IMG/VR virus record: IMGVR_UViG_3300042383_000902
Location: 1 to 38,671 of that record
Direction: 5' to 3' (one strand)
DNA from: a virus
Length of the DNA: 38,671 nucleotides
The position numbers and the translations under genes are program-made. The notes beneath the pieces are model-generated. The model searched no databases. It was not told the DNA's origin and saw nothing but the letters and a program-made list of their open reading frames with translations. This document shows, piece by piece, positions 1 through 38,671 of this stretch (position 1 is the first letter of the stretch; each line of letters opens with the position of its first letter).

Positions 1-2
1 TA

Positions 3-191
3 ATGTTAATTACCAGTAAAGACCCAAGTGAACCAGTCCATTCACCAGAACAAGCACATGTAATAAAATTATCGGGGGTGAAAGTAGATAACCGTGAGGG
101 TAATCTATTAAATAACTTACAAGTAATGCAAGAGCAACCAATCGCAGAAGGCGAATTAGCTCTCATTAAAAGAAATGCAGGATTATTATAA
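3..191 (+). CDS. Hypothetical protein, possibly the 3' end of a longer gene
   Basis: This frame is open from the first in-frame codon of the window to a TAA that overlaps the next start (TAATG). The first ATG is only two bases from the window edge and no ribosome binding site can be seen, so the true start may lie outside and this could be a C-terminal fragment. The visible 62 residues are hydrophilic, with no membrane segment or motif I recognise. The TAATG overlap suggests translational coupling to the next gene and membership of the same late or virion operon. Function unknown. Confidence 0.55.
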   Translation: MLITSKDPSEPVHSPEQAHVIKLSGVKVDNREGNLLNNLQVMQEQPIAEGELALIKRNAGLL

Positions 192-565
192 TGAAAAAAA
201 TTACGGAAAAACAATTAATTGAATCCACGAATTCATTACGTGAATACATTAAACTAGTTGAAGAACATACATGGATACAACCAGATGAGCCATCATTTGC
301 CAATCAGTTGGGTCAATCAATTGGGGCTGGCGTTCGCGATACATATAACGCACTTGGTAATTTTGGTAGTGGACTATTGGGTAGAAAACCTGGACCAGAC
401 TGGAAAGATCCAGTAGATAATTCTCAACCAACTCCTCCTGCACCATCGCCAAATCAAAATGTGCAACCAAATATAACCAATGGCAGTCACAAAGAAGGTG
501 ATAGAAGCAAATCAAAAAGTGGTAAAGATATCATTTTTAAAAATGGAAAATGGGTGTACGTATAA
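191..565 (+). CDS. Putative internal-head/virion protein with T4-like leader
   Basis: A 124-residue protein. It begins MKKITEKQLIES and continues with a helical stretch ending in LVEE, which resembles the short amphipathic leaders that target T4 internal proteins into the prohead and are cut after Glu. The rest is glycine-, proline- and asparagine-rich (residues 35-110) and ends in a basic, compact tail. Both junctions are TAATG overlaps with the flanking genes, so the three reading frames look translationally coupled. The segment around residues 11-27 (STNSLREYIKLVEE) has a relative inside the next protein (SVNSLWEAIARVDE), suggesting a shared structural module. Family not recognised; the packaged-protein role is inference. 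Confidence 0.6.
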   Translation: MKKITEKQLIESTNSLREYIKLVEEHTWIQPDEPSFANQLGQSIGAGVRDTYNALGNFGSGLLGRKPGPDWKDPVDNSQPTPPAPSPNQNVQPNITNGSHKEGDRSKSKSGKDIIFKNGKWVYV

Positions 566-2082
566 TGAAAGATTTTAGATATTTATTTGATGAAGAAACA
601 CGTAAAATAACGGAAGCAGATACTGGTTCATATACTAACAACTGGCAAGGATTGAAAGACACGGCTCAACGATTAAAGGCTAAGGGAAATACTAATAGTG
701 GGCAAGTTGTACCACAAGATGATCTTCCAGATGTAACATCCCCTCCAGATCAAGTTGTACCACAAGATGATCTTCCAGATGTGACTATAGAACCTAGTCC
801 AGCACCTGCACCTGCGCCAGCACCTGCACCTGCGCCAGCACCTGCGCCAGCACCTGCGCCAGCACCTGCGCCAGCACCTGCGCCAGCACCTGCTGCGTTA
901 ACTTGGCCAAAAACCCGTGACGAAGTTATTGCGTTTCAAAAAACACATAAACAGCTTGATGGTAAAAATCTTAAACCGGATGGCTTAATTGGGCCACAAA
1001 CATTGCAAGCATTGGCTGCAGCCGGGCTACAACCACCTGCTGGATTTAAAATGGCGAATAAAAAACGTCCAGTTGCAAAAACCCAATCTCAACCTGCATT
1101 TTCACAAGCAAATCAAGCGGAATTTGATAATGATTGGCAGAACTACAAAGATGATATTGCTGCAATTCATAGCCAATTTAAACAACCAAGAGCACAGGCT
1201 GCTGCTCAATCGGCTGCCCCTATGTCAGGCATGGGTACTGGAATGGATGTTGCATCAAATCTTCTTAATAATCAAGAATATGCATCATTACAAAAAAATC
1301 CAGCGATGCGGTCTGCTGCTTCTGTTGCAAATGAAGAAAAATTAAGTAAATCAGTGAACTCATTATGGGAAGCCATCGCGCGAGTTGATGAAGGTGGTTT
1401 ATCTAATGCAATTAAAGCTGCAAAATCATTTAGTAGAGGATTGATTAATAGAACTAATCCAATCTTACCACCACAAGGTGGCAAATTTCAATCAACAACG
1501 CAACTTCAAAAAGATGCAAACAAGTTAGGCCGAGCTTTTAATAAAAATGCTGGTTCAGCCGCGACTGGTATTGCCGGTGGTACGGCTGGTATGGTAGGTA
1601 ACGATAATGATGACCCTACCAATCTCCCACCAAACGATTTACAAAAACCAGCTGGGTATTATAGCGATGCGGCGGCCAATAATAGAATGGTAGGTGCAAC
1701 AGCGGATGCTGCAAGAAATGCGTTAGCGAGTGGTCCAACTACTACACCGGATATTCCGGCTGAAATTAAATATCAACCACCAGGTGAAGTTCATGCTAAT
1801 CCGATTCAACAACCCGCTGGTGCGGCAGGACAAACTGGACAAGCAGAACCCGTAAAAGATCCAGGTATTGAAAAAATTCAACAAGATCTAAAAAATAAAG
1901 GGTATGATATTAAAGTTGATGGTATATTAGGACCGGAAACTGAACAAATGATCGCATATGATAAGCAATTTGGCGCTGATTACGCTGCTAAACAAAATGC
2001 AGAACTATCAGCACCGGTGTCAGAAAGTGTGACATTTGGACAAGAAATCTCATTAGCAAGACTAATCCAACTATCTCGATAG
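565..2082 (+). CDS. Pro-Ala-repeat protein with two peptidoglycan-binding-like domains
   Basis: I place the start at the ATG overlapping the upstream stop (TAATG), giving 505 residues; an in-frame ATG 15 bases earlier is less likely. The N-terminus MKDFRYLFDEETRKITE followed by Ala looks like a T4-type capsid-targeting leader with a gp21-style cut after Glu. Next come two copies of VVPQDDLPDVT (a 32-bp identical DNA repeat 48 bp apart), a Pro-Ala tract at about residues 77-111, a PG_binding_1-like domain at about 112-155 (DGLIGPQTLQAL), a long low-complexity middle and a second such domain at about 432-470 (VDGILGPETEQM). PG_binding_1 domains bind cell-wall peptides in many hydrolases. No catalytic domain is visible, so this is probably a virion component contacting the wall. 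A strong promoter follows the stop. Confidence 0.75.
   Translation: MKDFRYLFDEETRKITEADTGSYTNNWQGLKDTAQRLKAKGNTNSGQVVPQDDLPDVTSPPDQVVPQDDLPDVTIEPSPAPAPAPAPAPAPAPAPAPAPAPAPAPAPAPAALTWPKTRDEVIAFQKTHKQLDGKNLKPDGLIGPQTLQALAAAGLQPPAGFKMANKKRPVAKTQSQPAFSQANQAEFDNDWQNYKDDIAAIHSQFKQPRAQAAAQSAAPMSGMGTGMDVASNLLNNQEYASLQKNPAMRSAASVANEEKLSKSVNSLWEAIARVDEGGLSNAIKAAKSFSRGLINRTNPILPPQGGKFQSTTQLQKDANKLGRAFNKNAGSAATGIAGGTAGMVGNDNDDPTNLPPNDLQKPAGYYSDAAANNRMVGATADAARNALASGPTTTPDIPAEIKYQPPGEVHANPIQQPAGAAGQTGQAEPVKDPGIEKIQQDLKNKGYDIKVDGILGPETEQMIAYDKQFGADYAAKQNAELSAPVSESVTFGQEISLARLIQLSR
703..782 (+). repeat. 32-bp direct repeat, two copies 48 bp apart
   Basis: The same 32 bases occur at 703-734 and 751-782 and encode a repeated QVVPQDDLPDVT peptide in the linker of the Pro-Ala protein. 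The exact DNA identity points to a recent duplication by slippage or recombination. Confidence 0.9.
797..897 (+). repeat. Pro-Ala coding repeat (GCGCCAGCACCT-type units)
   Basis: About 100 bp of imperfect 6- and 12-bp units built on CCAGCACCTGC encode a Pro-Ala tract linking the leader to the first peptidoglycan-binding-like domain. The core CCAGCACC is also the core of the non-coding hexanucleotide repeat at 19118-19222. Confidence 0.9.
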
Positions 2083-2094
2083 TTGAAAAAAAGT

Positions 2095-2123
2095 TTGACA
2101 ACTCGGCCACTATGATGTATAAT
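2095..2123 (+). promoter_or_regulatory. Sigma70-type promoter P1 upstream of gene 32
   Basis: TTGACA at 2095-2100 and TATAAT at 2118-2123 with 17-bp spacing, just after the stop of the upstream gene. The sequence from 2102 (CTCGGCCACTATGA) pairs with the sequence ending near 2143 (TCATAGTTGGCTGAG) with one bulge, so the -10 element sits in the loop of an inverted repeat, as in the minus-strand cassettes. Confidence 0.9.
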
Positions 2124-2183
2124 TGTTTCATAGTTGGCTGAGTGATCGAACAAATTTTTATCAAAATCAAGACAAAATTAAGC

Positions 2184-2218
2184 TTGACAAGATAAATAAG
2201 AGAGTGTATAATACATAC
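2184..2218 (+). promoter_or_regulatory. Sigma70-type promoter P2 upstream of gene 32
   Basis: TTGACA at 2184-2189 and TATAAT at 2207-2212, spacing 17 bp. The -10 is inside a small dyad, GTGTAT-AATAC-ATACAC. Together with P1 it makes a tandem promoter giving a leader of about 80 nt for the ssDNA-binding protein gene. GATAAATA, similar to T4-type late promoter cores, lies inside the spacer (around 2190), so late use is possible but unproven. Confidence 0.88.
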
Positions 2219-2299
2219 ACTAATCAAGTTAACCAGGAAGGTTAACACTTAGGCAAATACAACAAGTCCAATATAGGCATTTTAAAGGGAATTAAAAAT

Positions 2300-3289
2300 A
2301 TGGCAACTTTAGCAGAAATCCGCGCAAAACTAAAACAAACTGAACGTGGTTCAGACAATTCACAAAGATCAAACTTAGATAATTCTATCTACCCATTCTG
2401 GAATCTACAAGAAGGCAAAGAATCAGTAATCAGATTTTTACCAGACGGCGATCAAAACAATACCTTTTTCTGGGTTGAACGAGCAATGATTAAATTACCA
2501 TTCGCTGGAATCAAAGGTGAACAAGAAAGCAGAAACGTAACAGTGCAAGTACCATGCGTTGAAATGTATAACGATGGATCAGTGTGCCCGATCTTATCAG
2601 AAGTAAGACCTTGGTATAAAGATGATTCTTTAAAAGAACTTGCTAGTACCTACTGGAAAAAACGCTCTTATATCTTCCAAGGCTTTGTAACAGAAGATGG
2701 CCTTGGTGAATCAGACAAGCCAGAAAATCCAATCCGTAGATTAATTATTGGCCCACAGGTTTTCAATATCATTCGTTCGTCTATTATTGATCCAGAAATG
2801 GATCATTTACCAACCGACTATATAAATGGTGTGGATTTCCGTGTGAAAAAAGGTAGTAAAGGTGGGTATGCAGATTATGCAACCTCTAACTGGTCACGCC
2901 GTTCTCGTCCATTGTCAGATACTGAAATGGATAATGTTTCAAATTACAAACTGTTCAACTTGAGTGATTTTTTACCTAAAAAACCTACTGATATTGAATT
3001 ACGAGTCATTAAAGAAATGTTTGAAGCATCTGTTGATGGTGAAGCATACGACCCAGAAAGATGGGGACAATACTACAAACCAGCAGGTTTAAATCAGCGA
3101 ACTGGTGATTTAGCTAAACCTGCAATATCAGATGATGTTGAATATGATTCATATGTTGCACCAGTTCAACCAGTTGCTCAATCAGCACCAGTAGTTGAAG
3201 CAGCACCAGTTCAAACACAAGCTCCAGCAGGTAGCGACAACCGTGCAGCTGACATTTTGGCTATGATTCGTAGCCGTAACCAAGCTTAA
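2300..3289 (+). CDS. 32: Single-stranded DNA-binding protein, gp32-like
   Basis: A 329-residue protein of the T4 gp32 type, which coats ssDNA and coordinates replication and recombination. The N-terminal basic region is followed by the conserved YPFW.L..GKES.IRFLPDGD segment (residues 31-51), typical of T4-like gp32 proteins, and the C-terminus is a Pro/Ala/Gln linker with a short tail. T4 gp32 binds zinc through His, then Cys-X9-Cys-X2-Cys. Here Cys86-X9-Cys96 is kept, but the third cysteine position is Leu99 and the histidine position is Gly73, so the classic zinc site looks incomplete. AAGGGAA sits 8 nt before the ATG. Two tandem strong promoters precede it and uvsX follows, fitting high expression of recombination proteins. 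Confidence 0.92.
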   Translation: MATLAEIRAKLKQTERGSDNSQRSNLDNSIYPFWNLQEGKESVIRFLPDGDQNNTFFWVERAMIKLPFAGIKGEQESRNVTVQVPCVEMYNDGSVCPILSEVRPWYKDDSLKELASTYWKKRSYIFQGFVTEDGLGESDKPENPIRRLIIGPQVFNIIRSSIIDPEMDHLPTDYINGVDFRVKKGSKGGYADYATSNWSRRSRPLSDTEMDNVSNYKLFNLSDFLPKKPTDIELRVIKEMFEASVDGEAYDPERWGQYYKPAGLNQRTGDLAKPAISDDVEYDSYVAPVQPVAQSAPVVEAAPVQTQAPAGSDNRAADILAMIRSRNQA

Positions 3290-3301
3290 TAGTTCGGTCT
3301 A

Positions 3302-3326
3302 AGTAGGGGGGCGGATTCCCCCTACT
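3302..3326 (+). terminator. Intergenic hairpin between gene 32 and uvsX
   Basis: AGTAGGGGG and CCCCCTACT form a perfect 9-bp stem with a 7-nt loop. The following ATCTTAC is not a good U-tract, so this is more likely a partial attenuator or a 3'-end stabiliser for the abundant gene 32 message than a full terminator. Confidence 0.6.
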
Positions 3327-3350
3327 ATCTTACAATGGAGGAAGCCACGG

Positions 3351-4481
3351 ATGGCAACAAAAGCGTTTGATTTAACAAAATTTAGAAAAACAATAACAAA
3401 GAGCATTGAGGGGTTAGGTGTTGGATTCAACGACCCAACTGATTGGGTTTCCACTGGTAACTATGCATTGAATTATCTAATTAGTTCAGATTTTCACAGA
3501 GGGATACCACTGGGTAAAGTTACGGTATTTGCCGGTGAATCTGGTGCAGGTAAATCGTATATCTGTTCAGGTAATATCATCAGACATGCACAAGAACAAG
3601 GTATCTATGTAGTATTAATCGATTCTGAAAATGCACTTGATGAAGCATGGTTACACGCACTGGGCGTTGATACTGGTGAAGATAAGTTACTTAAACTTAA
3701 TATGGCAATGATTGATGACGTTGCTAAAACAATATCTGAGTTTATGAAAGAATACAAAACCATAACTGACGCTCCTAAAGTGTTGTTTGTTGTGGATTCA
3801 CTTGGTATGTTATTGACACCGACTGATATTGATCAATTTGAAGCAGGTAACTTAAAAGGTGATATGGGTAGAAAACCAAAAGCATTAACTGCGTTAGTTC
3901 GTAATTGTGTTAATATGTTTGGTTCATTTAATGTTGGATTAGTTGCAACTAATCACACATATGCTAGTCAAGATATGTTTGATCCAGATGATAAAATTTC
4001 TGGTGGTCAAGGTTTTGTTTATGCTTCAAGTATTGTAGTTGCGATGAAAAAACGTAAACTAAAAGAAGATGAAGATGGTAACAAAGTTTCATCAGTGCGT
4101 GGCATTAGAGCATCGTGTAAAATAATGAAAACACGATATGCTAAACCTTTTGAAGAACTAGAAATCAGAATACCATATACAACTGGCATGAACCCATATA
4201 GCGGATTAGTTGGTATGATGGAGAATAAAACCTTGCTAGTCAAAGATGGCAATAGTTTGAGATATGATTTCACTGATGGAACTTCAATAAAACAATTCCG
4301 CAAAGCATGGGAAAAGAATGAAGATGGTTGTTTAGATAAACTAATGTTAGATTATTCAAATAGACCAAGTTCTAAAATTGTTTTCGATGCAACTCCAGAA
4401 GAGCCTGGATTTGATATTGATTATGATACCGGCGAAATAGTAGAAAATATTATTAATGATTCTAATGATAATGGAGAATAA
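3351..4481 (+). CDS. uvsX: UvsX RecA-like recombinase
   Basis: A 376-residue strand-exchange ATPase of the RecA/UvsX family. It shows Walker A GESGAGKS at residues 62-69, a Walker B strand VLFVVDS ending at Asp149, the NHTY segment typical of UvsX, a DNA-binding loop region with GGQG, and a conserved MNPYSGL motif in the C-terminal core. The acidic tail is typical. Length matches T4 UvsX (about 390). GGAGGAAG precedes the ATG. It follows gene 32 and precedes a small gene and a UvsY-like gene, so filament formation, ssDNA binding and mediator are together. Confidence 0.97.
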   Translation: MATKAFDLTKFRKTITKSIEGLGVGFNDPTDWVSTGNYALNYLISSDFHRGIPLGKVTVFAGESGAGKSYICSGNIIRHAQEQGIYVVLIDSENALDEAWLHALGVDTGEDKLLKLNMAMIDDVAKTISEFMKEYKTITDAPKVLFVVDSLGMLLTPTDIDQFEAGNLKGDMGRKPKALTALVRNCVNMFGSFNVGLVATNHTYASQDMFDPDDKISGGQGFVYASSIVVAMKKRKLKEDEDGNKVSSVRGIRASCKIMKTRYAKPFEELEIRIPYTTGMNPYSGLVGMMENKTLLVKDGNSLRYDFTDGTSIKQFRKAWEKNEDGCLDKLMLDYSNRPSSKIVFDATPEEPGFDIDYDTGEIVENIINDSNDNGE

Positions 4482-4487
4482 AACAAG

Positions 4488-4727
4488 ATGTTAAACGAAT
4501 CACAAATTGGTGAAGTATGGATGCTTTTTGCTGATTACATTGAGAAAAAACAGATCGATGTAGTAGCAGAACGATATGTTGAATTATTGGCGGATTTTGG
4601 GGTACGTGATAGAGTACTCCACAATACAATTGGAACAGATGCTGTTCTTGACCAAGCAATTACTTATTATCTTGACAATGATGAAGACATTGATGAAGAT
4701 GATGATTACAAGGAATTAGATTTCTAA
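4488..4727 (+). CDS. Conserved small T4-type phage protein, acidic tail
   Basis: A 79-residue, mostly helical protein (MLNESQIGEVWMLFADYI) with a strongly acidic end (DNDEDIDEDDD). I recall similar small proteins next to uvsX in marine T4-like phages, but no function is known to me. It lies 6 nt after uvsX and its stop overlaps the next start (TAATG). The context suggests a recombination or replication accessory role. Confidence 0.8.
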   Translation: MLNESQIGEVWMLFADYIEKKQIDVVAERYVELLADFGVRDRVLHNTIGTDAVLDQAITYYLDNDEDIDEDDDYKELDF

Positions 4728-5182
4728 TGAATTGGTATTCTCAAGTAGTACGAGATATAACTAAACTTCCATTATGCATTGACTATTTTGAAGCAGAATT
4801 AGTCAATGCTGCGAAGGAATGCAAAATAATTGGGAACTTAGAAAAAGCAGCTGCTGCGATGCCAGGTATCGTAGAGCAACGATTTGGCCAGCTTCAGGAG
4901 ATTGAAGCTATATTGGAATATCTAAATATCGAACTTCGTAGATTGAAAACATTTCATTTTAGAAAATATTTAGAATCATATAACCGAATGTTATCACAAA
5001 AAGAATGTGACAGATTTGTAGAAGGCGAATTAGAAGTAGTTGAGTTCGAAAAACTAATTAACGAGTTTGCTCTGGTTAGAAATAAGTGGCTCGGTATTTC
5101 CAAAGCGTTAGATCAAAAACAATGGCAAATTACCAATATTGTAAAATTACGGGTGGCTGGGATGGAAGATGCCACTATTTAA
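4727..5182 (+). CDS. uvsY: UvsY-like recombination mediator (probable)
   Basis: A 151-residue all-helical protein. UvsY loads UvsX onto gp32-covered ssDNA. The assignment is based on size, predicted helical character, recurring QLQEIEAILEYLNIELRRLK and QWQI.NI.KLR segments that I associate with UvsY-like proteins of marine T4-like phages, and its place two genes after uvsX. Sequence identity to T4 UvsY is not obvious to me, so it could be another conserved accessory protein. It is coupled to the preceding gene by TAATG. Confidence 0.6.
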   Translation: MNWYSQVVRDITKLPLCIDYFEAELVNAAKECKIIGNLEKAAAAMPGIVEQRFGQLQEIEAILEYLNIELRRLKTFHFRKYLESYNRMLSQKECDRFVEGELEVVEFEKLINEFALVRNKWLGISKALDQKQWQITNIVKLRVAGMEDATI

Positions 5183-5183
5183 C

Positions 5184-5212
5184 TTGACAAAATAACCCCA
5201 AAGGTGTATACT
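5184..5212 (+). promoter_or_regulatory. Sigma70-type promoter overlapping the next start region
   Basis: TTGACA at 5184-5189, TATACT at 5207-5212, spacing 17 bp. Initiation would be expected near 5219-5220, exactly at the ATG at 5220, so transcripts would be almost leaderless. TTGACA begins 2 nt after the upstream stop codon, as in the minus-strand cassettes. Confidence 0.85.
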
Positions 5213-5213
5213 A

Positions 5214-6377
5214 GTGCACATGAATACATTAGACGAATTACTCAACCAAATAGTATACAATGCACAGCCACCATTTGATGATAGTGTACTTACAAAAGGT
5301 ACCTTTAAGATATTGTGTAGTATTGGTTCACGTTTGAATACTGACACCTATATTACCGAATCCCAAGCAACCTTGGCTCACAAAATCTTTGTTGATAACA
5401 GAAATGTAATATTGGCAAGATTTCCAGAAGCGATTGAATTGTTACTTCACCCTAAATGGAAATATTCATTTAGGGTGATCCATCAAGTTAGAAATATTTT
5501 TATCGAAGATAACAAAATTATTGTAGATTTTAACTTTAACCACAGTATTAAAACTGCAATAACTGAGTTATACACCGAGTATGCAATTAAATATACTCAA
5601 GAATCTATTACTAGACATGAAACTACATTGACTGAATTTGCAGTTGTGCAAACACTGGAAAAACTGTCAATGTATCAGTTTAACATGTCAGATGATATAA
5701 AAGAGTATTACCACATAATTAAATCGTGGGATCCAACAGATGGTCTTAATACATTTAATATAGCTAACATAATAGATAACCATTTGTTGTCTACATTAGT
5801 TAATGATGTTGGGGATGATGACCTTTCATCCCTATTGGTAAAGGATAGAAGTTTACGATATCAATATAAAACTGATATTGAATTACCAAATAATACATTA
5901 AGTGAAACGATTGCATCGCGCAAGACAACAAAACTATGGATAGATTCAACGAAACATTCAATGATTGATTTAATTACATCATTGCAAGAACTTAAACGTC
6001 TACCTATACTTTTTACATTTGATACAACTTATCCTAGTATCACTTTAAAAAACTTATCCATGGTTTCAGAGGCATTGAGTGAAACCGGAATTGATGATAA
6101 TGTTGGAGTATATTTCAGGATGAAAAATACTGGAGATGGTGTGACAATCAACCAACTTATATCGAATAATAAGTATAATGCAGAATGCAATGATAATACA
6201 ATAATTGCAGCTATTGATAGTAGAAAACTACCAAAATTTTTACTAGAAACATCATGGAAACCGATGGCAGTAGTGGCAGTTGATCATGTGTTAAGAGCAG
6301 GAAGAACTGCAGTTTATGCAAGTTGCTGTGATTTAATTATTAATTATTATGTTGATGAACCAATAATTAGATATTAA
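5214..6377 (+). CDS. Conserved hypothetical protein upstream of uvsW
   Basis: A 385-387-residue protein. Two starts are possible. GTG at 5214 has AAAGGTG about 8 nt upstream and would serve read-through messages. ATG at 5220 would be the first codon of the transcript from the overlapping promoter. The C-terminus (KLPKF, W.P, CCDLIINYYVDEP) resembles a conserved protein found beside uvsW in marine T4-like phages, as I remember it. No catalytic motif is evident. It may be a helicase or recombination partner, but this is inference from position. Confidence 0.8.
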   Translation: MHMNTLDELLNQIVYNAQPPFDDSVLTKGTFKILCSIGSRLNTDTYITESQATLAHKIFVDNRNVILARFPEAIELLLHPKWKYSFRVIHQVRNIFIEDNKIIVDFNFNHSIKTAITELYTEYAIKYTQESITRHETTLTEFAVVQTLEKLSMYQFNMSDDIKEYYHIIKSWDPTDGLNTFNIANIIDNHLLSTLVNDVGDDDLSSLLVKDRSLRYQYKTDIELPNNTLSETIASRKTTKLWIDSTKHSMIDLITSLQELKRLPILFTFDTTYPSITLKNLSMVSEALSETGIDDNVGVYFRMKNTGDGVTINQLISNNKYNAECNDNTIIAAIDSRKLPKFLLETSWKPMAVVAVDHVLRAGRTAVYASCCDLIINYYVDEPIIRY

Positions 6378-6425
6378 AATAATACGATCTTCAGGATGGA
6401 GATTGATACAAACAAGGATTAGTTT

Positions 6426-9011
6426 ATGACCGTTAGGTTAGTTATAAAAGATGAAGTTAATATAAAACTAGAAAACCTTCCACTGGATGTGCGGAAGAAA
6501 TTAGTTGCTACTTTCAAATATGAAATACCATATGCAAAGCATCAACCCGCATATAAACTGGGACGATGGGACGGTATGGTTAGTTTATTTGGGTTGGGTG
6601 GTAATGGCTATTTAAGCCAACTAGAAAAGATACTTGAAATCATCGCCAATATGGGTGTTACCATCAGTGATATATCTGATTTACGCAAGCCGGTGGATTT
6701 AAACTTTGATAAAGTTACCGAATCATATTGGGCAGATTTGGGTAAAACCTGGCCAATAGGACACCCAGCAGAGGGTGAGCCTATTATGTTACGTGATTAC
6801 CAAGTTGATGCAATTAATCGATTCTTGGAGAACACGCAGAGTTTACAAGAAATTGCTACTGGAGCTGGAAAATGTCAGCCCTATTCTAGTAAGGTATTGA
6901 CAAATTTCGGTTGGAAAACTATGGGGGAGTTACAAGTTGGTGATTATGTCATAACACCAACCGGTAAACCAGCAAAGATACTAGATACATATGAACCTGG
7001 TATTAAGGATGTATATGAATTAACATTTAGTGATGGTAGATCTACTAGATCATGTGGTGATCATATTTGGAGAATATATAATATTGATTGGAAAAGATCA
7101 AGTACTGGTCCATATCGAAATATTTCAACTAATGAATTAATCAAATTAAAATCATCTACTAAACGTAACCTCGGTGTTCCATTAGTTACGATGGAAGATG
7201 ATAATGTTGATATTATGTTACCAATGGATCCGTGGTTGCTTGGGTTTTTATTGGGTGATGGTAGTTTTAGAAATAACAAAGTTTCATTTACTTCTGCAGA
7301 TCAAGAGTTAATTGATAAGGTTTCATCGAAATTGGATGTTAATTACAAGGTTAACCATATATCCAGGTATGATTATAGTATCACATTTGCAACCAATGAA
7401 ATTTTGCAAGATACTAAATCCAACTACCTGAAAAACAAAGATAGAAATTCGAATGACAATATTACTGATGTTAACAGTTCATTTCACAAATATGTACACA
7501 TTTTAAAAGAACTAAATTTGATGGAAACATATAGTCATTCTAAATTTATACCTGAAATTTATTTCACTGCAAGTTTAGAACAGAGATTTGAATTAATAAG
7601 AGGATTGGTTGACAGTGACGGAACCATTGATAAATCTAGTGTTACTTTCACTAGTACTAGTTTAGAATTAGCTAAAGGATTTCAACAACTTATTCGTAGT
7701 GTTGGTGGTATTGCTAACATAAAACATAAAACTAATAGAACATATATGTATAATGGAACTCGTAAATCATGTAAAGATGCCTATCTTGTTACGACTAAAT
7801 TTCCGAAACCTTGGATTCTTGCTTCATTGACTCGGAAAGTTAATGCTACTAATTTTAAATATCAATATGGCAATACATTGAAACTTAATGTAACTGATAT
7901 CAAGCAGGTATCTACTGAATGTGTTAAATGTATTTTAATCGATAGTCCAGATCATTTATATATTACAGATGATTATATTGTAACACATAATACTATTACA
8001 ACTGCAACGTTGTCACATATCTCCGAAAAACTTGGACGCTCTATTATTATTGTTCCTAACAAAAGTTTAGTAGAACAAACCGAAGAAGATTTCATTAATT
8101 GCGGGTTAGATGTTGGAGTGTACTATGGCGATAGAAAAGACTTGTACAAAACCCATACGATTTGTACTTGGCAGAGTCTTAATATATTAGACAAAAAGAG
8201 TAAAAATCAAGAACATGATATGCTTACATTAGCTGAATTTTTAGATAATGTTTCAACCGTTATTGTTGACGAAGTTCATATGGCTAAAGCCGAGGTATTA
8301 AAAACCCTACTAACTCAAAATTTGTGTAATGCTCCAATTAGATGGGGATTAACTGGTACAGTTCCAAAATTGCCATTTGAATATGAAAGTATTTTTGCAA
8401 GTATTGGGCCAGTAATCGGTGGAATTAAAGCTAAAGATTTACAAGAAATTGGTGTATTGTCAGGGTGTCATGTTAATATCATTCAGTTATTAGATATTCA
8501 AGCATTCCGTTCATATACAGACGAATTAAAATATTTGGTAACTGATATAGAACGCATGGTATATATCAGTGAAATGATTAAAAATATTGCCCAATCTGGA
8601 AATACATTGATATTGGTCAATAGAATTGATTCTGGTAAGTTCATAACTAACTATATTGAAAATTCTGTATTCATTTCAGGTGATGTTAAATCAAAAGACA
8701 GAAAGAAAGAATACGATGAAGTTAAGACTAGTAATGAAAGTATAATCGTTGCAACGTATGGTGTAGCTGCAGTTGGTATCAATATACCACGTATATTTAA
8801 TTTAGTATTACTTGAACCTGGTAAAAGTTTCACTAGAGTAATTCAATCAATTGGCCGTGGTGTTAGAAAAGCAAAAGATAAAGATTTTGTTCAAATATGG
8901 GATTTAACATCTACCTGTAAATACGCTAAAAGACATCTTACCGAACGTAAAAAATTCTATAAAGATGCAGAATACCCATTTACAATTCAAAAAGTAGATT
9001 GGAAAAAATAA
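6426..9011 (+). CDS. uvsW: UvsW recombination helicase containing an intein
   Basis: An 861-residue precursor whose exteins (1-149 and 523-861) make a 488-residue SF2 helicase like T4 UvsW, which remodels forks, branched DNA and R-loops. Visible motifs are motif Q-like LRDYQVDAI before the P-loop, Walker A ATGAGK interrupted by the intein and completed by Thr523, DEVH at about 615-618, the GLTGT motif III near 641, and QSIGRGVRKA motif VI near 808. The N-terminal domain with KLGRWDG is typical of UvsW. AAGGA precedes the ATG. Splicing is required because the intein splits the ATP-binding loop. Confidence 0.96.
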   Translation: MTVRLVIKDEVNIKLENLPLDVRKKLVATFKYEIPYAKHQPAYKLGRWDGMVSLFGLGGNGYLSQLEKILEIIANMGVTISDISDLRKPVDLNFDKVTESYWADLGKTWPIGHPAEGEPIMLRDYQVDAINRFLENTQSLQEIATGAGKCQPYSSKVLTNFGWKTMGELQVGDYVITPTGKPAKILDTYEPGIKDVYELTFSDGRSTRSCGDHIWRIYNIDWKRSSTGPYRNISTNELIKLKSSTKRNLGVPLVTMEDDNVDIMLPMDPWLLGFLLGDGSFRNNKVSFTSADQELIDKVSSKLDVNYKVNHISRYDYSITFATNEILQDTKSNYLKNKDRNSNDNITDVNSSFHKYVHILKELNLMETYSHSKFIPEIYFTASLEQRFELIRGLVDSDGTIDKSSVTFTSTSLELAKGFQQLIRSVGGIANIKHKTNRTYMYNGTRKSCKDAYLVTTKFPKPWILASLTRKVNATNFKYQYGNTLKLNVTDIKQVSTECVKCILIDSPDHLYITDDYIVTHNTITTATLSHISEKLGRSIIIVPNKSLVEQTEEDFINCGLDVGVYYGDRKDLYKTHTICTWQSLNILDKKSKNQEHDMLTLAEFLDNVSTVIVDEVHMAKAEVLKTLLTQNLCNAPIRWGLTGTVPKLPFEYESIFASIGPVIGGIKAKDLQEIGVLSGCHVNIIQLLDIQAFRSYTDELKYLVTDIERMVYISEMIKNIAQSGNTLILVNRIDSGKFITNYIENSVFISGDVKSKDRKKEYDEVKTSNESIIVATYGVAAVGINIPRIFNLVLLEPGKSFTRVIQSIGRGVRKAKDKDFVQIWDLTSTCKYAKRHLTERKKFYKDAEYPFTIQKVDWKK
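6873..7991 (+). mobile_element. LAGLIDADG intein in the UvsW Walker A motif
   Basis: Residues 150-522 (373 aa) of the precursor. It begins with Cys150 after GAGK and ends His-Asn before Thr523, the classical splice-junction residues. Block A (CQPYSSKVLTNFGWKTMGELQVGDYV region) and block B with CGDHIW are present. The two LAGLIDADG helices are LLGFLLGDG (about 271-279) and LIRGLVDSDG (about 390-399), with both acidic residues kept. The C-terminal blocks end ITDDYIVTHN. All key residues look intact, so both splicing and homing-endonuclease activity are plausible. Insertion in a P-loop is a common intein strategy because the target is conserved. Confidence 0.96.
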
Positions 9012-9018
9012 GGATATT

Positions 9019-9525
9019 ATGAACATTTTAACATTAGATAACACGTCATTTTCATTAAACAACTTGCCTGATATTGTTGATGATACTACTAGATTTGCTG
9101 TTTTAGATAACAGTAATCCATTAGATCCAGATTTCTTCTTTGTCCCATTAATATACCTGGAATCATTCAACTCACCTGCTATGGTACTTCGTATCGGAGA
9201 TAATGAAATTGCAATGCCATTGGATTGGTACATTGCAGTGGGTGATGGGAATAGTTCAAGTAATATAGAAGTTTTGCCACTTACTAGTTTAAATGATCGG
9301 GGATTTGAAGCATTGGTGTTTAACCCATTAAGTTCATATAGATTAGAGTTTCAAGAAATTGAAATTGTTAACTTTTATAGTGATATTAAATGGTACTTTC
9401 CTAAAATGAAAACTGGACAATTGTTGGCATCGCCATTGAATGCCAATGAAGCACCGCCTTGTGCATATTTTGTTAAAGAAGTATCACGACAAACTGAAAT
9501 AATTCATCTAGACAAACTACTATAA
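9019..9525 (+). CDS. Conserved T4-type phage protein of unknown function
   Basis: A 168-residue beta-rich protein with motifs DPDFFFVPL, LPLTSLNDRGF and IKWYFPK. I recall a similarly patterned protein in T4-like phages of marine bacteria next to replication genes, without an assigned function. It follows uvsW by 7 nt with AAGGA before the ATG. No enzyme motif is visible. Confidence 0.85.
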   Translation: MNILTLDNTSFSLNNLPDIVDDTTRFAVLDNSNPLDPDFFFVPLIYLESFNSPAMVLRIGDNEIAMPLDWYIAVGDGNSSSNIEVLPLTSLNDRGFEALVFNPLSSYRLEFQEIEIVNFYSDIKWYFPKMKTGQLLASPLNANEAPPCAYFVKEVSRQTEIIHLDKLL

Positions 9526-9538
9526 TAGTGATATAATA

Positions 9539-10018
9539 ATGAGTGAACGTATACCAATTAAAGAAAAAATTGAAGCAGTTGATCAAAATATACGTGATTT
9601 GTGGGATGCACTCGATGAAGAACAACAACACGCACTTAAAAATGAATTGTTTATTCTGAACCGATTTATTAGTAGTGTAAAATCTAATAATAGAGAAATC
9701 CAAGAACATTTCATAATGACTGTTAATGAATATTATAACAAAAATTGGTTTGTGTTACAAAAACATCCAAAGTTGTTGTGGTTATCATTATGTATGTGCA
9801 GCTATGATGGTAAAAAATCATTTTATCATGAGTGGATCCCACATAGCAGAACAACTACTTCTGAAAATAAAAAAGTAAAAATTTTGATGGAAATATATCC
9901 AACCAAGAAAATGTGTGATATAAATCATTTATCGAAAATTATGACGGACAATGAGTTCAAAGAACTATTGCAAGATTACGGCTGGGAAAATTCTGAAATT
10001 AAAAAACTACTAAAATAA
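9539..10018 (+). CDS. 62: Probable clamp-loader small subunit, gp62-like
   Basis: A 159-residue protein. In T4, gp62 joins four gp44 ATPase subunits to load the gp45 clamp. The segment FILNRFIS, a VNEYYNK helix, a HEWI patch and a C-terminal helical end with YGW.NSEIKKLL match the pattern I associate with the compact clamp-loader small subunits of T4-like phages. Genes 44 and 45 are not in this window, so context gives only partial support. The start has no clear ribosome binding site; TATAAT lies immediately upstream. Its stop overlaps the next start (TAATG). Confidence 0.5.
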   Translation: MSERIPIKEKIEAVDQNIRDLWDALDEEQQHALKNELFILNRFISSVKSNNREIQEHFIMTVNEYYNKNWFVLQKHPKLLWLSLCMCSYDGKKSFYHEWIPHSRTTTSENKKVKILMEIYPTKKMCDINHLSKIMTDNEFKELLQDYGWENSEIKKLLK

Positions 10019-10695
10019 TGTCTACTAAACCATTTATTTGTCCATATTGTAACCACGGCTATTCTAGGGAAAGTACCCTAGTAACACATGTCTGTGAACA
10101 AAAACGAAGAGCATTGGCACAACATGACAAACATGTTATTATTGCATATGATGCTTTTCAACGGTTTTACAGACGAACAATGAAGGCAGAACGAACCTAC
10201 GAAGAGTTCGCAAAAAGCCCATATTATAATGCATTTGTAAAATTTGGAAGTTTCGTACACAATGTCAATCCATTGTACCCATCTAACTTTATCGATTATG
10301 TAATCAATAGCGGTATTAAACTAGATGATTGGGCTAAGGATTCGGTGTACGATAAATACGTGGTTGATTTACTAAAGACAGAAACCGTAGAAACCGCATT
10401 AACCAGAAGCATTAACCATATGATATCATGGTCAGAAAAATCAAAAGAAGATTGGACCGAATATTTTCATAAAGTAAGTATACCAAGATTTACTTATGAT
10501 GTGAAAGATGGTAAAATTAGTCCGTGGATTTTATTAAATGCACCATCTGGTAAAGCATTACTCAATAAACTAAATGATGAACAATTCACAATGATTGCCA
10601 CTGCAATAAACCCAGAATTCTGGATATACAAATTTAACCACTTACCCGCTGATCTAGAATTAGCTAGACAAGTAATTAAGGAATCAAAACTATGA
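10018..10695 (+). CDS. Zinc-finger-containing conserved phage protein
   Basis: A 225-residue protein with an N-terminal C2H2/C2HC-like finger, CPYCNHGYSRESTLVTHVC (about residues 8-26), followed by a helical domain. The finger suggests nucleic acid or protein binding. I recall a homologous arrangement in marine T4-like phages next to the clamp-loader gene, with no known activity. It is coupled to the preceding gene by TAATG and to the next by ATGA. Confidence 0.85.
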   Translation: MSTKPFICPYCNHGYSRESTLVTHVCEQKRRALAQHDKHVIIAYDAFQRFYRRTMKAERTYEEFAKSPYYNAFVKFGSFVHNVNPLYPSNFIDYVINSGIKLDDWAKDSVYDKYVVDLLKTETVETALTRSINHMISWSEKSKEDWTEYFHKVSIPRFTYDVKDGKISPWILLNAPSGKALLNKLNDEQFTMIATAINPEFWIYKFNHLPADLELARQVIKESKL

Positions 10696-10862
10696 GTAAC
10701 CCATTGCTACCTTTAGACATCACATTATATGTTACTGAAACTGACAATAGTGTTTATATAAAACTATCTGGATTTGAAACACCCGATGACGCTGATGAAT
10801 ATGCTGAACACTTGGCAGAATATTTGCCATTGATGCTTTTTGAATCAGATGTTATACACTAA
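10692..10862 (+). CDS. Small acidic protein, 56 aa
   Basis: A short gene reading MSNPLLPLDITLYVTE at the start and ending LPLMLFESDVIH. It begins in an ATGA overlap with the zinc-finger gene and ends in a TAATG overlap with the DnaE-like gene, so all three are probably co-translated. The protein is acidic with predicted beta then alpha structure. No family recognised, but the tight packing on both sides makes it a convincing gene. Confidence 0.8.
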   Translation: MSNPLLPLDITLYVTETDNSVYIKLSGFETPDDADEYAEHLAEYLPLMLFESDVIH

Positions 10863-11434
10863 TGGATATTGATATCGACTTTTTAGACAGGAAGTCTGCA
10901 TTGTCTAAGTTTAAACATATTACTGCAACAAGAAAAACTGACACTGGTTTTGTGCCACATAATACCGGTGTCTATTTTCAGAATATCCCACATAATCCAG
11001 TTGATAATAGTTCAACTATTGATTATAAAGAAGCTGAAAAACGAGGATATTTCAAGATTGATTTCTTGAATGTCAATGTATATAATGGCGTTAAAGATAA
11101 CGATCATTTAATTTCTTTGATGGAGACCGAACCACTATGGCAACTTTTGCAAGAAGAAGAGTTTGTAAATCTATTATTTCATTTGAACGGACACGTAGAT
11201 ATTCTGAGGAAGACCTTGCCGACTTCAGTGGAACAATTAGCTGCCGTCCTAGCAATGATCAGACCGGCGAAACGTTATCTGATTGGGAAAGACTGGATGA
11301 CGATAATGACCGAAGTGTGGGAAAAACCTGATAACAATGAGTACTATTTTAAACATGCCCATGCGATAAGTTATGCAATGGCAGTTATAGTCCAAATGAA
11401 TCTTATTTGCGAATCACTTAGATCCACGGACTAA
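10862..11434 (+). CDS. Minimal DnaE-like (C-family polymerase palm) protein
   Basis: A 190-residue conserved T4-type phage protein. Its landmarks follow the order of the bacterial PolIII alpha (DnaE) palm region: DIDIDF (residues 2-7, compare PDIDIDF with two catalytic Asp), HNTGVYF (about 33-39, compare HAAGVVI), YFKIDFLN (about 63-70, compare VKFDFLGL with the third catalytic Asp), AMIRPAKR (compare YRPG) and a C-terminal KHAHAISYAMAVIVQ (compare KSHSAAYALISYQ). Everything else of DnaE (PHP, thumb, fingers bulk, OB) is missing. Polymerase activity cannot be assumed; it may be a derived structural or regulatory factor. The similarity is my reading by eye. Confidence 0.6.
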   Translation: MDIDIDFLDRKSALSKFKHITATRKTDTGFVPHNTGVYFQNIPHNPVDNSSTIDYKEAEKRGYFKIDFLNVNVYNGVKDNDHLISLMETEPLWQLLQEEEFVNLLFHLNGHVDILRKTLPTSVEQLAAVLAMIRPAKRYLIGKDWMTIMTEVWEKPDNNEYYFKHAHAISYAMAVIVQMNLICESLRSTD

Positions 11435-11788
11435 TGTTATCGATTTACGTTTTACCCGTTTAATACTCAGCTCCATTAAGTTTACTACTGGACCTAGTAT
11501 CACTCGGGTATCTTTACTATTAAATGTTTTTATTGCATACTGGAATGGAACTAGTTGATCTTTACAAAATATGGATATGGGGAATTGACGATTAGATTCC
11601 CACCACCACACTTCTCCTATTTCTAAGAATTCTTCTTTTTCTTGGCTAGTCTTAATAGCATTCAAATCGTAAAAACTAGTTACGTTCTGATCTTGATTTA
11701 TTATAATTCCAATGTACTCATTACCACCATACGTGAGTACACTGATAAATGGCATATTATGCTCGATATTGTCTCTTAATGTAGTCAT
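11414..11788 (-). CDS. Conserved phage protein of unknown function
   Basis: A 124-residue protein starting MTTLRDNIEHN, with GGAACAA 4 nt before this ATG; an upstream in-frame TTG is less likely. Motifs include YGGNEYIGIIIN, IGEVWWWESNRQFPI and a basic KRVKRKSITLV end, which I associate with a conserved protein of marine T4-like phages. It converges with the DnaE-like gene, sharing a 21-bp 3' overlap, and diverges from the gene at 11864. No known function. Confidence 0.82.
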   Translation of the reverse strand: MTTLRDNIEHNMPFISVLTYGGNEYIGIIINQDQNVTSFYDLNAIKTSQEKEEFLEIGEVWWWESNRQFPISIFCKDQLVPFQYAIKTFNSKDTRVILGPVVNLMELSIKRVKRKSITLVRGSK

Positions 11789-11812
11789 TTGTTCCAATCT
11801 TAATGTATCGAT

Positions 11813-11839
11813 TATTTATCATACCATTTACGATAAATA
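11813..11839. promoter_or_regulatory. Divergent GATAAATA pair (candidate late promoters)
   Basis: GATAAATA occurs on the minus strand at 11820-11813 and on the plus strand at 11832-11839, each 25 nt from the start codon it faces. T4 late promoters use TATAAATA and cyanophage relatives use NATAAATA, so this could be a divergent late promoter pair. The assignment is based only on these short matches. Confidence 0.45.
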
Positions 11840-11863
11840 TATTATTAATAAGGATTTTGCCAG

Positions 11864-12709
11864 ATGCAAAAAATTATAAGTTATTTATACCCAAATAGAA
11901 TAGAATTACTAGCTGACCTGGCAGGTTTCAATGTGGAGTATACCAACGTGTATCAAAGAAATGTTAAAATATATAGCGGTATAGATAATACCTTAGAATT
12001 CGATATAAAAAATGCTGACCAAAAAAGAATTGATCTAACAACTTATGATTCAATATCTTTAAATATAATGGATGCCAGCGGTAATCCAGTAGGAAACACT
12101 CCATATGATGTTACGCCAACCTTACTAAAAGGTATCGCAACCGTAACTATTCCTGCAGATGATTTGATCGGGTTAGATAAACAAACCTTCAAATATAGTG
12201 TTACCGCACTTGATGGAACAACACAAATAATTCTTTATGCCGATAGTCATTTTACCGCATTGGGAAAACTAGAACTCATTGGATCAGCGATTCCTAGTAC
12301 TAAACCTACACGAACATTTAATAGCTTTACTGGTGAAATCGATCTAAATGGCAATGTAATCAGCCATAGTAGTGCAATACCAGCGAAATTCTATGAAGCA
12401 GTTGCGGATAGCGAATTATCATTTATAACTAATTGTACTGGATTTGTTGGAACAATCTACTTGGAAGCAACGACTGATACCACAATCTCAGTTGAATCAT
12501 TTAGAAATTCACCAAAATTACAAACCTGGACAAGTAGTGTTGCTTATACCGGTAATGTTACATTCAGCAATGTATCAATTAATGATTATTGCTATTTCAG
12601 AATATGTTGGCAATATCCACCACACTCTATTTTATATGGTTCACAAGCACCATATAACATTCAAGTGGAAACTCAATATGGTACCGTAAATAACATAACC
12701 GTATCTTGA
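11864..12709 (+). CDS. Conserved beta-rich phage protein, probably structural
   Basis: A 281-residue protein with SYLYPNRIELL at the start, YQRNVKIYSGIDNTLEFD, and an immunoglobulin-like beta-rich layout to the end. I recall a similar protein in marine T4-like phages, generally taken to be virion-associated. A GATAAATA late-promoter-like box lies 25 nt upstream and AAGGA precedes the ATG. Its TGA lies inside the TTGACA of the next promoter. No enzymatic motif. A neck, baseplate or decoration role is inference. Confidence 0.75.
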   Translation: MQKIISYLYPNRIELLADLAGFNVEYTNVYQRNVKIYSGIDNTLEFDIKNADQKRIDLTTYDSISLNIMDASGNPVGNTPYDVTPTLLKGIATVTIPADDLIGLDKQTFKYSVTALDGTTQIILYADSHFTALGKLELIGSAIPSTKPTRTFNSFTGEIDLNGNVISHSSAIPAKFYEAVADSELSFITNCTGFVGTIYLEATTDTTISVESFRNSPKLQTWTSSVAYTGNVTFSNVSINDYCYFRICWQYPPHSILYGSQAPYNIQVETQYGTVNNITVS

Positions 12710-12734
12710 CATATATTACTTGATATAGTATAAT
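12706..12734 (+). promoter_or_regulatory. Sigma70-type promoter at the primase start
   Basis: TTGACA at 12706-12711 and TATAAT at 12729-12734, spacing 17 bp. Only six bases (GACAGT) separate the -10 from the ATG at 12741, so the predicted transcription start coincides with the start codon, giving a leaderless message. The upstream stop TGA is contained in the TTGACA. Confidence 0.88.
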
Positions 12735-12740
12735 GACAGT

Positions 12741-13742
12741 ATGATAATAGAAACAGTAACATCATATTGGACAGCAGGACGCAAAACCAAGCACACACCA
12801 TCAGGATGGATCACAGGCAACGCGGTATGTTGCCACCATCGTGGACATAGACCAGATAACGGACAACGTGCTGGACTCGTAATTAACAACGGTGATGCAG
12901 TTTCATACCATTGCTTCAATTGCAAATTCAAAGCAAGTTGGCAACCCGGTAGAAAACTAAGTAAGGATATGCGTCTGCTGATGCAATGGTTGGGCATACC
13001 AGATGATGTAATAATGAAAATGAGTTTTGAATCGTTGAAACTCCTTAATGAAATAACAGATTCACCTGCTAGATCATTAATTCCAACCTTTATATATAAA
13101 CCATTACCAGATAATGCTCAACCCATTATCAACTACCTGGATAACCCTCCAGATAAATTAATACCAGTACTAGAGTATCTTAATAAAAGAAATCTCTACC
13201 TTGAAGATTATGACTTCCATTGGACACCCAAAAAAGGATATGATAATAGATTAATTATACCATTCTACTATCATCAAAAATTAGTAGGATATACAGCTAG
13301 AGCAGTGGATGATAAAAACCCACGCTACTTGTCAGAACAACAACCTGGTTATGTTTTTAACCTAGATCGACAAGATTACGAAAGAGAATTTGTAATAGTA
13401 TGTGAAGGACCAATCGATGCAATAAGTATCGATGGCTGCTCAATATTAGGATCTAATATCAAAGATAGTCAAAATTGGATGCTTCAACAATTGGGTAAAG
13501 AAATCATCTTAGTACCAGATCGTGACCACGAGGGTCCAGAAACAGTTAAACAAGCAATAGAATACGGGTGGTCAGTGTCATTCCCTGAATGGCCGAATGA
13601 TCCATCCTGGGATAAACCAATAAAAGATGTAAACGATGCAGTAGTTAAATTAGGACGATTAGCTACACTTTGGTTAATCCTTGCAGCAAAACAATCTTAC
13701 GCTCTAAAAATACAATTAAAAGCGAAACAGTGGTTTAAATAA
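12741..13742 (+). CDS. 61: DNA primase, gp61-like
   Basis: A 333-residue DnaG-type primase as in T4 gp61, which makes RNA primers with the gp41 helicase. The N-terminal zinc-binding part has CCHH at residues 30-33 and CFNC at 58-61. The TOPRIM domain has CEGPIDA with Glu222 and the metal-binding pair Asp260 and Asp262 in VPDRDHEG. Length is close to T4 gp61 (342). No Shine-Dalgarno is visible because the promoter is immediately upstream, suggesting leaderless translation. gp41 follows 22 nt downstream, so primase and helicase are co-transcribed. Confidence 0.95.
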   Translation: MIIETVTSYWTAGRKTKHTPSGWITGNAVCCHHRGHRPDNGQRAGLVINNGDAVSYHCFNCKFKASWQPGRKLSKDMRLLMQWLGIPDDVIMKMSFESLKLLNEITDSPARSLIPTFIYKPLPDNAQPIINYLDNPPDKLIPVLEYLNKRNLYLEDYDFHWTPKKGYDNRLIIPFYYHQKLVGYTARAVDDKNPRYLSEQQPGYVFNLDRQDYEREFVIVCEGPIDAISIDGCSILGSNIKDSQNWMLQQLGKEIILVPDRDHEGPETVKQAIEYGWSVSFPEWPNDPSWDKPIKDVNDAVVKLGRLATLWLILAAKQSYALKIQLKAKQWFK

Positions 13743-13764
13743 AACAAATTTTTCATGAGGGAAT

Positions 13765-15162
13765 ATGAAACAAAATACACAATATGGATTTGAAATACAA
13801 AAGCTGTACTTGGAAATGATGCTAGCAGATGCATCAACCTATGTAAGATGCCAGTCAATATTCGACTTCTCCTTATTCGATAGACGATTACAACTTCCAG
13901 CCGAATTTATCTACACATATGTAGAAATGTACGGCACACTGCCAACTTATGAAATTATAAATGCATCAACTAATGCATCTTTCAAACAACCAGATAACCT
14001 TAAAGAACAAAACTTCGACTGGTTACTAGATGAATTTGAAACCTTTATCCGTCATAAAGGACTGGAACGTGCAATCAATGAATCGGCAGATATGCTGGAA
14101 AATGGCGAATATGGATCAGTTGAAGACAAAATTAAAAAAGCTGTTCAAATCGGCCTACAAAAAGATTTAGGCACCGATTACTTCAAAGACCCAAAAGCTA
14201 GATTACTAAAAATCAAAGATAAAAATGGTCAAGTATCAACCGGCTGGCGCGATGTTGATGAGAAACTTTTCGGCGGTATGAATCGCGGTGAACTTAATAT
14301 ATTCGCCGGTGGATCAGGTGCTGGTAAATCATTGTTCCTTGCTAACCTGGGTGTAAACTGGGCATTAGCAGGACTTAATGTGGTCTACCTAACATTCGAA
14401 TTATCAGAAGAATTGGTGTCAATGCGTATCGATTCAATGATGACCAGCACCGCTACCAAAGATGTCTTTAGAAACTTAGATGACGTAGAAATGAAAGTTA
14501 AAATGATCAGCAAAAAAGCAGGATCATTACAAGTCAAATATATGCCATCAGGTAAGAATGCTAATGATGTTAGAGCATTCCTTAAAGAATATGAAATAAA
14601 ATACGAAAGAAAAGTTGATGTACTACTAGTAGATTACCTCGACCTTCTAATGCCAATGAGTAAAAAAATCTCACCAGCAGATCTGTTCATCAAAGACAAA
14701 TACGTCTCAGAAGAACTTAGAAACTTGGCAGTTGAAAAAAATTGTATCTTTGTTACTGCATCACAGCTTAATAGATCAGCAGTAGAAGAAGTTGAATTCG
14801 ATCATAGCCATATATCAGGCGGTATCTCTAAAATCAATACCGCTGATAACCTATTCGGTATATTTACCAGTAGAGCAATGCGTGAACGCGGTAGATACCA
14901 AATACAACTAATGAAAACACGGTCAAGCTCAGGTGTAGGACAAAAAATTGACCTGTTCTTCGATATCGATACTTTAAGAATCACAGACCTAGATGAAGAA
15001 CCTAGTACCACTTCTCAATCTATGGGATCTACGTTCCTTAATAATATTAAACAACGTAATACCATCGAAGAACCAGATCAAGGTCAACCCGCTCCTAAAA
15101 TTAGAGCAGAAGTACAAAGCTCTAAATTAAGAGACCTTATTAATAATATTCCAAATGCTTAA
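13765..15162 (+). CDS. 41: Replicative DNA helicase, gp41-like (DnaB family)
   Basis: A 465-residue hexameric 5'-3' helicase of the DnaB/gp41 family. Features are an N-terminal helical domain, GGMNRGELNIFAGGSGAGKS with Walker A ending at about residue 189, TFELSEE after the P-loop, Walker B VLLVDYLD at Asp290, TASQLNRS (the H3-type sensor motif) and an SGG..KIN segment. The C-terminal tail is Gln/Pro-rich and probably contacts partners. GAGGGA precedes the ATG. Length matches T4 gp41 (475). It works with the primase encoded just upstream. Confidence 0.97.
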   Translation: MKQNTQYGFEIQKLYLEMMLADASTYVRCQSIFDFSLFDRRLQLPAEFIYTYVEMYGTLPTYEIINASTNASFKQPDNLKEQNFDWLLDEFETFIRHKGLERAINESADMLENGEYGSVEDKIKKAVQIGLQKDLGTDYFKDPKARLLKIKDKNGQVSTGWRDVDEKLFGGMNRGELNIFAGGSGAGKSLFLANLGVNWALAGLNVVYLTFELSEELVSMRIDSMMTSTATKDVFRNLDDVEMKVKMISKKAGSLQVKYMPSGKNANDVRAFLKEYEIKYERKVDVLLVDYLDLLMPMSKKISPADLFIKDKYVSEELRNLAVEKNCIFVTASQLNRSAVEEVEFDHSHISGGISKINTADNLFGIFTSRAMRERGRYQIQLMKTRSSSGVGQKIDLFFDIDTLRITDLDEEPSTTSQSMGSTFLNNIKQRNTIEEPDQGQPAPKIRAEVQSSKLRDLINNIPNA

Positions 15163-15373
15163 TGATTTTCCATATCATGTCAATCTGAATATTACCCTCG
15201 ATGTCAACAATGCACTAGTTTGGTTCGCCGAACTACGCAAAGTTGAAATCTGGATAGAAAACAATATAGGTCCCCATAGAACATGCTGGACCTATATCCC
15301 ATCTACCGATCTCATTATAGGTTTCGCCAACGAAGAACATAAAACTTATTTTCTTTTAGCTTATCATAAATAA
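15155..15373 (+). CDS. Small conserved phage protein, 72 aa
   Basis: It overlaps the gp41 gene by 8 nt and lacks its own ribosome binding site, so translation is likely coupled. Sequence features are LDVNNALVWFAELRKVEIWIENNIGP and an aromatic C-terminus. I associate this pattern with a small protein that accompanies replication genes in marine T4-like phages. Function unknown. Confidence 0.75.
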   Translation: MLNDFPYHVNLNITLDVNNALVWFAELRKVEIWIENNIGPHRTCWTYIPSTDLIIGFANEEHKTYFLLAYHK

Positions 15374-15377
15374 TATT

Positions 15378-16127
15378 ATGAAAATACATGAACTTTTAGA
15401 AAATATCGATAGAAAAAAAATGCATTACAAAGATGTTACTAAACGTGTGCCTGAACTAACTGCAGCCGCCCAAAAAATACAATCAGGCGAAATGTCCTGG
15501 CAGGAATATCAAGAGTTAGTAAATAAACATAAACCAGTAGAACCATATGCCTTTATTCCAAAACCAGCCTCAACCGCCGCAATGCAACGAGGTTTAGATA
15601 TAAAGAAAATAGAAAAAATTAATCAACCAGTTGAAGATGGAACCCCAGTCCTATTACGATTAGATATCCCAGCTTATAAGGATCATGGCGTGTGGGTTCC
15701 TACCGTACATAATTCCAATGGAAAAACCATTAGACACGGAAGTACATCTATTATCAATAACATCACTATTAAACTTCCAACAAACGCCGCACTTAATATA
15801 GCAACCGGTAAAAAAAACAAAAGTCCCATCGCTACCCTTGCAGGTAATTGGGAAAATGCTACACCTAAAGACGCTTATAGAATGGCTAATCACGCCCTGA
15901 AAGATCCATCATGGATACAAGTAGGCATGGACCCAGAAAGACATTCATATTTCTACGATAGAAAAACTCAACAACCCGTTATAGGGGGGGATAGAGTAAT
16001 TCAAGTAGGAGGAGTGGTATTACTTAAAAATCCTAAATATGATGACCCTAAACACTATCCATACGAAGAATCACTTCAAGAATCACTGAAATCAGTTGAT
16101 CAAGATATCATTAAACTATTCTCATAA
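15378..16127 (+). CDS. Putative capsid-targeted protein with polyvalent-protein-type domain
   Basis: A 249-residue protein. The leader MKIHELLEN resembles T4 capsid-targeting peptides cut after Glu. Residues about 85-235 contain TPVLLRLDIPAYKDHGVWV, LNIATGKKNKSPIA, WIQVGMDPERHSYFYDRKT and VIQVGGVVLLKNP, a set of motifs that I recognise from the large polyvalent proteins of phages, which are injected with DNA. That domain has no activity known to me. It is the first of three consecutive genes with the same type of leader. CATAAATA lies just before the start and could be a late-promoter core. Confidence 0.75.
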   Translation: MKIHELLENIDRKKMHYKDVTKRVPELTAAAQKIQSGEMSWQEYQELVNKHKPVEPYAFIPKPASTAAMQRGLDIKKIEKINQPVEDGTPVLLRLDIPAYKDHGVWVPTVHNSNGKTIRHGSTSIINNITIKLPTNAALNIATGKKNKSPIATLAGNWENATPKDAYRMANHALKDPSWIQVGMDPERHSYFYDRKTQQPVIGGDRVIQVGGVVLLKNPKYDDPKHYPYEESLQESLKSVDQDIIKLFS

Positions 16128-16135
16128 ATACTAAC

Positions 16136-16552
16136 ATGAAAATAAACGAACTTATCACTGAACAACAACTTGACGAACTACAATTCTGTACAACAGGACC
16201 AGGTGGCTATAAATGCTCACCATGCAAAGACGATTGCTCAGGACATACTGCCGGTTACCAATATACTAAACATAACCGTTACACTCAACCTAGCTTCTCT
16301 AACTCAGAACCAGGTAATACTGACGCAAGCTTCTATAAAGGATCAGTATACGGCGCTTACCAAAACGATAAACAAATTAATCCCAATGCCCCTCACTATC
16401 GTTACGATAAACGCGACAAAACTGCTACCAATAAAGCAGGTAAATTTACAAAATACTACGGCCCAAGCAGAATTCAAGGCTATAGCAATAAAAATATTAA
16501 ATACGGCACAACCGCACCAACTACAAATACTACTACACCTCCTCAACCATAG
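16136..16552 (+). CDS. Putative packaged protein with CSGH.AGY motif
   Basis: A 138-residue protein beginning MKINELITE, a second T4-like capsid-targeting leader with a possible cut after ITE. Then comes a cysteine-rich patch, YKCSPCKDDCSGHTAGY (about residues 25-41), which I recall in head-associated proteins of other T4-like phages, and a low-complexity Tyr/Asn/Lys/Pro-rich tail ending in a Thr-Pro run. The cysteines could bind metal. CATAAATA precedes the start by 6 nt. A larger overlapping frame here is a shadow. Confidence 0.72.
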   Translation: MKINELITEQQLDELQFCTTGPGGYKCSPCKDDCSGHTAGYQYTKHNRYTQPSFSNSEPGNTDASFYKGSVYGAYQNDKQINPNAPHYRYDKRDKTATNKAGKFTKYYGPSRIQGYSNKNIKYGTTAPTTNTTTPPQP

Positions 16553-16565
16553 AGGTGTTCATGTT

Positions 16566-17549
16566 ATGAAAATCTACGAAATTATCAACGAAGCAATTAA
16601 CTATACACAATACCAACCACAACTCCAAGCAATTGTGGAACAAACCATAGTCAACTCACTCCCAAAAACACTGACTATATCCAAAGTAAACCAAGAAACC
16701 TCTAAATCATTCGATGACTACTCTAAAAAAGTTATTAAAAACCAAAAATCAAAATTTTCTAAATCAATCGCAAATAACCTAACTAAAGAACTAAATAAAT
16801 TTCTTAAATCAAATGACGAATGGAAAGATGTTACCGTAGAATTCAAATCACTAAACTCATTGACTACCAATGGACACTGCGCCGGTACTACCATTACTAT
16901 CAATACCGATACTTCAACCGATTACTTCGCATACAAAATCCTTTCAACCGTCACCCTTAACGCTAAACATATCCATACCACCCCAGAACTAATCAATGCC
17001 CCATGGTCACTAATAACTAATATAACCTACTCAACAATAAAAAATAATACAAAAGATTATGTCATCCCAAATATTAATAACATATTATCAGATATGATCG
17101 GTACCTTTACTCATGAATTAGTCCACGCTAAACAAACAATCAACCAATGGAACTTAAATAAAGGCCCAAATATAGAATACCGTAGCTATATGGATAACTC
17201 AAAAGATGAATTCAAAAACCTGATTAGAAAACGCTATAATACAGGTCTATCCCCAACCGAACATAAAAGATTATTGCAACTATACAAATCTAGCCCTCAA
17301 GAAATCCCAGCTATCGCACATTCTATCGCAGTAGATATCATTAATAAATTTAATATATCTAACTTAAATCACCATGATAAAATTCAACAATCTCAAAAAA
17401 TGATTCAATCAATTCCTTTCATGGTTAACCAGTTTCTAAATAATAACATCCCTAATGACCATAAACTATATAAATCAGTCTATAACAAATACCTGAAACT
17501 AGTCTATACAGAAATCAAAAACTATATTAACAAATTTCAAAATTCTTGA
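16566..17549 (+). CDS. Putative capsid-targeted zinc metallopeptidase (HExxH)
   Basis: A 327-residue protein. The start chosen is the ATG that yields MKIYEIINEAINY, the third capsid-targeting-like leader in a row; the same frame is open far upstream but overlaps the previous gene. The zincin motif is His183-Glu-Leu-Val-His187 (TFTHELVHAKQ). A later Glu246 in SPQEIPAIAHSIAVDI matches the position and surroundings of the third metal ligand in related phage HExxH proteins as I remember them. The N-terminal half is Asn/Lys/Thr-rich. It could process phage proteins in the head or act on host targets after injection. It ends where the long non-coding region begins. Confidence 0.75.
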   Translation: MKIYEIINEAINYTQYQPQLQAIVEQTIVNSLPKTLTISKVNQETSKSFDDYSKKVIKNQKSKFSKSIANNLTKELNKFLKSNDEWKDVTVEFKSLNSLTTNGHCAGTTITINTDTSTDYFAYKILSTVTLNAKHIHTTPELINAPWSLITNITYSTIKNNTKDYVIPNINNILSDMIGTFTHELVHAKQTINQWNLNKGPNIEYRSYMDNSKDEFKNLIRKRYNTGLSPTEHKRLLQLYKSSPQEIPAIAHSIAVDIINKFNISNLNHHDKIQQSQKMIQSIPFMVNQFLNNNIPNDHKLYKSVYNKYLKLVYTEIKNYINKFQNS

Positions 17550-17714
17550 AAGAAATTTTTTCGCCGCCAAAAATTTTATAAGGTACTTACACTTTTTCAG
17601 CACTTTGTTTTTAACCAAAATTTTTGGAAATTTTGAGAAAAAAATGACCCGCGCAAAAAAATATAATAAGGTACTTAAACTTTCATCGACCTGTTTTTCA
17701 ACATATAGGGGTCT

Positions 17715-17750
17715 AAAATAGAAAATAAAATAGAAAATAAAATAGAAAAT
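17715..17750. repeat. Three tandem copies of a 12-bp unit
   Basis: AAAATAGAAAAT occurs three times head to tail, followed by a partial AAAAT. It is in non-coding DNA downstream of the metallopeptidase gene. Role unknown; it could be a DNA-bending or initiator element. Confidence 0.9.
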
Positions 17751-17785
17751 AAAATCAAGAAGTTTTTTCACGCAAACCATTTGCG

Positions 17786-17804
17786 AATGAGAATCATTCT
17801 CATT
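17786..17804. promoter_or_regulatory. Fur-box-like palindrome 1
   Basis: AATGAGAATCATTCTCATT is a perfect 19-bp dyad and matches the repeated (N)AATGATAATCATT-type hexamers that Fur binds in Gammaproteobacteria (15 of 19 to the classical box in its best register). No gene start lies immediately downstream on either strand. Confidence 0.65.
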
Positions 17805-17929
17805 TACACCCCCACCCCCTATCATATTTTTATTTTTTTGTCAAGAAAAAAATATATTAAAAATATATTATTTTATTACGCGATAACATAATAATATATT
17901 TTTATTATGTATATTACCCCCACCCCCCT

Positions 17930-17969
17930 CGATATAATCAGAACATATTAGTTTATTCTGATTATATCG
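17930..17969. repeat. 14-bp inverted repeat
   Basis: CGATATAATCAGAA and TTCTGATTATATCG are separated by 12 nt and lie immediately 3' of the small membrane-protein gene on the minus strand. It could be a bidirectional hairpin marking a transcript end, though no U-tract follows. Confidence 0.8.
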
Positions 17970-17989
17970 TGGTTGGACATACTATTATG

Positions 17990-18157
17990 TCAACGTCTAG
18001 TATATTGGGCGGTAGCTATTACAAATAGCGCCCACATAATACCCAATAAACTAAACAATATAAAGAATACTATTTGGCCGATATATTGCCAAGTTTCTAT
18101 GGACATATTAAATATGCCCACCAATATAATACTGCCAATAAACAATATAGTTTTCAT
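17990..18157 (-). CDS. Small membrane protein, 55 aa, two TM helices
   Basis: MKTILFIGSIILVGIFNM starts the protein. Residues about 3-20 and 28-50 are hydrophobic helices, and the end is basic (QYTRR). GGGGGTGG lies upstream of the ATG in an unusual purine-rich leader, shared in form with two other G-rich tracts nearby on the same strand. A 14-bp hairpin (ATAATGCTCACATA and its complement, 18187-18218) separates it from the 191-residue gene upstream. Function unknown; perhaps an inner-membrane early protein. Confidence 0.6.
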   Translation of the reverse strand: MKTILFIGSIILVGIFNMSIETWQYIGQIVFFILFSLLGIMWALFVIATAQYTRR

Positions 18158-18186
18158 ACATCCACCCCCTAACATATTAGTTTAAT

Positions 18187-18218
18187 ATAATGCTCACATA
18201 ATAATATGTGAGCATTAT
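18187..18218 (-). promoter_or_regulatory. 14-bp hairpin between two minus-strand genes
   Basis: ATAATGCTCACATA, a TTAT loop and TATGTGAGCATTAT make a perfect stem. It has the position of the stem-loop cassettes found elsewhere and holds a TATTAT that could be a -10, but there is no TTGACA, so it may act as a processing or pause site. Confidence 0.6.
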
Positions 18219-18228
18219 GTTTAGATTA

Positions 18229-18804
18229 TTACCAAACTACCAACTCATCGCCTACGGCTCGAATCGATAGGATATTAGCCAACTTGTACACCCTACACGC
18301 TACCGGCTCATCAGACGCGCCTAGCGTTGATTTGGCTTCGCTGGCGGTTTGGTAGCTTGCCACCGTTTGGCGGTCTACCTGTACACCGTCCATCACATAG
18401 ATTGATGAGCCGCTATCAGGTAAAGCATAAAGATATTTTTCAGTTGGGTTTGAACGCTTTTGAACCAAGCTAAAAACACCGTTATAGTGTTCGTGCCACG
18501 CTTGTTTTAACTCGTGGTCATCATGTCCAGCTTTGGCCATTTTGTTTAAATATGGGTTGGTGTCTTTATTCATTCCGTTATAAAGTGCCGCGCCTACTGC
18601 CGACACTTTGATAATTGATACACCAGCTTTTTTGTGTGCGGCGGCTAATGGTACATCAGTCACCGAACAAAATGATGCTCTGGTGTTGCCTTTGACATTA
18701 GCAACAAGGTTTATAATATCGTTTTCTGTAATCGGTGCGGATGCGTTATCACGCAAAGCAATCATGTTTAAAGCAGTAGCCAAAGTTAATTCGATTTTTT
18801 TCAT
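18229..18804 (-). CDS. Hypothetical protein, 191 aa
   Basis: The protein starts MKKIELTLATALNMIALRDN. It has no membrane segment and shows a mixed alpha/beta composition with a C-terminal VYKLANILSIRAVGDELVVW. ACGGAGCAT precedes the ATG. It is the first gene downstream of the rrn-like leader and also has its own promoter. Codon choice is more GC-rich than in the plus-strand replication genes. No family recognised. Confidence 0.85.
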   Translation of the reverse strand: MKKIELTLATALNMIALRDNASAPITENDIINLVANVKGNTRASFCSVTDVPLAAAHKKAGVSIIKVSAVGAALYNGMNKDTNPYLNKMAKAGHDDHELKQAWHEHYNGVFSLVQKRSNPTEKYLYALPDSGSSIYVMDGVQVDRQTVASYQTASEAKSTLGASDEPVACRVYKLANILSIRAVGDELVVW

Positions 18805-18838
18805 TTTAATGCTCCGTAAAGTGAATTGGTGAGCCGAT

Positions 18839-18868
18839 ATTATAATCGGCTATTGTTTTTTGTGTCAA
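18839..18868 (-). promoter_or_regulatory. Stem-loop promoter for the 191-aa gene
   Basis: On the minus strand, TTGACA (18868-18863), an 18-bp spacer and TATAAT (18844-18839). AGCCGAT and ATCGGCT pair around the -10. Confidence 0.88.
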
Positions 18869-18895
18869 GCTTTTTTTTCGTGTCCGTGTCCAGAT

Positions 18896-18955
18896 TGTTA
18901 AAGAGCGACTGCCGAAGCAGGCCTTGAATTATACAGCAATCAAAAACCCTGTCAA
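18896..18955 (-). promoter_or_regulatory. rrn-like leader: promoter, boxB-type hairpin and boxA
   Basis: Read on the minus strand, TTGACA (18955-18950), 16-bp spacer and TATAAT (18933-18928) are followed by a UUCG-capped hairpin, CTGCTTCGGCAG (18920-18909), and CGCTCTTTAACA (18907-18896). The last differs by one base from the E. coli rrn boxA TGCTCTTTAACA, and the following ATCTGG is also rrn-leader-like. The order promoter, boxB-like hairpin, boxA is that of bacterial rRNA leaders, where Nus factors make RNA polymerase termination-resistant. It would be expected to affect transcription leftwards into the 191-aa gene. Confidence 0.75.
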
Positions 18956-19117
18956 TCTTTTTTTCAGACAAAGTAAATCATGAGCTGGTTATCAAAAAAC
19001 CGCCCACAATCGCATTTAAGCCGCGAAAATAAAAAAGCCTAGTGAATGTATCACTCAAACGAAAAAACCGCTCAAATCGGCTCAGATTGGCTTAAACTTG
19101 TTAGTGCTGGTGTGATT

Positions 19118-19222
19118 AGCACCAGCACCAGCACCAGCACCAGCACCAGCACCAGCACCAGCACCAGCACCAGCACCAGCACCAGCACCAGCACCAGCAC
19201 CAGCACCAGCACCAGCACCAGC
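19118..19222. repeat. Hexanucleotide tandem repeat AGCACC, 17.5 copies
   Basis: 105 bp of perfect AGCACC units. The left flank GTGCTGGTG is complementary to the repeat, so a foldback can form. Because the unit is six bases, length change keeps any reading frame. Contingency-type slippage, a protein-binding array, or assembly collapse or expansion are all possible. Confidence 0.97.
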
Positions 19223-19239
19223 GACAAAAAATGACGTTC

Positions 19240-19258
19240 GAGAATGATAATCATTCTC
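19240..19258. promoter_or_regulatory. Fur-box-like palindrome 2
   Basis: GAGAATGATAATCATTCTC is a perfect 19-bp dyad and matches 17 of 19 positions of the classical Fur box GATAATGATAATCATTATC. Confidence 0.72.
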
Positions 19259-19280
19259 AATCGCGTGGAACATCGCACCT

Positions 19281-19299
19281 GCAAATGATAATGATTATC
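19281..19299. promoter_or_regulatory. Fur-box-like site 3
   Basis: GCAAATGATAATGATTATC matches 16 of 19 positions of the classical Fur box and lies 22 bp from site 2. Tandem sites are typical of Fur targets. The nearest gene end, not start, is at 19325. Confidence 0.65.
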
Positions 19300-19324
19300 A
19301 AGTACAGATGCGATTGATTATCGT

Positions 19325-19657
19325 TTAATCCAGATTTTGATCTGGATGAGCATCGATCCCGTTATCCTGTAAAACCTTGGCATAGGCAATCGCCCCCGCG
19401 TACAATGTATCCACGTTCTGAACCATCATCCGCGCGGGATTATGCAAGGTTAATGCCTTGCTTGAATAAGATTTGTAAAATCCCAGCGCAAGCAATTGTT
19501 TGCCTAATTTGGTGCTACCTTTCACACCGTAAACATTGACACGGGCGAACCCGCATGGTAGGTGATCTTTGCCGCCTAGCTCTTGATTGAAATAATTAAG
19601 CGCGGCAGATTTGGCGGCTTCTGTTGCTTGGGCGTGGATAGTGTCAAATTTGGTCAT
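19325..19657 (-). CDS. Conserved phage hypothetical protein, 110 aa
   Basis: Start placed at the ATG preceded by ACGGAGCA, giving MTKFDTIHAQATEAAKS; a longer open frame upstream runs through the promoter. The LGGKDHLPCGFARVNVYGVKG and NVDTLYAGAIAYAKVL segments form a pattern I have seen in many unrelated phages, without function. Promoter at 19703-19731. Confidence 0.85.
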   Translation of the reverse strand: MTKFDTIHAQATEAAKSAALNYFNQELGGKDHLPCGFARVNVYGVKGSTKLGKQLLALGFYKSYSSKALTLHNPARMMVQNVDTLYAGAIAYAKVLQDNGIDAHPDQNLD

Positions 19658-19702
19658 GGTTTTTTGCTCCGTAAAAAATAAAAATAAATCAGGTGAAGGC
19701 AT

Positions 19703-19731
19703 ATAGTACATCATGCCGCGCATGGTGTCAA
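19703..19731 (-). promoter_or_regulatory. Promoter for the 110-aa gene
   Basis: Minus-strand TTGACA (19731-19726), 17-bp spacer, TACTAT (19708-19703). GGCAT/ATGCC flank the -10. Confidence 0.8.
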
Positions 19732-19775
19732 GCGGTGCGTGGATATTAGTGTATGCTAATATCCACAGCTAGCAT

Positions 19776-19937
19776 TTAGTCCAATGCTTCCAGCCTATTT
19801 AATTCGGCTATTGCATCCGCTTCATTATCGAAGCTGGCTACCACGGTGTCCATGTAAACCGTGGTAGAATGTTCGCTCACCGCGCGATACGAATAACGGC
19901 CTTCCCATAACACTACATCATAATAATACTTTGGCAT
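19776..19937 (-). CDS. Small protein, 53 aa
   Basis: Reads MPKYYYDVVLWEGRYSYRAV and ends DAIAELNRLEALD. ACGGAGTT lies before the ATG. Its stop overlaps a copy of the ACAGCTAGCATT motif. Beta-strand-rich start and helical end; no family recognised. Own promoter at 19980-20007. Confidence 0.8.
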   Translation of the reverse strand: MPKYYYDVVLWEGRYSYRAVSEHSTTVYMDTVVASFDNEADAIAELNRLEALD

Positions 19938-19979
19938 AAAAAACTCCGTGATAAAAAAAGTAAAGTGGTAGAGCCGCTT

Positions 19980-20007
19980 ATTATAGCGGCTCTGGTGCGA
20001 TTGTCAA
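19980..20007 (-). promoter_or_regulatory. Stem-loop promoter for the 53-aa gene
   Basis: TTGACA (20007-20002), 16-bp spacer, TATAAT (19985-19980) on the minus strand. GAGCCGCT (19971-19978) and AGCGGCTC (19985-19992) pair perfectly across the -10. The TGA of the upstream gene is inside the TTGACA. Confidence 0.9.
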
Positions 20008-20657
20008 GCAATTAAATCATCAAGGTATTCGTAGCGAACTGGTTTACCGTCTAACAAGTTACCAGCATAATCGAATGCCTTCCACTTGTTTTTAGTTTTC
20101 ATTGTTTCGTCATATCGTATGTCTACGCATAACTCAGCCAATTTAAAATCCAGAATATCCTGACCAAAGCCATAGGTGCGGTCATAAGAAGCCATCATTT
20201 TAGGCGTTGAATGCTTCCATGTCTTCACGTTATCTGGATTGCCGAAGGCTTCCACGCTAACAAGGCGCTTGCCTGATGCTGGCAATTGTGGCTCGATTTG
20301 TGCCTGTTCGCCGTTGGTTACGTTTAAGTAACAATAGCACACTTCACGACCTTTGTTATCAGTCCATGATTTGCCAGCACTGCCGTATAATTCCAATGCT
20401 GGCAATGCTGATGTTAAAACTTTGATTTTTAGAGTTTCCCGTGCTGGCTCACGGTAATCATCGTCTTCAGGAAGGTATTGACCACCTAAGTATGTTTGTT
20501 CGCCCCACATATAACCATCATGAGGTGCGTGGTAACGACCGTCTTTATCTCGCACAGGCGCACCGTGTTTTTCAACGTGTTTTTCGTGACGTGCTTCCAT
20601 AGCCGCGCGGTTTTCGGCAATGATTGAAATAATAGTTGCGATAGTGATATTAGACAT
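20004..20657 (-). CDS. Hypothetical protein, 217 aa
   Basis: Starts MSNITIATIISIIAENRAAM after ACGGAGCAG. An N-terminal helical and charged part (HEKHVEKHG) is followed by a mixed-fold region with aromatic residues. No family or catalytic motif recognised. GC content is above the window average. It is one of the longer genes in the early region. Confidence 0.85.
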   Translation of the reverse strand: MSNITIATIISIIAENRAAMEARHEKHVEKHGAPVRDKDGRYHAPHDGYMWGEQTYLGGQYLPEDDDYREPARETLKIKVLTSALPALELYGSAGKSWTDNKGREVCYCYLNVTNGEQAQIEPQLPASGKRLVSVEAFGNPDNVKTWKHSTPKMMASYDRTYGFGQDILDFKLAELCVDIRYDETMKTKNKWKAFDYAGNLLDGKPVRYEYLDDLIA

Positions 20658-20694
20658 AACTGCTCCGTGGTAATGAGTGACTGAAAGAGCTGAT

Positions 20695-20723
20695 AGTATA
20701 ATCGAACCATCAGCTCATGTCAA
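20695..20723 (-). promoter_or_regulatory. Stem-loop promoter for the 217-aa gene
   Basis: TTGACA (20723-20718), 17-bp spacer, TATACT (20700-20695). GAGCTGAT and ATCAGCTC pair around the -10. The leader and promoter are nearly identical to those at 21782-21810. Confidence 0.9.
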
Positions 20724-20728
20724 TGGGT

Positions 20729-20983
20729 CTATGCAAAAAAGTTATCGACAGCGTTATCGATTTTATCTTGCTCGCGGCTGGTGATTTTACGTTCAAGCCA
20801 AGCCGCTGGATAACCTTTTCTATCCAGAATTTCACCATTCCATTCAGAATAGCCCCCAGCATCCCAGTCATTCGATGCACCACGACCGCTGGCATCCTGA
20901 CGATAATAATCAGACACACCGATCAGGCACGGGATACCCGCGATCGCGTGTTCAATGGTATGTGAAAAATAAGGCTTTGCCAT
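20729..20983 (-). CDS. Conserved phage hypothetical protein, 84 aa
   Basis: MAKPYFSHTIEHAIAGIPCL starts the protein. The GIPC.I.V..YY, WD..GYSEWNGEILDRKG.PA.WLE patterns resemble a small domain found in many gammaproteobacterial phages and prophages, function unknown. ACGGAGCAT precedes the ATG. Confidence 0.85.
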   Translation of the reverse strand: MAKPYFSHTIEHAIAGIPCLIGVSDYYRQDASGRGASNDWDAGGYSEWNGEILDRKGYPAAWLERKITSREQDKIDNAVDNFFA

Positions 20984-21017
20984 GATAATGCTCCGTTGAG
21001 TTACTGAAAGAGCTGAT

Positions 21018-21046
21018 AGTATAATCGAACTATCAGCTCATGTCAA
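21018..21046 (-). promoter_or_regulatory. Stem-loop promoter for the 84-aa gene
   Basis: TTGACA (21046-21041), 17-bp spacer, TATACT (21023-21018). GAGCTGATAGT and ACTATCAGCTC form an 11-bp dyad around the -10, more complete than in the sister copies at 20695 and 21782. Confidence 0.9.
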
Positions 21047-21047
21047 A

Positions 21048-21353
21048 CTATTTTATCGCTTCCACAATACGATTATAAACATCGGCTTTTGACTTGTAAT
21101 AATCAAAATTGTCATCGCCTTCACGGAAGTTTAACCATTGGTTTTGGCGATGGTTGGCCAAAATATCGCGCTTTAAGTCATGAGTTTTAAACTGCTCAAT
21201 AAAGCCATACAGGTTATGATAGGCGATAAAACCACTGGCAAGATATAAAAACCCATAGCCAGTACGGTTAAGCTTGGTGATGTCTGCGACAGCCTTCACC
21301 ACGTTGTTCACGATCAAGGTTTTTTGGCGTTCGGTGAGTGGTACTAATGCCAT
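21048..21353 (-). CDS. Conserved phage hypothetical protein, 101 aa
   Basis: MALVPLTERQKTLIVNNVVK begins a helical protein with YGFLYLASGFIAYHNLYGFI and ILANHRQNQWLNFR segments, a pattern I recall from other phages. No known function. TGGAGCAAATC precedes the ATG. Own promoter at 21386-21413. Confidence 0.87.
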   Translation of the reverse strand: MALVPLTERQKTLIVNNVVKAVADITKLNRTGYGFLYLASGFIAYHNLYGFIEQFKTHDLKRDILANHRQNQWLNFREGDDNFDYYKSKADVYNRIVEAIK

Positions 21354-21385
21354 GATTTGCTCCAGTTGGCGTTGAAAAGATGGCT

Positions 21386-21413
21386 AGTATATCATAACAC
21401 CAGCCACCGTCAA
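21386..21413 (-). promoter_or_regulatory. Promoter for the 101-aa gene
   Basis: TTGACG (21413-21408), 16-bp spacer, TATACT (21391-21386). TGGCT/AGCCA flank the -10. Confidence 0.8.
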
Positions 21414-21420
21414 GTTTTAT

Positions 21421-21741
21421 TTACATCGACCAATCGATATTGGCTAAGTCACCAGTTACGACATTACCACGCTGGAAGTTCTTAGCTGGTGCGTTCCATG
21501 ATGCGGCTTTTAGCACGTCACCGGCTTTAAATTTGCCATTATCGGCTTTTACGATGAAACTGTGAACCGATCCTTCCTTAATGACTTTGATGTATGATTT
21601 GCCATCGGTGGTACGCAAATCATCACGGAATTTTTGAACTCGGTTATCGTCAGGATTAAATCCCATGCGATCATGGAACTCAGCGTATTTGTTGCCGATA
21701 TGGGTTAAATAATCTTGAATGTTTTGTTCTGATACTAACAT
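21421..21741 (-). CDS. Hypothetical protein, 106 aa
   Basis: Start placed at MLVSEQNIQDYL after ACGGAGCAATTACC; the open frame continues upstream through the promoter and is not used. The second half (SYIKVIKEGSVHSFIVKAD, FKAGDVLKAASW) looks like a small beta barrel. Function unknown. Confidence 0.85.
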   Translation of the reverse strand: MLVSEQNIQDYLTHIGNKYAEFHDRMGFNPDDNRVQKFRDDLRTTDGKSYIKVIKEGSVHSFIVKADNGKFKAGDVLKAASWNAPAKNFQRGNVVTGDLANIDWSM

Positions 21742-21781
21742 GGTAATTGCTCCGTGGTAATGAGTGACTGAAAGAGCTGAT

Positions 21782-21810
21782 AGTATAATCGAACCATCAG
21801 CCCCTGTCAA
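21782..21810 (-). promoter_or_regulatory. Stem-loop promoter for the 106-aa gene
   Basis: TTGACA (21810-21805), 17-bp spacer, TATACT (21787-21782). About 50 bp from the ribosome binding site through the -10 and spacer are identical to the cassette at 20662-20715, evidence of recent copying. Confidence 0.9.
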
Positions 21811-21813
21811 TAC

Positions 21814-22107
21814 TTAATGTTTATGATCGTCCCAACAACCAAAACCATTGATATACACAAAGCCGCCGCCTTCGGCTTTTGCAGTTGTGGCATTAGGTCT
21901 TGGCATTGTATTAGATATTTTTTGCACCTGTCTGGAAGCATAGGCACGATATTGGCCTGTGCGGTGTTCCTGCTCTTTAGCTTTACAGGTTTTTGAACAA
22001 AACTTCCCCCAGCCTCGCTTGCGATCAGCTATTCGGGCTTGGAAGTCAACATTGCATCGTTTGCACTTTACCCAAACGTGCCCAGTTTTTGCGATTAACT
22101 CAGCCAT
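21814..22107 (-). CDS. Zinc-ribbon protein, 97 aa
   Basis: MAELIAKTGHVWVKCKRCNV starts the protein. Cys15-X2-Cys18 and FCSKTCK (about residues 36-42) form a likely four-cysteine zinc site of treble-clef or MYM-like style, followed by a basic region and a Gly-rich end. Probably binds nucleic acid or a host protein. ACGGAGCAG precedes the ATG. Confidence 0.85.
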   Translation of the reverse strand: MAELIAKTGHVWVKCKRCNVDFQARIADRKRGWGKFCSKTCKAKEQEHRTGQYRAYASRQVQKISNTMPRPNATTAKAEGGGFVYINGFGCWDDHKH

Positions 22108-22136
22108 GTGATCTGCTCCGTGTGTGTAAGTGCTAC

Positions 22137-22166
22137 ATTATACAGCTAGCAATGCTTCGCTGTCAA
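22137..22166 (-). promoter_or_regulatory. Promoter for the zinc-ribbon gene, with GCTAGCTG spacer
   Basis: TTGACA (22166-22161), 18-bp spacer ending in GCTAGCTG, TATAAT (22142-22137). Spacer and -10 belong to the repeated ATTGCTAGCTGTAT motif. Confidence 0.88.
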
Positions 22167-22368
22167 GCACATACTTGCCATAATCCATGTTTTTTCTCAC
22201 TAAAATAGTTGATCGCCAATCACCATAGACCTCGATCATGTCTAGTAATCGTACACGGTATTCAACATCACCACCATAACAAACCCGTGATGATTCAATG
22301 ATGCCATTATATTGAATGCCATGATATTCGCCTTTGATGTGAGTGCCTGTCAAATTCCAAACTGCCAT
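22138..22368 (-). CDS. Small beta-rich protein, 76 aa
   Basis: MAVWNLTGTHIKGEYHGIQY starts the protein; the sequence looks like a small SH3-like or barrel fold (VEYRVRLLDMIEVYGDWRSTILV). The gene's C-terminus runs into the promoter of the next gene: its stop lies within the -10 element. ACGGAGCAAGG-type binding site precedes the ATG. Function unknown. Confidence 0.82.
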   Translation of the reverse strand: MAVWNLTGTHIKGEYHGIQYNGIIESSRVCYGGDVEYRVRLLDMIEVYGDWRSTILVRKNMDYGKYVLDSEALLAV

Positions 22369-22398
22369 TGCCTTGCTCCGCTATGTTATGATGGTGTA

Positions 22399-22428
22399 AT
22401 TATATCGCTAATCAATACTGTTTGTCAA
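22399..22428 (-). promoter_or_regulatory. Promoter for the 76-aa gene
   Basis: TTGACA (22428-22423), 18-bp spacer, TATAAT (22404-22399). The TGA of the 45-aa gene upstream is inside the TTGACA. Confidence 0.85.
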
Positions 22429-22562
22429 GCTGGTTCGATGCTCCAGATATAACTTGGTGGATATGAACGGCACATATTAGCCAAATAATCATAAGTGCCG
22501 AACATCTCACGGGAACGATTTTGATAACCATCCCATACTTTTACAATCCACCATGCTGGCAT
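22425..22562 (-). CDS. Tiny Trp-rich protein, 45 aa
   Basis: Reads MPAWWIVKVWDGYQNRSREM and ends YPPSYIWSIEPA. It starts one base after the stop of the 89-aa gene, whose last codons (GGAGAG) supply its ribosome binding site. Aromatic-rich, soluble. No family recognised. Confidence 0.75.
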   Translation of the reverse strand: MPAWWIVKVWDGYQNRSREMFGTYDYLANMCRSYPPSYIWSIEPA

Positions 22563-22563
22563 T

Positions 22564-22833
22564 CTACTCTCCGGTAAATGAATAAACAAGTTTGAATGTC
22601 ATCTTATCAAAAAAACTGCTTTTTTGCAATCCGTTTTTTACTGGGTTTTTACGATATAATTCCCAACATTCTGCCACGATTACACCGTGACCTTGTGAAA
22701 TTACTTTGATGTTAGCACTACGCACACCAAAATTTCGCATGGTGTCACCGAATGATTTCATTGCACCACGGCTGAAAAATCTTGATGCTGGGTTTGCTAC
22801 TTCGACATTGCGCTTTAATTCTGATGGTGTCAT
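22564..22833 (-). CDS. Conserved phage hypothetical protein, 89 aa
   Basis: MTPSELKRNVEVANPASRFF starts a protein with FFSRGAMKSFGDTMRNFGVR and CWELYRKNPVK, a combination I have seen in various phage genomes. Basic, likely nucleic-acid- or protein-binding; function unknown. ACGGAGCAAATC precedes the ATG. Confidence 0.88.
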   Translation of the reverse strand: MTPSELKRNVEVANPASRFFSRGAMKSFGDTMRNFGVRSANIKVISQGHGVIVAECWELYRKNPVKNGLQKSSFFDKMTFKLVYSFTGE

Positions 22834-22859
22834 GATTTGCTCCGTGTTAAGATGGGGCT

Positions 22860-22888
22860 ATTATTACATAGCCCCAGAATGATGTCAA
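22860..22888 (-). promoter_or_regulatory. Stem-loop promoter (GGGGCTAT type) for the 89-aa gene
   Basis: TTGACA (22888-22883), 17-bp spacer, AATAAT (22865-22860). GGGGCTAT (22854-22861) and ATAGCCCC (22868-22875) are a perfect 8-bp dyad around the -10. Confidence 0.88.
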
Positions 22889-23256
22889 GCAGTTAATTTA
22901 TACGGTTTATTCCATCGACCAATGTTGATGTTAATGTAAAAACCAACATCAAAATAATCTGTCATTACATCAGAGCGATCATAATTGTCTTGATTCATTA
23001 TGGCAAGCAATTTTAATAAAAACTCTTTTGATGTACCTGTAAACCGTTCGGCAATGTTGTATTGACTGACTTGAATATAGCCATCACCCGTGGTATAACT
23101 GCTTTCACCAACAAAGTCAACAACACCGCTATTGATATTGGCAACAAAGGTTGAACAATTTTTAACACCCAATGATACCTTTACACCGTACTCTTTAGCT
23201 AATTGGTTAATTGCTGGCGCTTTTGCTTCTTTATTTGCTTGTGTGAAATGTCCCAT
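22885..23256 (-). CDS. Conserved phage hypothetical protein, 123 aa
   Basis: MGHFTQANKEAKAPAINQLA starts the protein. The second half carries DRSDVMTDYFDVGFYININIGRWNKPY, written here in parts: SDVMTDYFDVGFY and INIGRWNKPY. These are hallmarks of a widespread phage family of unknown function that I also associate with injected polyvalent proteins. TGGAGCAAATC precedes the ATG. Confidence 0.9.
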   Translation of the reverse strand: MGHFTQANKEAKAPAINQLAKEYGVKVSLGVKNCSTFVANINSGVVDFVGESSYTTGDGYIQVSQYNIAERFTGTSKEFLLKLLAIMNQDNYDRSDVMTDYFDVGFYININIGRWNKPYKLTA

Positions 23257-23288
23257 GATTTGCTCCAGAGTTCGTTGAATGAGCCACT

Positions 23289-23317
23289 ATATTAACGGCT
23301 CTTAATCAAATTGTCAA
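23289..23317 (-). promoter_or_regulatory. Stem-loop promoter for the 123-aa gene
   Basis: TTGACA (23317-23312), 17-bp spacer, TAATAT (23294-23289). GAGCC and GGCTC flank the -10. Confidence 0.85.
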
Positions 23318-23318
23318 A

Positions 23319-23579
23319 CTATTTTTTCCAAAGTAGTTTGATTTGCCATTTTTCTAAAACTGGATCACCATTATCATCTTGATCGACAACCACATAAGCA
23401 ACAGTTTTTGAAATTTTTGCATATCTGGTTTCCCCTAGTGGGCCGACTGCTACACGATATGGAAAGCCAAAGGTATGACCCCAGCTCTCCGGTTCGGCTA
23501 GTTTGAATTCAAAAAACTGTTTGAATTCATTCTCTTGAAATTCACCAACAACACCAGTTTTATCTTGATACATTCCCAT
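23319..23579 (-). CDS. Hypothetical protein, 86 aa
   Basis: The first in-frame ATG lies inside the ribosome binding site sequence (ATGGAGCAA), so I use the next one, MGMYQDKTGVVGEF. Compact beta-rich protein with FGFPYRVAVGPLGETRYAKI. No family recognised. Confidence 0.83.
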   Translation of the reverse strand: MGMYQDKTGVVGEFQENEFKQFFEFKLAEPESWGHTFGFPYRVAVGPLGETRYAKISKTVAYVVVDQDDNGDPVLEKWQIKLLWKK

Positions 23580-23611
23580 GATTTGCTCCATCAATTTGTT
23601 AAGATGGTGTT

Positions 23612-23640
23612 ATTATCGCACCATCCTAAACTATTGTCAA
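23612..23640 (-). promoter_or_regulatory. Stem-loop promoter for the 86-aa gene
   Basis: TTGACA (23640-23635), 17-bp spacer, GATAAT (23617-23612). GATGGTG and CACCATC pair around it. Confidence 0.87.
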
Positions 23641-23643
23641 ACT

Positions 23644-23778
23644 TTATTTTGCTTTAGCTGCTGCTTTTTTTAGCGGACAATCAGCTAATGAGTCAAAATG
23701 GCAACTGATAGTAGACCAGCGAATAAAATTGTTTTGGTCAATGTATCCGGTTAAACCATCCAGTTTAAATTTTTTCAT
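23644..23778 (-). CDS. Tiny basic protein, 44 aa
   Basis: Reads MKKFKLDGLTGYIDQNNFIR and ends CPLKKAAAKAK. CCGGAGCAAGTCAA precedes the ATG and a cassette promoter lies upstream. Basic C-terminus suggests nucleic acid contact. No family recognised. Confidence 0.78.
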   Translation of the reverse strand: MKKFKLDGLTGYIDQNNFIRWSTISCHFDSLADCPLKKAAAKAK

Positions 23779-23812
23779 TTGACTTGCTCCGGTGTTGTTT
23801 GAATGAGCCACT

Positions 23813-23841
23813 ATAATAGCGACTCATGTTAAACCTGTCAA
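23813..23841 (-). promoter_or_regulatory. Stem-loop promoter for the 44-aa gene
   Basis: TTGACA (23841-23836), 17-bp spacer, TATTAT (23818-23813). GAGCCACTAT/ATAGCGACTC is an imperfect dyad. Confidence 0.87.
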
Positions 23842-23848
23842 ATCTTTT

Positions 23849-23935
23849 TTAACTGTTTAGCCACTCATCGAAAGGTAAAACATACCATCCTAATGCCTCG
23901 GCTTGTGCCACATAAATCAAATAACGGTCATACAT
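23849..23935 (-). CDS. Tiny protein, 28 aa
   Basis: Reads MYDRYLIYVAQAEALGWYVL then PFDEWLNS. It has the full cassette: CCGGAGCAAAAACA before the ATG, a promoter with TTGACA upstream, and the next TTGACA just after its stop. The architecture, not the sequence, makes it a real gene. An amphipathic helix is likely. Confidence 0.68.
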   Translation of the reverse strand: MYDRYLIYVAQAEALGWYVLPFDEWLNS

Positions 23936-23965
23936 TGTTTTTGCTCCGGTTTGTTAAGATGGTTT

Positions 23966-23994
23966 ATTATCGCAGTAGGGCAGGGCAGTGTCAA
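23966..23994 (-). promoter_or_regulatory. Promoter for the 28-aa gene
   Basis: TTGACA (23994-23989), 17-bp spacer, GATAAT (23971-23966). The upstream gene's TGA is in the TTGACA. Confidence 0.85.
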
Positions 23995-24305
23995 TAACAT
24001 TTTATACGTTTCCAATTTGGAAAATACCATCCCGTTGGTTCATCAATGTCACCGCTATATTCTTCGGATAATTCCAATTCATTATCTAAACTGGGTGTGA
24101 AAGTAACGAACTCAGCATCATTATCAGCTGTAATTTCTTCTATTTTGAAACAACATCCAAAGGATGAAATCTTTTTCAATTGAACTGCATTTGGATCAAC
24201 AAATTGATCAATGCCTACCATTATATCCATCATATTACGACCGGTTACCATGCCATGATGTGAAATGGTGTTGTCTTCTTGAACTATTCTAAATGCATAT
24301 AACAT
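23991..24305 (-). CDS. Hypothetical protein, 104 aa
   Basis: Start placed at MLYAFRIVQEDNTISHHG after CAGGAGCAAGTT; an upstream in-frame start would precede the promoter. Acidic C-terminal half (DNELELSEEYSGDIDEP) ending GWYFPNWKRIKCY. No family recognised. Confidence 0.83.
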   Translation of the reverse strand: MLYAFRIVQEDNTISHHGMVTGRNMMDIMVGIDQFVDPNAVQLKKISSFGCCFKIEEITADNDAEFVTFTPSLDNELELSEEYSGDIDEPTGWYFPNWKRIKCY

Positions 24306-24332
24306 AACTTGCTCCTGTGAAATGATGGTGTT

Positions 24333-24360
24333 ATTATACACCACTACAATAATTATTCAA
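24333..24360 (-). promoter_or_regulatory. Promoter for the 104-aa gene
   Basis: TTGAAT (24360-24355), 16-bp spacer, TATAAT (24338-24333). GGTGTTATTATACACC is a dyad over the -10. Confidence 0.8.
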
Positions 24361-24700
24361 GTATTTTGTTAATGGTCACAACTTCGCCAACTCGATCAAA
24401 TAACTTATGTGCGAAATCTGGTATAATCCCCATATCTGATAGCGTTCTGGCGCATTCTGGGCCATATAAATAACGCTTGGCTTCTATACCAGTAAAATAT
24501 AAATTCATGGCTTTATTGCGCTTTACATCCTGTAATGACTCGTAATTGTCATGCTTGTCAATCAATGCTACATCATCAATCGCTTGGATTATCACAGCTA
24601 ATACTAGACGCTTATGTGGTGTCTTGTCTTCTACTTGTTGCCATAATACTGCACCGATATTATCAGCGGTGATGGTGTGTGCTTTGGTTTGGTTTGTCAT
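24353..24700 (-). CDS. Hypothetical protein, 115 aa
   Basis: MTNQTKAHTITADNIGAVLW starts a mostly helical, soluble protein. AAGGAT, rather than GGAGCA, precedes the ATG, so this gene does not share the common ribosome binding site. No family recognised. Confidence 0.85.
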   Translation of the reverse strand: MTNQTKAHTITADNIGAVLWQQVEDKTPHKRLVLAVIIQAIDDVALIDKHDNYESLQDVKRNKAMNLYFTGIEAKRYLYGPECARTLSDMGIIPDFAHKLFDRVGEVVTINKILE

Positions 24701-24718
24701 ATTATATCCTTATGTTGG

Positions 24719-24755
24719 CGCTGTGCATATTAACACAGCTAGCATTGTTGCCTAA
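24719..24755 (-). promoter_or_regulatory. Candidate promoter with hairpin and GCTAGCTG motif
   Basis: GCTGTGTTAATATGCACAGC is a stem-loop holding TAATAT as possible -10 (24732-24727), preceded by AATGCTAGCTG. The -35 (TTAGGC) is poor. Confidence 0.55.
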
Positions 24756-24994
24756 AAGTGATCGTCATCTCCATAGATCAGATCATTGATTCCATTATAA
24801 ATGTGCAGTACAATACCAATGGCATCAGCAATGAAATGTGCAAAGATCAATGCCATTATCAGATATGCAACCAAGGTCACTTCAAATGGTGGTTTAGTTG
24901 TATATTGTACAGGTGCAATTACTTCGATGTGTTTCTTAATACTAAACGGTGGTTTGGTATTCTTTGGGTTGGTGTATAGATCATCGTATTTCAT
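24752..24994 (-). CDS. Single-pass membrane protein, 80 aa
   Basis: Starts at the ATG overlapping the upstream TGA (ATGA), giving MKYDDLYTNPKNTKPPFS. Residues about 40-62 (VTLVAYLIMALIFAHFIADA) are hydrophobic, flanked by a cytoplasmic-looking N-terminal part and an acidic end. Coupled to the 61-aa membrane protein, probably acting with it in the inner membrane. Confidence 0.75.
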   Translation of the reverse strand: MKYDDLYTNPKNTKPPFSIKKHIEVIAPVQYTTKPPFEVTLVAYLIMALIFAHFIADAIGIVLHIYNGINDLIYGDDDHF

Positions 24995-25176
24995 TTGAAC
25001 ACCGGCATGAATAAGATCAAACCAATACCAACCATGATTAACCAAATTGGCTCATGTGTAGTATTAAAAAATGATATACCTGATAACAATAGCAACAATC
25101 CAAAGAAAACCGATGCAACTGCAACTATCCATAACAGGACAACTACCGCGATGATAAAAAATAAGATGCCTAACAT
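24991..25176 (-). CDS. Small membrane protein, 61 aa, two TM helices
   Basis: MLGILFFIIAVVVLLWIVAV and a second hydrophobic segment near residues 43-58 predict a hairpin in the membrane. Its stop overlaps the start of the next membrane gene. AGGTACATT precedes the ATG. Function unknown. Confidence 0.75.
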   Translation of the reverse strand: MLGILFFIIAVVVLLWIVAVASVFFGLLLLLSGISFFNTTHEPIWLIMVGIGLILFMPVFK

Positions 25177-25202
25177 AATGTACCTATTTGATTTGAGCCA
25201 TC

Positions 25203-25231
25203 ATTATAATGGCTCTTGATGTAATTGTCAA
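25203..25231 (-). promoter_or_regulatory. Stem-loop promoter for the two membrane-protein genes
   Basis: TTGACA (25231-25226), 17-bp spacer, TATAAT (25208-25203). GAGCCAT and ATGGCTC pair around it. Confidence 0.9.
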
Positions 25232-25765
25232 CTATTCTTCCATGTTCTCGGTAATGGCGAATTCTTCATCGATATAGTCTGGGATGTTAGCTTTAGCTGA
25301 TTCTAGGTCATCCCATTCATAATCAGTGTATGAGCCATCACAATACTCACCACAATAGCAATTGCCACCTTCATAATAAAAGGCATCGACACCAAAGCCA
25401 AGCTCAACCATTTGATTATAGAATTCAATTGGTGGTGTATTAGCGGTATTAAATCCGACTTTGACATGACCTACACCGCCATCATATAACGTGAAGCAAT
25501 CAGCATCCCACTTTGTACCCCAATTTGCTTTGCAAAAGTAATACGAATTAGAATATCCAAATTTCTTTACATTACGGGTTTCAATACGATTAAAACGTCT
25601 AAATCTGCGTTTATCACCCAGTCTGATAATGTTCTTACACAATGATTTAGGCACTGGTACGAACTCATTAAATAGCTTTCCTGAATTACCAGCTTCCACC
25701 AATCTGTTTAATTGTGTAGCATCTTGGTGGGTGAATGTTACTGTGTTTTGACACCAATTTGGCAT
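25232..25765 (-). CDS. Api92-like/DUF1281-type protein, 177 aa
   Basis: Start placed at MPNWCQNTVTFTH after CGGAGCAAACG. The N-terminal MPNWC.N and the central NWGTKWDAD, with a ferredoxin-like alpha/beta layout and an acidic tail, are the signature of the DUF1281/Api92-like family common in phages and plasmids. No biochemical function is established. The stop abuts the next TTGACA (TAGTTGACA). Confidence 0.88.
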   Translation of the reverse strand: MPNWCQNTVTFTHQDATQLNRLVEAGNSGKLFNEFVPVPKSLCKNIIRLGDKRRFRRFNRIETRNVKKFGYSNSYYFCKANWGTKWDADCFTLYDGGVGHVKVGFNTANTPPIEFYNQMVELGFGVDAFYYEGGNCYCGEYCDGSYTDYEWDDLESAKANIPDYIDEEFAITENMEE

Positions 25766-25798
25766 ATCGTTTGCTCCGAATGTTTGAAAAGAGCCATC

Positions 25799-25827
25799 AT
25801 TATAATGGCTCATTAATGATTTGTCAA
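25799..25827 (-). promoter_or_regulatory. Stem-loop promoter for the DUF1281-type gene
   Basis: TTGACA (25827-25822), 17-bp spacer, TATAAT (25804-25799). GAGCCAT/ATGGCTC dyad, same family as 25203. Confidence 0.9.
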
Positions 25828-25989
25828 CTAATCTAGTTCTTCTAAATCAATATCAACAGTTTCAGTTGATGATACTGTTAAGTAAGGTCTGCTGGATGGG
25901 TTTTTTAAGTATTCTTCAACTTCCAATGCCGCAGCTAATGCACTTTCAGCATCAACGTCAATGGTATAAGTTACTTTGTAAGATGTCAT
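25828..25989 (-). CDS. Small acidic protein, 53 aa
   Basis: Reads MTSYKVTYTIDVDAESALAA with an acidic end (VDIDLEELD). ACGGAGCAAACC-type site before the ATG; stop directly against TTGACA. A predicted beta-alpha-beta fold resembling other small proteins here (26543, 34864) suggests a duplicated micro-fold. No function known. Confidence 0.8.
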   Translation of the reverse strand: MTSYKVTYTIDVDAESALAAALEVEEYLKNPSSRPYLTVSSTETVDIDLEELD

Positions 25990-26018
25990 GGTTTGCTCCG
26001 TTGTGTTAAGATGGGGTT

Positions 26019-26047
26019 ATTATTACATAACCCCGTATTGATGTCAA
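26019..26047 (-). promoter_or_regulatory. Stem-loop promoter (GGGGTTAT type)
   Basis: TTGACA (26047-26042), 17-bp spacer, AATAAT (26024-26019). GGGGTTAT (26013-26020) with ATAACCCC (26027-26034). Confidence 0.9.
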
Positions 26048-26209
26048 TTAAAAATCGAAAGCATCGTTATAAGCTCGTTCGATTTCTTCATCGGATTTAT
26101 CACGGTACAAATCCTGAATAACTGATAATAAATAACCACTATCATTTAAACAAGTATCGAATGTATCGTTGATAACTGCATCACGTTTTTGTTCAATTGT
26201 TGGTGTCAT
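26048..26209 (-). CDS. Small acidic helical protein, 53 aa
   Basis: Reads MTPTIEQKRDAVINDTFDTC and ends IERAYNDAFDF. Same leader (GGAGCAAACC) and same length as the preceding gene but a different, helical sequence. No family recognised. Confidence 0.8.
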   Translation of the reverse strand: MTPTIEQKRDAVINDTFDTCLNDSGYLLSVIQDLYRDKSDEEIERAYNDAFDF

Positions 26210-26238
26210 GGTTTGCTCCGTTGTGTTAAGATGGGGTT

Positions 26239-26267
26239 ATTATTACATAACCCCGAATTGGTGTCAA
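26239..26267 (-). promoter_or_regulatory. Stem-loop promoter (GGGGTTAT type)
   Basis: TTGACA (26267-26262), 17-bp spacer, AATAAT (26244-26239), nearly identical to the cassette at 26019. Confidence 0.9.
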
Positions 26268-26486
26268 CTACTTAATGTTTATTTGTTCAAGTCTGTATAA
26301 CTCAACTTCTGGGTCATACAAATCAATCTCATCATAGGTTTCACAATATTGTTCACCACTGTCTTCATCAGTGTAGTAAAATTCGGTTTCATCGCAAAGG
26401 TCTACTCGATAAAATTCACCGCCAATCGATAGGAACGATGCCGATTGTAATAAACGTCTTTTTTGTTCTGGTGTCATATCATCCAT
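26268..26486 (-). CDS. Very acidic small protein, 72 aa
   Basis: MDDMTPEQKRRLLQSASFLS followed by an Asp/Glu/Tyr-rich body (FYYTDEDSGEQYCETYDE). The acidity suggests a DNA mimic or a protein inhibitor, but this is only inference. GCGGAGTTACC precedes the ATG. Confidence 0.82.
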   Translation of the reverse strand: MDDMTPEQKRRLLQSASFLSIGGEFYRVDLCDETEFYYTDEDSGEQYCETYDEIDLYDPEVELYRLEQINIK

Positions 26487-26516
26487 TTGGTAACTCCGCT
26501 GTGTTAAGATGGGGCT

Positions 26517-26546
26517 ATTATTACATAGCCCTGATGTTTATGTCAA
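26517..26546 (-). promoter_or_regulatory. Stem-loop promoter (GGGGCTAT type)
   Basis: TTGACA (26546-26541), 18-bp spacer, AATAAT (26522-26517). The right arm has lost one C (ATAGCCC). Confidence 0.85.
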
Positions 26547-26713
26547 ATCATTTCGTCAGTAAAATTGATACAACCAAAATCAATTTCACCATAAAATTCT
26601 GGATCAGTGTGTAATTTGTCATTCAAATAGTTCAAGGTATCATCGACATCCATTGCGGTATCAACTGGTACATAAACTGTTAATTTCACTTCTACTGCTC
26701 TAAATTTTGCCAT
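26543..26713 (-). CDS. Small acidic protein, 56 aa
   Basis: Reads MAKFRAVEVKLTVYVPVDTA and ends INFTDEMI. It overlaps the upstream stop (TAATG), and the last codons of that gene supply the GGAGCA site, so the two are co-translated and it has no promoter of its own. Its TGA lies in the following TTGACA. Confidence 0.8.
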   Translation of the reverse strand: MAKFRAVEVKLTVYVPVDTAMDVDDTLNYLNDKLHTDPEFYGEIDFGCINFTDEMI

Positions 26714-27123
26714 TATTCTGCTCCAAGTTTAAAAAGTGTGATAGGATGAGATGTTTGAGTTTCACCGTCTATTACTGGGTATGCAATGGCAGTTGTGGAA
26801 TTGACTATGTTAATGTCAATGTTATCATTGAATGAATGCCACCAATCATCAATCCCTTTGTCAGCCATTGCTACATCAACCGCGACTGCAATCAATTCAG
26901 GTTTGCGAGTTTCGATTTCCTTTAAGATTGTTTGAACACCAACTACACAATGATTGTCTTTAACCCATTGTGGAACTAGGTCTTCAAAACCTGCAATATC
27001 ATCAGTAGTTAAAATGTCACCCGCTTTGATGTTATCAACATCAATCAACAAGGTATTAACATCAGCGTCATTGATAATATCGGCCATACCATTGGTTACT
27101 ACTACTAATACTCGATTACTCAT
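26713..27123 (-). CDS. Hypothetical protein, 136 aa
   Basis: MSNRVLVVVTNGMADIINDA starts an alpha/beta protein with alternating strands (VLVVVTNG, LLIDVDN, LIAVAVDVAM), suggesting a Rossmann-like or ubiquitin-like core, and an acidic surface. No catalytic motif recognised. TGGAGCAAAC precedes the ATG. Confidence 0.83.
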   Translation of the reverse strand: MSNRVLVVVTNGMADIINDADVNTLLIDVDNIKAGDILTTDDIAGFEDLVPQWVKDNHCVVGVQTILKEIETRKPELIAVAVDVAMADKGIDDWWHSFNDNIDINIVNSTTAIAYPVIDGETQTSHPITLFKLGAE

Positions 27124-27153
27124 TTGTTTGCTCCATCGTGTTAAGATAGGGCT

Positions 27154-27182
27154 ATTATTACATAACCCAGTATTGGTGTCAA
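27154..27182 (-). promoter_or_regulatory. Stem-loop promoter for the 136-/56-aa gene pair
   Basis: TTGACA (27182-27177), 17-bp spacer, AATAAT (27159-27154). Confidence 0.87.
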
Positions 27183-27186
27183 GTGA

Positions 27187-27657
27187 TTAGAAACTACAAG
27201 CTAATGAAATTAAACGTCCATAACGATTATGGAATTCCGTAAATGTACCGTCATGGTTGATTAAACTAATATCGCAATTAACTTTTTCTCTAGCCAGTAA
27301 ATACTTTAGAATGGCAATGATAAAGACTGGTTCTGTAAACGCTGGTGGTATATGGTTGAGTAGTGTTAGCCATTGTTCATTAGTCCAAGGACTATTGTTA
27401 AATTCAGGTGGTCTATATTGATTGAATGATTCACCAGAACGTAAGATTTCACGGGTTTCTAGTACCAACTCATTTGAACCATTAAACCGTCCATCACTAA
27501 CATAACAATTGTTTGGGTCTTGATAGGTTAGTGGGTTTGTGAAGTTATCCATCATGTATGACATCAATCTATTCATTGCATAACTACAATCTTGGATGTT
27601 GTCTTTAACATCAATACAGGCTTGCATAAGTGTTAGTGATTGGGTAAATTTGTTCAT
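27187..27657 (-). CDS. Hypothetical protein, 156 aa
   Basis: MNKFTQSLTLMQACIDVKDN starts a helical protein with a Trp/Pro-rich middle (PPEFNNSPWTNEQWL) and LINHDGTFTEFHNRYGRLI near the end. No family recognised. AAGGAGCAAAC precedes the ATG. Confidence 0.83.
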   Translation of the reverse strand: MNKFTQSLTLMQACIDVKDNIQDCSYAMNRLMSYMMDNFTNPLTYQDPNNCYVSDGRFNGSNELVLETREILRSGESFNQYRPPEFNNSPWTNEQWLTLLNHIPPAFTEPVFIIAILKYLLAREKVNCDISLINHDGTFTEFHNRYGRLISLACSF

Positions 27658-27680
27658 TGTTTGCTCCTTGATTTAGGGCT

Positions 27681-27710
27681 ATTATTACATAGCCCTGATG
27701 TTTATGTCAA
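27681..27710 (-). promoter_or_regulatory. Stem-loop promoter for the 156-aa gene
   Basis: TTGACA (27710-27705), 18-bp spacer, AATAAT (27686-27681), with GGGCTAT/ATAGCCC arms. Confidence 0.85.
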
Positions 27711-28015
27711 GCTGTTTGTTTTGCTTTTTCTACTACCCATTCACCATTTTCATCATAAGTGATGACTAATGGTTTTTCTACCATTGATGGGTAAACAGTT
27801 GGAAACATTGTGAACAGTGATGATACCGCGCGAACATCCCAGTTATCGATAATATCGAAACAGGCTTCTTTAGCGTATTTTTTCTTTTTGTAGTAGTCCA
27901 ATGGTTTTCTATCTAGGAATAATCTGATAGCATGGATTGAAATATCGAATCCATTATTATCGAATTCATGGTTGATATGTTGTTTGATTTTATCTTTAAT
28001 TGTTTCGTATTTCAT
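27707..28015 (-). CDS. Hypothetical protein, 102 aa
   Basis: MKYETIKDKIKQHINHEFDN starts a basic, helical protein (YYKKKKYAKEACFDII) ending in KAKQTA. Possible nucleic-acid or ribosome contact; no family recognised. ACGGAGCAGATC precedes the ATG. Confidence 0.83.
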   Translation of the reverse strand: MKYETIKDKIKQHINHEFDNNGFDISIHAIRLFLDRKPLDYYKKKKYAKEACFDIIDNWDVRAVSSLFTMFPTVYPSMVEKPLVITYDENGEWVVEKAKQTA

Positions 28016-28041
28016 GATCTGCTCCGTGTTAAGATGGGGCT

Positions 28042-28070
28042 ATTATACAATAAACCCAAACTGGTGTCAA
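28042..28070 (-). promoter_or_regulatory. Stem-loop promoter for the 102-aa gene
   Basis: TTGACA (28070-28065), 17-bp spacer, TATAAT (28047-28042). The dyad here is weaker (GGGTTTA/ATAGCCC). Confidence 0.87.
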
Positions 28071-28247
28071 CTAATCAATCATTAAATAGGGTGTGCCGAC
28101 TTCTAATGTGTCAGATTCATCTGAGTATACAAGATCACCCCATACACCCGCAAACTCTCCAGCATCAATTAAAAGAACAGTCACAGGTTTTTCTAGGTCT
28201 TCTGGTGACATTTGGTTAAGTTTGTTTAGTAAGTCTTTATAAATCAT
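28071..28247 (-). CDS. Small acidic protein, 58 aa
   Basis: Reads MIYKDLLNKLNQMSPEDLEK then VTVLLIDAGEFAGV. Start overlaps the upstream stop (ATGA). It is the last gene of a four-gene mini-operon (28632-28808, 28441-28635, 28244-28441, 28071-28247). No family recognised. Confidence 0.8.
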   Translation of the reverse strand: MIYKDLLNKLNQMSPEDLEKPVTVLLIDAGEFAGVWGDLVYSDESDTLEVGTPYLMID

Positions 28248-28441
28248 TTGTACGCTCCAGTTACTTTGTCATAGATCTCTTGATAGACTGCACCTTGGTA
28301 GTCACCGTCATCGAAGTCTAGTGTAGCACATCTTTCAAGGTATTGCAACTTGGTTTCACTAGACTTTCTTGCGTAAATATCTTTATAAAGATCATAGGCA
28401 TCTGGCTGTCTTAATACTAATACAATATAATCCTGTAACAT
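28244..28441 (-). CDS. Small protein, 65 aa
   Basis: MLQDYIVLVLRQPDAYDLYK starts a helical, charged protein with an acidic patch (LDFDDGDY). Linked by TAATG to the gene before it and ATGA to the gene after it. GGAGCAAAAA within the upstream gene supplies its binding site. Confidence 0.82.
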   Translation of the reverse strand: MLQDYIVLVLRQPDAYDLYKDIYARKSSETKLQYLERCATLDFDDGDYQGAVYQEIYDKVTGAYK

Positions 28442-28635
28442 TATTTTTGCTCCATCACTCGATTGATATAATTATTGGCTTGTTCAATGGTCTTGAACTG
28501 TTTGACGTATTGTGTAACCCAGTAGGCTTCCTGTCTAATGCTATCGAACTTAAACATTTTAACGATAACAGTAGGTTTATCTGCTGGTGTTAAACGTGCA
28601 TTTAATGTACCTAATGCTGGTTGTTGGTATGTCAT
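28441..28635 (-). CDS. Small protein, 64 aa
   Basis: MTYQQPALGTLNARLTPADK starts the protein; the second half (FKTIEQANNYINRVM) is helical. Coupled on both sides (ATGA upstream, TAATG downstream) within the mini-operon. No family recognised. Confidence 0.82.
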   Translation of the reverse strand: MTYQQPALGTLNARLTPADKPTVIVKMFKFDSIRQEAYWVTQYVKQFKTIEQANNYINRVMEQK

Positions 28636-28808
28636 GCTTTACTCCAATTGAGCCAGCACATATTGATAACTGCATTAGGTTTATTCCATTTAGCTAATGC
28701 TAATTGACCAGCATCAATTATATTATCTGCCTTGATGTTTTTAAAAATCTTATCAACAAACGAACGTTTGCCATTGTGATAAGATAAGATAACTGTGTAA
28801 GTGTTCAT
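28632..28808 (-). CDS. Small basic protein, 58 aa
   Basis: Reads MNTYTVILSYHNGKRSFVDK and ends NMCWLNWSKA. First gene of the mini-operon, preceded by AAGGAGCGAAGT. The start MN.YTV.L resembles that of the 58-aa protein at 34864 and may mark a shared micro-family. Confidence 0.82.
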   Translation of the reverse strand: MNTYTVILSYHNGKRSFVDKIFKNIKADNIIDAGQLALAKWNKPNAVINMCWLNWSKA

Positions 28809-28834
28809 ACTTCGCTCCTTCCTAAGTTGGTTGT

Positions 28835-28863
28835 ATTATCGCAGTTTTTAAAAAACTTGTCAA
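28835..28863 (-). promoter_or_regulatory. Promoter for the four-gene mini-operon
   Basis: TTGACA (28863-28858), 17-bp spacer, GATAAT (28840-28835). The TGA of the upstream tiny gene is inside the TTGACA. Confidence 0.87.
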
Positions 28864-28979
28864 TACACTTTTACTTTTCTCTTGCCACACTTGTTATTAA
28901 TCATTCGGTAATTCGGTAATACTACCTTTACACGATCTAGCCATATATCTTCATATATGTTTTGCAATTGGTATCTCAT
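28860..28979 (-). CDS. Tiny basic protein, 39 aa
   Basis: Reads MRYQLQNIYEDIWLDRVKVV and ends NKCGKRKVKVY. AAGGAGCAAACCAC precedes the ATG and a cassette promoter lies upstream. Strongly basic end, possibly nucleic-acid binding. Confidence 0.75.
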   Translation of the reverse strand: MRYQLQNIYEDIWLDRVKVVLPNYRMINNKCGKRKVKVY

Positions 28980-29007
28980 GTGGTTTGCTCCTTCTTAAGA
29001 TGGTTGT

Positions 29008-29035
29008 ATTATACAGCAACCAAATCAGATGTCAA
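29008..29035 (-). promoter_or_regulatory. Promoter for the 39-aa gene, inside the upstream CDS
   Basis: TTGACA (29035-29030), 16-bp spacer, TATAAT (29013-29008). The whole -35 to -10 lies inside the last codons of the 76-aa gene, whose TAA is in the -10. GGTTG/CAACC arms flank the -10. Confidence 0.87.
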
Positions 29036-29239
29036 CCCAACTTTTGAATAATAATGTTTTTTAATCCATTCAATCTGCCAAGGCTCAATATCGCGGTCTA
29101 TCTTTGCACCTTGTTTACCAGTGCTTGATTTGCGCCAGTTCACTAGATCATAATACCAGTATGATTTCAAGTCTTGATGGAATGTCATAGTAGTTTCGAT
29201 GACTTCCAAGATATTGCCATTTAGATTAAATGTTAACAT
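29009..29239 (-). CDS. Hypothetical protein, 76 aa
   Basis: The ATG at 29245 abuts the GGAGCA, so I use the next one (MLTFNLNGNILEVIETT), six bases on. The protein has a WRKSSTGKQGAKI basic loop. Its last eleven codons read through the neighbouring promoter, ending VGLTSDLVAV. If the cassette was inserted here, these residues are encoded by it. Confidence 0.8.
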   Translation of the reverse strand: MLTFNLNGNILEVIETTMTFHQDLKSYWYYDLVNWRKSSTGKQGAKIDRDIEPWQIEWIKKHYYSKVGLTSDLVAV

Positions 29240-29268
29240 GATCATTGCTCCTTGTTAAGATGGGTGTA

Positions 29269-29296
29269 ATTATACACGATTGAATTTTAAATGCAA
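29269..29296 (-). promoter_or_regulatory. Promoter for the 76-aa gene
   Basis: TTGCAT (29296-29291), 16-bp spacer, TATAAT (29274-29269), immediately downstream of the terminator of the AAA gene. Confidence 0.82.
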
Positions 29297-29300
29297 CAAA

Positions 29301-29340
29301 AAAGAAAACCCCATTAGAGGGAGCAATCTCTAATGGGGTT
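29301..29340 (-). terminator. Rho-independent terminator of the AAA ATPase gene
   Basis: On the minus strand, AACCCCATTAGAG (29340-29328), an 8-nt loop ATTGCTCC, and CTCTAATGGGGTT (29319-29307) make a perfect 13-bp stem followed by TTTCTTTTTT. This is the best intrinsic terminator in the window. Its loop is the exact complement of the GGAGCAAT ribosome binding site. Confidence 0.93.
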
Positions 29341-29370
29341 ATACAATGTTGGCATCATCGCCAACGGGGA

Positions 29371-29399
29371 TTGACAGGCTTTCTGGGAGCAATCATACT
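29371..29399 (+). promoter_or_regulatory. Possible plus-strand promoter in the hairpin region
   Basis: TTGACA (29371-29376), 17-bp spacer, CATACT (29394-29399). It would transcribe antisense to the AAA gene, and the RNA strand would show GGGAGCAAU in loops. It may only reflect the dyads present here. Confidence 0.35.
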
Positions 29400-29432
29400 T
29401 GCCTGTCTTGGAGCTTAGGCTATTGCCTACGT

Positions 29433-30242
29433 TTAACCTTTCATTAAGGTGACCTTTGCTACTCGCTTCCATTTATAATCGTCTGGAAACGCATCAGCTA
29501 ATTCAGCGGTCTTTACAACACTTCTTAATGATAATTGTAACTTTGATGTATTATTACACACAAAATCAACTACTTCTTCTTTCGTATGGTCAGACAATTT
29601 TAACTCATCTAACATACCATCTTCAACCACTTGTTTAATTCTTAACAACTTCTCACGGGTGGTGTGAACAGTTAAATCAAGAAAATGTGACCGATCTGTC
29701 AAAGCATCTAAATGGCTTCTCAATACCTTACTGCGAAAATGGTTAAAGTTAATGTTAGTAATGAATATCACACTACCACAAAACTCAAATGTATTAGGAA
29801 TGTTTTCATACTTCAATGCATTACTTTCATAATGCCAGCTTAAAATTCGCTTCCTATTGCTATCTAATGCCGATTTAAGCATATTAATAGCACGATCATC
29901 TTTGAATACATCATCGCTATCATCAAACACCACGACACTATTCTCATGGCGATATTCGTATAACTTCATGAATAAACCCAATGCACCAATCGCGCCTTTA
30001 ACGATTTCGTACTTCTTCAAAGTTTCATCTTGAGCAATCCTAGCAACAGTATCATATTGCGCTAAGACCTTCTGTACACCATGCGACTTGCCAACACCGG
30101 GCGCACCTGATACAATTAATGACCGAACCTTACCAACCTTACACGCCATTGTCATATCTTCCAAAATCTCAAACCGTTCTCTCAAACGTTCCATGATTTC
30201 TTCATCAGTTTCAACTACGGCATCCATTACTGTTTCTAACAT
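29433..30242 (-). CDS. AAA-type P-loop ATPase
   Basis: A 269-residue ATPase. Walker A GAPGVGKS is at residues 46-53, Walker B VVVFDDSDD at about 102-110, and a sensor-1 Asn near 162 in VIFITN. The C-terminal part is helical (sensor-2/lid region). It lacks obvious accessory domains. Similar short AAA ATPases occur in T4-like phages of marine bacteria, with unclear targets; remodelling of a replication or host complex is inference. AGGAAGAG precedes the ATG, a strong promoter lies upstream and a structured terminator region downstream. Confidence 0.9.
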   Translation of the reverse strand: MLETVMDAVVETDEEIMERLRERFEILEDMTMACKVGKVRSLIVSGAPGVGKSHGVQKVLAQYDTVARIAQDETLKKYEIVKGAIGALGLFMKLYEYRHENSVVVFDDSDDVFKDDRAINMLKSALDSNRKRILSWHYESNALKYENIPNTFEFCGSVIFITNINFNHFRSKVLRSHLDALTDRSHFLDLTVHTTREKLLRIKQVVEDGMLDELKLSDHTKEEVVDFVCNNTSKLQLSLRSVVKTAELADAFPDDYKWKRVAKVTLMKG

Positions 30243-30272
30243 CGCTCTTCCTAGTGGTTAATATTGTGTCAA

Positions 30273-30301
30273 ATTATACAGCTTAAAAAAGTCTATGTCA
30301 A
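30273..30301 (-). promoter_or_regulatory. Promoter for the AAA ATPase gene
   Basis: TTGACA (30301-30296), 17-bp spacer, TATAAT (30278-30273). Confidence 0.9.
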
Positions 30302-30396
30302 GTATTAAATCAACATATTCTAAAAATCAGTGTTTTTTCCCTTTATAAATCAATAACTTACAGGAGCAAAAAACGTGTTTCTTCGTTATTTGTGTA

Positions 30397-30420
30397 TACC
30401 CTGTAGGGTAGTACAGGGTA
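30397..30420. terminator. Hairpin downstream of the tRNA genes
   Basis: TACCCTGT and ACAGGGTA form a perfect 8-bp stem with an 8-nt loop. No U-tract follows on the minus strand, so it may be an RNA-processing or weak termination site for the tRNA transcript. Confidence 0.5.
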
Positions 30421-30450
30421 TGATATTAAAATGTAAAATAACGGCATTAT

Positions 30451-30525
30451 TGGCACCCTTAGAAGGAATCGAACCTCCATTCTGGGAGTAGAAATCCCAT
30501 GTCCTATCCATTAAACGATAAGGGC
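30451..30525 (-). tRNA. tRNA-Arg (TCT)
   Basis: 75 nt on the minus strand. The acceptor stem is GCCCTTA with TAAGGGT (first pair G-U), discriminator G and encoded CCA. Anticodon arm TGGGA-TTTCTAC-TCCCA reads TCT, decoding AGA, which is frequent in AT-rich phage genes. T-arm GGAGG-TTCGATT-CCTTC is clear. It is probably cotranscribed with the upstream tRNA from the promoter at 30735-30764. Confidence 0.93.
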
Positions 30526-30530
30526 AAAAA

Positions 30531-30660
30531 ACCATATAGTAAAACATCCTGATACTCTCACAGCCTTTGATGTCTAGGTTGTACACCCTAGATTGTGGAT
30601 TTGAACCACCCAAGACGGATACTTTTAATACCCTACTAACAAGATGTTTTACTATATGGT
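30531..30660 (-). other. Structured insert between the two tRNAs with 18-bp terminal inverted repeats
   Basis: Perfect 18-bp inverted repeats (30531-30548 and 30643-30660) enclose 94 bp. The right arm includes the encoded CCA of tRNA-Met. Inside, on the minus strand, GTGGTTCAAATCCAC (30609-30595) is a T-arm-like hairpin containing the GGTTCAAATCC B-box, TCTAGG/CCTAGA (30592-30573) forms another hairpin, and GGGTA-TTAAAAG-TATCC could mimic an anticodon arm. No complete cloverleaf can be drawn. It may be a decayed tRNA, a stable phage RNA, or a small inserted element. Confidence 0.55.
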
Positions 30661-30732
30661 GCCCCGACATGGAATCGAACCATGATCAACCGGTTATGAG
30701 CCGGACGCTTGTAACCAATAAGCTATCGGGGC
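30657..30732 (-). tRNA. tRNA with CAT anticodon (Met, or Ile2)
   Basis: 76 nt on the minus strand. Acceptor GCCCCGA/TCGGGGC, discriminator A, encoded CCA. The anticodon loop CTCATAA gives CAT. It could be elongator tRNA-Met, or tRNA-Ile if modified to lysidine; sequence alone does not settle this. T-arm CATGG-TTCGATT-CCATG is perfect. Confidence 0.93.
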
Positions 30733-30734
30733 AA

Positions 30735-30764
30735 ATTATACCCTATCAGTTTGAGCATTGTCAA
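30735..30764 (-). promoter_or_regulatory. Promoter of the tRNA cluster
   Basis: TTGACA (30764-30759), 18-bp spacer, TATAAT (30740-30735), 3 nt before tRNA-Met. ACCCTATCA (30740-30748) and TGATAGGGT (30771-30779) form an inverted repeat around the promoter, followed on the plus strand by TTTTTATT, so the same dyad could be a plus-strand terminator. A degenerate copy (AAGCCTCT...GCTCAA, with TTACAATA/TATTGTAA arms) lies just upstream at about 30786-30824. Confidence 0.85.
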
Positions 30765-30815
30765 GAGGCTTGATAGGGTTTTTTATTACAATAGGGTTGA
30801 GCTTCTACGAGAGGC

Positions 30816-30908
30816 TTATTGTAACATATTAACTAAATCAATTACAACTATTGTTGAAATCGTTGCGACCAATAATACAAACAAGTATGATAAGATCTCA
30901 ACTCTCAT
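30816..30908 (-). CDS. Tiny single-TM protein, 30 aa
   Basis: Reads MRVEILSYLFVLLVATISTI then VVIDLVNMLQ, almost entirely one hydrophobic helix. Its start overlaps the stop of the 26-aa gene (ATGA). Last gene of a membrane-protein mini-operon. Confidence 0.6.
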   Translation of the reverse strand: MRVEILSYLFVLLVATISTIVVIDLVNMLQ

Positions 30909-30985
30909 TGTAACACCACATACAATACAAACACAAGTATAATAGTGGCAATCATCGGTGCAAGTATTTCAAACACTTCTTTCAT
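30905..30985 (-). CDS. Tiny single-TM protein, 26 aa
   Basis: Reads MKEVFEILAPMIATIILVFV then LYVVLQ. Its ATG overlaps the upstream TGA (ATGA) and its TGA overlaps the next ATG. The chain of overlaps with two other membrane proteins supports translation despite the length. Confidence 0.6.
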   Translation of the reverse strand: MKEVFEILAPMIATIILVFVLYVVLQ

Positions 30986-31227
30986 AGAAAAACCACCGCC
31001 ATCATGAATACAAAACCAATTAATGGAATCAATACTGCATTACTCCAAAATGGATAATATGCTGGTTGCTCTTTCACTGATAGATCAATGGCTTCAACTC
31101 GTTCCACCGCTACATCACCTTGTTTATACTTCTCGGTTGCTTTCATAAAATTCTCAAAATTCAATGTTTGTTTAGACTTTAATTCTGTTAAATAATGACG
31201 CTTTAGGACACTATCTTCTGGTATCAT
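30982..31227 (-). CDS. C-tail-anchored membrane protein, 81 aa
   Basis: MIPEDSVLKRHYLTELKSKQ starts a charged cytoplasmic-looking domain; residues about 58-81 (FWSNAVLIPLIGFVFMMAVV) form one C-terminal helix. AAAGGAAA overlaps the end of the upstream gene and is its binding site. Function unknown. Confidence 0.78.
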   Translation of the reverse strand: MIPEDSVLKRHYLTELKSKQTLNFENFMKATEKYKQGDVAVERVEAIDLSVKEQPAYYPFWSNAVLIPLIGFVFMMAVVFL

Positions 31228-31228
31228 G

Positions 31229-31423
31229 TTAATTTCCTTTAACTGGTTGTATTGTATAACTTGGAAGCTCTTTTGTCAATACAATTTCCTCATTATTTTC
31301 TACCATTGGTTTCTCAACCATAGTAGCCACAACATCATGAATTCTACGCTGATCAACAAATACTATTGCATATATTACAATAGCAAATGTAATAACAAGT
31401 AAGAAAGTATCAAACTTTTTCAT
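31229..31423 (-). CDS. N-terminally anchored membrane protein, 64 aa
   Basis: Starts MKKFDTFLLVITFAIVIYAI, a single N-terminal membrane helix or signal anchor, then a charged domain likely in the periplasm. Its ATG is one base after a TATAAT, so transcripts from that promoter would miss it. Translation must come from the upstream read-through message, since it overlaps the end of the 54-aa gene. Confidence 0.72.
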   Translation of the reverse strand: MKKFDTFLLVITFAIVIYAIVFVDQRRIHDVVATMVEKPMVENNEEIVLTKELPSYTIQPVKGN

Positions 31424-31574
31424 AATTATACACCATTTCACATACTATGTCAAGTAAACTATACTTGTAATTGATCCATGCTTCACGCGGTGTATTACCA
31501 GTTCCATAATGTCCAGCACTATCTTCGCATATCCAAATGCCTTTGTCAATTCTTATTTTCGGCAATTCTTTCAC
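31410..31574 (-). CDS. Small protein with GTG start, 54 aa
   Basis: The reading frame starts GTG with GAGGAAG 6 nt upstream, giving (M)KELPKIRIDKGIWICEDSAG and a GHYGTGNTPREAWINY segment typical of small phage proteins with a GxTPxEAW motif. It overlaps the gene before by 29 nt and the gene after by 14 nt. The overlapping arrangement fits the rest of this operon. Confidence 0.65.
   Translation of the reverse strand: MKELPKIRIDKGIWICEDSAGHYGTGNTPREAWINYKYSLLDIVCEMVYNYEKV
31425..31453 (-). promoter_or_regulatory. Promoter inside the 54-aa gene
   Basis: TTGACA (31453-31448), 17-bp spacer, TATAAT (31430-31425). It would start transcription within the 64-aa gene and so mainly serve the downstream tiny membrane genes. 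Confidence 0.8.
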
Positions 31575-31749
31575 CTTTATCTTCCTCCGGCTTATTTATC
31601 TCCCATTCACTAGGATTAAAATTATGCCAGTTCTTACTAATCAATACAGCATCACCGCTCTCATTGATCTTTAACGTTTTACCGTTAAACTTATTAACCA
31701 ATTCTTTACGGTCAATTAATGCCTTAAACAATTCTTCATGATTTTTCAT
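31546..31749 (-). CDS. Small charged protein, 67 aa
   Basis: MKNHEELFKALIDRKELVNK starts a very charged protein with WHNFNPSEWEINKPEEDKGE. GGAAG lies 7 nt before the ATG, inside the end of the 54-aa gene upstream. No family recognised. Confidence 0.78.
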   Translation of the reverse strand: MKNHEELFKALIDRKELVNKFNGKTLKINESGDAVLISKNWHNFNPSEWEINKPEEDKGERIAENKN

Positions 31750-31900
31750 CTAATACTTCCATGACATCATCATCTTGGGTCCAAATAACCTCAAATCCAT
31801 CAGCAATATAATACCACAATCCCGATGCCTTTGCAAATTCTTTCGCCATCTTTAAAAATGGAAATAAACTTGTTCTACCTTCAATATACACCTGAAACAT
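31736..31900 (-). CDS. Small protein, 54 aa
   Basis: Reads MFQVYIEGRTSLFPFLKMAK and ends DDDVMEVLDEKS. It starts in a TGATG overlap with the 64-aa gene upstream and GGAGGGGG is its binding site. It overlaps the next gene by 14 nt. Confidence 0.75.
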   Translation of the reverse strand: MFQVYIEGRTSLFPFLKMAKEFAKASGLWYYIADGFEVIWTQDDDVMEVLDEKS

Positions 31901-32094
31901 CAAACCCCCTCCATTACGGTAATTTCATTCGGATAACCATCTTCTATCACCAATTTACGCCTCACTTGCTGCTGACTTAAATTGTCTGGATATAATACAA
32001 TATCAATTACTGCCTTGTCAAGTAAAACCTGCCAAGCTTTAAACTTGGCAGTGGGTGAATCTGGTGCTGGGAACTCACCATATTCTACAATCAT
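31900..32094 (-). CDS. Small protein, 64 aa
   Basis: MIVEYGEFPAPDSPTAKFKA starts a protein with a helical middle (LLDKAVIDIVLYP). It is linked by ATGA to the 51-aa gene and TGATG to the 54-aa gene. No family recognised. Confidence 0.78.
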   Translation of the reverse strand: MIVEYGEFPAPDSPTAKFKAWQVLLDKAVIDIVLYPDNLSQQQVRRKLVIEDGYPNEITVMEGV

Positions 32095-32246
32095 CTCAAT
32101 TCTACTTCAAATGAACCATTATAACCATAATGCAAAATCAATGTACGCTTAACAGTTTTTGCATCATATGAGGCTGGAAAGTACACAACATCGCGAATTC
32201 GATCACCTTGAATTACTTTCCATGCTAATCGTTTGAAAATCGCCAT
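32091..32246 (-). CDS. Small basic protein, 51 aa
   Basis: Reads MAIFKRLAWKVIQGDRIRDV and ends YNGSFEVELR. It starts directly after the csrA stop (TAAATG), so it is translated from the csrA message and may work with CsrA. Confidence 0.75.
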   Translation of the reverse strand: MAIFKRLAWKVIQGDRIRDVVYFPASYDAKTVKRTLILHYGYNGSFEVELR

Positions 32247-32432
32247 TTATGCCAATTCCTTTTTGTTGCCTTCCTTTTGAATACGATCATAGATTTCTTC
32301 ACGATGTACCGATACCGACTTTGGCGCATTCACACCAATCTTGATCTGATTACCAACTAATCCCAACACAGTTACAGTTACATCATCACCAATCATAATG
32401 GTTTCGCCTACTTTACGTGTCAATACTAACAT
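32247..32432 (-). CDS. csrA: Phage-encoded CsrA post-transcriptional regulator
   Basis: A 61-residue homologue of CsrA/Rsm[21 protein letters not shown] is almost identical in pattern to the E. coli protein, and [15 protein letters not shown] keeps the conserved RNA-binding region including Arg44; Leu4 and Arg6 are also kept. CsrA dimers bind GGA in 5' leaders and hairpin loops, usually blocking ribosomes. CGGAGTAAAC precedes the ATG and itself contains GGA, so autoregulation is possible. Most early genes in this region have a GGAGCA binding site, making them conceivable targets. It heads an overlapping seven- to ten-gene operon of small and membrane proteins. Confidence 0.95.
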
Positions 32433-32465
32433 CTTGTTTACTCCGTTGTTGTTTAAAAAACCGTT

Positions 32466-32493
32466 ATTATAACAAACTAAAATAATCTGTCAA
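32466..32493 (-). promoter_or_regulatory. csrA promoter with flanking inverted repeat
   Basis: TTGACA (32493-32488), 16-bp spacer, TATAAT (32471-32466). ACAAACTAAAAT (32472-32483) and ATTTTAGTTTGT (32500-32511) are perfect 12-bp inverted repeats flanking the -35, a plausible operator. Confidence 0.87.
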
Positions 32494-32512
32494 CAAATAA
32501 TTTTAGTTTGTA

Positions 32513-32539
32513 GAATGGTATCGAATCGATACCATTCTT
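32513..32539. repeat. 27-bp perfect palindrome
   Basis: AGAATGGTATCGA, a central A and TCGATACCATTCT. It can form a 12-bp hairpin with a 3-nt loop on either strand and lies between two promoters upstream of csrA. It may be an operator or a terminator without U-tract. Confidence 0.85.
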
Positions 32540-32679
32540 ATCTGTATCCTCTATTATACTGGGCTATGCCCATTCTATCATATTAAACTACAAAGTGGAA
32601 TCTCTAATTTTATGCATCTCATGCATCCTAGTTGGCCAGTTAAAAGATGGGATTATTGTTACATAACCCCAGAATAATG

Positions 32680-32937
32680 TCAAACTAATTCTTTACGAAC
32701 TAATACTGAAATGATATAAACATCATCATCCATTTCAAACTCGATGTTACCGTAATCATTTATACCAATGGTATCAATATCAGTTTCATAAAACTCAGAT
32801 ATACTACAAATATCCTCATCAATTGAAAAGTAGTCCTCGCCTATCCCTGCGATAGTTACCGTACCATCAAACTGAATCGCCTCAGCTTGATCTAAAATTT
32901 CCAATAATTGCATGAATGTAATTTTTCTTTCAATCAT
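32680..32937 (-). CDS. Very acidic small protein, 85 aa
   Basis: Start placed at MIERKITFMQLLEILDQAEA after GCGGAGCAAAGCG; an upstream in-frame start lies before the promoter. Asp/Glu-rich (IDEDICSISEFYETDIDTI). Acidity suggests an inhibitor or DNA mimic, but no family is recognised. Confidence 0.83.
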   Translation of the reverse strand: MIERKITFMQLLEILDQAEAIQFDGTVTIAGIGEDYFSIDEDICSISEFYETDIDTIGINDYGNIEFEMDDDVYIISVLVRKELV

Positions 32938-32967
32938 CGCTTTGCTCCGCTGTGTTAAGATGGGGTT

Positions 32968-32996
32968 ATTATTACATAACCCCAAACTGGTGTCAA
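32968..32996 (-). promoter_or_regulatory. Stem-loop promoter (GGGGTTAT type)
   Basis: TTGACA (32996-32991), 17-bp spacer, AATAAT (32973-32968), GGGGTTAT/ATAACCCC arms. Confidence 0.9.
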
Positions 32997-33379
32997 ACTA
33001 TTTCATCAGGAATTTCAACTTCATTACCCAATTTACTTGTAACATAACAGCGCATAGCCGCTATTAATGCAGTATTACAGTATGGTCCACGTTTGCCAAC
33101 TTCGATAAAATCAACAATACTATCATCCCAGATTCTAGCTTGCCAATCTGATTCCCGTGCATCTAATGTGATACGTTCCCGTTCAACGATAACACCACCC
33201 ACTGACCAATTAACTGATGGATTGTAAAAACAATCTGGCACTTTAAATGCAGGGATAGTAAGCTGGTGCGAGGCATGGTGCAATCCAATAGTGTCCCCGT
33301 ATACCAAATGTGGATATTCACACATGGCAACAGCATAGTCCAGCGCCAGCCCACTCAATTCGGTGGTTTTAATAATCAT
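32993..33379 (-). CDS. NinX/DUF2591-like phage protein
   Basis: A 128-residue protein. TTELSGLALDYAVAMCE at the start, VNWSVGGVIVERERI in the middle and NTALIAAMRCYVTSKLGNEVEIP at the end match the DUF2591 (NinX-like) family found in many gammaproteobacterial phages. Function unknown. TGGAGCAATC precedes the ATG. Presence of this family supports a gammaproteobacterial host. Confidence 0.9.
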   Translation of the reverse strand: MIIKTTELSGLALDYAVAMCEYPHLVYGDTIGLHHASHQLTIPAFKVPDCFYNPSVNWSVGGVIVERERITLDARESDWQARIWDDSIVDFIEVGKRGPYCNTALIAAMRCYVTSKLGNEVEIPDEIV

Positions 33380-33410
33380 AATGATTGCTCCATCACGTTA
33401 AGATGGGGCT

Positions 33411-33439
33411 ATTATTACATAACCCCAAACTGGTGTCAA
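33411..33439 (-). promoter_or_regulatory. Stem-loop promoter for the DUF2591-like gene
   Basis: TTGACA (33439-33434), 17-bp spacer, AATAAT (33416-33411). Arms GGGGCTAT and ATAACCCC include a G-T wobble pair. Confidence 0.9.
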
Positions 33440-33646
33440 CTACTTTACATACCCAACAGTAGGTTTTTCATATAATGCTACACTATGAATGGTTGTCATC
33501 ACCAGACCAGTAGTTCGTCTAATATGATCGGTAACCACGTTACGTGCATTGGCTTCACTATCAGCCATTACAAAATCAACTCTGCGTGGATAATTGCAAT
33601 GTGGTTGATTTTGCCATACTACTTGATATTCTTTTAATTCACTCAT
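33440..33646 (-). CDS. Small protein, 68 aa
   Basis: The first ATG is inside ATGGAGCA, so the start used is MSELKEYQVVWQNQP. The DFVMADSEANARNVV segment suggests a beta-alpha-beta fold resembling short phage proteins with a DxExxA helix. No function known. Confidence 0.82.
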   Translation of the reverse strand: MSELKEYQVVWQNQPHCNYPRRVDFVMADSEANARNVVTDHIRRTTGLVMTTIHSVALYEKPTVGYVK

Positions 33647-33675
33647 TTTCTGCTCCATCACGTTAAGATGGGGTT

Positions 33676-33704
33676 ATTATTACATAACCCCGTATTGGTG
33701 TCAA
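33676..33704 (-). promoter_or_regulatory. Stem-loop promoter for the 68-aa gene
   Basis: TTGACA (33704-33699), 17-bp spacer, AATAAT (33681-33676), GGGGTTAT/ATAACCCC arms. Confidence 0.9.
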
Positions 33705-34123
33705 TCGTTATTGTAATCAAATTCGCCATTGGCTTTGGCTTGCTCACTCTCACACGCCAAAGCTTGATCTATTAGAAACGTGACAAAACCTTGATTGGTT
33801 TCTATGCCTGATAATACTCGCTTTATTCGACTTACTGAATGACAAGCCGTTAATTCAACTACACCATAAAAGACCTTGTTAATGTCTGCCACCAGTAAAT
33901 CATAACTGGTTTGGTAGACTTCCATTAAATCGTTTAATTCCAATTCTGCGGTTTCTGCATAAGCAAGTGTATCAAACTCAGCAATGATATTACCACATGA
34001 AATATCATCAGTTGAACTATTTTTTAATCGCGTTAATATAGCCGCTTTGAACTCATCATCATCACCAAATACCCGCTCAACATCCGCTGGAATCGATACC
34101 GTTACTTTATAATCTATGCTCAT
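33701..34123 (-). CDS. Hypothetical protein, 140 aa
   Basis: MSIDYKVTVSIPADVERVFG starts a mostly helical acidic protein with AYAETAELELNDLMEV and an end DYNND. GGAGCAATAAAG precedes the ATG. It has no clear promoter of its own and probably shares the message of the two genes upstream. Stop lies in the next TTGACA. Confidence 0.83.
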   Translation of the reverse strand: MSIDYKVTVSIPADVERVFGDDDEFKAAILTRLKNSSTDDISCGNIIAEFDTLAYAETAELELNDLMEVYQTSYDLLVADINKVFYGVVELTACHSVSRIKRVLSGIETNQGFVTFLIDQALACESEQAKANGEFDYNND

Positions 34124-34145
34124 CTTTATTGCTCCATAAAAAAGG

Positions 34146-34298
34146 TTATTGTACTACATTAAAAACTTCTCGTCTATCTAATTCACGACAAATCAACTCA
34201 TGAATCCTTTGATCCTTCGCATTGTCCGAATGATAATAGAAGTCTATTCTACGATATAACTCATCAGTTGTCAACTGGCTGATCTGTTTCTCGTTCAT
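34146..34298 (-). CDS. Small charged protein, 50 aa
   Basis: Start placed at MNEKQISQLTTDELYRRIDF, which follows the upstream gene by 4 nt with GGGG within its last codons. A helical protein with a high share of charged residues, ending DRREVFNVVQ. Confidence 0.75.
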   Translation of the reverse strand: MNEKQISQLTTDELYRRIDFYYHSDNAKDQRIHELICRELDRREVFNVVQ

Positions 34299-34302
34299 AT
34301 AT

Positions 34303-34557
34303 TTAACCCCAATTTTCAAATTGCAGTAACATATCGCGTAATTGATTACCTTCAATTAGCTCATGATTGTATAATAACACAGCCGCTTTCACTATGTCAA
34401 CAAATTGTAAATCATAATCGGCTACCCAATCACCTTCACCATCATATACCGCGATGCCTTTTACATAAACACCACTATCAATCAATTCCTGTTTGGTATC
34501 TGCTGAACTGATATTGTCAGAAGTACCACCAATATACCTTACTGTAAATTCACTCAT
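34303..34557 (-). CDS. Hypothetical protein, 84 aa
   Basis: MSEFTVRYIGGTSDNISSAD starts a beta-rich N-terminal half (VYVKGIAVYDGEGDWVADY) followed by helices (IVKAAVLLYNHELIEGNQL). No family recognised. CGGAGCAAGAC precedes the ATG. Confidence 0.83.
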   Translation of the reverse strand: MSEFTVRYIGGTSDNISSADTKQELIDSGVYVKGIAVYDGEGDWVADYDLQFVDIVKAAVLLYNHELIEGNQLRDMLLQFENWG

Positions 34558-34583
34558 GTCTTGCTCCGTGTTAAGATGGGGCT

Positions 34584-34612
34584 ATTCTCTCATAACCCCA
34601 GATTGATGTCAA
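34584..34612 (-). promoter_or_regulatory. Stem-loop promoter with degraded -10
   Basis: TTGACA (34612-34607), 17-bp spacer, GAGAAT (34589-34584). Arms GGGGTTATG and ATAGCCCC are kept although the -10 is weakened. Confidence 0.75.
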
Positions 34613-34615
34613 CTA

Positions 34616-34867
34616 TTAAATTGCTTCGGTGATATACAAAAATTCAATTTTATTCAAGGTCATGATCTCTTGAATTTGGTCACGAATCCAAGCATGATAA
34701 TCAGTTGTTCGCTTGACAACTGAAATAGCAGTTTTACGTCCCTCTGGATACAATCCAGCAACAAATAACGCATTTTCGATCTCACCATAAGGTTTACCAG
34801 TATGCGACTGTAACGCACTTATAAGGTCTTCAACTTCACATGATACTTGCGTTTTTAATGTGGTCAT
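34616..34867 (-). CDS. Hypothetical protein, 83 aa
   Basis: MTTLKTQVSCEVEDLISALQ starts a helical protein; ALFVAGLYPEGRKTAIS is in the centre. Coupled to the 58-aa gene by an ATGA overlap; GGAGAAGCAGA is its binding site. No family recognised. Confidence 0.82.
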   Translation of the reverse strand: MTTLKTQVSCEVEDLISALQSHTGKPYGEIENALFVAGLYPEGRKTAISVVKRTTDYHAWIRDQIQEIMTLNKIEFLYITEAI

Positions 34868-35040
34868 TCTGCTTCTCCAATATCTGATAAGGTCTTAACA
34901 CCCCATGAATACCAATCATACCACGATGGATAATCTTGCACTTCAATAAATGCCTCAGCAGTAGCAACACTATCAAAAATGCCTACTAAACGATCACCTT
35001 CACCATCACCACGATTTAACATCACTGTGTATACGTTCAT
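34864..35040 (-). CDS. Small acidic protein, 58 aa
   Basis: Reads MNVYTVMLNRGDGEGDRLVG with a Trp/Tyr-rich segment (YPSWYDWYSWGVK). CGGAGCAATAAGC precedes the ATG. Beta-alpha-beta pattern with FDSVATAEAFIE suggests the same micro-fold as several other proteins here. Confidence 0.8.
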   Translation of the reverse strand: MNVYTVMLNRGDGEGDRLVGIFDSVATAEAFIEVQDYPSWYDWYSWGVKTLSDIGEAE

Positions 35041-35072
35041 GCTTATTGCTCCGTTACGTTGAAAGAGCTGAT

Positions 35073-35100
35073 ATTATAATCGATCTAAATCCAATGTCAA
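35073..35100 (-). promoter_or_regulatory. Promoter for the 58-/83-aa gene pair
   Basis: TTGACA (35100-35095), 16-bp spacer, TATAAT (35078-35073). Only one arm (GAGCTGAT) of the usual dyad remains. Confidence 0.85.
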
Positions 35101-35124
35101 CATTTTTATTTTACATCAACCCAG

Positions 35125-35152
35125 TTGACACTATTTCAAATACTGCTATAAT
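35125..35152 (+). promoter_or_regulatory. Plus-strand promoter in the minus-strand block
   Basis: TTGACA (35125-35130), 16-bp spacer, TATAAT (35147-35152). It opposes the surrounding genes and is convergent with the promoter at 35343-35371. Confidence 0.8.
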
Positions 35153-35342
35153 ATACCCACGTTCAGGACGAACAGTGGTCATACACGTGATGGTGATGGT
35201 AGTCCTTCAAAGGCCAGACCAACTTGCTTCGCCAAAATGTAACACCACAAACGCGCAAAGCGACCTACCTTGGAATGATAAGGACACGCATTCATCATGC
35301 CGTCATTGCCATCCTAGCAATGAATCCCTAAATAGAGCGGTC

Positions 35343-35371
35343 ATTATAACCGCTCTCAGGTAACTTGTCAA
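35343..35371 (-). promoter_or_regulatory. Stem-loop promoter without an obvious gene
   Basis: TTGACA (35371-35366), 17-bp spacer, TATAAT (35348-35343), GAGCGGT/ACCGCTC arms. No GGAGCA ribosome binding site follows within 60 nt. Confidence 0.87.
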
Positions 35372-35569
35372 CTATTCGTAGTCTTCCAGATCACCAGTAT
35401 CAATCACGCCCATTTCAAGAGCCTTATCAATTAACCAGTTGTCTTCTTTCTCATCCAAGGTTTCAACCTGACCTTGGTAAAAGTAATCAGATAATGCCGC
35501 AGTATCAGCATTTTCAGTAGCAGACTCAGCCATTTTTGCGATCAGATCATCACGTTTTGAACTATCCAT
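35372..35569 (-). CDS. Small acidic protein, 65 aa
   Basis: The first ATG lies inside ATGGAGCA, so the start used is MDSSKRDDLIAKMAESATEN. Asp/Glu-rich and helical, ending TGDLEDYE. The stop abuts TTGACA (TAGTTGACA). No family recognised. Confidence 0.82.
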   Translation of the reverse strand: MDSSKRDDLIAKMAESATENADTAALSDYFYQGQVETLDEKEDNWLIDKALEMGVIDTGDLEDYE

Positions 35570-35600
35570 TTTATGCTCCAATTTGATTGAATGAGCCGCT

Positions 35601-35629
35601 ATTATAACGGCTCAATTTTACAATGTCAA
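35601..35629 (-). promoter_or_regulatory. Stem-loop promoter for the 65-aa gene
   Basis: TTGACA (35629-35624), 17-bp spacer, TATAAT (35606-35601), GAGCCG/CGGCTC arms. Confidence 0.9.
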
Positions 35630-36313
35630 CTACTTAATAACAAACCCAGTGGTATCTTTTTTCGCCTTGCCTTTGGCTTTCAAACCAATAATGACATTAG
35701 CAGGGTCATTGATGCGAATATCAGTATCATCACCTGATATGACTGGTAATCCCATGTAATGAGTAGGCAATTTGTCAAACACTACCGCTACATTTAAACC
35801 ATTAGCAATCGCCAATTCTACATCGCTATCATTCGATTCTTTCCGCGAAAATGTCAAATGATAGTTATCCGGTACGGTGCGACCTACAATCGCAGTGTAA
35901 TCGTAAAATTTTACATCTGGGAACAATTCCATTAAGTTACGATATTCAATACCAGCATCAACCACACGGATTTTTTCAAAGGCAATATCGCTAGTGCCGT
36001 TTAATCGAATCAATGGTATCATACCATCATTGGCAGATTTTATAATCGCCTTGCGAATATCCTTAACAATTTGTGCCATAAATTCAGAACGTGCCTCGAA
36101 AAACATTTTAGTTTTTCTAATTCTGGCATTCTGTACATTATCAAACTTGCCACGACCAGCAGTGTTCAAACAAGCCAACGCACACCCAGCCGATGCTTTA
36201 GGACATACTTGATAACCAGATACATCAAATGGTGCAAGATGTAAAATATGGGTTTTATAACCAAACTTTTCACCTTTTAAAGTTTTGGTATTAGCAGTAG
36301 ATAACAGTTTCAT
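35630..36313 (-). CDS. Gene product 88-like phage protein
   Basis: A 227-residue protein. TANTKTLKGEKFGYKTHILH at the start and the cysteine motif CPKASAGCALACLNTAGRG (about 37-55) are hallmarks of the phage gp88 family; LIRLNGTSDIAFE and a C-terminal domain follow. Four cysteines could bind metal or an iron-sulfur cluster. Activity unknown. ACGGAGCAAAAA precedes the ATG. Confidence 0.92.
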   Translation of the reverse strand: MKLLSTANTKTLKGEKFGYKTHILHLAPFDVSGYQVCPKASAGCALACLNTAGRGKFDNVQNARIRKTKMFFEARSEFMAQIVKDIRKAIIKSANDGMIPLIRLNGTSDIAFEKIRVVDAGIEYRNLMELFPDVKFYDYTAIVGRTVPDNYHLTFSRKESNDSDVELAIANGLNVAVVFDKLPTHYMGLPVISGDDTDIRINDPANVIIGLKAKGKAKKDTTGFVIK

Positions 36314-36340
36314 TTTTTGCTCCGTGTTGAAAGTCTGTAT

Positions 36341-36368
36341 AGTATAGCAGTTTTTTAAATTGTGTCAA
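36341..36368 (-). promoter_or_regulatory. Promoter for the gp88-like gene
   Basis: TTGACA (36368-36363), 16-bp spacer, TATACT (36346-36341). The usual GC-rich dyad is absent. Confidence 0.87.
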
Positions 36369-36655
36369 ACTATTTTTTTCAATTGTTTTAACTTATCCAA
36401 TAAATTAAACTTATGACCATCTGCACCAATGACCAGATTGTTATCACTGTATAACATCAATTGTTCTATCGCGGCCTTCAAGTCTTTTTTGTAATCAATT
36501 ACATCTTCAACCAATGTAAAATTACAATCAATGACTTCTTCGCCGTCTTCTAACGAATCAACTATCGTCATCCCTACCCATTTTTCAGGACGACTGCCTT
36601 CGGCAATACGCAAGGTCATTTCAACCTTCCAATCAACTAAACTTTGATCACTCAT
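36365..36655 (-). CDS. Hypothetical protein, 96 aa
   Basis: MSDQSLVDWKVEMTLRIAEG starts a beta-rich N-terminal half and an acidic middle; the C-terminus is basic (LDKLKQLKKIV). The WKVEMTLRI and EKWV patterns resemble short phage proteins with a single-strand-binding-like beta meander, which is not certain. GGAGCAGAAAA precedes the ATG. Confidence 0.82.
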   Translation of the reverse strand: MSDQSLVDWKVEMTLRIAEGSRPEKWVGMTIVDSLEDGEEVIDCNFTLVEDVIDYKKDLKAAIEQLMLYSDNNLVIGADGHKFNLLDKLKQLKKIV

Positions 36656-36688
36656 TTTTCTGCTCCAACTTCGTTTAAGATGTGGGTA

Positions 36689-36716
36689 ATTATACAGGGG
36701 TTTTCAACTTTGTCAA
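36689..36716 (-). promoter_or_regulatory. Promoter for the 96-aa gene
   Basis: TTGACA (36716-36711), 16-bp spacer, TATAAT (36694-36689). It lies at the very end of the upstream CDS. Confidence 0.87.
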
Positions 36717-37010
36717 TAACTCTTTAAAAGTTTTTTTCTCGCAACCACCTAATCCAGCCATCTCCTGTCTAATCTGCCAGTCATGTGATACTCGCCATAT
36801 ATCAATTGCTTGCTCAACTCGGTCAGGTTCTTCTTCCCATAACACCTCTTTAGCTCGTTTGATTACACGATCCCCAAATGATTTGACTCCTTGCAGTTCT
36901 TTCATTGTAGGCTTTAATGTCATCTGAATTGTAGTAATCTGACTGACAAGTACGGCAGCCTCAATGCCAAACTCATCCGCTACTGCACACCAAACTTTCA
37001 TAAATTTCAT
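36690..37010 (-). CDS. Hypothetical protein, 106 aa
   Basis: Start placed at MKFMKVWCAVADEFG after GGAGATTGCT; the open frame further upstream runs through the promoter. Helical, with KRAKEVLWEEEPDRVEQAI. The last codons run through the next promoter up to its -10, as in the 76-aa gene at 29009. No family recognised. Confidence 0.8.
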   Translation of the reverse strand: MKFMKVWCAVADEFGIEAAVLVSQITTIQMTLKPTMKELQGVKSFGDRVIKRAKEVLWEEEPDRVEQAIDIWRVSHDWQIRQEMAGLGGCEKKTFKELLTKLKTPV

Positions 37011-37039
37011 AGCAATCTCCAAGTCATAAGGTAGGGCAT

Positions 37040-37069
37040 ATGATACAGCTAGCAATCACTACCTGTCAA
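37040..37069 (-). promoter_or_regulatory. Promoter with GCTAGCTG spacer
   Basis: TTGACA (37069-37064), 18-bp spacer ending GCTAGCTG, TATCAT (37045-37040). Confidence 0.83.
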
Positions 37070-37311
37070 CTAAAAGTTTCCACAATCGAATTATACAACT
37101 CTTCAATGTAAGTATACAACACCTCAACTGGTTCACTTTCAAACGGTTCCCATACTACAATGTAATCAACATCACTACTATCAAAAGTTTCTTCCGCTGT
37201 CAATCTCGCCCATGCTTCCTCAGCTGTGCCTTCCCATGATGACAAAAATGTCCCCATAGCAATCGGTAATGCTTTACTTTTAACTTCATCGTTTGTCAAT
37301 ATTACGCTCAT
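37066..37311 (-). CDS. Very acidic small protein, 81 aa
   Basis: MSVILTNDEVKSKALPIAMG starts the protein; it continues with SSWEGTAEEAWARLTAEETF and an acidic WEPFESEPVEV. Strong negative charge, so DNA mimicry or binding to a basic host protein is possible. CGGAGAGCAGCG precedes the ATG. Confidence 0.82.
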   Translation of the reverse strand: MSVILTNDEVKSKALPIAMGTFLSSWEGTAEEAWARLTAEETFDSSDVDYIVVWEPFESEPVEVLYTYIEELYNSIVETFS

Positions 37312-37342
37312 CGCTGCTCTCCGGTTTCGTTAAGATGGGCAT

Positions 37343-37372
37343 ATGATACCAATAACGATCTCATCATGTCAA
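37343..37372 (-). promoter_or_regulatory. Promoter for the 81-aa gene
   Basis: TTGACA (37372-37367), 18-bp spacer, TATCAT (37348-37343). Confidence 0.82.
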
Positions 37373-37415
37373 CTATTTTCTGCATCCACCAGTATACCTA
37401 TATATACAGCTAGCA

Positions 37416-37658
37416 TTAATCAAGATCCAGCTGGATGATATAACCATTCCAAGTTCCTAATATTCCTCGAATCTCAATACCATCCTTTTTATACATCAAT
37501 TGACGCTTAACTTCAAACTCCAATAACGCAGCCCTGGCAGCAATATTAAACTCACTACTAGTACCAACTCCATCACGAATAGCAGCTGCAGTGGTCCTAA
37601 ACGATATCTCGTTAACTCTCACCAGGATCCCAGCAGATTTCTTTATACGTAACTTCAT
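37416..37658 (-). CDS. Hypothetical protein, 80 aa
   Basis: Start placed at MKLRIKKSAGILVRV after TGGAGCAATGTT. Basic N-terminus, helical middle (FNIAARAALLEFEVKRQLM) and beta end (GYIIQLDLD). Stop overlaps an ACAGCTAGCATT motif. No family recognised. Confidence 0.82.
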   Translation of the reverse strand: MKLRIKKSAGILVRVNEISFRTTAAAIRDGVGTSSEFNIAARAALLEFEVKRQLMYKKDGIEIRGILGTWNGYIIQLDLD

Positions 37659-37687
37659 AACATTGCTCCAGTTCAAATAGTCCGCAT

Positions 37688-37716
37688 AGTATACCAGGCC
37701 CAAATACACATGTCAA
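37688..37716 (-). promoter_or_regulatory. Promoter for the 80-aa gene
   Basis: TTGACA (37716-37711), 17-bp spacer, TATACT (37693-37688), directly preceded by a GCTAGCTGTGAATAT motif. Confidence 0.87.
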
Positions 37717-37823
37717 TACATATTCACAGCTAGCATTCCTAGTACTACCGGTACCATGGACCAGGGGCACTCTAGATAGTAGTAGCGATTCAATACGATC
37801 TAGTTATTATCGACTCGATACTA

Positions 37824-37852
37824 TTGACATCTGATGACATCCATGATATGAT
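37824..37852 (+). promoter_or_regulatory. Plus-strand promoter without an obvious gene
   Basis: TTGACA (37824-37829), 17-bp spacer, TATGAT (37847-37852), with a second TATAAT overlapping from 37852. A GCATCC-AGTAAA-GGATGC hairpin follows about 40 nt downstream, so the product may be a short RNA. Confidence 0.65.
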
Positions 37853-37974
37853 ATAATATATTATTAGTACTTTCCTTCAGACGTGCGAATGCATCCAGTA
37901 AAGGATGCTATTTAAATTACATCACACGATGTATGACATGATACATGACCATGTTGCCAATATACACAGCTAGC

Positions 37975-38004
37975 ATTATACCACACACTAGTAGAATATG
38001 TCAA
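37975..38004 (-). promoter_or_regulatory. Orphan promoter flanked by two GCTAGC motifs
   Basis: TTGACA (38004-37999), 18-bp spacer, TATAAT (37980-37975) immediately followed by GCTAGCTGTGTATATT. Another copy of the motif lies just upstream of the TTGACA. Confidence 0.75.
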
Positions 38005-38072
38005 TATACACAGCTAGCATTCCCCTTAGATGATTATGTACCTGGACTTACGTGTCTGCCAGAATCATTTTA

Positions 38073-38267
38073 TCAGTCTATGCTATCTTGTACTTCAACT
38101 CTCCACTCTAGGGAGGGAAATGGCTTAACTATATAATCAGTTGCCTCATCTTCAGTATCAAATACCTGGAAATCAGTCTTGACATTGTTAAATTTCCACA
38201 CTCTGATATTATCAGCGGCCCGATGTACTCTAACACCATGTGTTGTAAATACCATCTCAAATTCCAT
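38073..38267 (-). CDS. Hypothetical protein, 64 aa
   Basis: Starts MEFEMVFTTHGVRVHRAADN after TGGAGGAATATT. Ends in a helix-poor VKPFPSLEWRVEVQDSID. Predicted beta-alpha-beta with DTEDEATDYI, similar in outline to other small early proteins here. No family recognised. Confidence 0.8.
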   Translation of the reverse strand: MEFEMVFTTHGVRVHRAADNIRVWKFNNVKTDFQVFDTEDEATDYIVKPFPSLEWRVEVQDSID

Positions 38268-38299
38268 CAATATTCCTCCAGGTTATATGTATTTATACA

Positions 38300-38327
38300 A
38301 GTATAACACATTATGCCCTATTGTCAA
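38300..38327 (-). promoter_or_regulatory. Promoter for the 64-aa gene
   Basis: TTGACA (38327-38322), 16-bp spacer, TATACT (38305-38300), with an ACAGCTAGCATT motif just upstream. Confidence 0.87.
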
Positions 38328-38349
38328 TATACACAGCTAGCATTTTTAG

Positions 38350-38365
38350 TGTTCCACGTGAAACA
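38350..38365. promoter_or_regulatory. parS: parS-type ParB-binding site
   Basis: TGTTCCACGTGAAACA matches the bacterial chromosomal parS consensus TGTTNCACGTGAAACA at every position. ParB clamps load at parS and spread to form partition complexes. No parB gene is visible in this window, so host ParB or a distant phage ParB would be the reader. Confidence 0.8.
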
Positions 38366-38502
38366 TTAACGCTTTCAGTGGCGTTTATAAGGGTTGACAT
38401 TTTTCTACCACTGTAATACATATAGTATCGATCCACTATGATTTTTGGTGTAGCTGAGAAAGATAGTAATCAACAATGCACCCACAGTACTGAAACAGTT
38501 AC

Positions 38503-38671
38503 TTGACTGTAGATAACTGTAGATGATTGTAGTATTATTATAGGACTTGACTGTAGATAACTGTAGATGATTGTAGTATTATTATAGGACTTGACTGTAG
38601 ATAACTGTAGATGATTGTAGTATTATTATAGGACTTGACTGTAGATAACTGTAGATGATTGTAGTATTATT
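38503..38671. repeat. 44-bp tandem repeat, 3.8 copies, truncated by the window end
   Basis: Units start at 38503, 38547, 38591 and 38635, and the last is cut after 37 bp. Each contains CTGTAGATAA, CTGTAGATGA and TTGTAG, i.e. internal 10-bp sub-repeats, then TATTATTATAGGAC. It could be an iteron-like protein-binding array or an assembly artefact at a contig end. Confidence 0.95.

Follow-up and report, generated by a model that had tools for sequence, protein, structure and literature searches.

Hairpin loops complementary to the shared early-gene Shine-Dalgarno sequence in the 3'UTR of a phage AAA ATPase gene: a candidate antisense RNA

We analysed a 38.7-kb IMG/VR virus record (IMGVR_UViG_3300042383_000902; its full 38,671 nucleotides are referred to as the window) and consider it fairly probable, on sequence evidence, that the 3'UTR of its AAA ATPase gene gives rise to an antisense RNA that acts in trans against the phage's own shared early Shine-Dalgarno (SD) sequence, which would hide the SD and damp or end early translation. 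The folded RNA probably pairs with a set of the virus's own genes, because relatives with another docking site have correspondingly other loops, and it most likely switches that gene set off. The structure, the invariance of the loops, the match between loop and SD, their co-change between phage groups and a second carrier gene without the target motif are established from the comparisons described below.

The AAA 3'UTR and the early-gene block of the window

The plus strand of the window carries T4-type replication genes, and the minus strand carries a block of small genes. The AAA gene (29433..30242, minus strand) is a homologue of T4 nrdC.10 (PHROG 1250); its product matched nrdC.10-annotated genes at approximately 40% in tblastn and phrog_1250 at 2.1e-75. 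A putative sigma70-type promoter of this gene was read from the sequence, by consensus match only, at 30273..30301 (minus strand; TTGACA at 30301–30296, 17 nt, TATAAT at 30278–30273).

The minus-strand RNA at 29291–29432 folded at −51.6 kcal/mol, compared with −31.8 ± 3.9 kcal/mol for shuffled sequences (z −5.06, 0/200), which confirmed the four hairpins that an earlier reading of the sequence without database searches (the sequence-only reading) had placed in this 3'UTR. Hairpins A (29416..29429) and C (29348..29365), both on the minus strand, have loops without SD complementarity. Hairpin B (29373..29407, minus strand) has a 21-nt loop that contains AUUGCUCC at 29393–29386. Hairpin D (29296..29340 including the U tract, minus strand) consists of 13 bp (29340–29307) closed by an 8-nt loop, which is AUUGCUCC (29327–29320), and is followed by UUUUCUUUUUU. 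With a GC-rich stem and a U tract on the transcript strand, hairpin D is an intrinsic terminator and an SD-complementary loop in one. The terminator role accounts for its position, not for its loop. The claim that two loops display AUUGCUCC held in that both copies are exact, but the loop of hairpin B is less tidy than claimed, with only a 2-bp UG/CA inner pairing flanking the motif. These are the only two copies on the minus strand of the window, and when the UTR was dinucleotide-shuffled 20,000 times, no shuffle contained two copies, in agreement with the earlier judgement that a repeated loop is unlikely to be chance. No Rfam family scored above its gathering score on the element in the window and ten relatives.

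The loop AUUGCUCC is the complement of GGAGCAAU, the SD of minus-strand early genes, as in the next gene, where GGAGCAAU at 29244..29251 (minus strand) is an 8-nt complement of the loop. The putative regulon is the early-gene block at 18815..37669 (minus strand), where 32 ORFs have GGAGCA before the start; all 32 are on the minus strand between 18.8 and 37.7 kb, and the plus strand has none. Contiguous complementarity to the loop extends over 8 bases in 6 of these ORFs, 7 in 17 and 6 in 9. The window contains 28 copies of GGAGCAA where 3.4 are expected (a plus-strand GGAGCAA at 30363–30369 is a third copy, outside the element), GGAGCAN{2,8}ATG sites number 34 on the reverse strand and 1 on the forward strand, and GGAGCA accounts for 26/34 in the SD tally of the window. 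The sequence-only reading had assigned GGAGCAA to dozens of early genes; that number is right for GGAGCA (32), and for GGAGCAA it is about 23.

We also considered a CsrA sponge transcribed from the opposite strand, with GGA in its loops and acting on a phage CsrA. On the plus strand the loops would read GGAGCAAU, and the window has a CsrA homologue (32247–32432, minus strand; PF02599, 1.5e-26). CsrA sponges of the CsrB/RsmZ type have several hairpins with a repeated loop motif, a feature common to both RNAs, but their loops are GGA, whereas those of the phage element are CUCC-type on the transcribed strand. Against a sponge, the U tracts and the carrier gene assign the RNA to the minus strand, of 25 related records only this one yielded CsrA, and the loops change with the SD. 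This idea was dropped as most improbable: GGA loops are absent from the transcribed strand, and the loops on the U-tract strand are AUUGCUCC.

Loops and SD sequences in relatives

Viral contigs were scanned for pairs of GATTNGCTCCC at a distance of 15–45 nt. This gave 66 stretches, against approximately 2.4 expected from a uniform-base estimate; about 14 of them, which were coding repeats or unrelated, were excluded. Approximately 45 contigs had an AAA homologue (53–58%) with loops AUUCGCUCC shortly 3' of the stop codon, and the loop GAUUCGCUCCC behind AAA homologues often occurred in two or three hairpins with different stems. In the nearest relative of the first AAA search (L003, 56% identity), three hairpins directly follow the AAA gene, every one with the loop AUUCGCUCC, and the fold gave a z of −7.96. 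The GGAG-type SDs in these contigs were GGAGCG in 195 cases versus GGAGCA in 59 (26 from the window and 33 outside it), and the RBS logo of the AUUCGCUCC-loop contigs reads A-GGAGCG-A(.78)A(.69).

Among 59 distinct hairpin sequences, the 11-mer G-AUUCGCUCC-C was constant and the flanks were mostly 30–50% conserved; the hairpins were collected by this 11-mer, so its invariance is partly a matter of selection. The loops are accessible, with a mean unpaired probability of 0.75 versus 0.39 elsewhere. In 21 aligned second hairpins, compensatory changes in the outer stem occurred in 8–10 sequences at each of 5 pairs. One hairpin type has 15 invariant nucleotides, including CCG/CGG closing pairs. Ordinary transcription terminators whose loops match by chance would explain the U tract at hairpin D and the U tracts that end the second hairpins of many relatives, but such terminators are already contradicted by the comparative data, namely loops that stay invariant on differing stems across dozens of contigs, frequently with a separate terminator further downstream. 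We therefore give this explanation almost no credence.

Searches beyond these contigs concerned the exact window loop, hosts and cultured carriers. The GATTGCTCCC double pattern matched only coding repeats, and the exact window loop was consequently not found elsewhere in the sequences searched, from which near relatives may be missing. The pattern CCCCN{3,10}ATTGCTCCN{3,10}GGGGTT gave 68 stretches in viral contigs, which is about chance by our own estimate. No cultured carrier was found in the phage collection, where the nearest AAA relatives were at 41–49% (PA5oct group), the 3' end of the PA5oct AAA gene was without loops, and no phage record matched the winged-helix protein described in the next section. 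A scan of genome contigs for GATTCGCTCCC pairs returned bacterial interspersed palindromes and coding repeats and gave no clue to the host. The palindromes (GCGAATAGCCTTCGGCTGATTCGCTCCCACAGG) that contain GATTCGCTCCC belong to Oceanospirillaceae and Natronospirales genomes (L236, L250, L268 and other bacterial contigs) and are, as far as seen, unrelated to the phage element.

A second AAA clade (L165, L168, L169, L170, L177 and L194) uses the SD (G)AGGGCA, and its AAA 3'UTRs contain one to three copies of (T/A)GCCCUC, mostly in hairpin loops. This class was first spotted by looking for SD complements, and more members were then fetched by protein homology. All five further contigs (L280, L282, L284, L285 and L287) had the SD AGGGC (5–13 genes) and two or three GCCCUC copies; they are a check rather than an independent origin because they belong to the same clade as the first members. 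The expectation that relatives with the same binding site carry the same loops was thus borne out by the approximately 45 GGAGCG contigs with AUUCGCUCC and by the (G)AGGGCA clade with GCCCUC.

We then compared 64 dereplicated AAA loci chosen by AAA protein homology alone. With kin loci treated as independent, ATTCGCTCC was present within 2.5 kb in 18/20 GGAGCG loci versus 4/44 others (Fisher p 3e-10), and at least two GCCCTC copies were present in 8/9 AGGGC loci versus 0/55 others (Fisher p 2e-9). In both GGAGCG loci without ATTCGCTCC, the contigs stop 0.5–0.8 kb after AAA. Among 37 whole records, ATTCGCTCCC occurred in 12/13 GGAGCG-using contigs of the sister clade and in 0/9 contigs of other SD type. 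The 8-mer complementarity between UTR and RBS was.17 and.16 within class and.01–.04 for most off-class pairs (.13 for GGAGAT, represented by two loci). Duplex energies were also best within class; GCCCUC with AGGGC RBSs gave −10.5, versus −6.4 with the other loop. In the AAA tree, one supported set contains the AUUCGCUCC loci together with the window, and the GCCCUC loci form a different set, which indicates that loop and SD changed together in at least two lineages; such co-changes are few, and the window is on a long branch.

This natural compensatory change of loop and target agrees in the two large SD classes and the window, with L160, L203 and L216 as exceptions. The sequence-only reading had named unchanged loops in relatives with another SD as evidence against itself; none were seen in the large classes, but these three GGAGCA-leaning relatives kept CGCUCC. 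The loops of L160 are UCGCUCC, and its SD sites are GGAGCA in 14 cases versus GGAGCG in 1. GGAGCA-leaning SDs with a CGCUCC loop also occur in L158, L166, L203 and L216, and L197 and L228 have CCGCUCC loops together with a further conserved GGUAGUGUCC hairpin. About five to six pairs are left in the exception loci. These GGAGCA-leaning relatives are the main evidence against strict matching of loop and SD. In L097 and L112, the loops are present and GGAGCG sites are few.

The exceptions bear on another explanation, in which the invariant GAUUCGCUCCC loop is the site of a phage or host protein and its match to the SD is incidental. Loops unchanged in some GGAGCA-leaning relatives and the 15 invariant nucleotides, CCG/CGG closing pairs included, of one hairpin type are what such a site would give. 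However, the loop sequence tracks the SD class across clades, the closing stems differ among hairpins, and a single protein would not recognise both loop and SD, given that each is the complement of the other. Protein-binding hairpins are in our view distinctly improbable.

Two side observations were made on loops of other kinds. In L172, L197 and L228, the conserved hairpin with the GGUAGUGUCC loop lies next to the CCGCUCC hairpin, 130 nt 3' of the winged-helix gene; these phages have GGAGCA(C)-type SDs, and UAGUGU could pair with the ACACUAUG start regions seen in them. In the AAA 3'UTRs of L221 and L224, where the SD is AGAGGA, UCCUCU occurs in hairpin regions, and the 7-mer complementarity was 0.6–0.7 versus 0 in the reversed control. 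These two loci were left aside as a fourth class because the case is too weak, UCCUCU being close to a generic anti-SD.

A second carrier gene and action in cis or trans

In the sister clade, the loop lies 24–42 nt 3' of the stop codon of a small winged-helix gene (HTH_39-like, PHROG 4973) that is unrelated to AAA. The loop was present in this 3'UTR at 73/81 distinct loci. These loci were found by protein, separately from the 11-mer, and 71 of the 73 loops contained GATTCGCTCCC. The gene's own RBS had GGAGC in 0/81 loci and is typically AGGAAAC, while 39% of the neighbouring ORFs with an SD had GGAGCG. The carrier locus is thus separate from the targets, and the winged-helix gene cannot use the loop on itself via its SD.

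These data bear on the possibility that pairing takes place within the AAA mRNA, between its 3'UTR loops and its own SD, and that only this gene is controlled. In favour of it, almost every relative with the element has GGAGCG as the RBS of AAA itself, and in the other clade this RBS is (G)AGGGC. An SD complementary to its own 3'UTR loop was found in most AAA carriers, in none of the winged-helix carriers tested and imperfectly in the window. There, the loop fits the common GGAGCAAU (8 nt) better than the AGGAAGAGCGAUG of AAA (7 pairs, one of them G-U). Furthermore, a promoter-like sequence in L097 and L112 is followed by two loop hairpins without an intervening ORF. The winged-helix carrier suggests trans action and speaks against simple autoregulation, and we regard control of the AAA gene only as unlikely. 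Since most AAA carriers have a matching SD themselves, AAA may in addition be autoregulated, and part of the loop/SD signal at AAA could be cis. In the icaR-type cis autoregulation of Staphylococcus aureus, a C-rich motif in the 3'UTR complements the SD and acts on its own mRNA. The phage element shares the 3'UTR motif directed at an SD, but its second carrier is without a target in its own RBS.

The core of the sequence-only reading, an antisense RNA addressed to the common early SD and acting in trans, is supported by the loops of the relatives and by the winged-helix carrier; as a whole, that interpretation is supported in part.

Proposed mechanism, known systems and other features of the window

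From these features we infer that a stable RNA is made, that it pairs in the cell and represses, and when it does so. The RNA would be driven by the AAA gene's own early promoter, end at hairpin D, and either be cut from the AAA mRNA or be active as part of it. Its loops would show the complement of the extended early SD (in the window, AUUGCUCC versus GGAGCAAU), and a kissing interaction of 6–8 bp between loop and SD would hide the SD from the ribosome. The sigma70-type promoter of AAA suggests that the RNA would build up in the early phase and damp early translation; as it accumulates, translation of the whole early block would be damped or ended. The extension past GGAG (CAA, CGAA or GCAA) would serve as the address that the RNA reads: it is conserved without pairing to the 16S anti-SD and should therefore need another reader, which the RNA could supply.

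An antisense RNA of this kind might instead have as its main targets superinfecting relatives with the same SD, or host mRNAs, rather than the phage's own early timing. The CUCC in the loops can pair with any GGAG SD, and the extended SD is common to many related phages, so that a resident RNA would hit the early genes of an incoming relative. On the other hand, loops directed mainly at host mRNAs would not be expected to follow the phage's own extended SD, as these do. We consider such targets improbable as the principal ones and continue to favour the phage's own early genes.

The T4 RegA protein is a translational repressor that acts at the start region of many early genes and turns them off. 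Both would be early-gene shut-off devices; RegA is a protein, and the phage element would be an RNA working by base pairing. In S. aureus, UCCC loops of RNAIII and the Rsa sRNAs pair with the SDs of several mRNAs and repress translation (PMC3861533). The phage element likewise has C-rich hairpin loops, several per RNA. Unlike in those RNAs, the phage loop is 8–9 nt long and complements an extended SD that the phage's early genes have in common, changes with the SD between phage groups and sits in phage 3'UTRs. The PHIKZ298 3'UTR of phiKZ gives a separate RNA species of approximately 100 nt with two stem-loops including the terminator (PMC8545117), a structured phage 3'UTR-derived RNA like the one proposed here. 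It shows that phages do make 3'UTR-derived species. It comes from another phage group, and the available part of that report describes no target or SD complementarity. Characterised phage sRNAs mostly have one or a few phage or host genes as targets (reviewed in PMC12197685). Our literature search, which lay mostly outside subscription journals, found no report of a phage RNA that targets the SD common to the phage's own genes.

We tentatively put forward, as somewhat less than an even prospect, that a large T4-related group of uncultivated phages uses a lineage-specific extended-SD "password" on its early genes and antisense RNA(s) with complementary loops, that one RNA controls the whole early regulon, and that password and reader change together. 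If so, a single phage RNA would read the RBS itself and thereby control an entire class of the phage's genes, and this would account for dozens of early genes sharing bases past the ribosome-pairing GGAG. Translational incompatibility between related phages that share a cell may also be set by the co-changing password and reader, and simple reporters would suffice to test the naturally retargeted loop/SD pair. RNAs of this kind could be sought in other phages by the same presence/absence logic.

Three further features of the window were noticed. An Rfam abiF RNA match (RF03085, 47.1 bits, gathering 37) lies at 30741–30777 (minus strand), just upstream of tRNA-Met, and no AbiF gene was noticed adjoining it. 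Cyanophage S-CREM1 is reported to have an abiF RNA (PMC9964418), and the RNA in the window could be a decoy for a host AbiF-type system. The UvsW-like helicase ORF at 6426–9011 (plus strand) has an apparent intein-like insertion (GAGKCQPYSSKVLTN ... VTHNTITT), judged by eye only. Finally, a short dinucleotide-type repeat at 19046–19284, between the early block and other genes, gives (ST)n, (GA)n and (LV)n ORFs on both strands.
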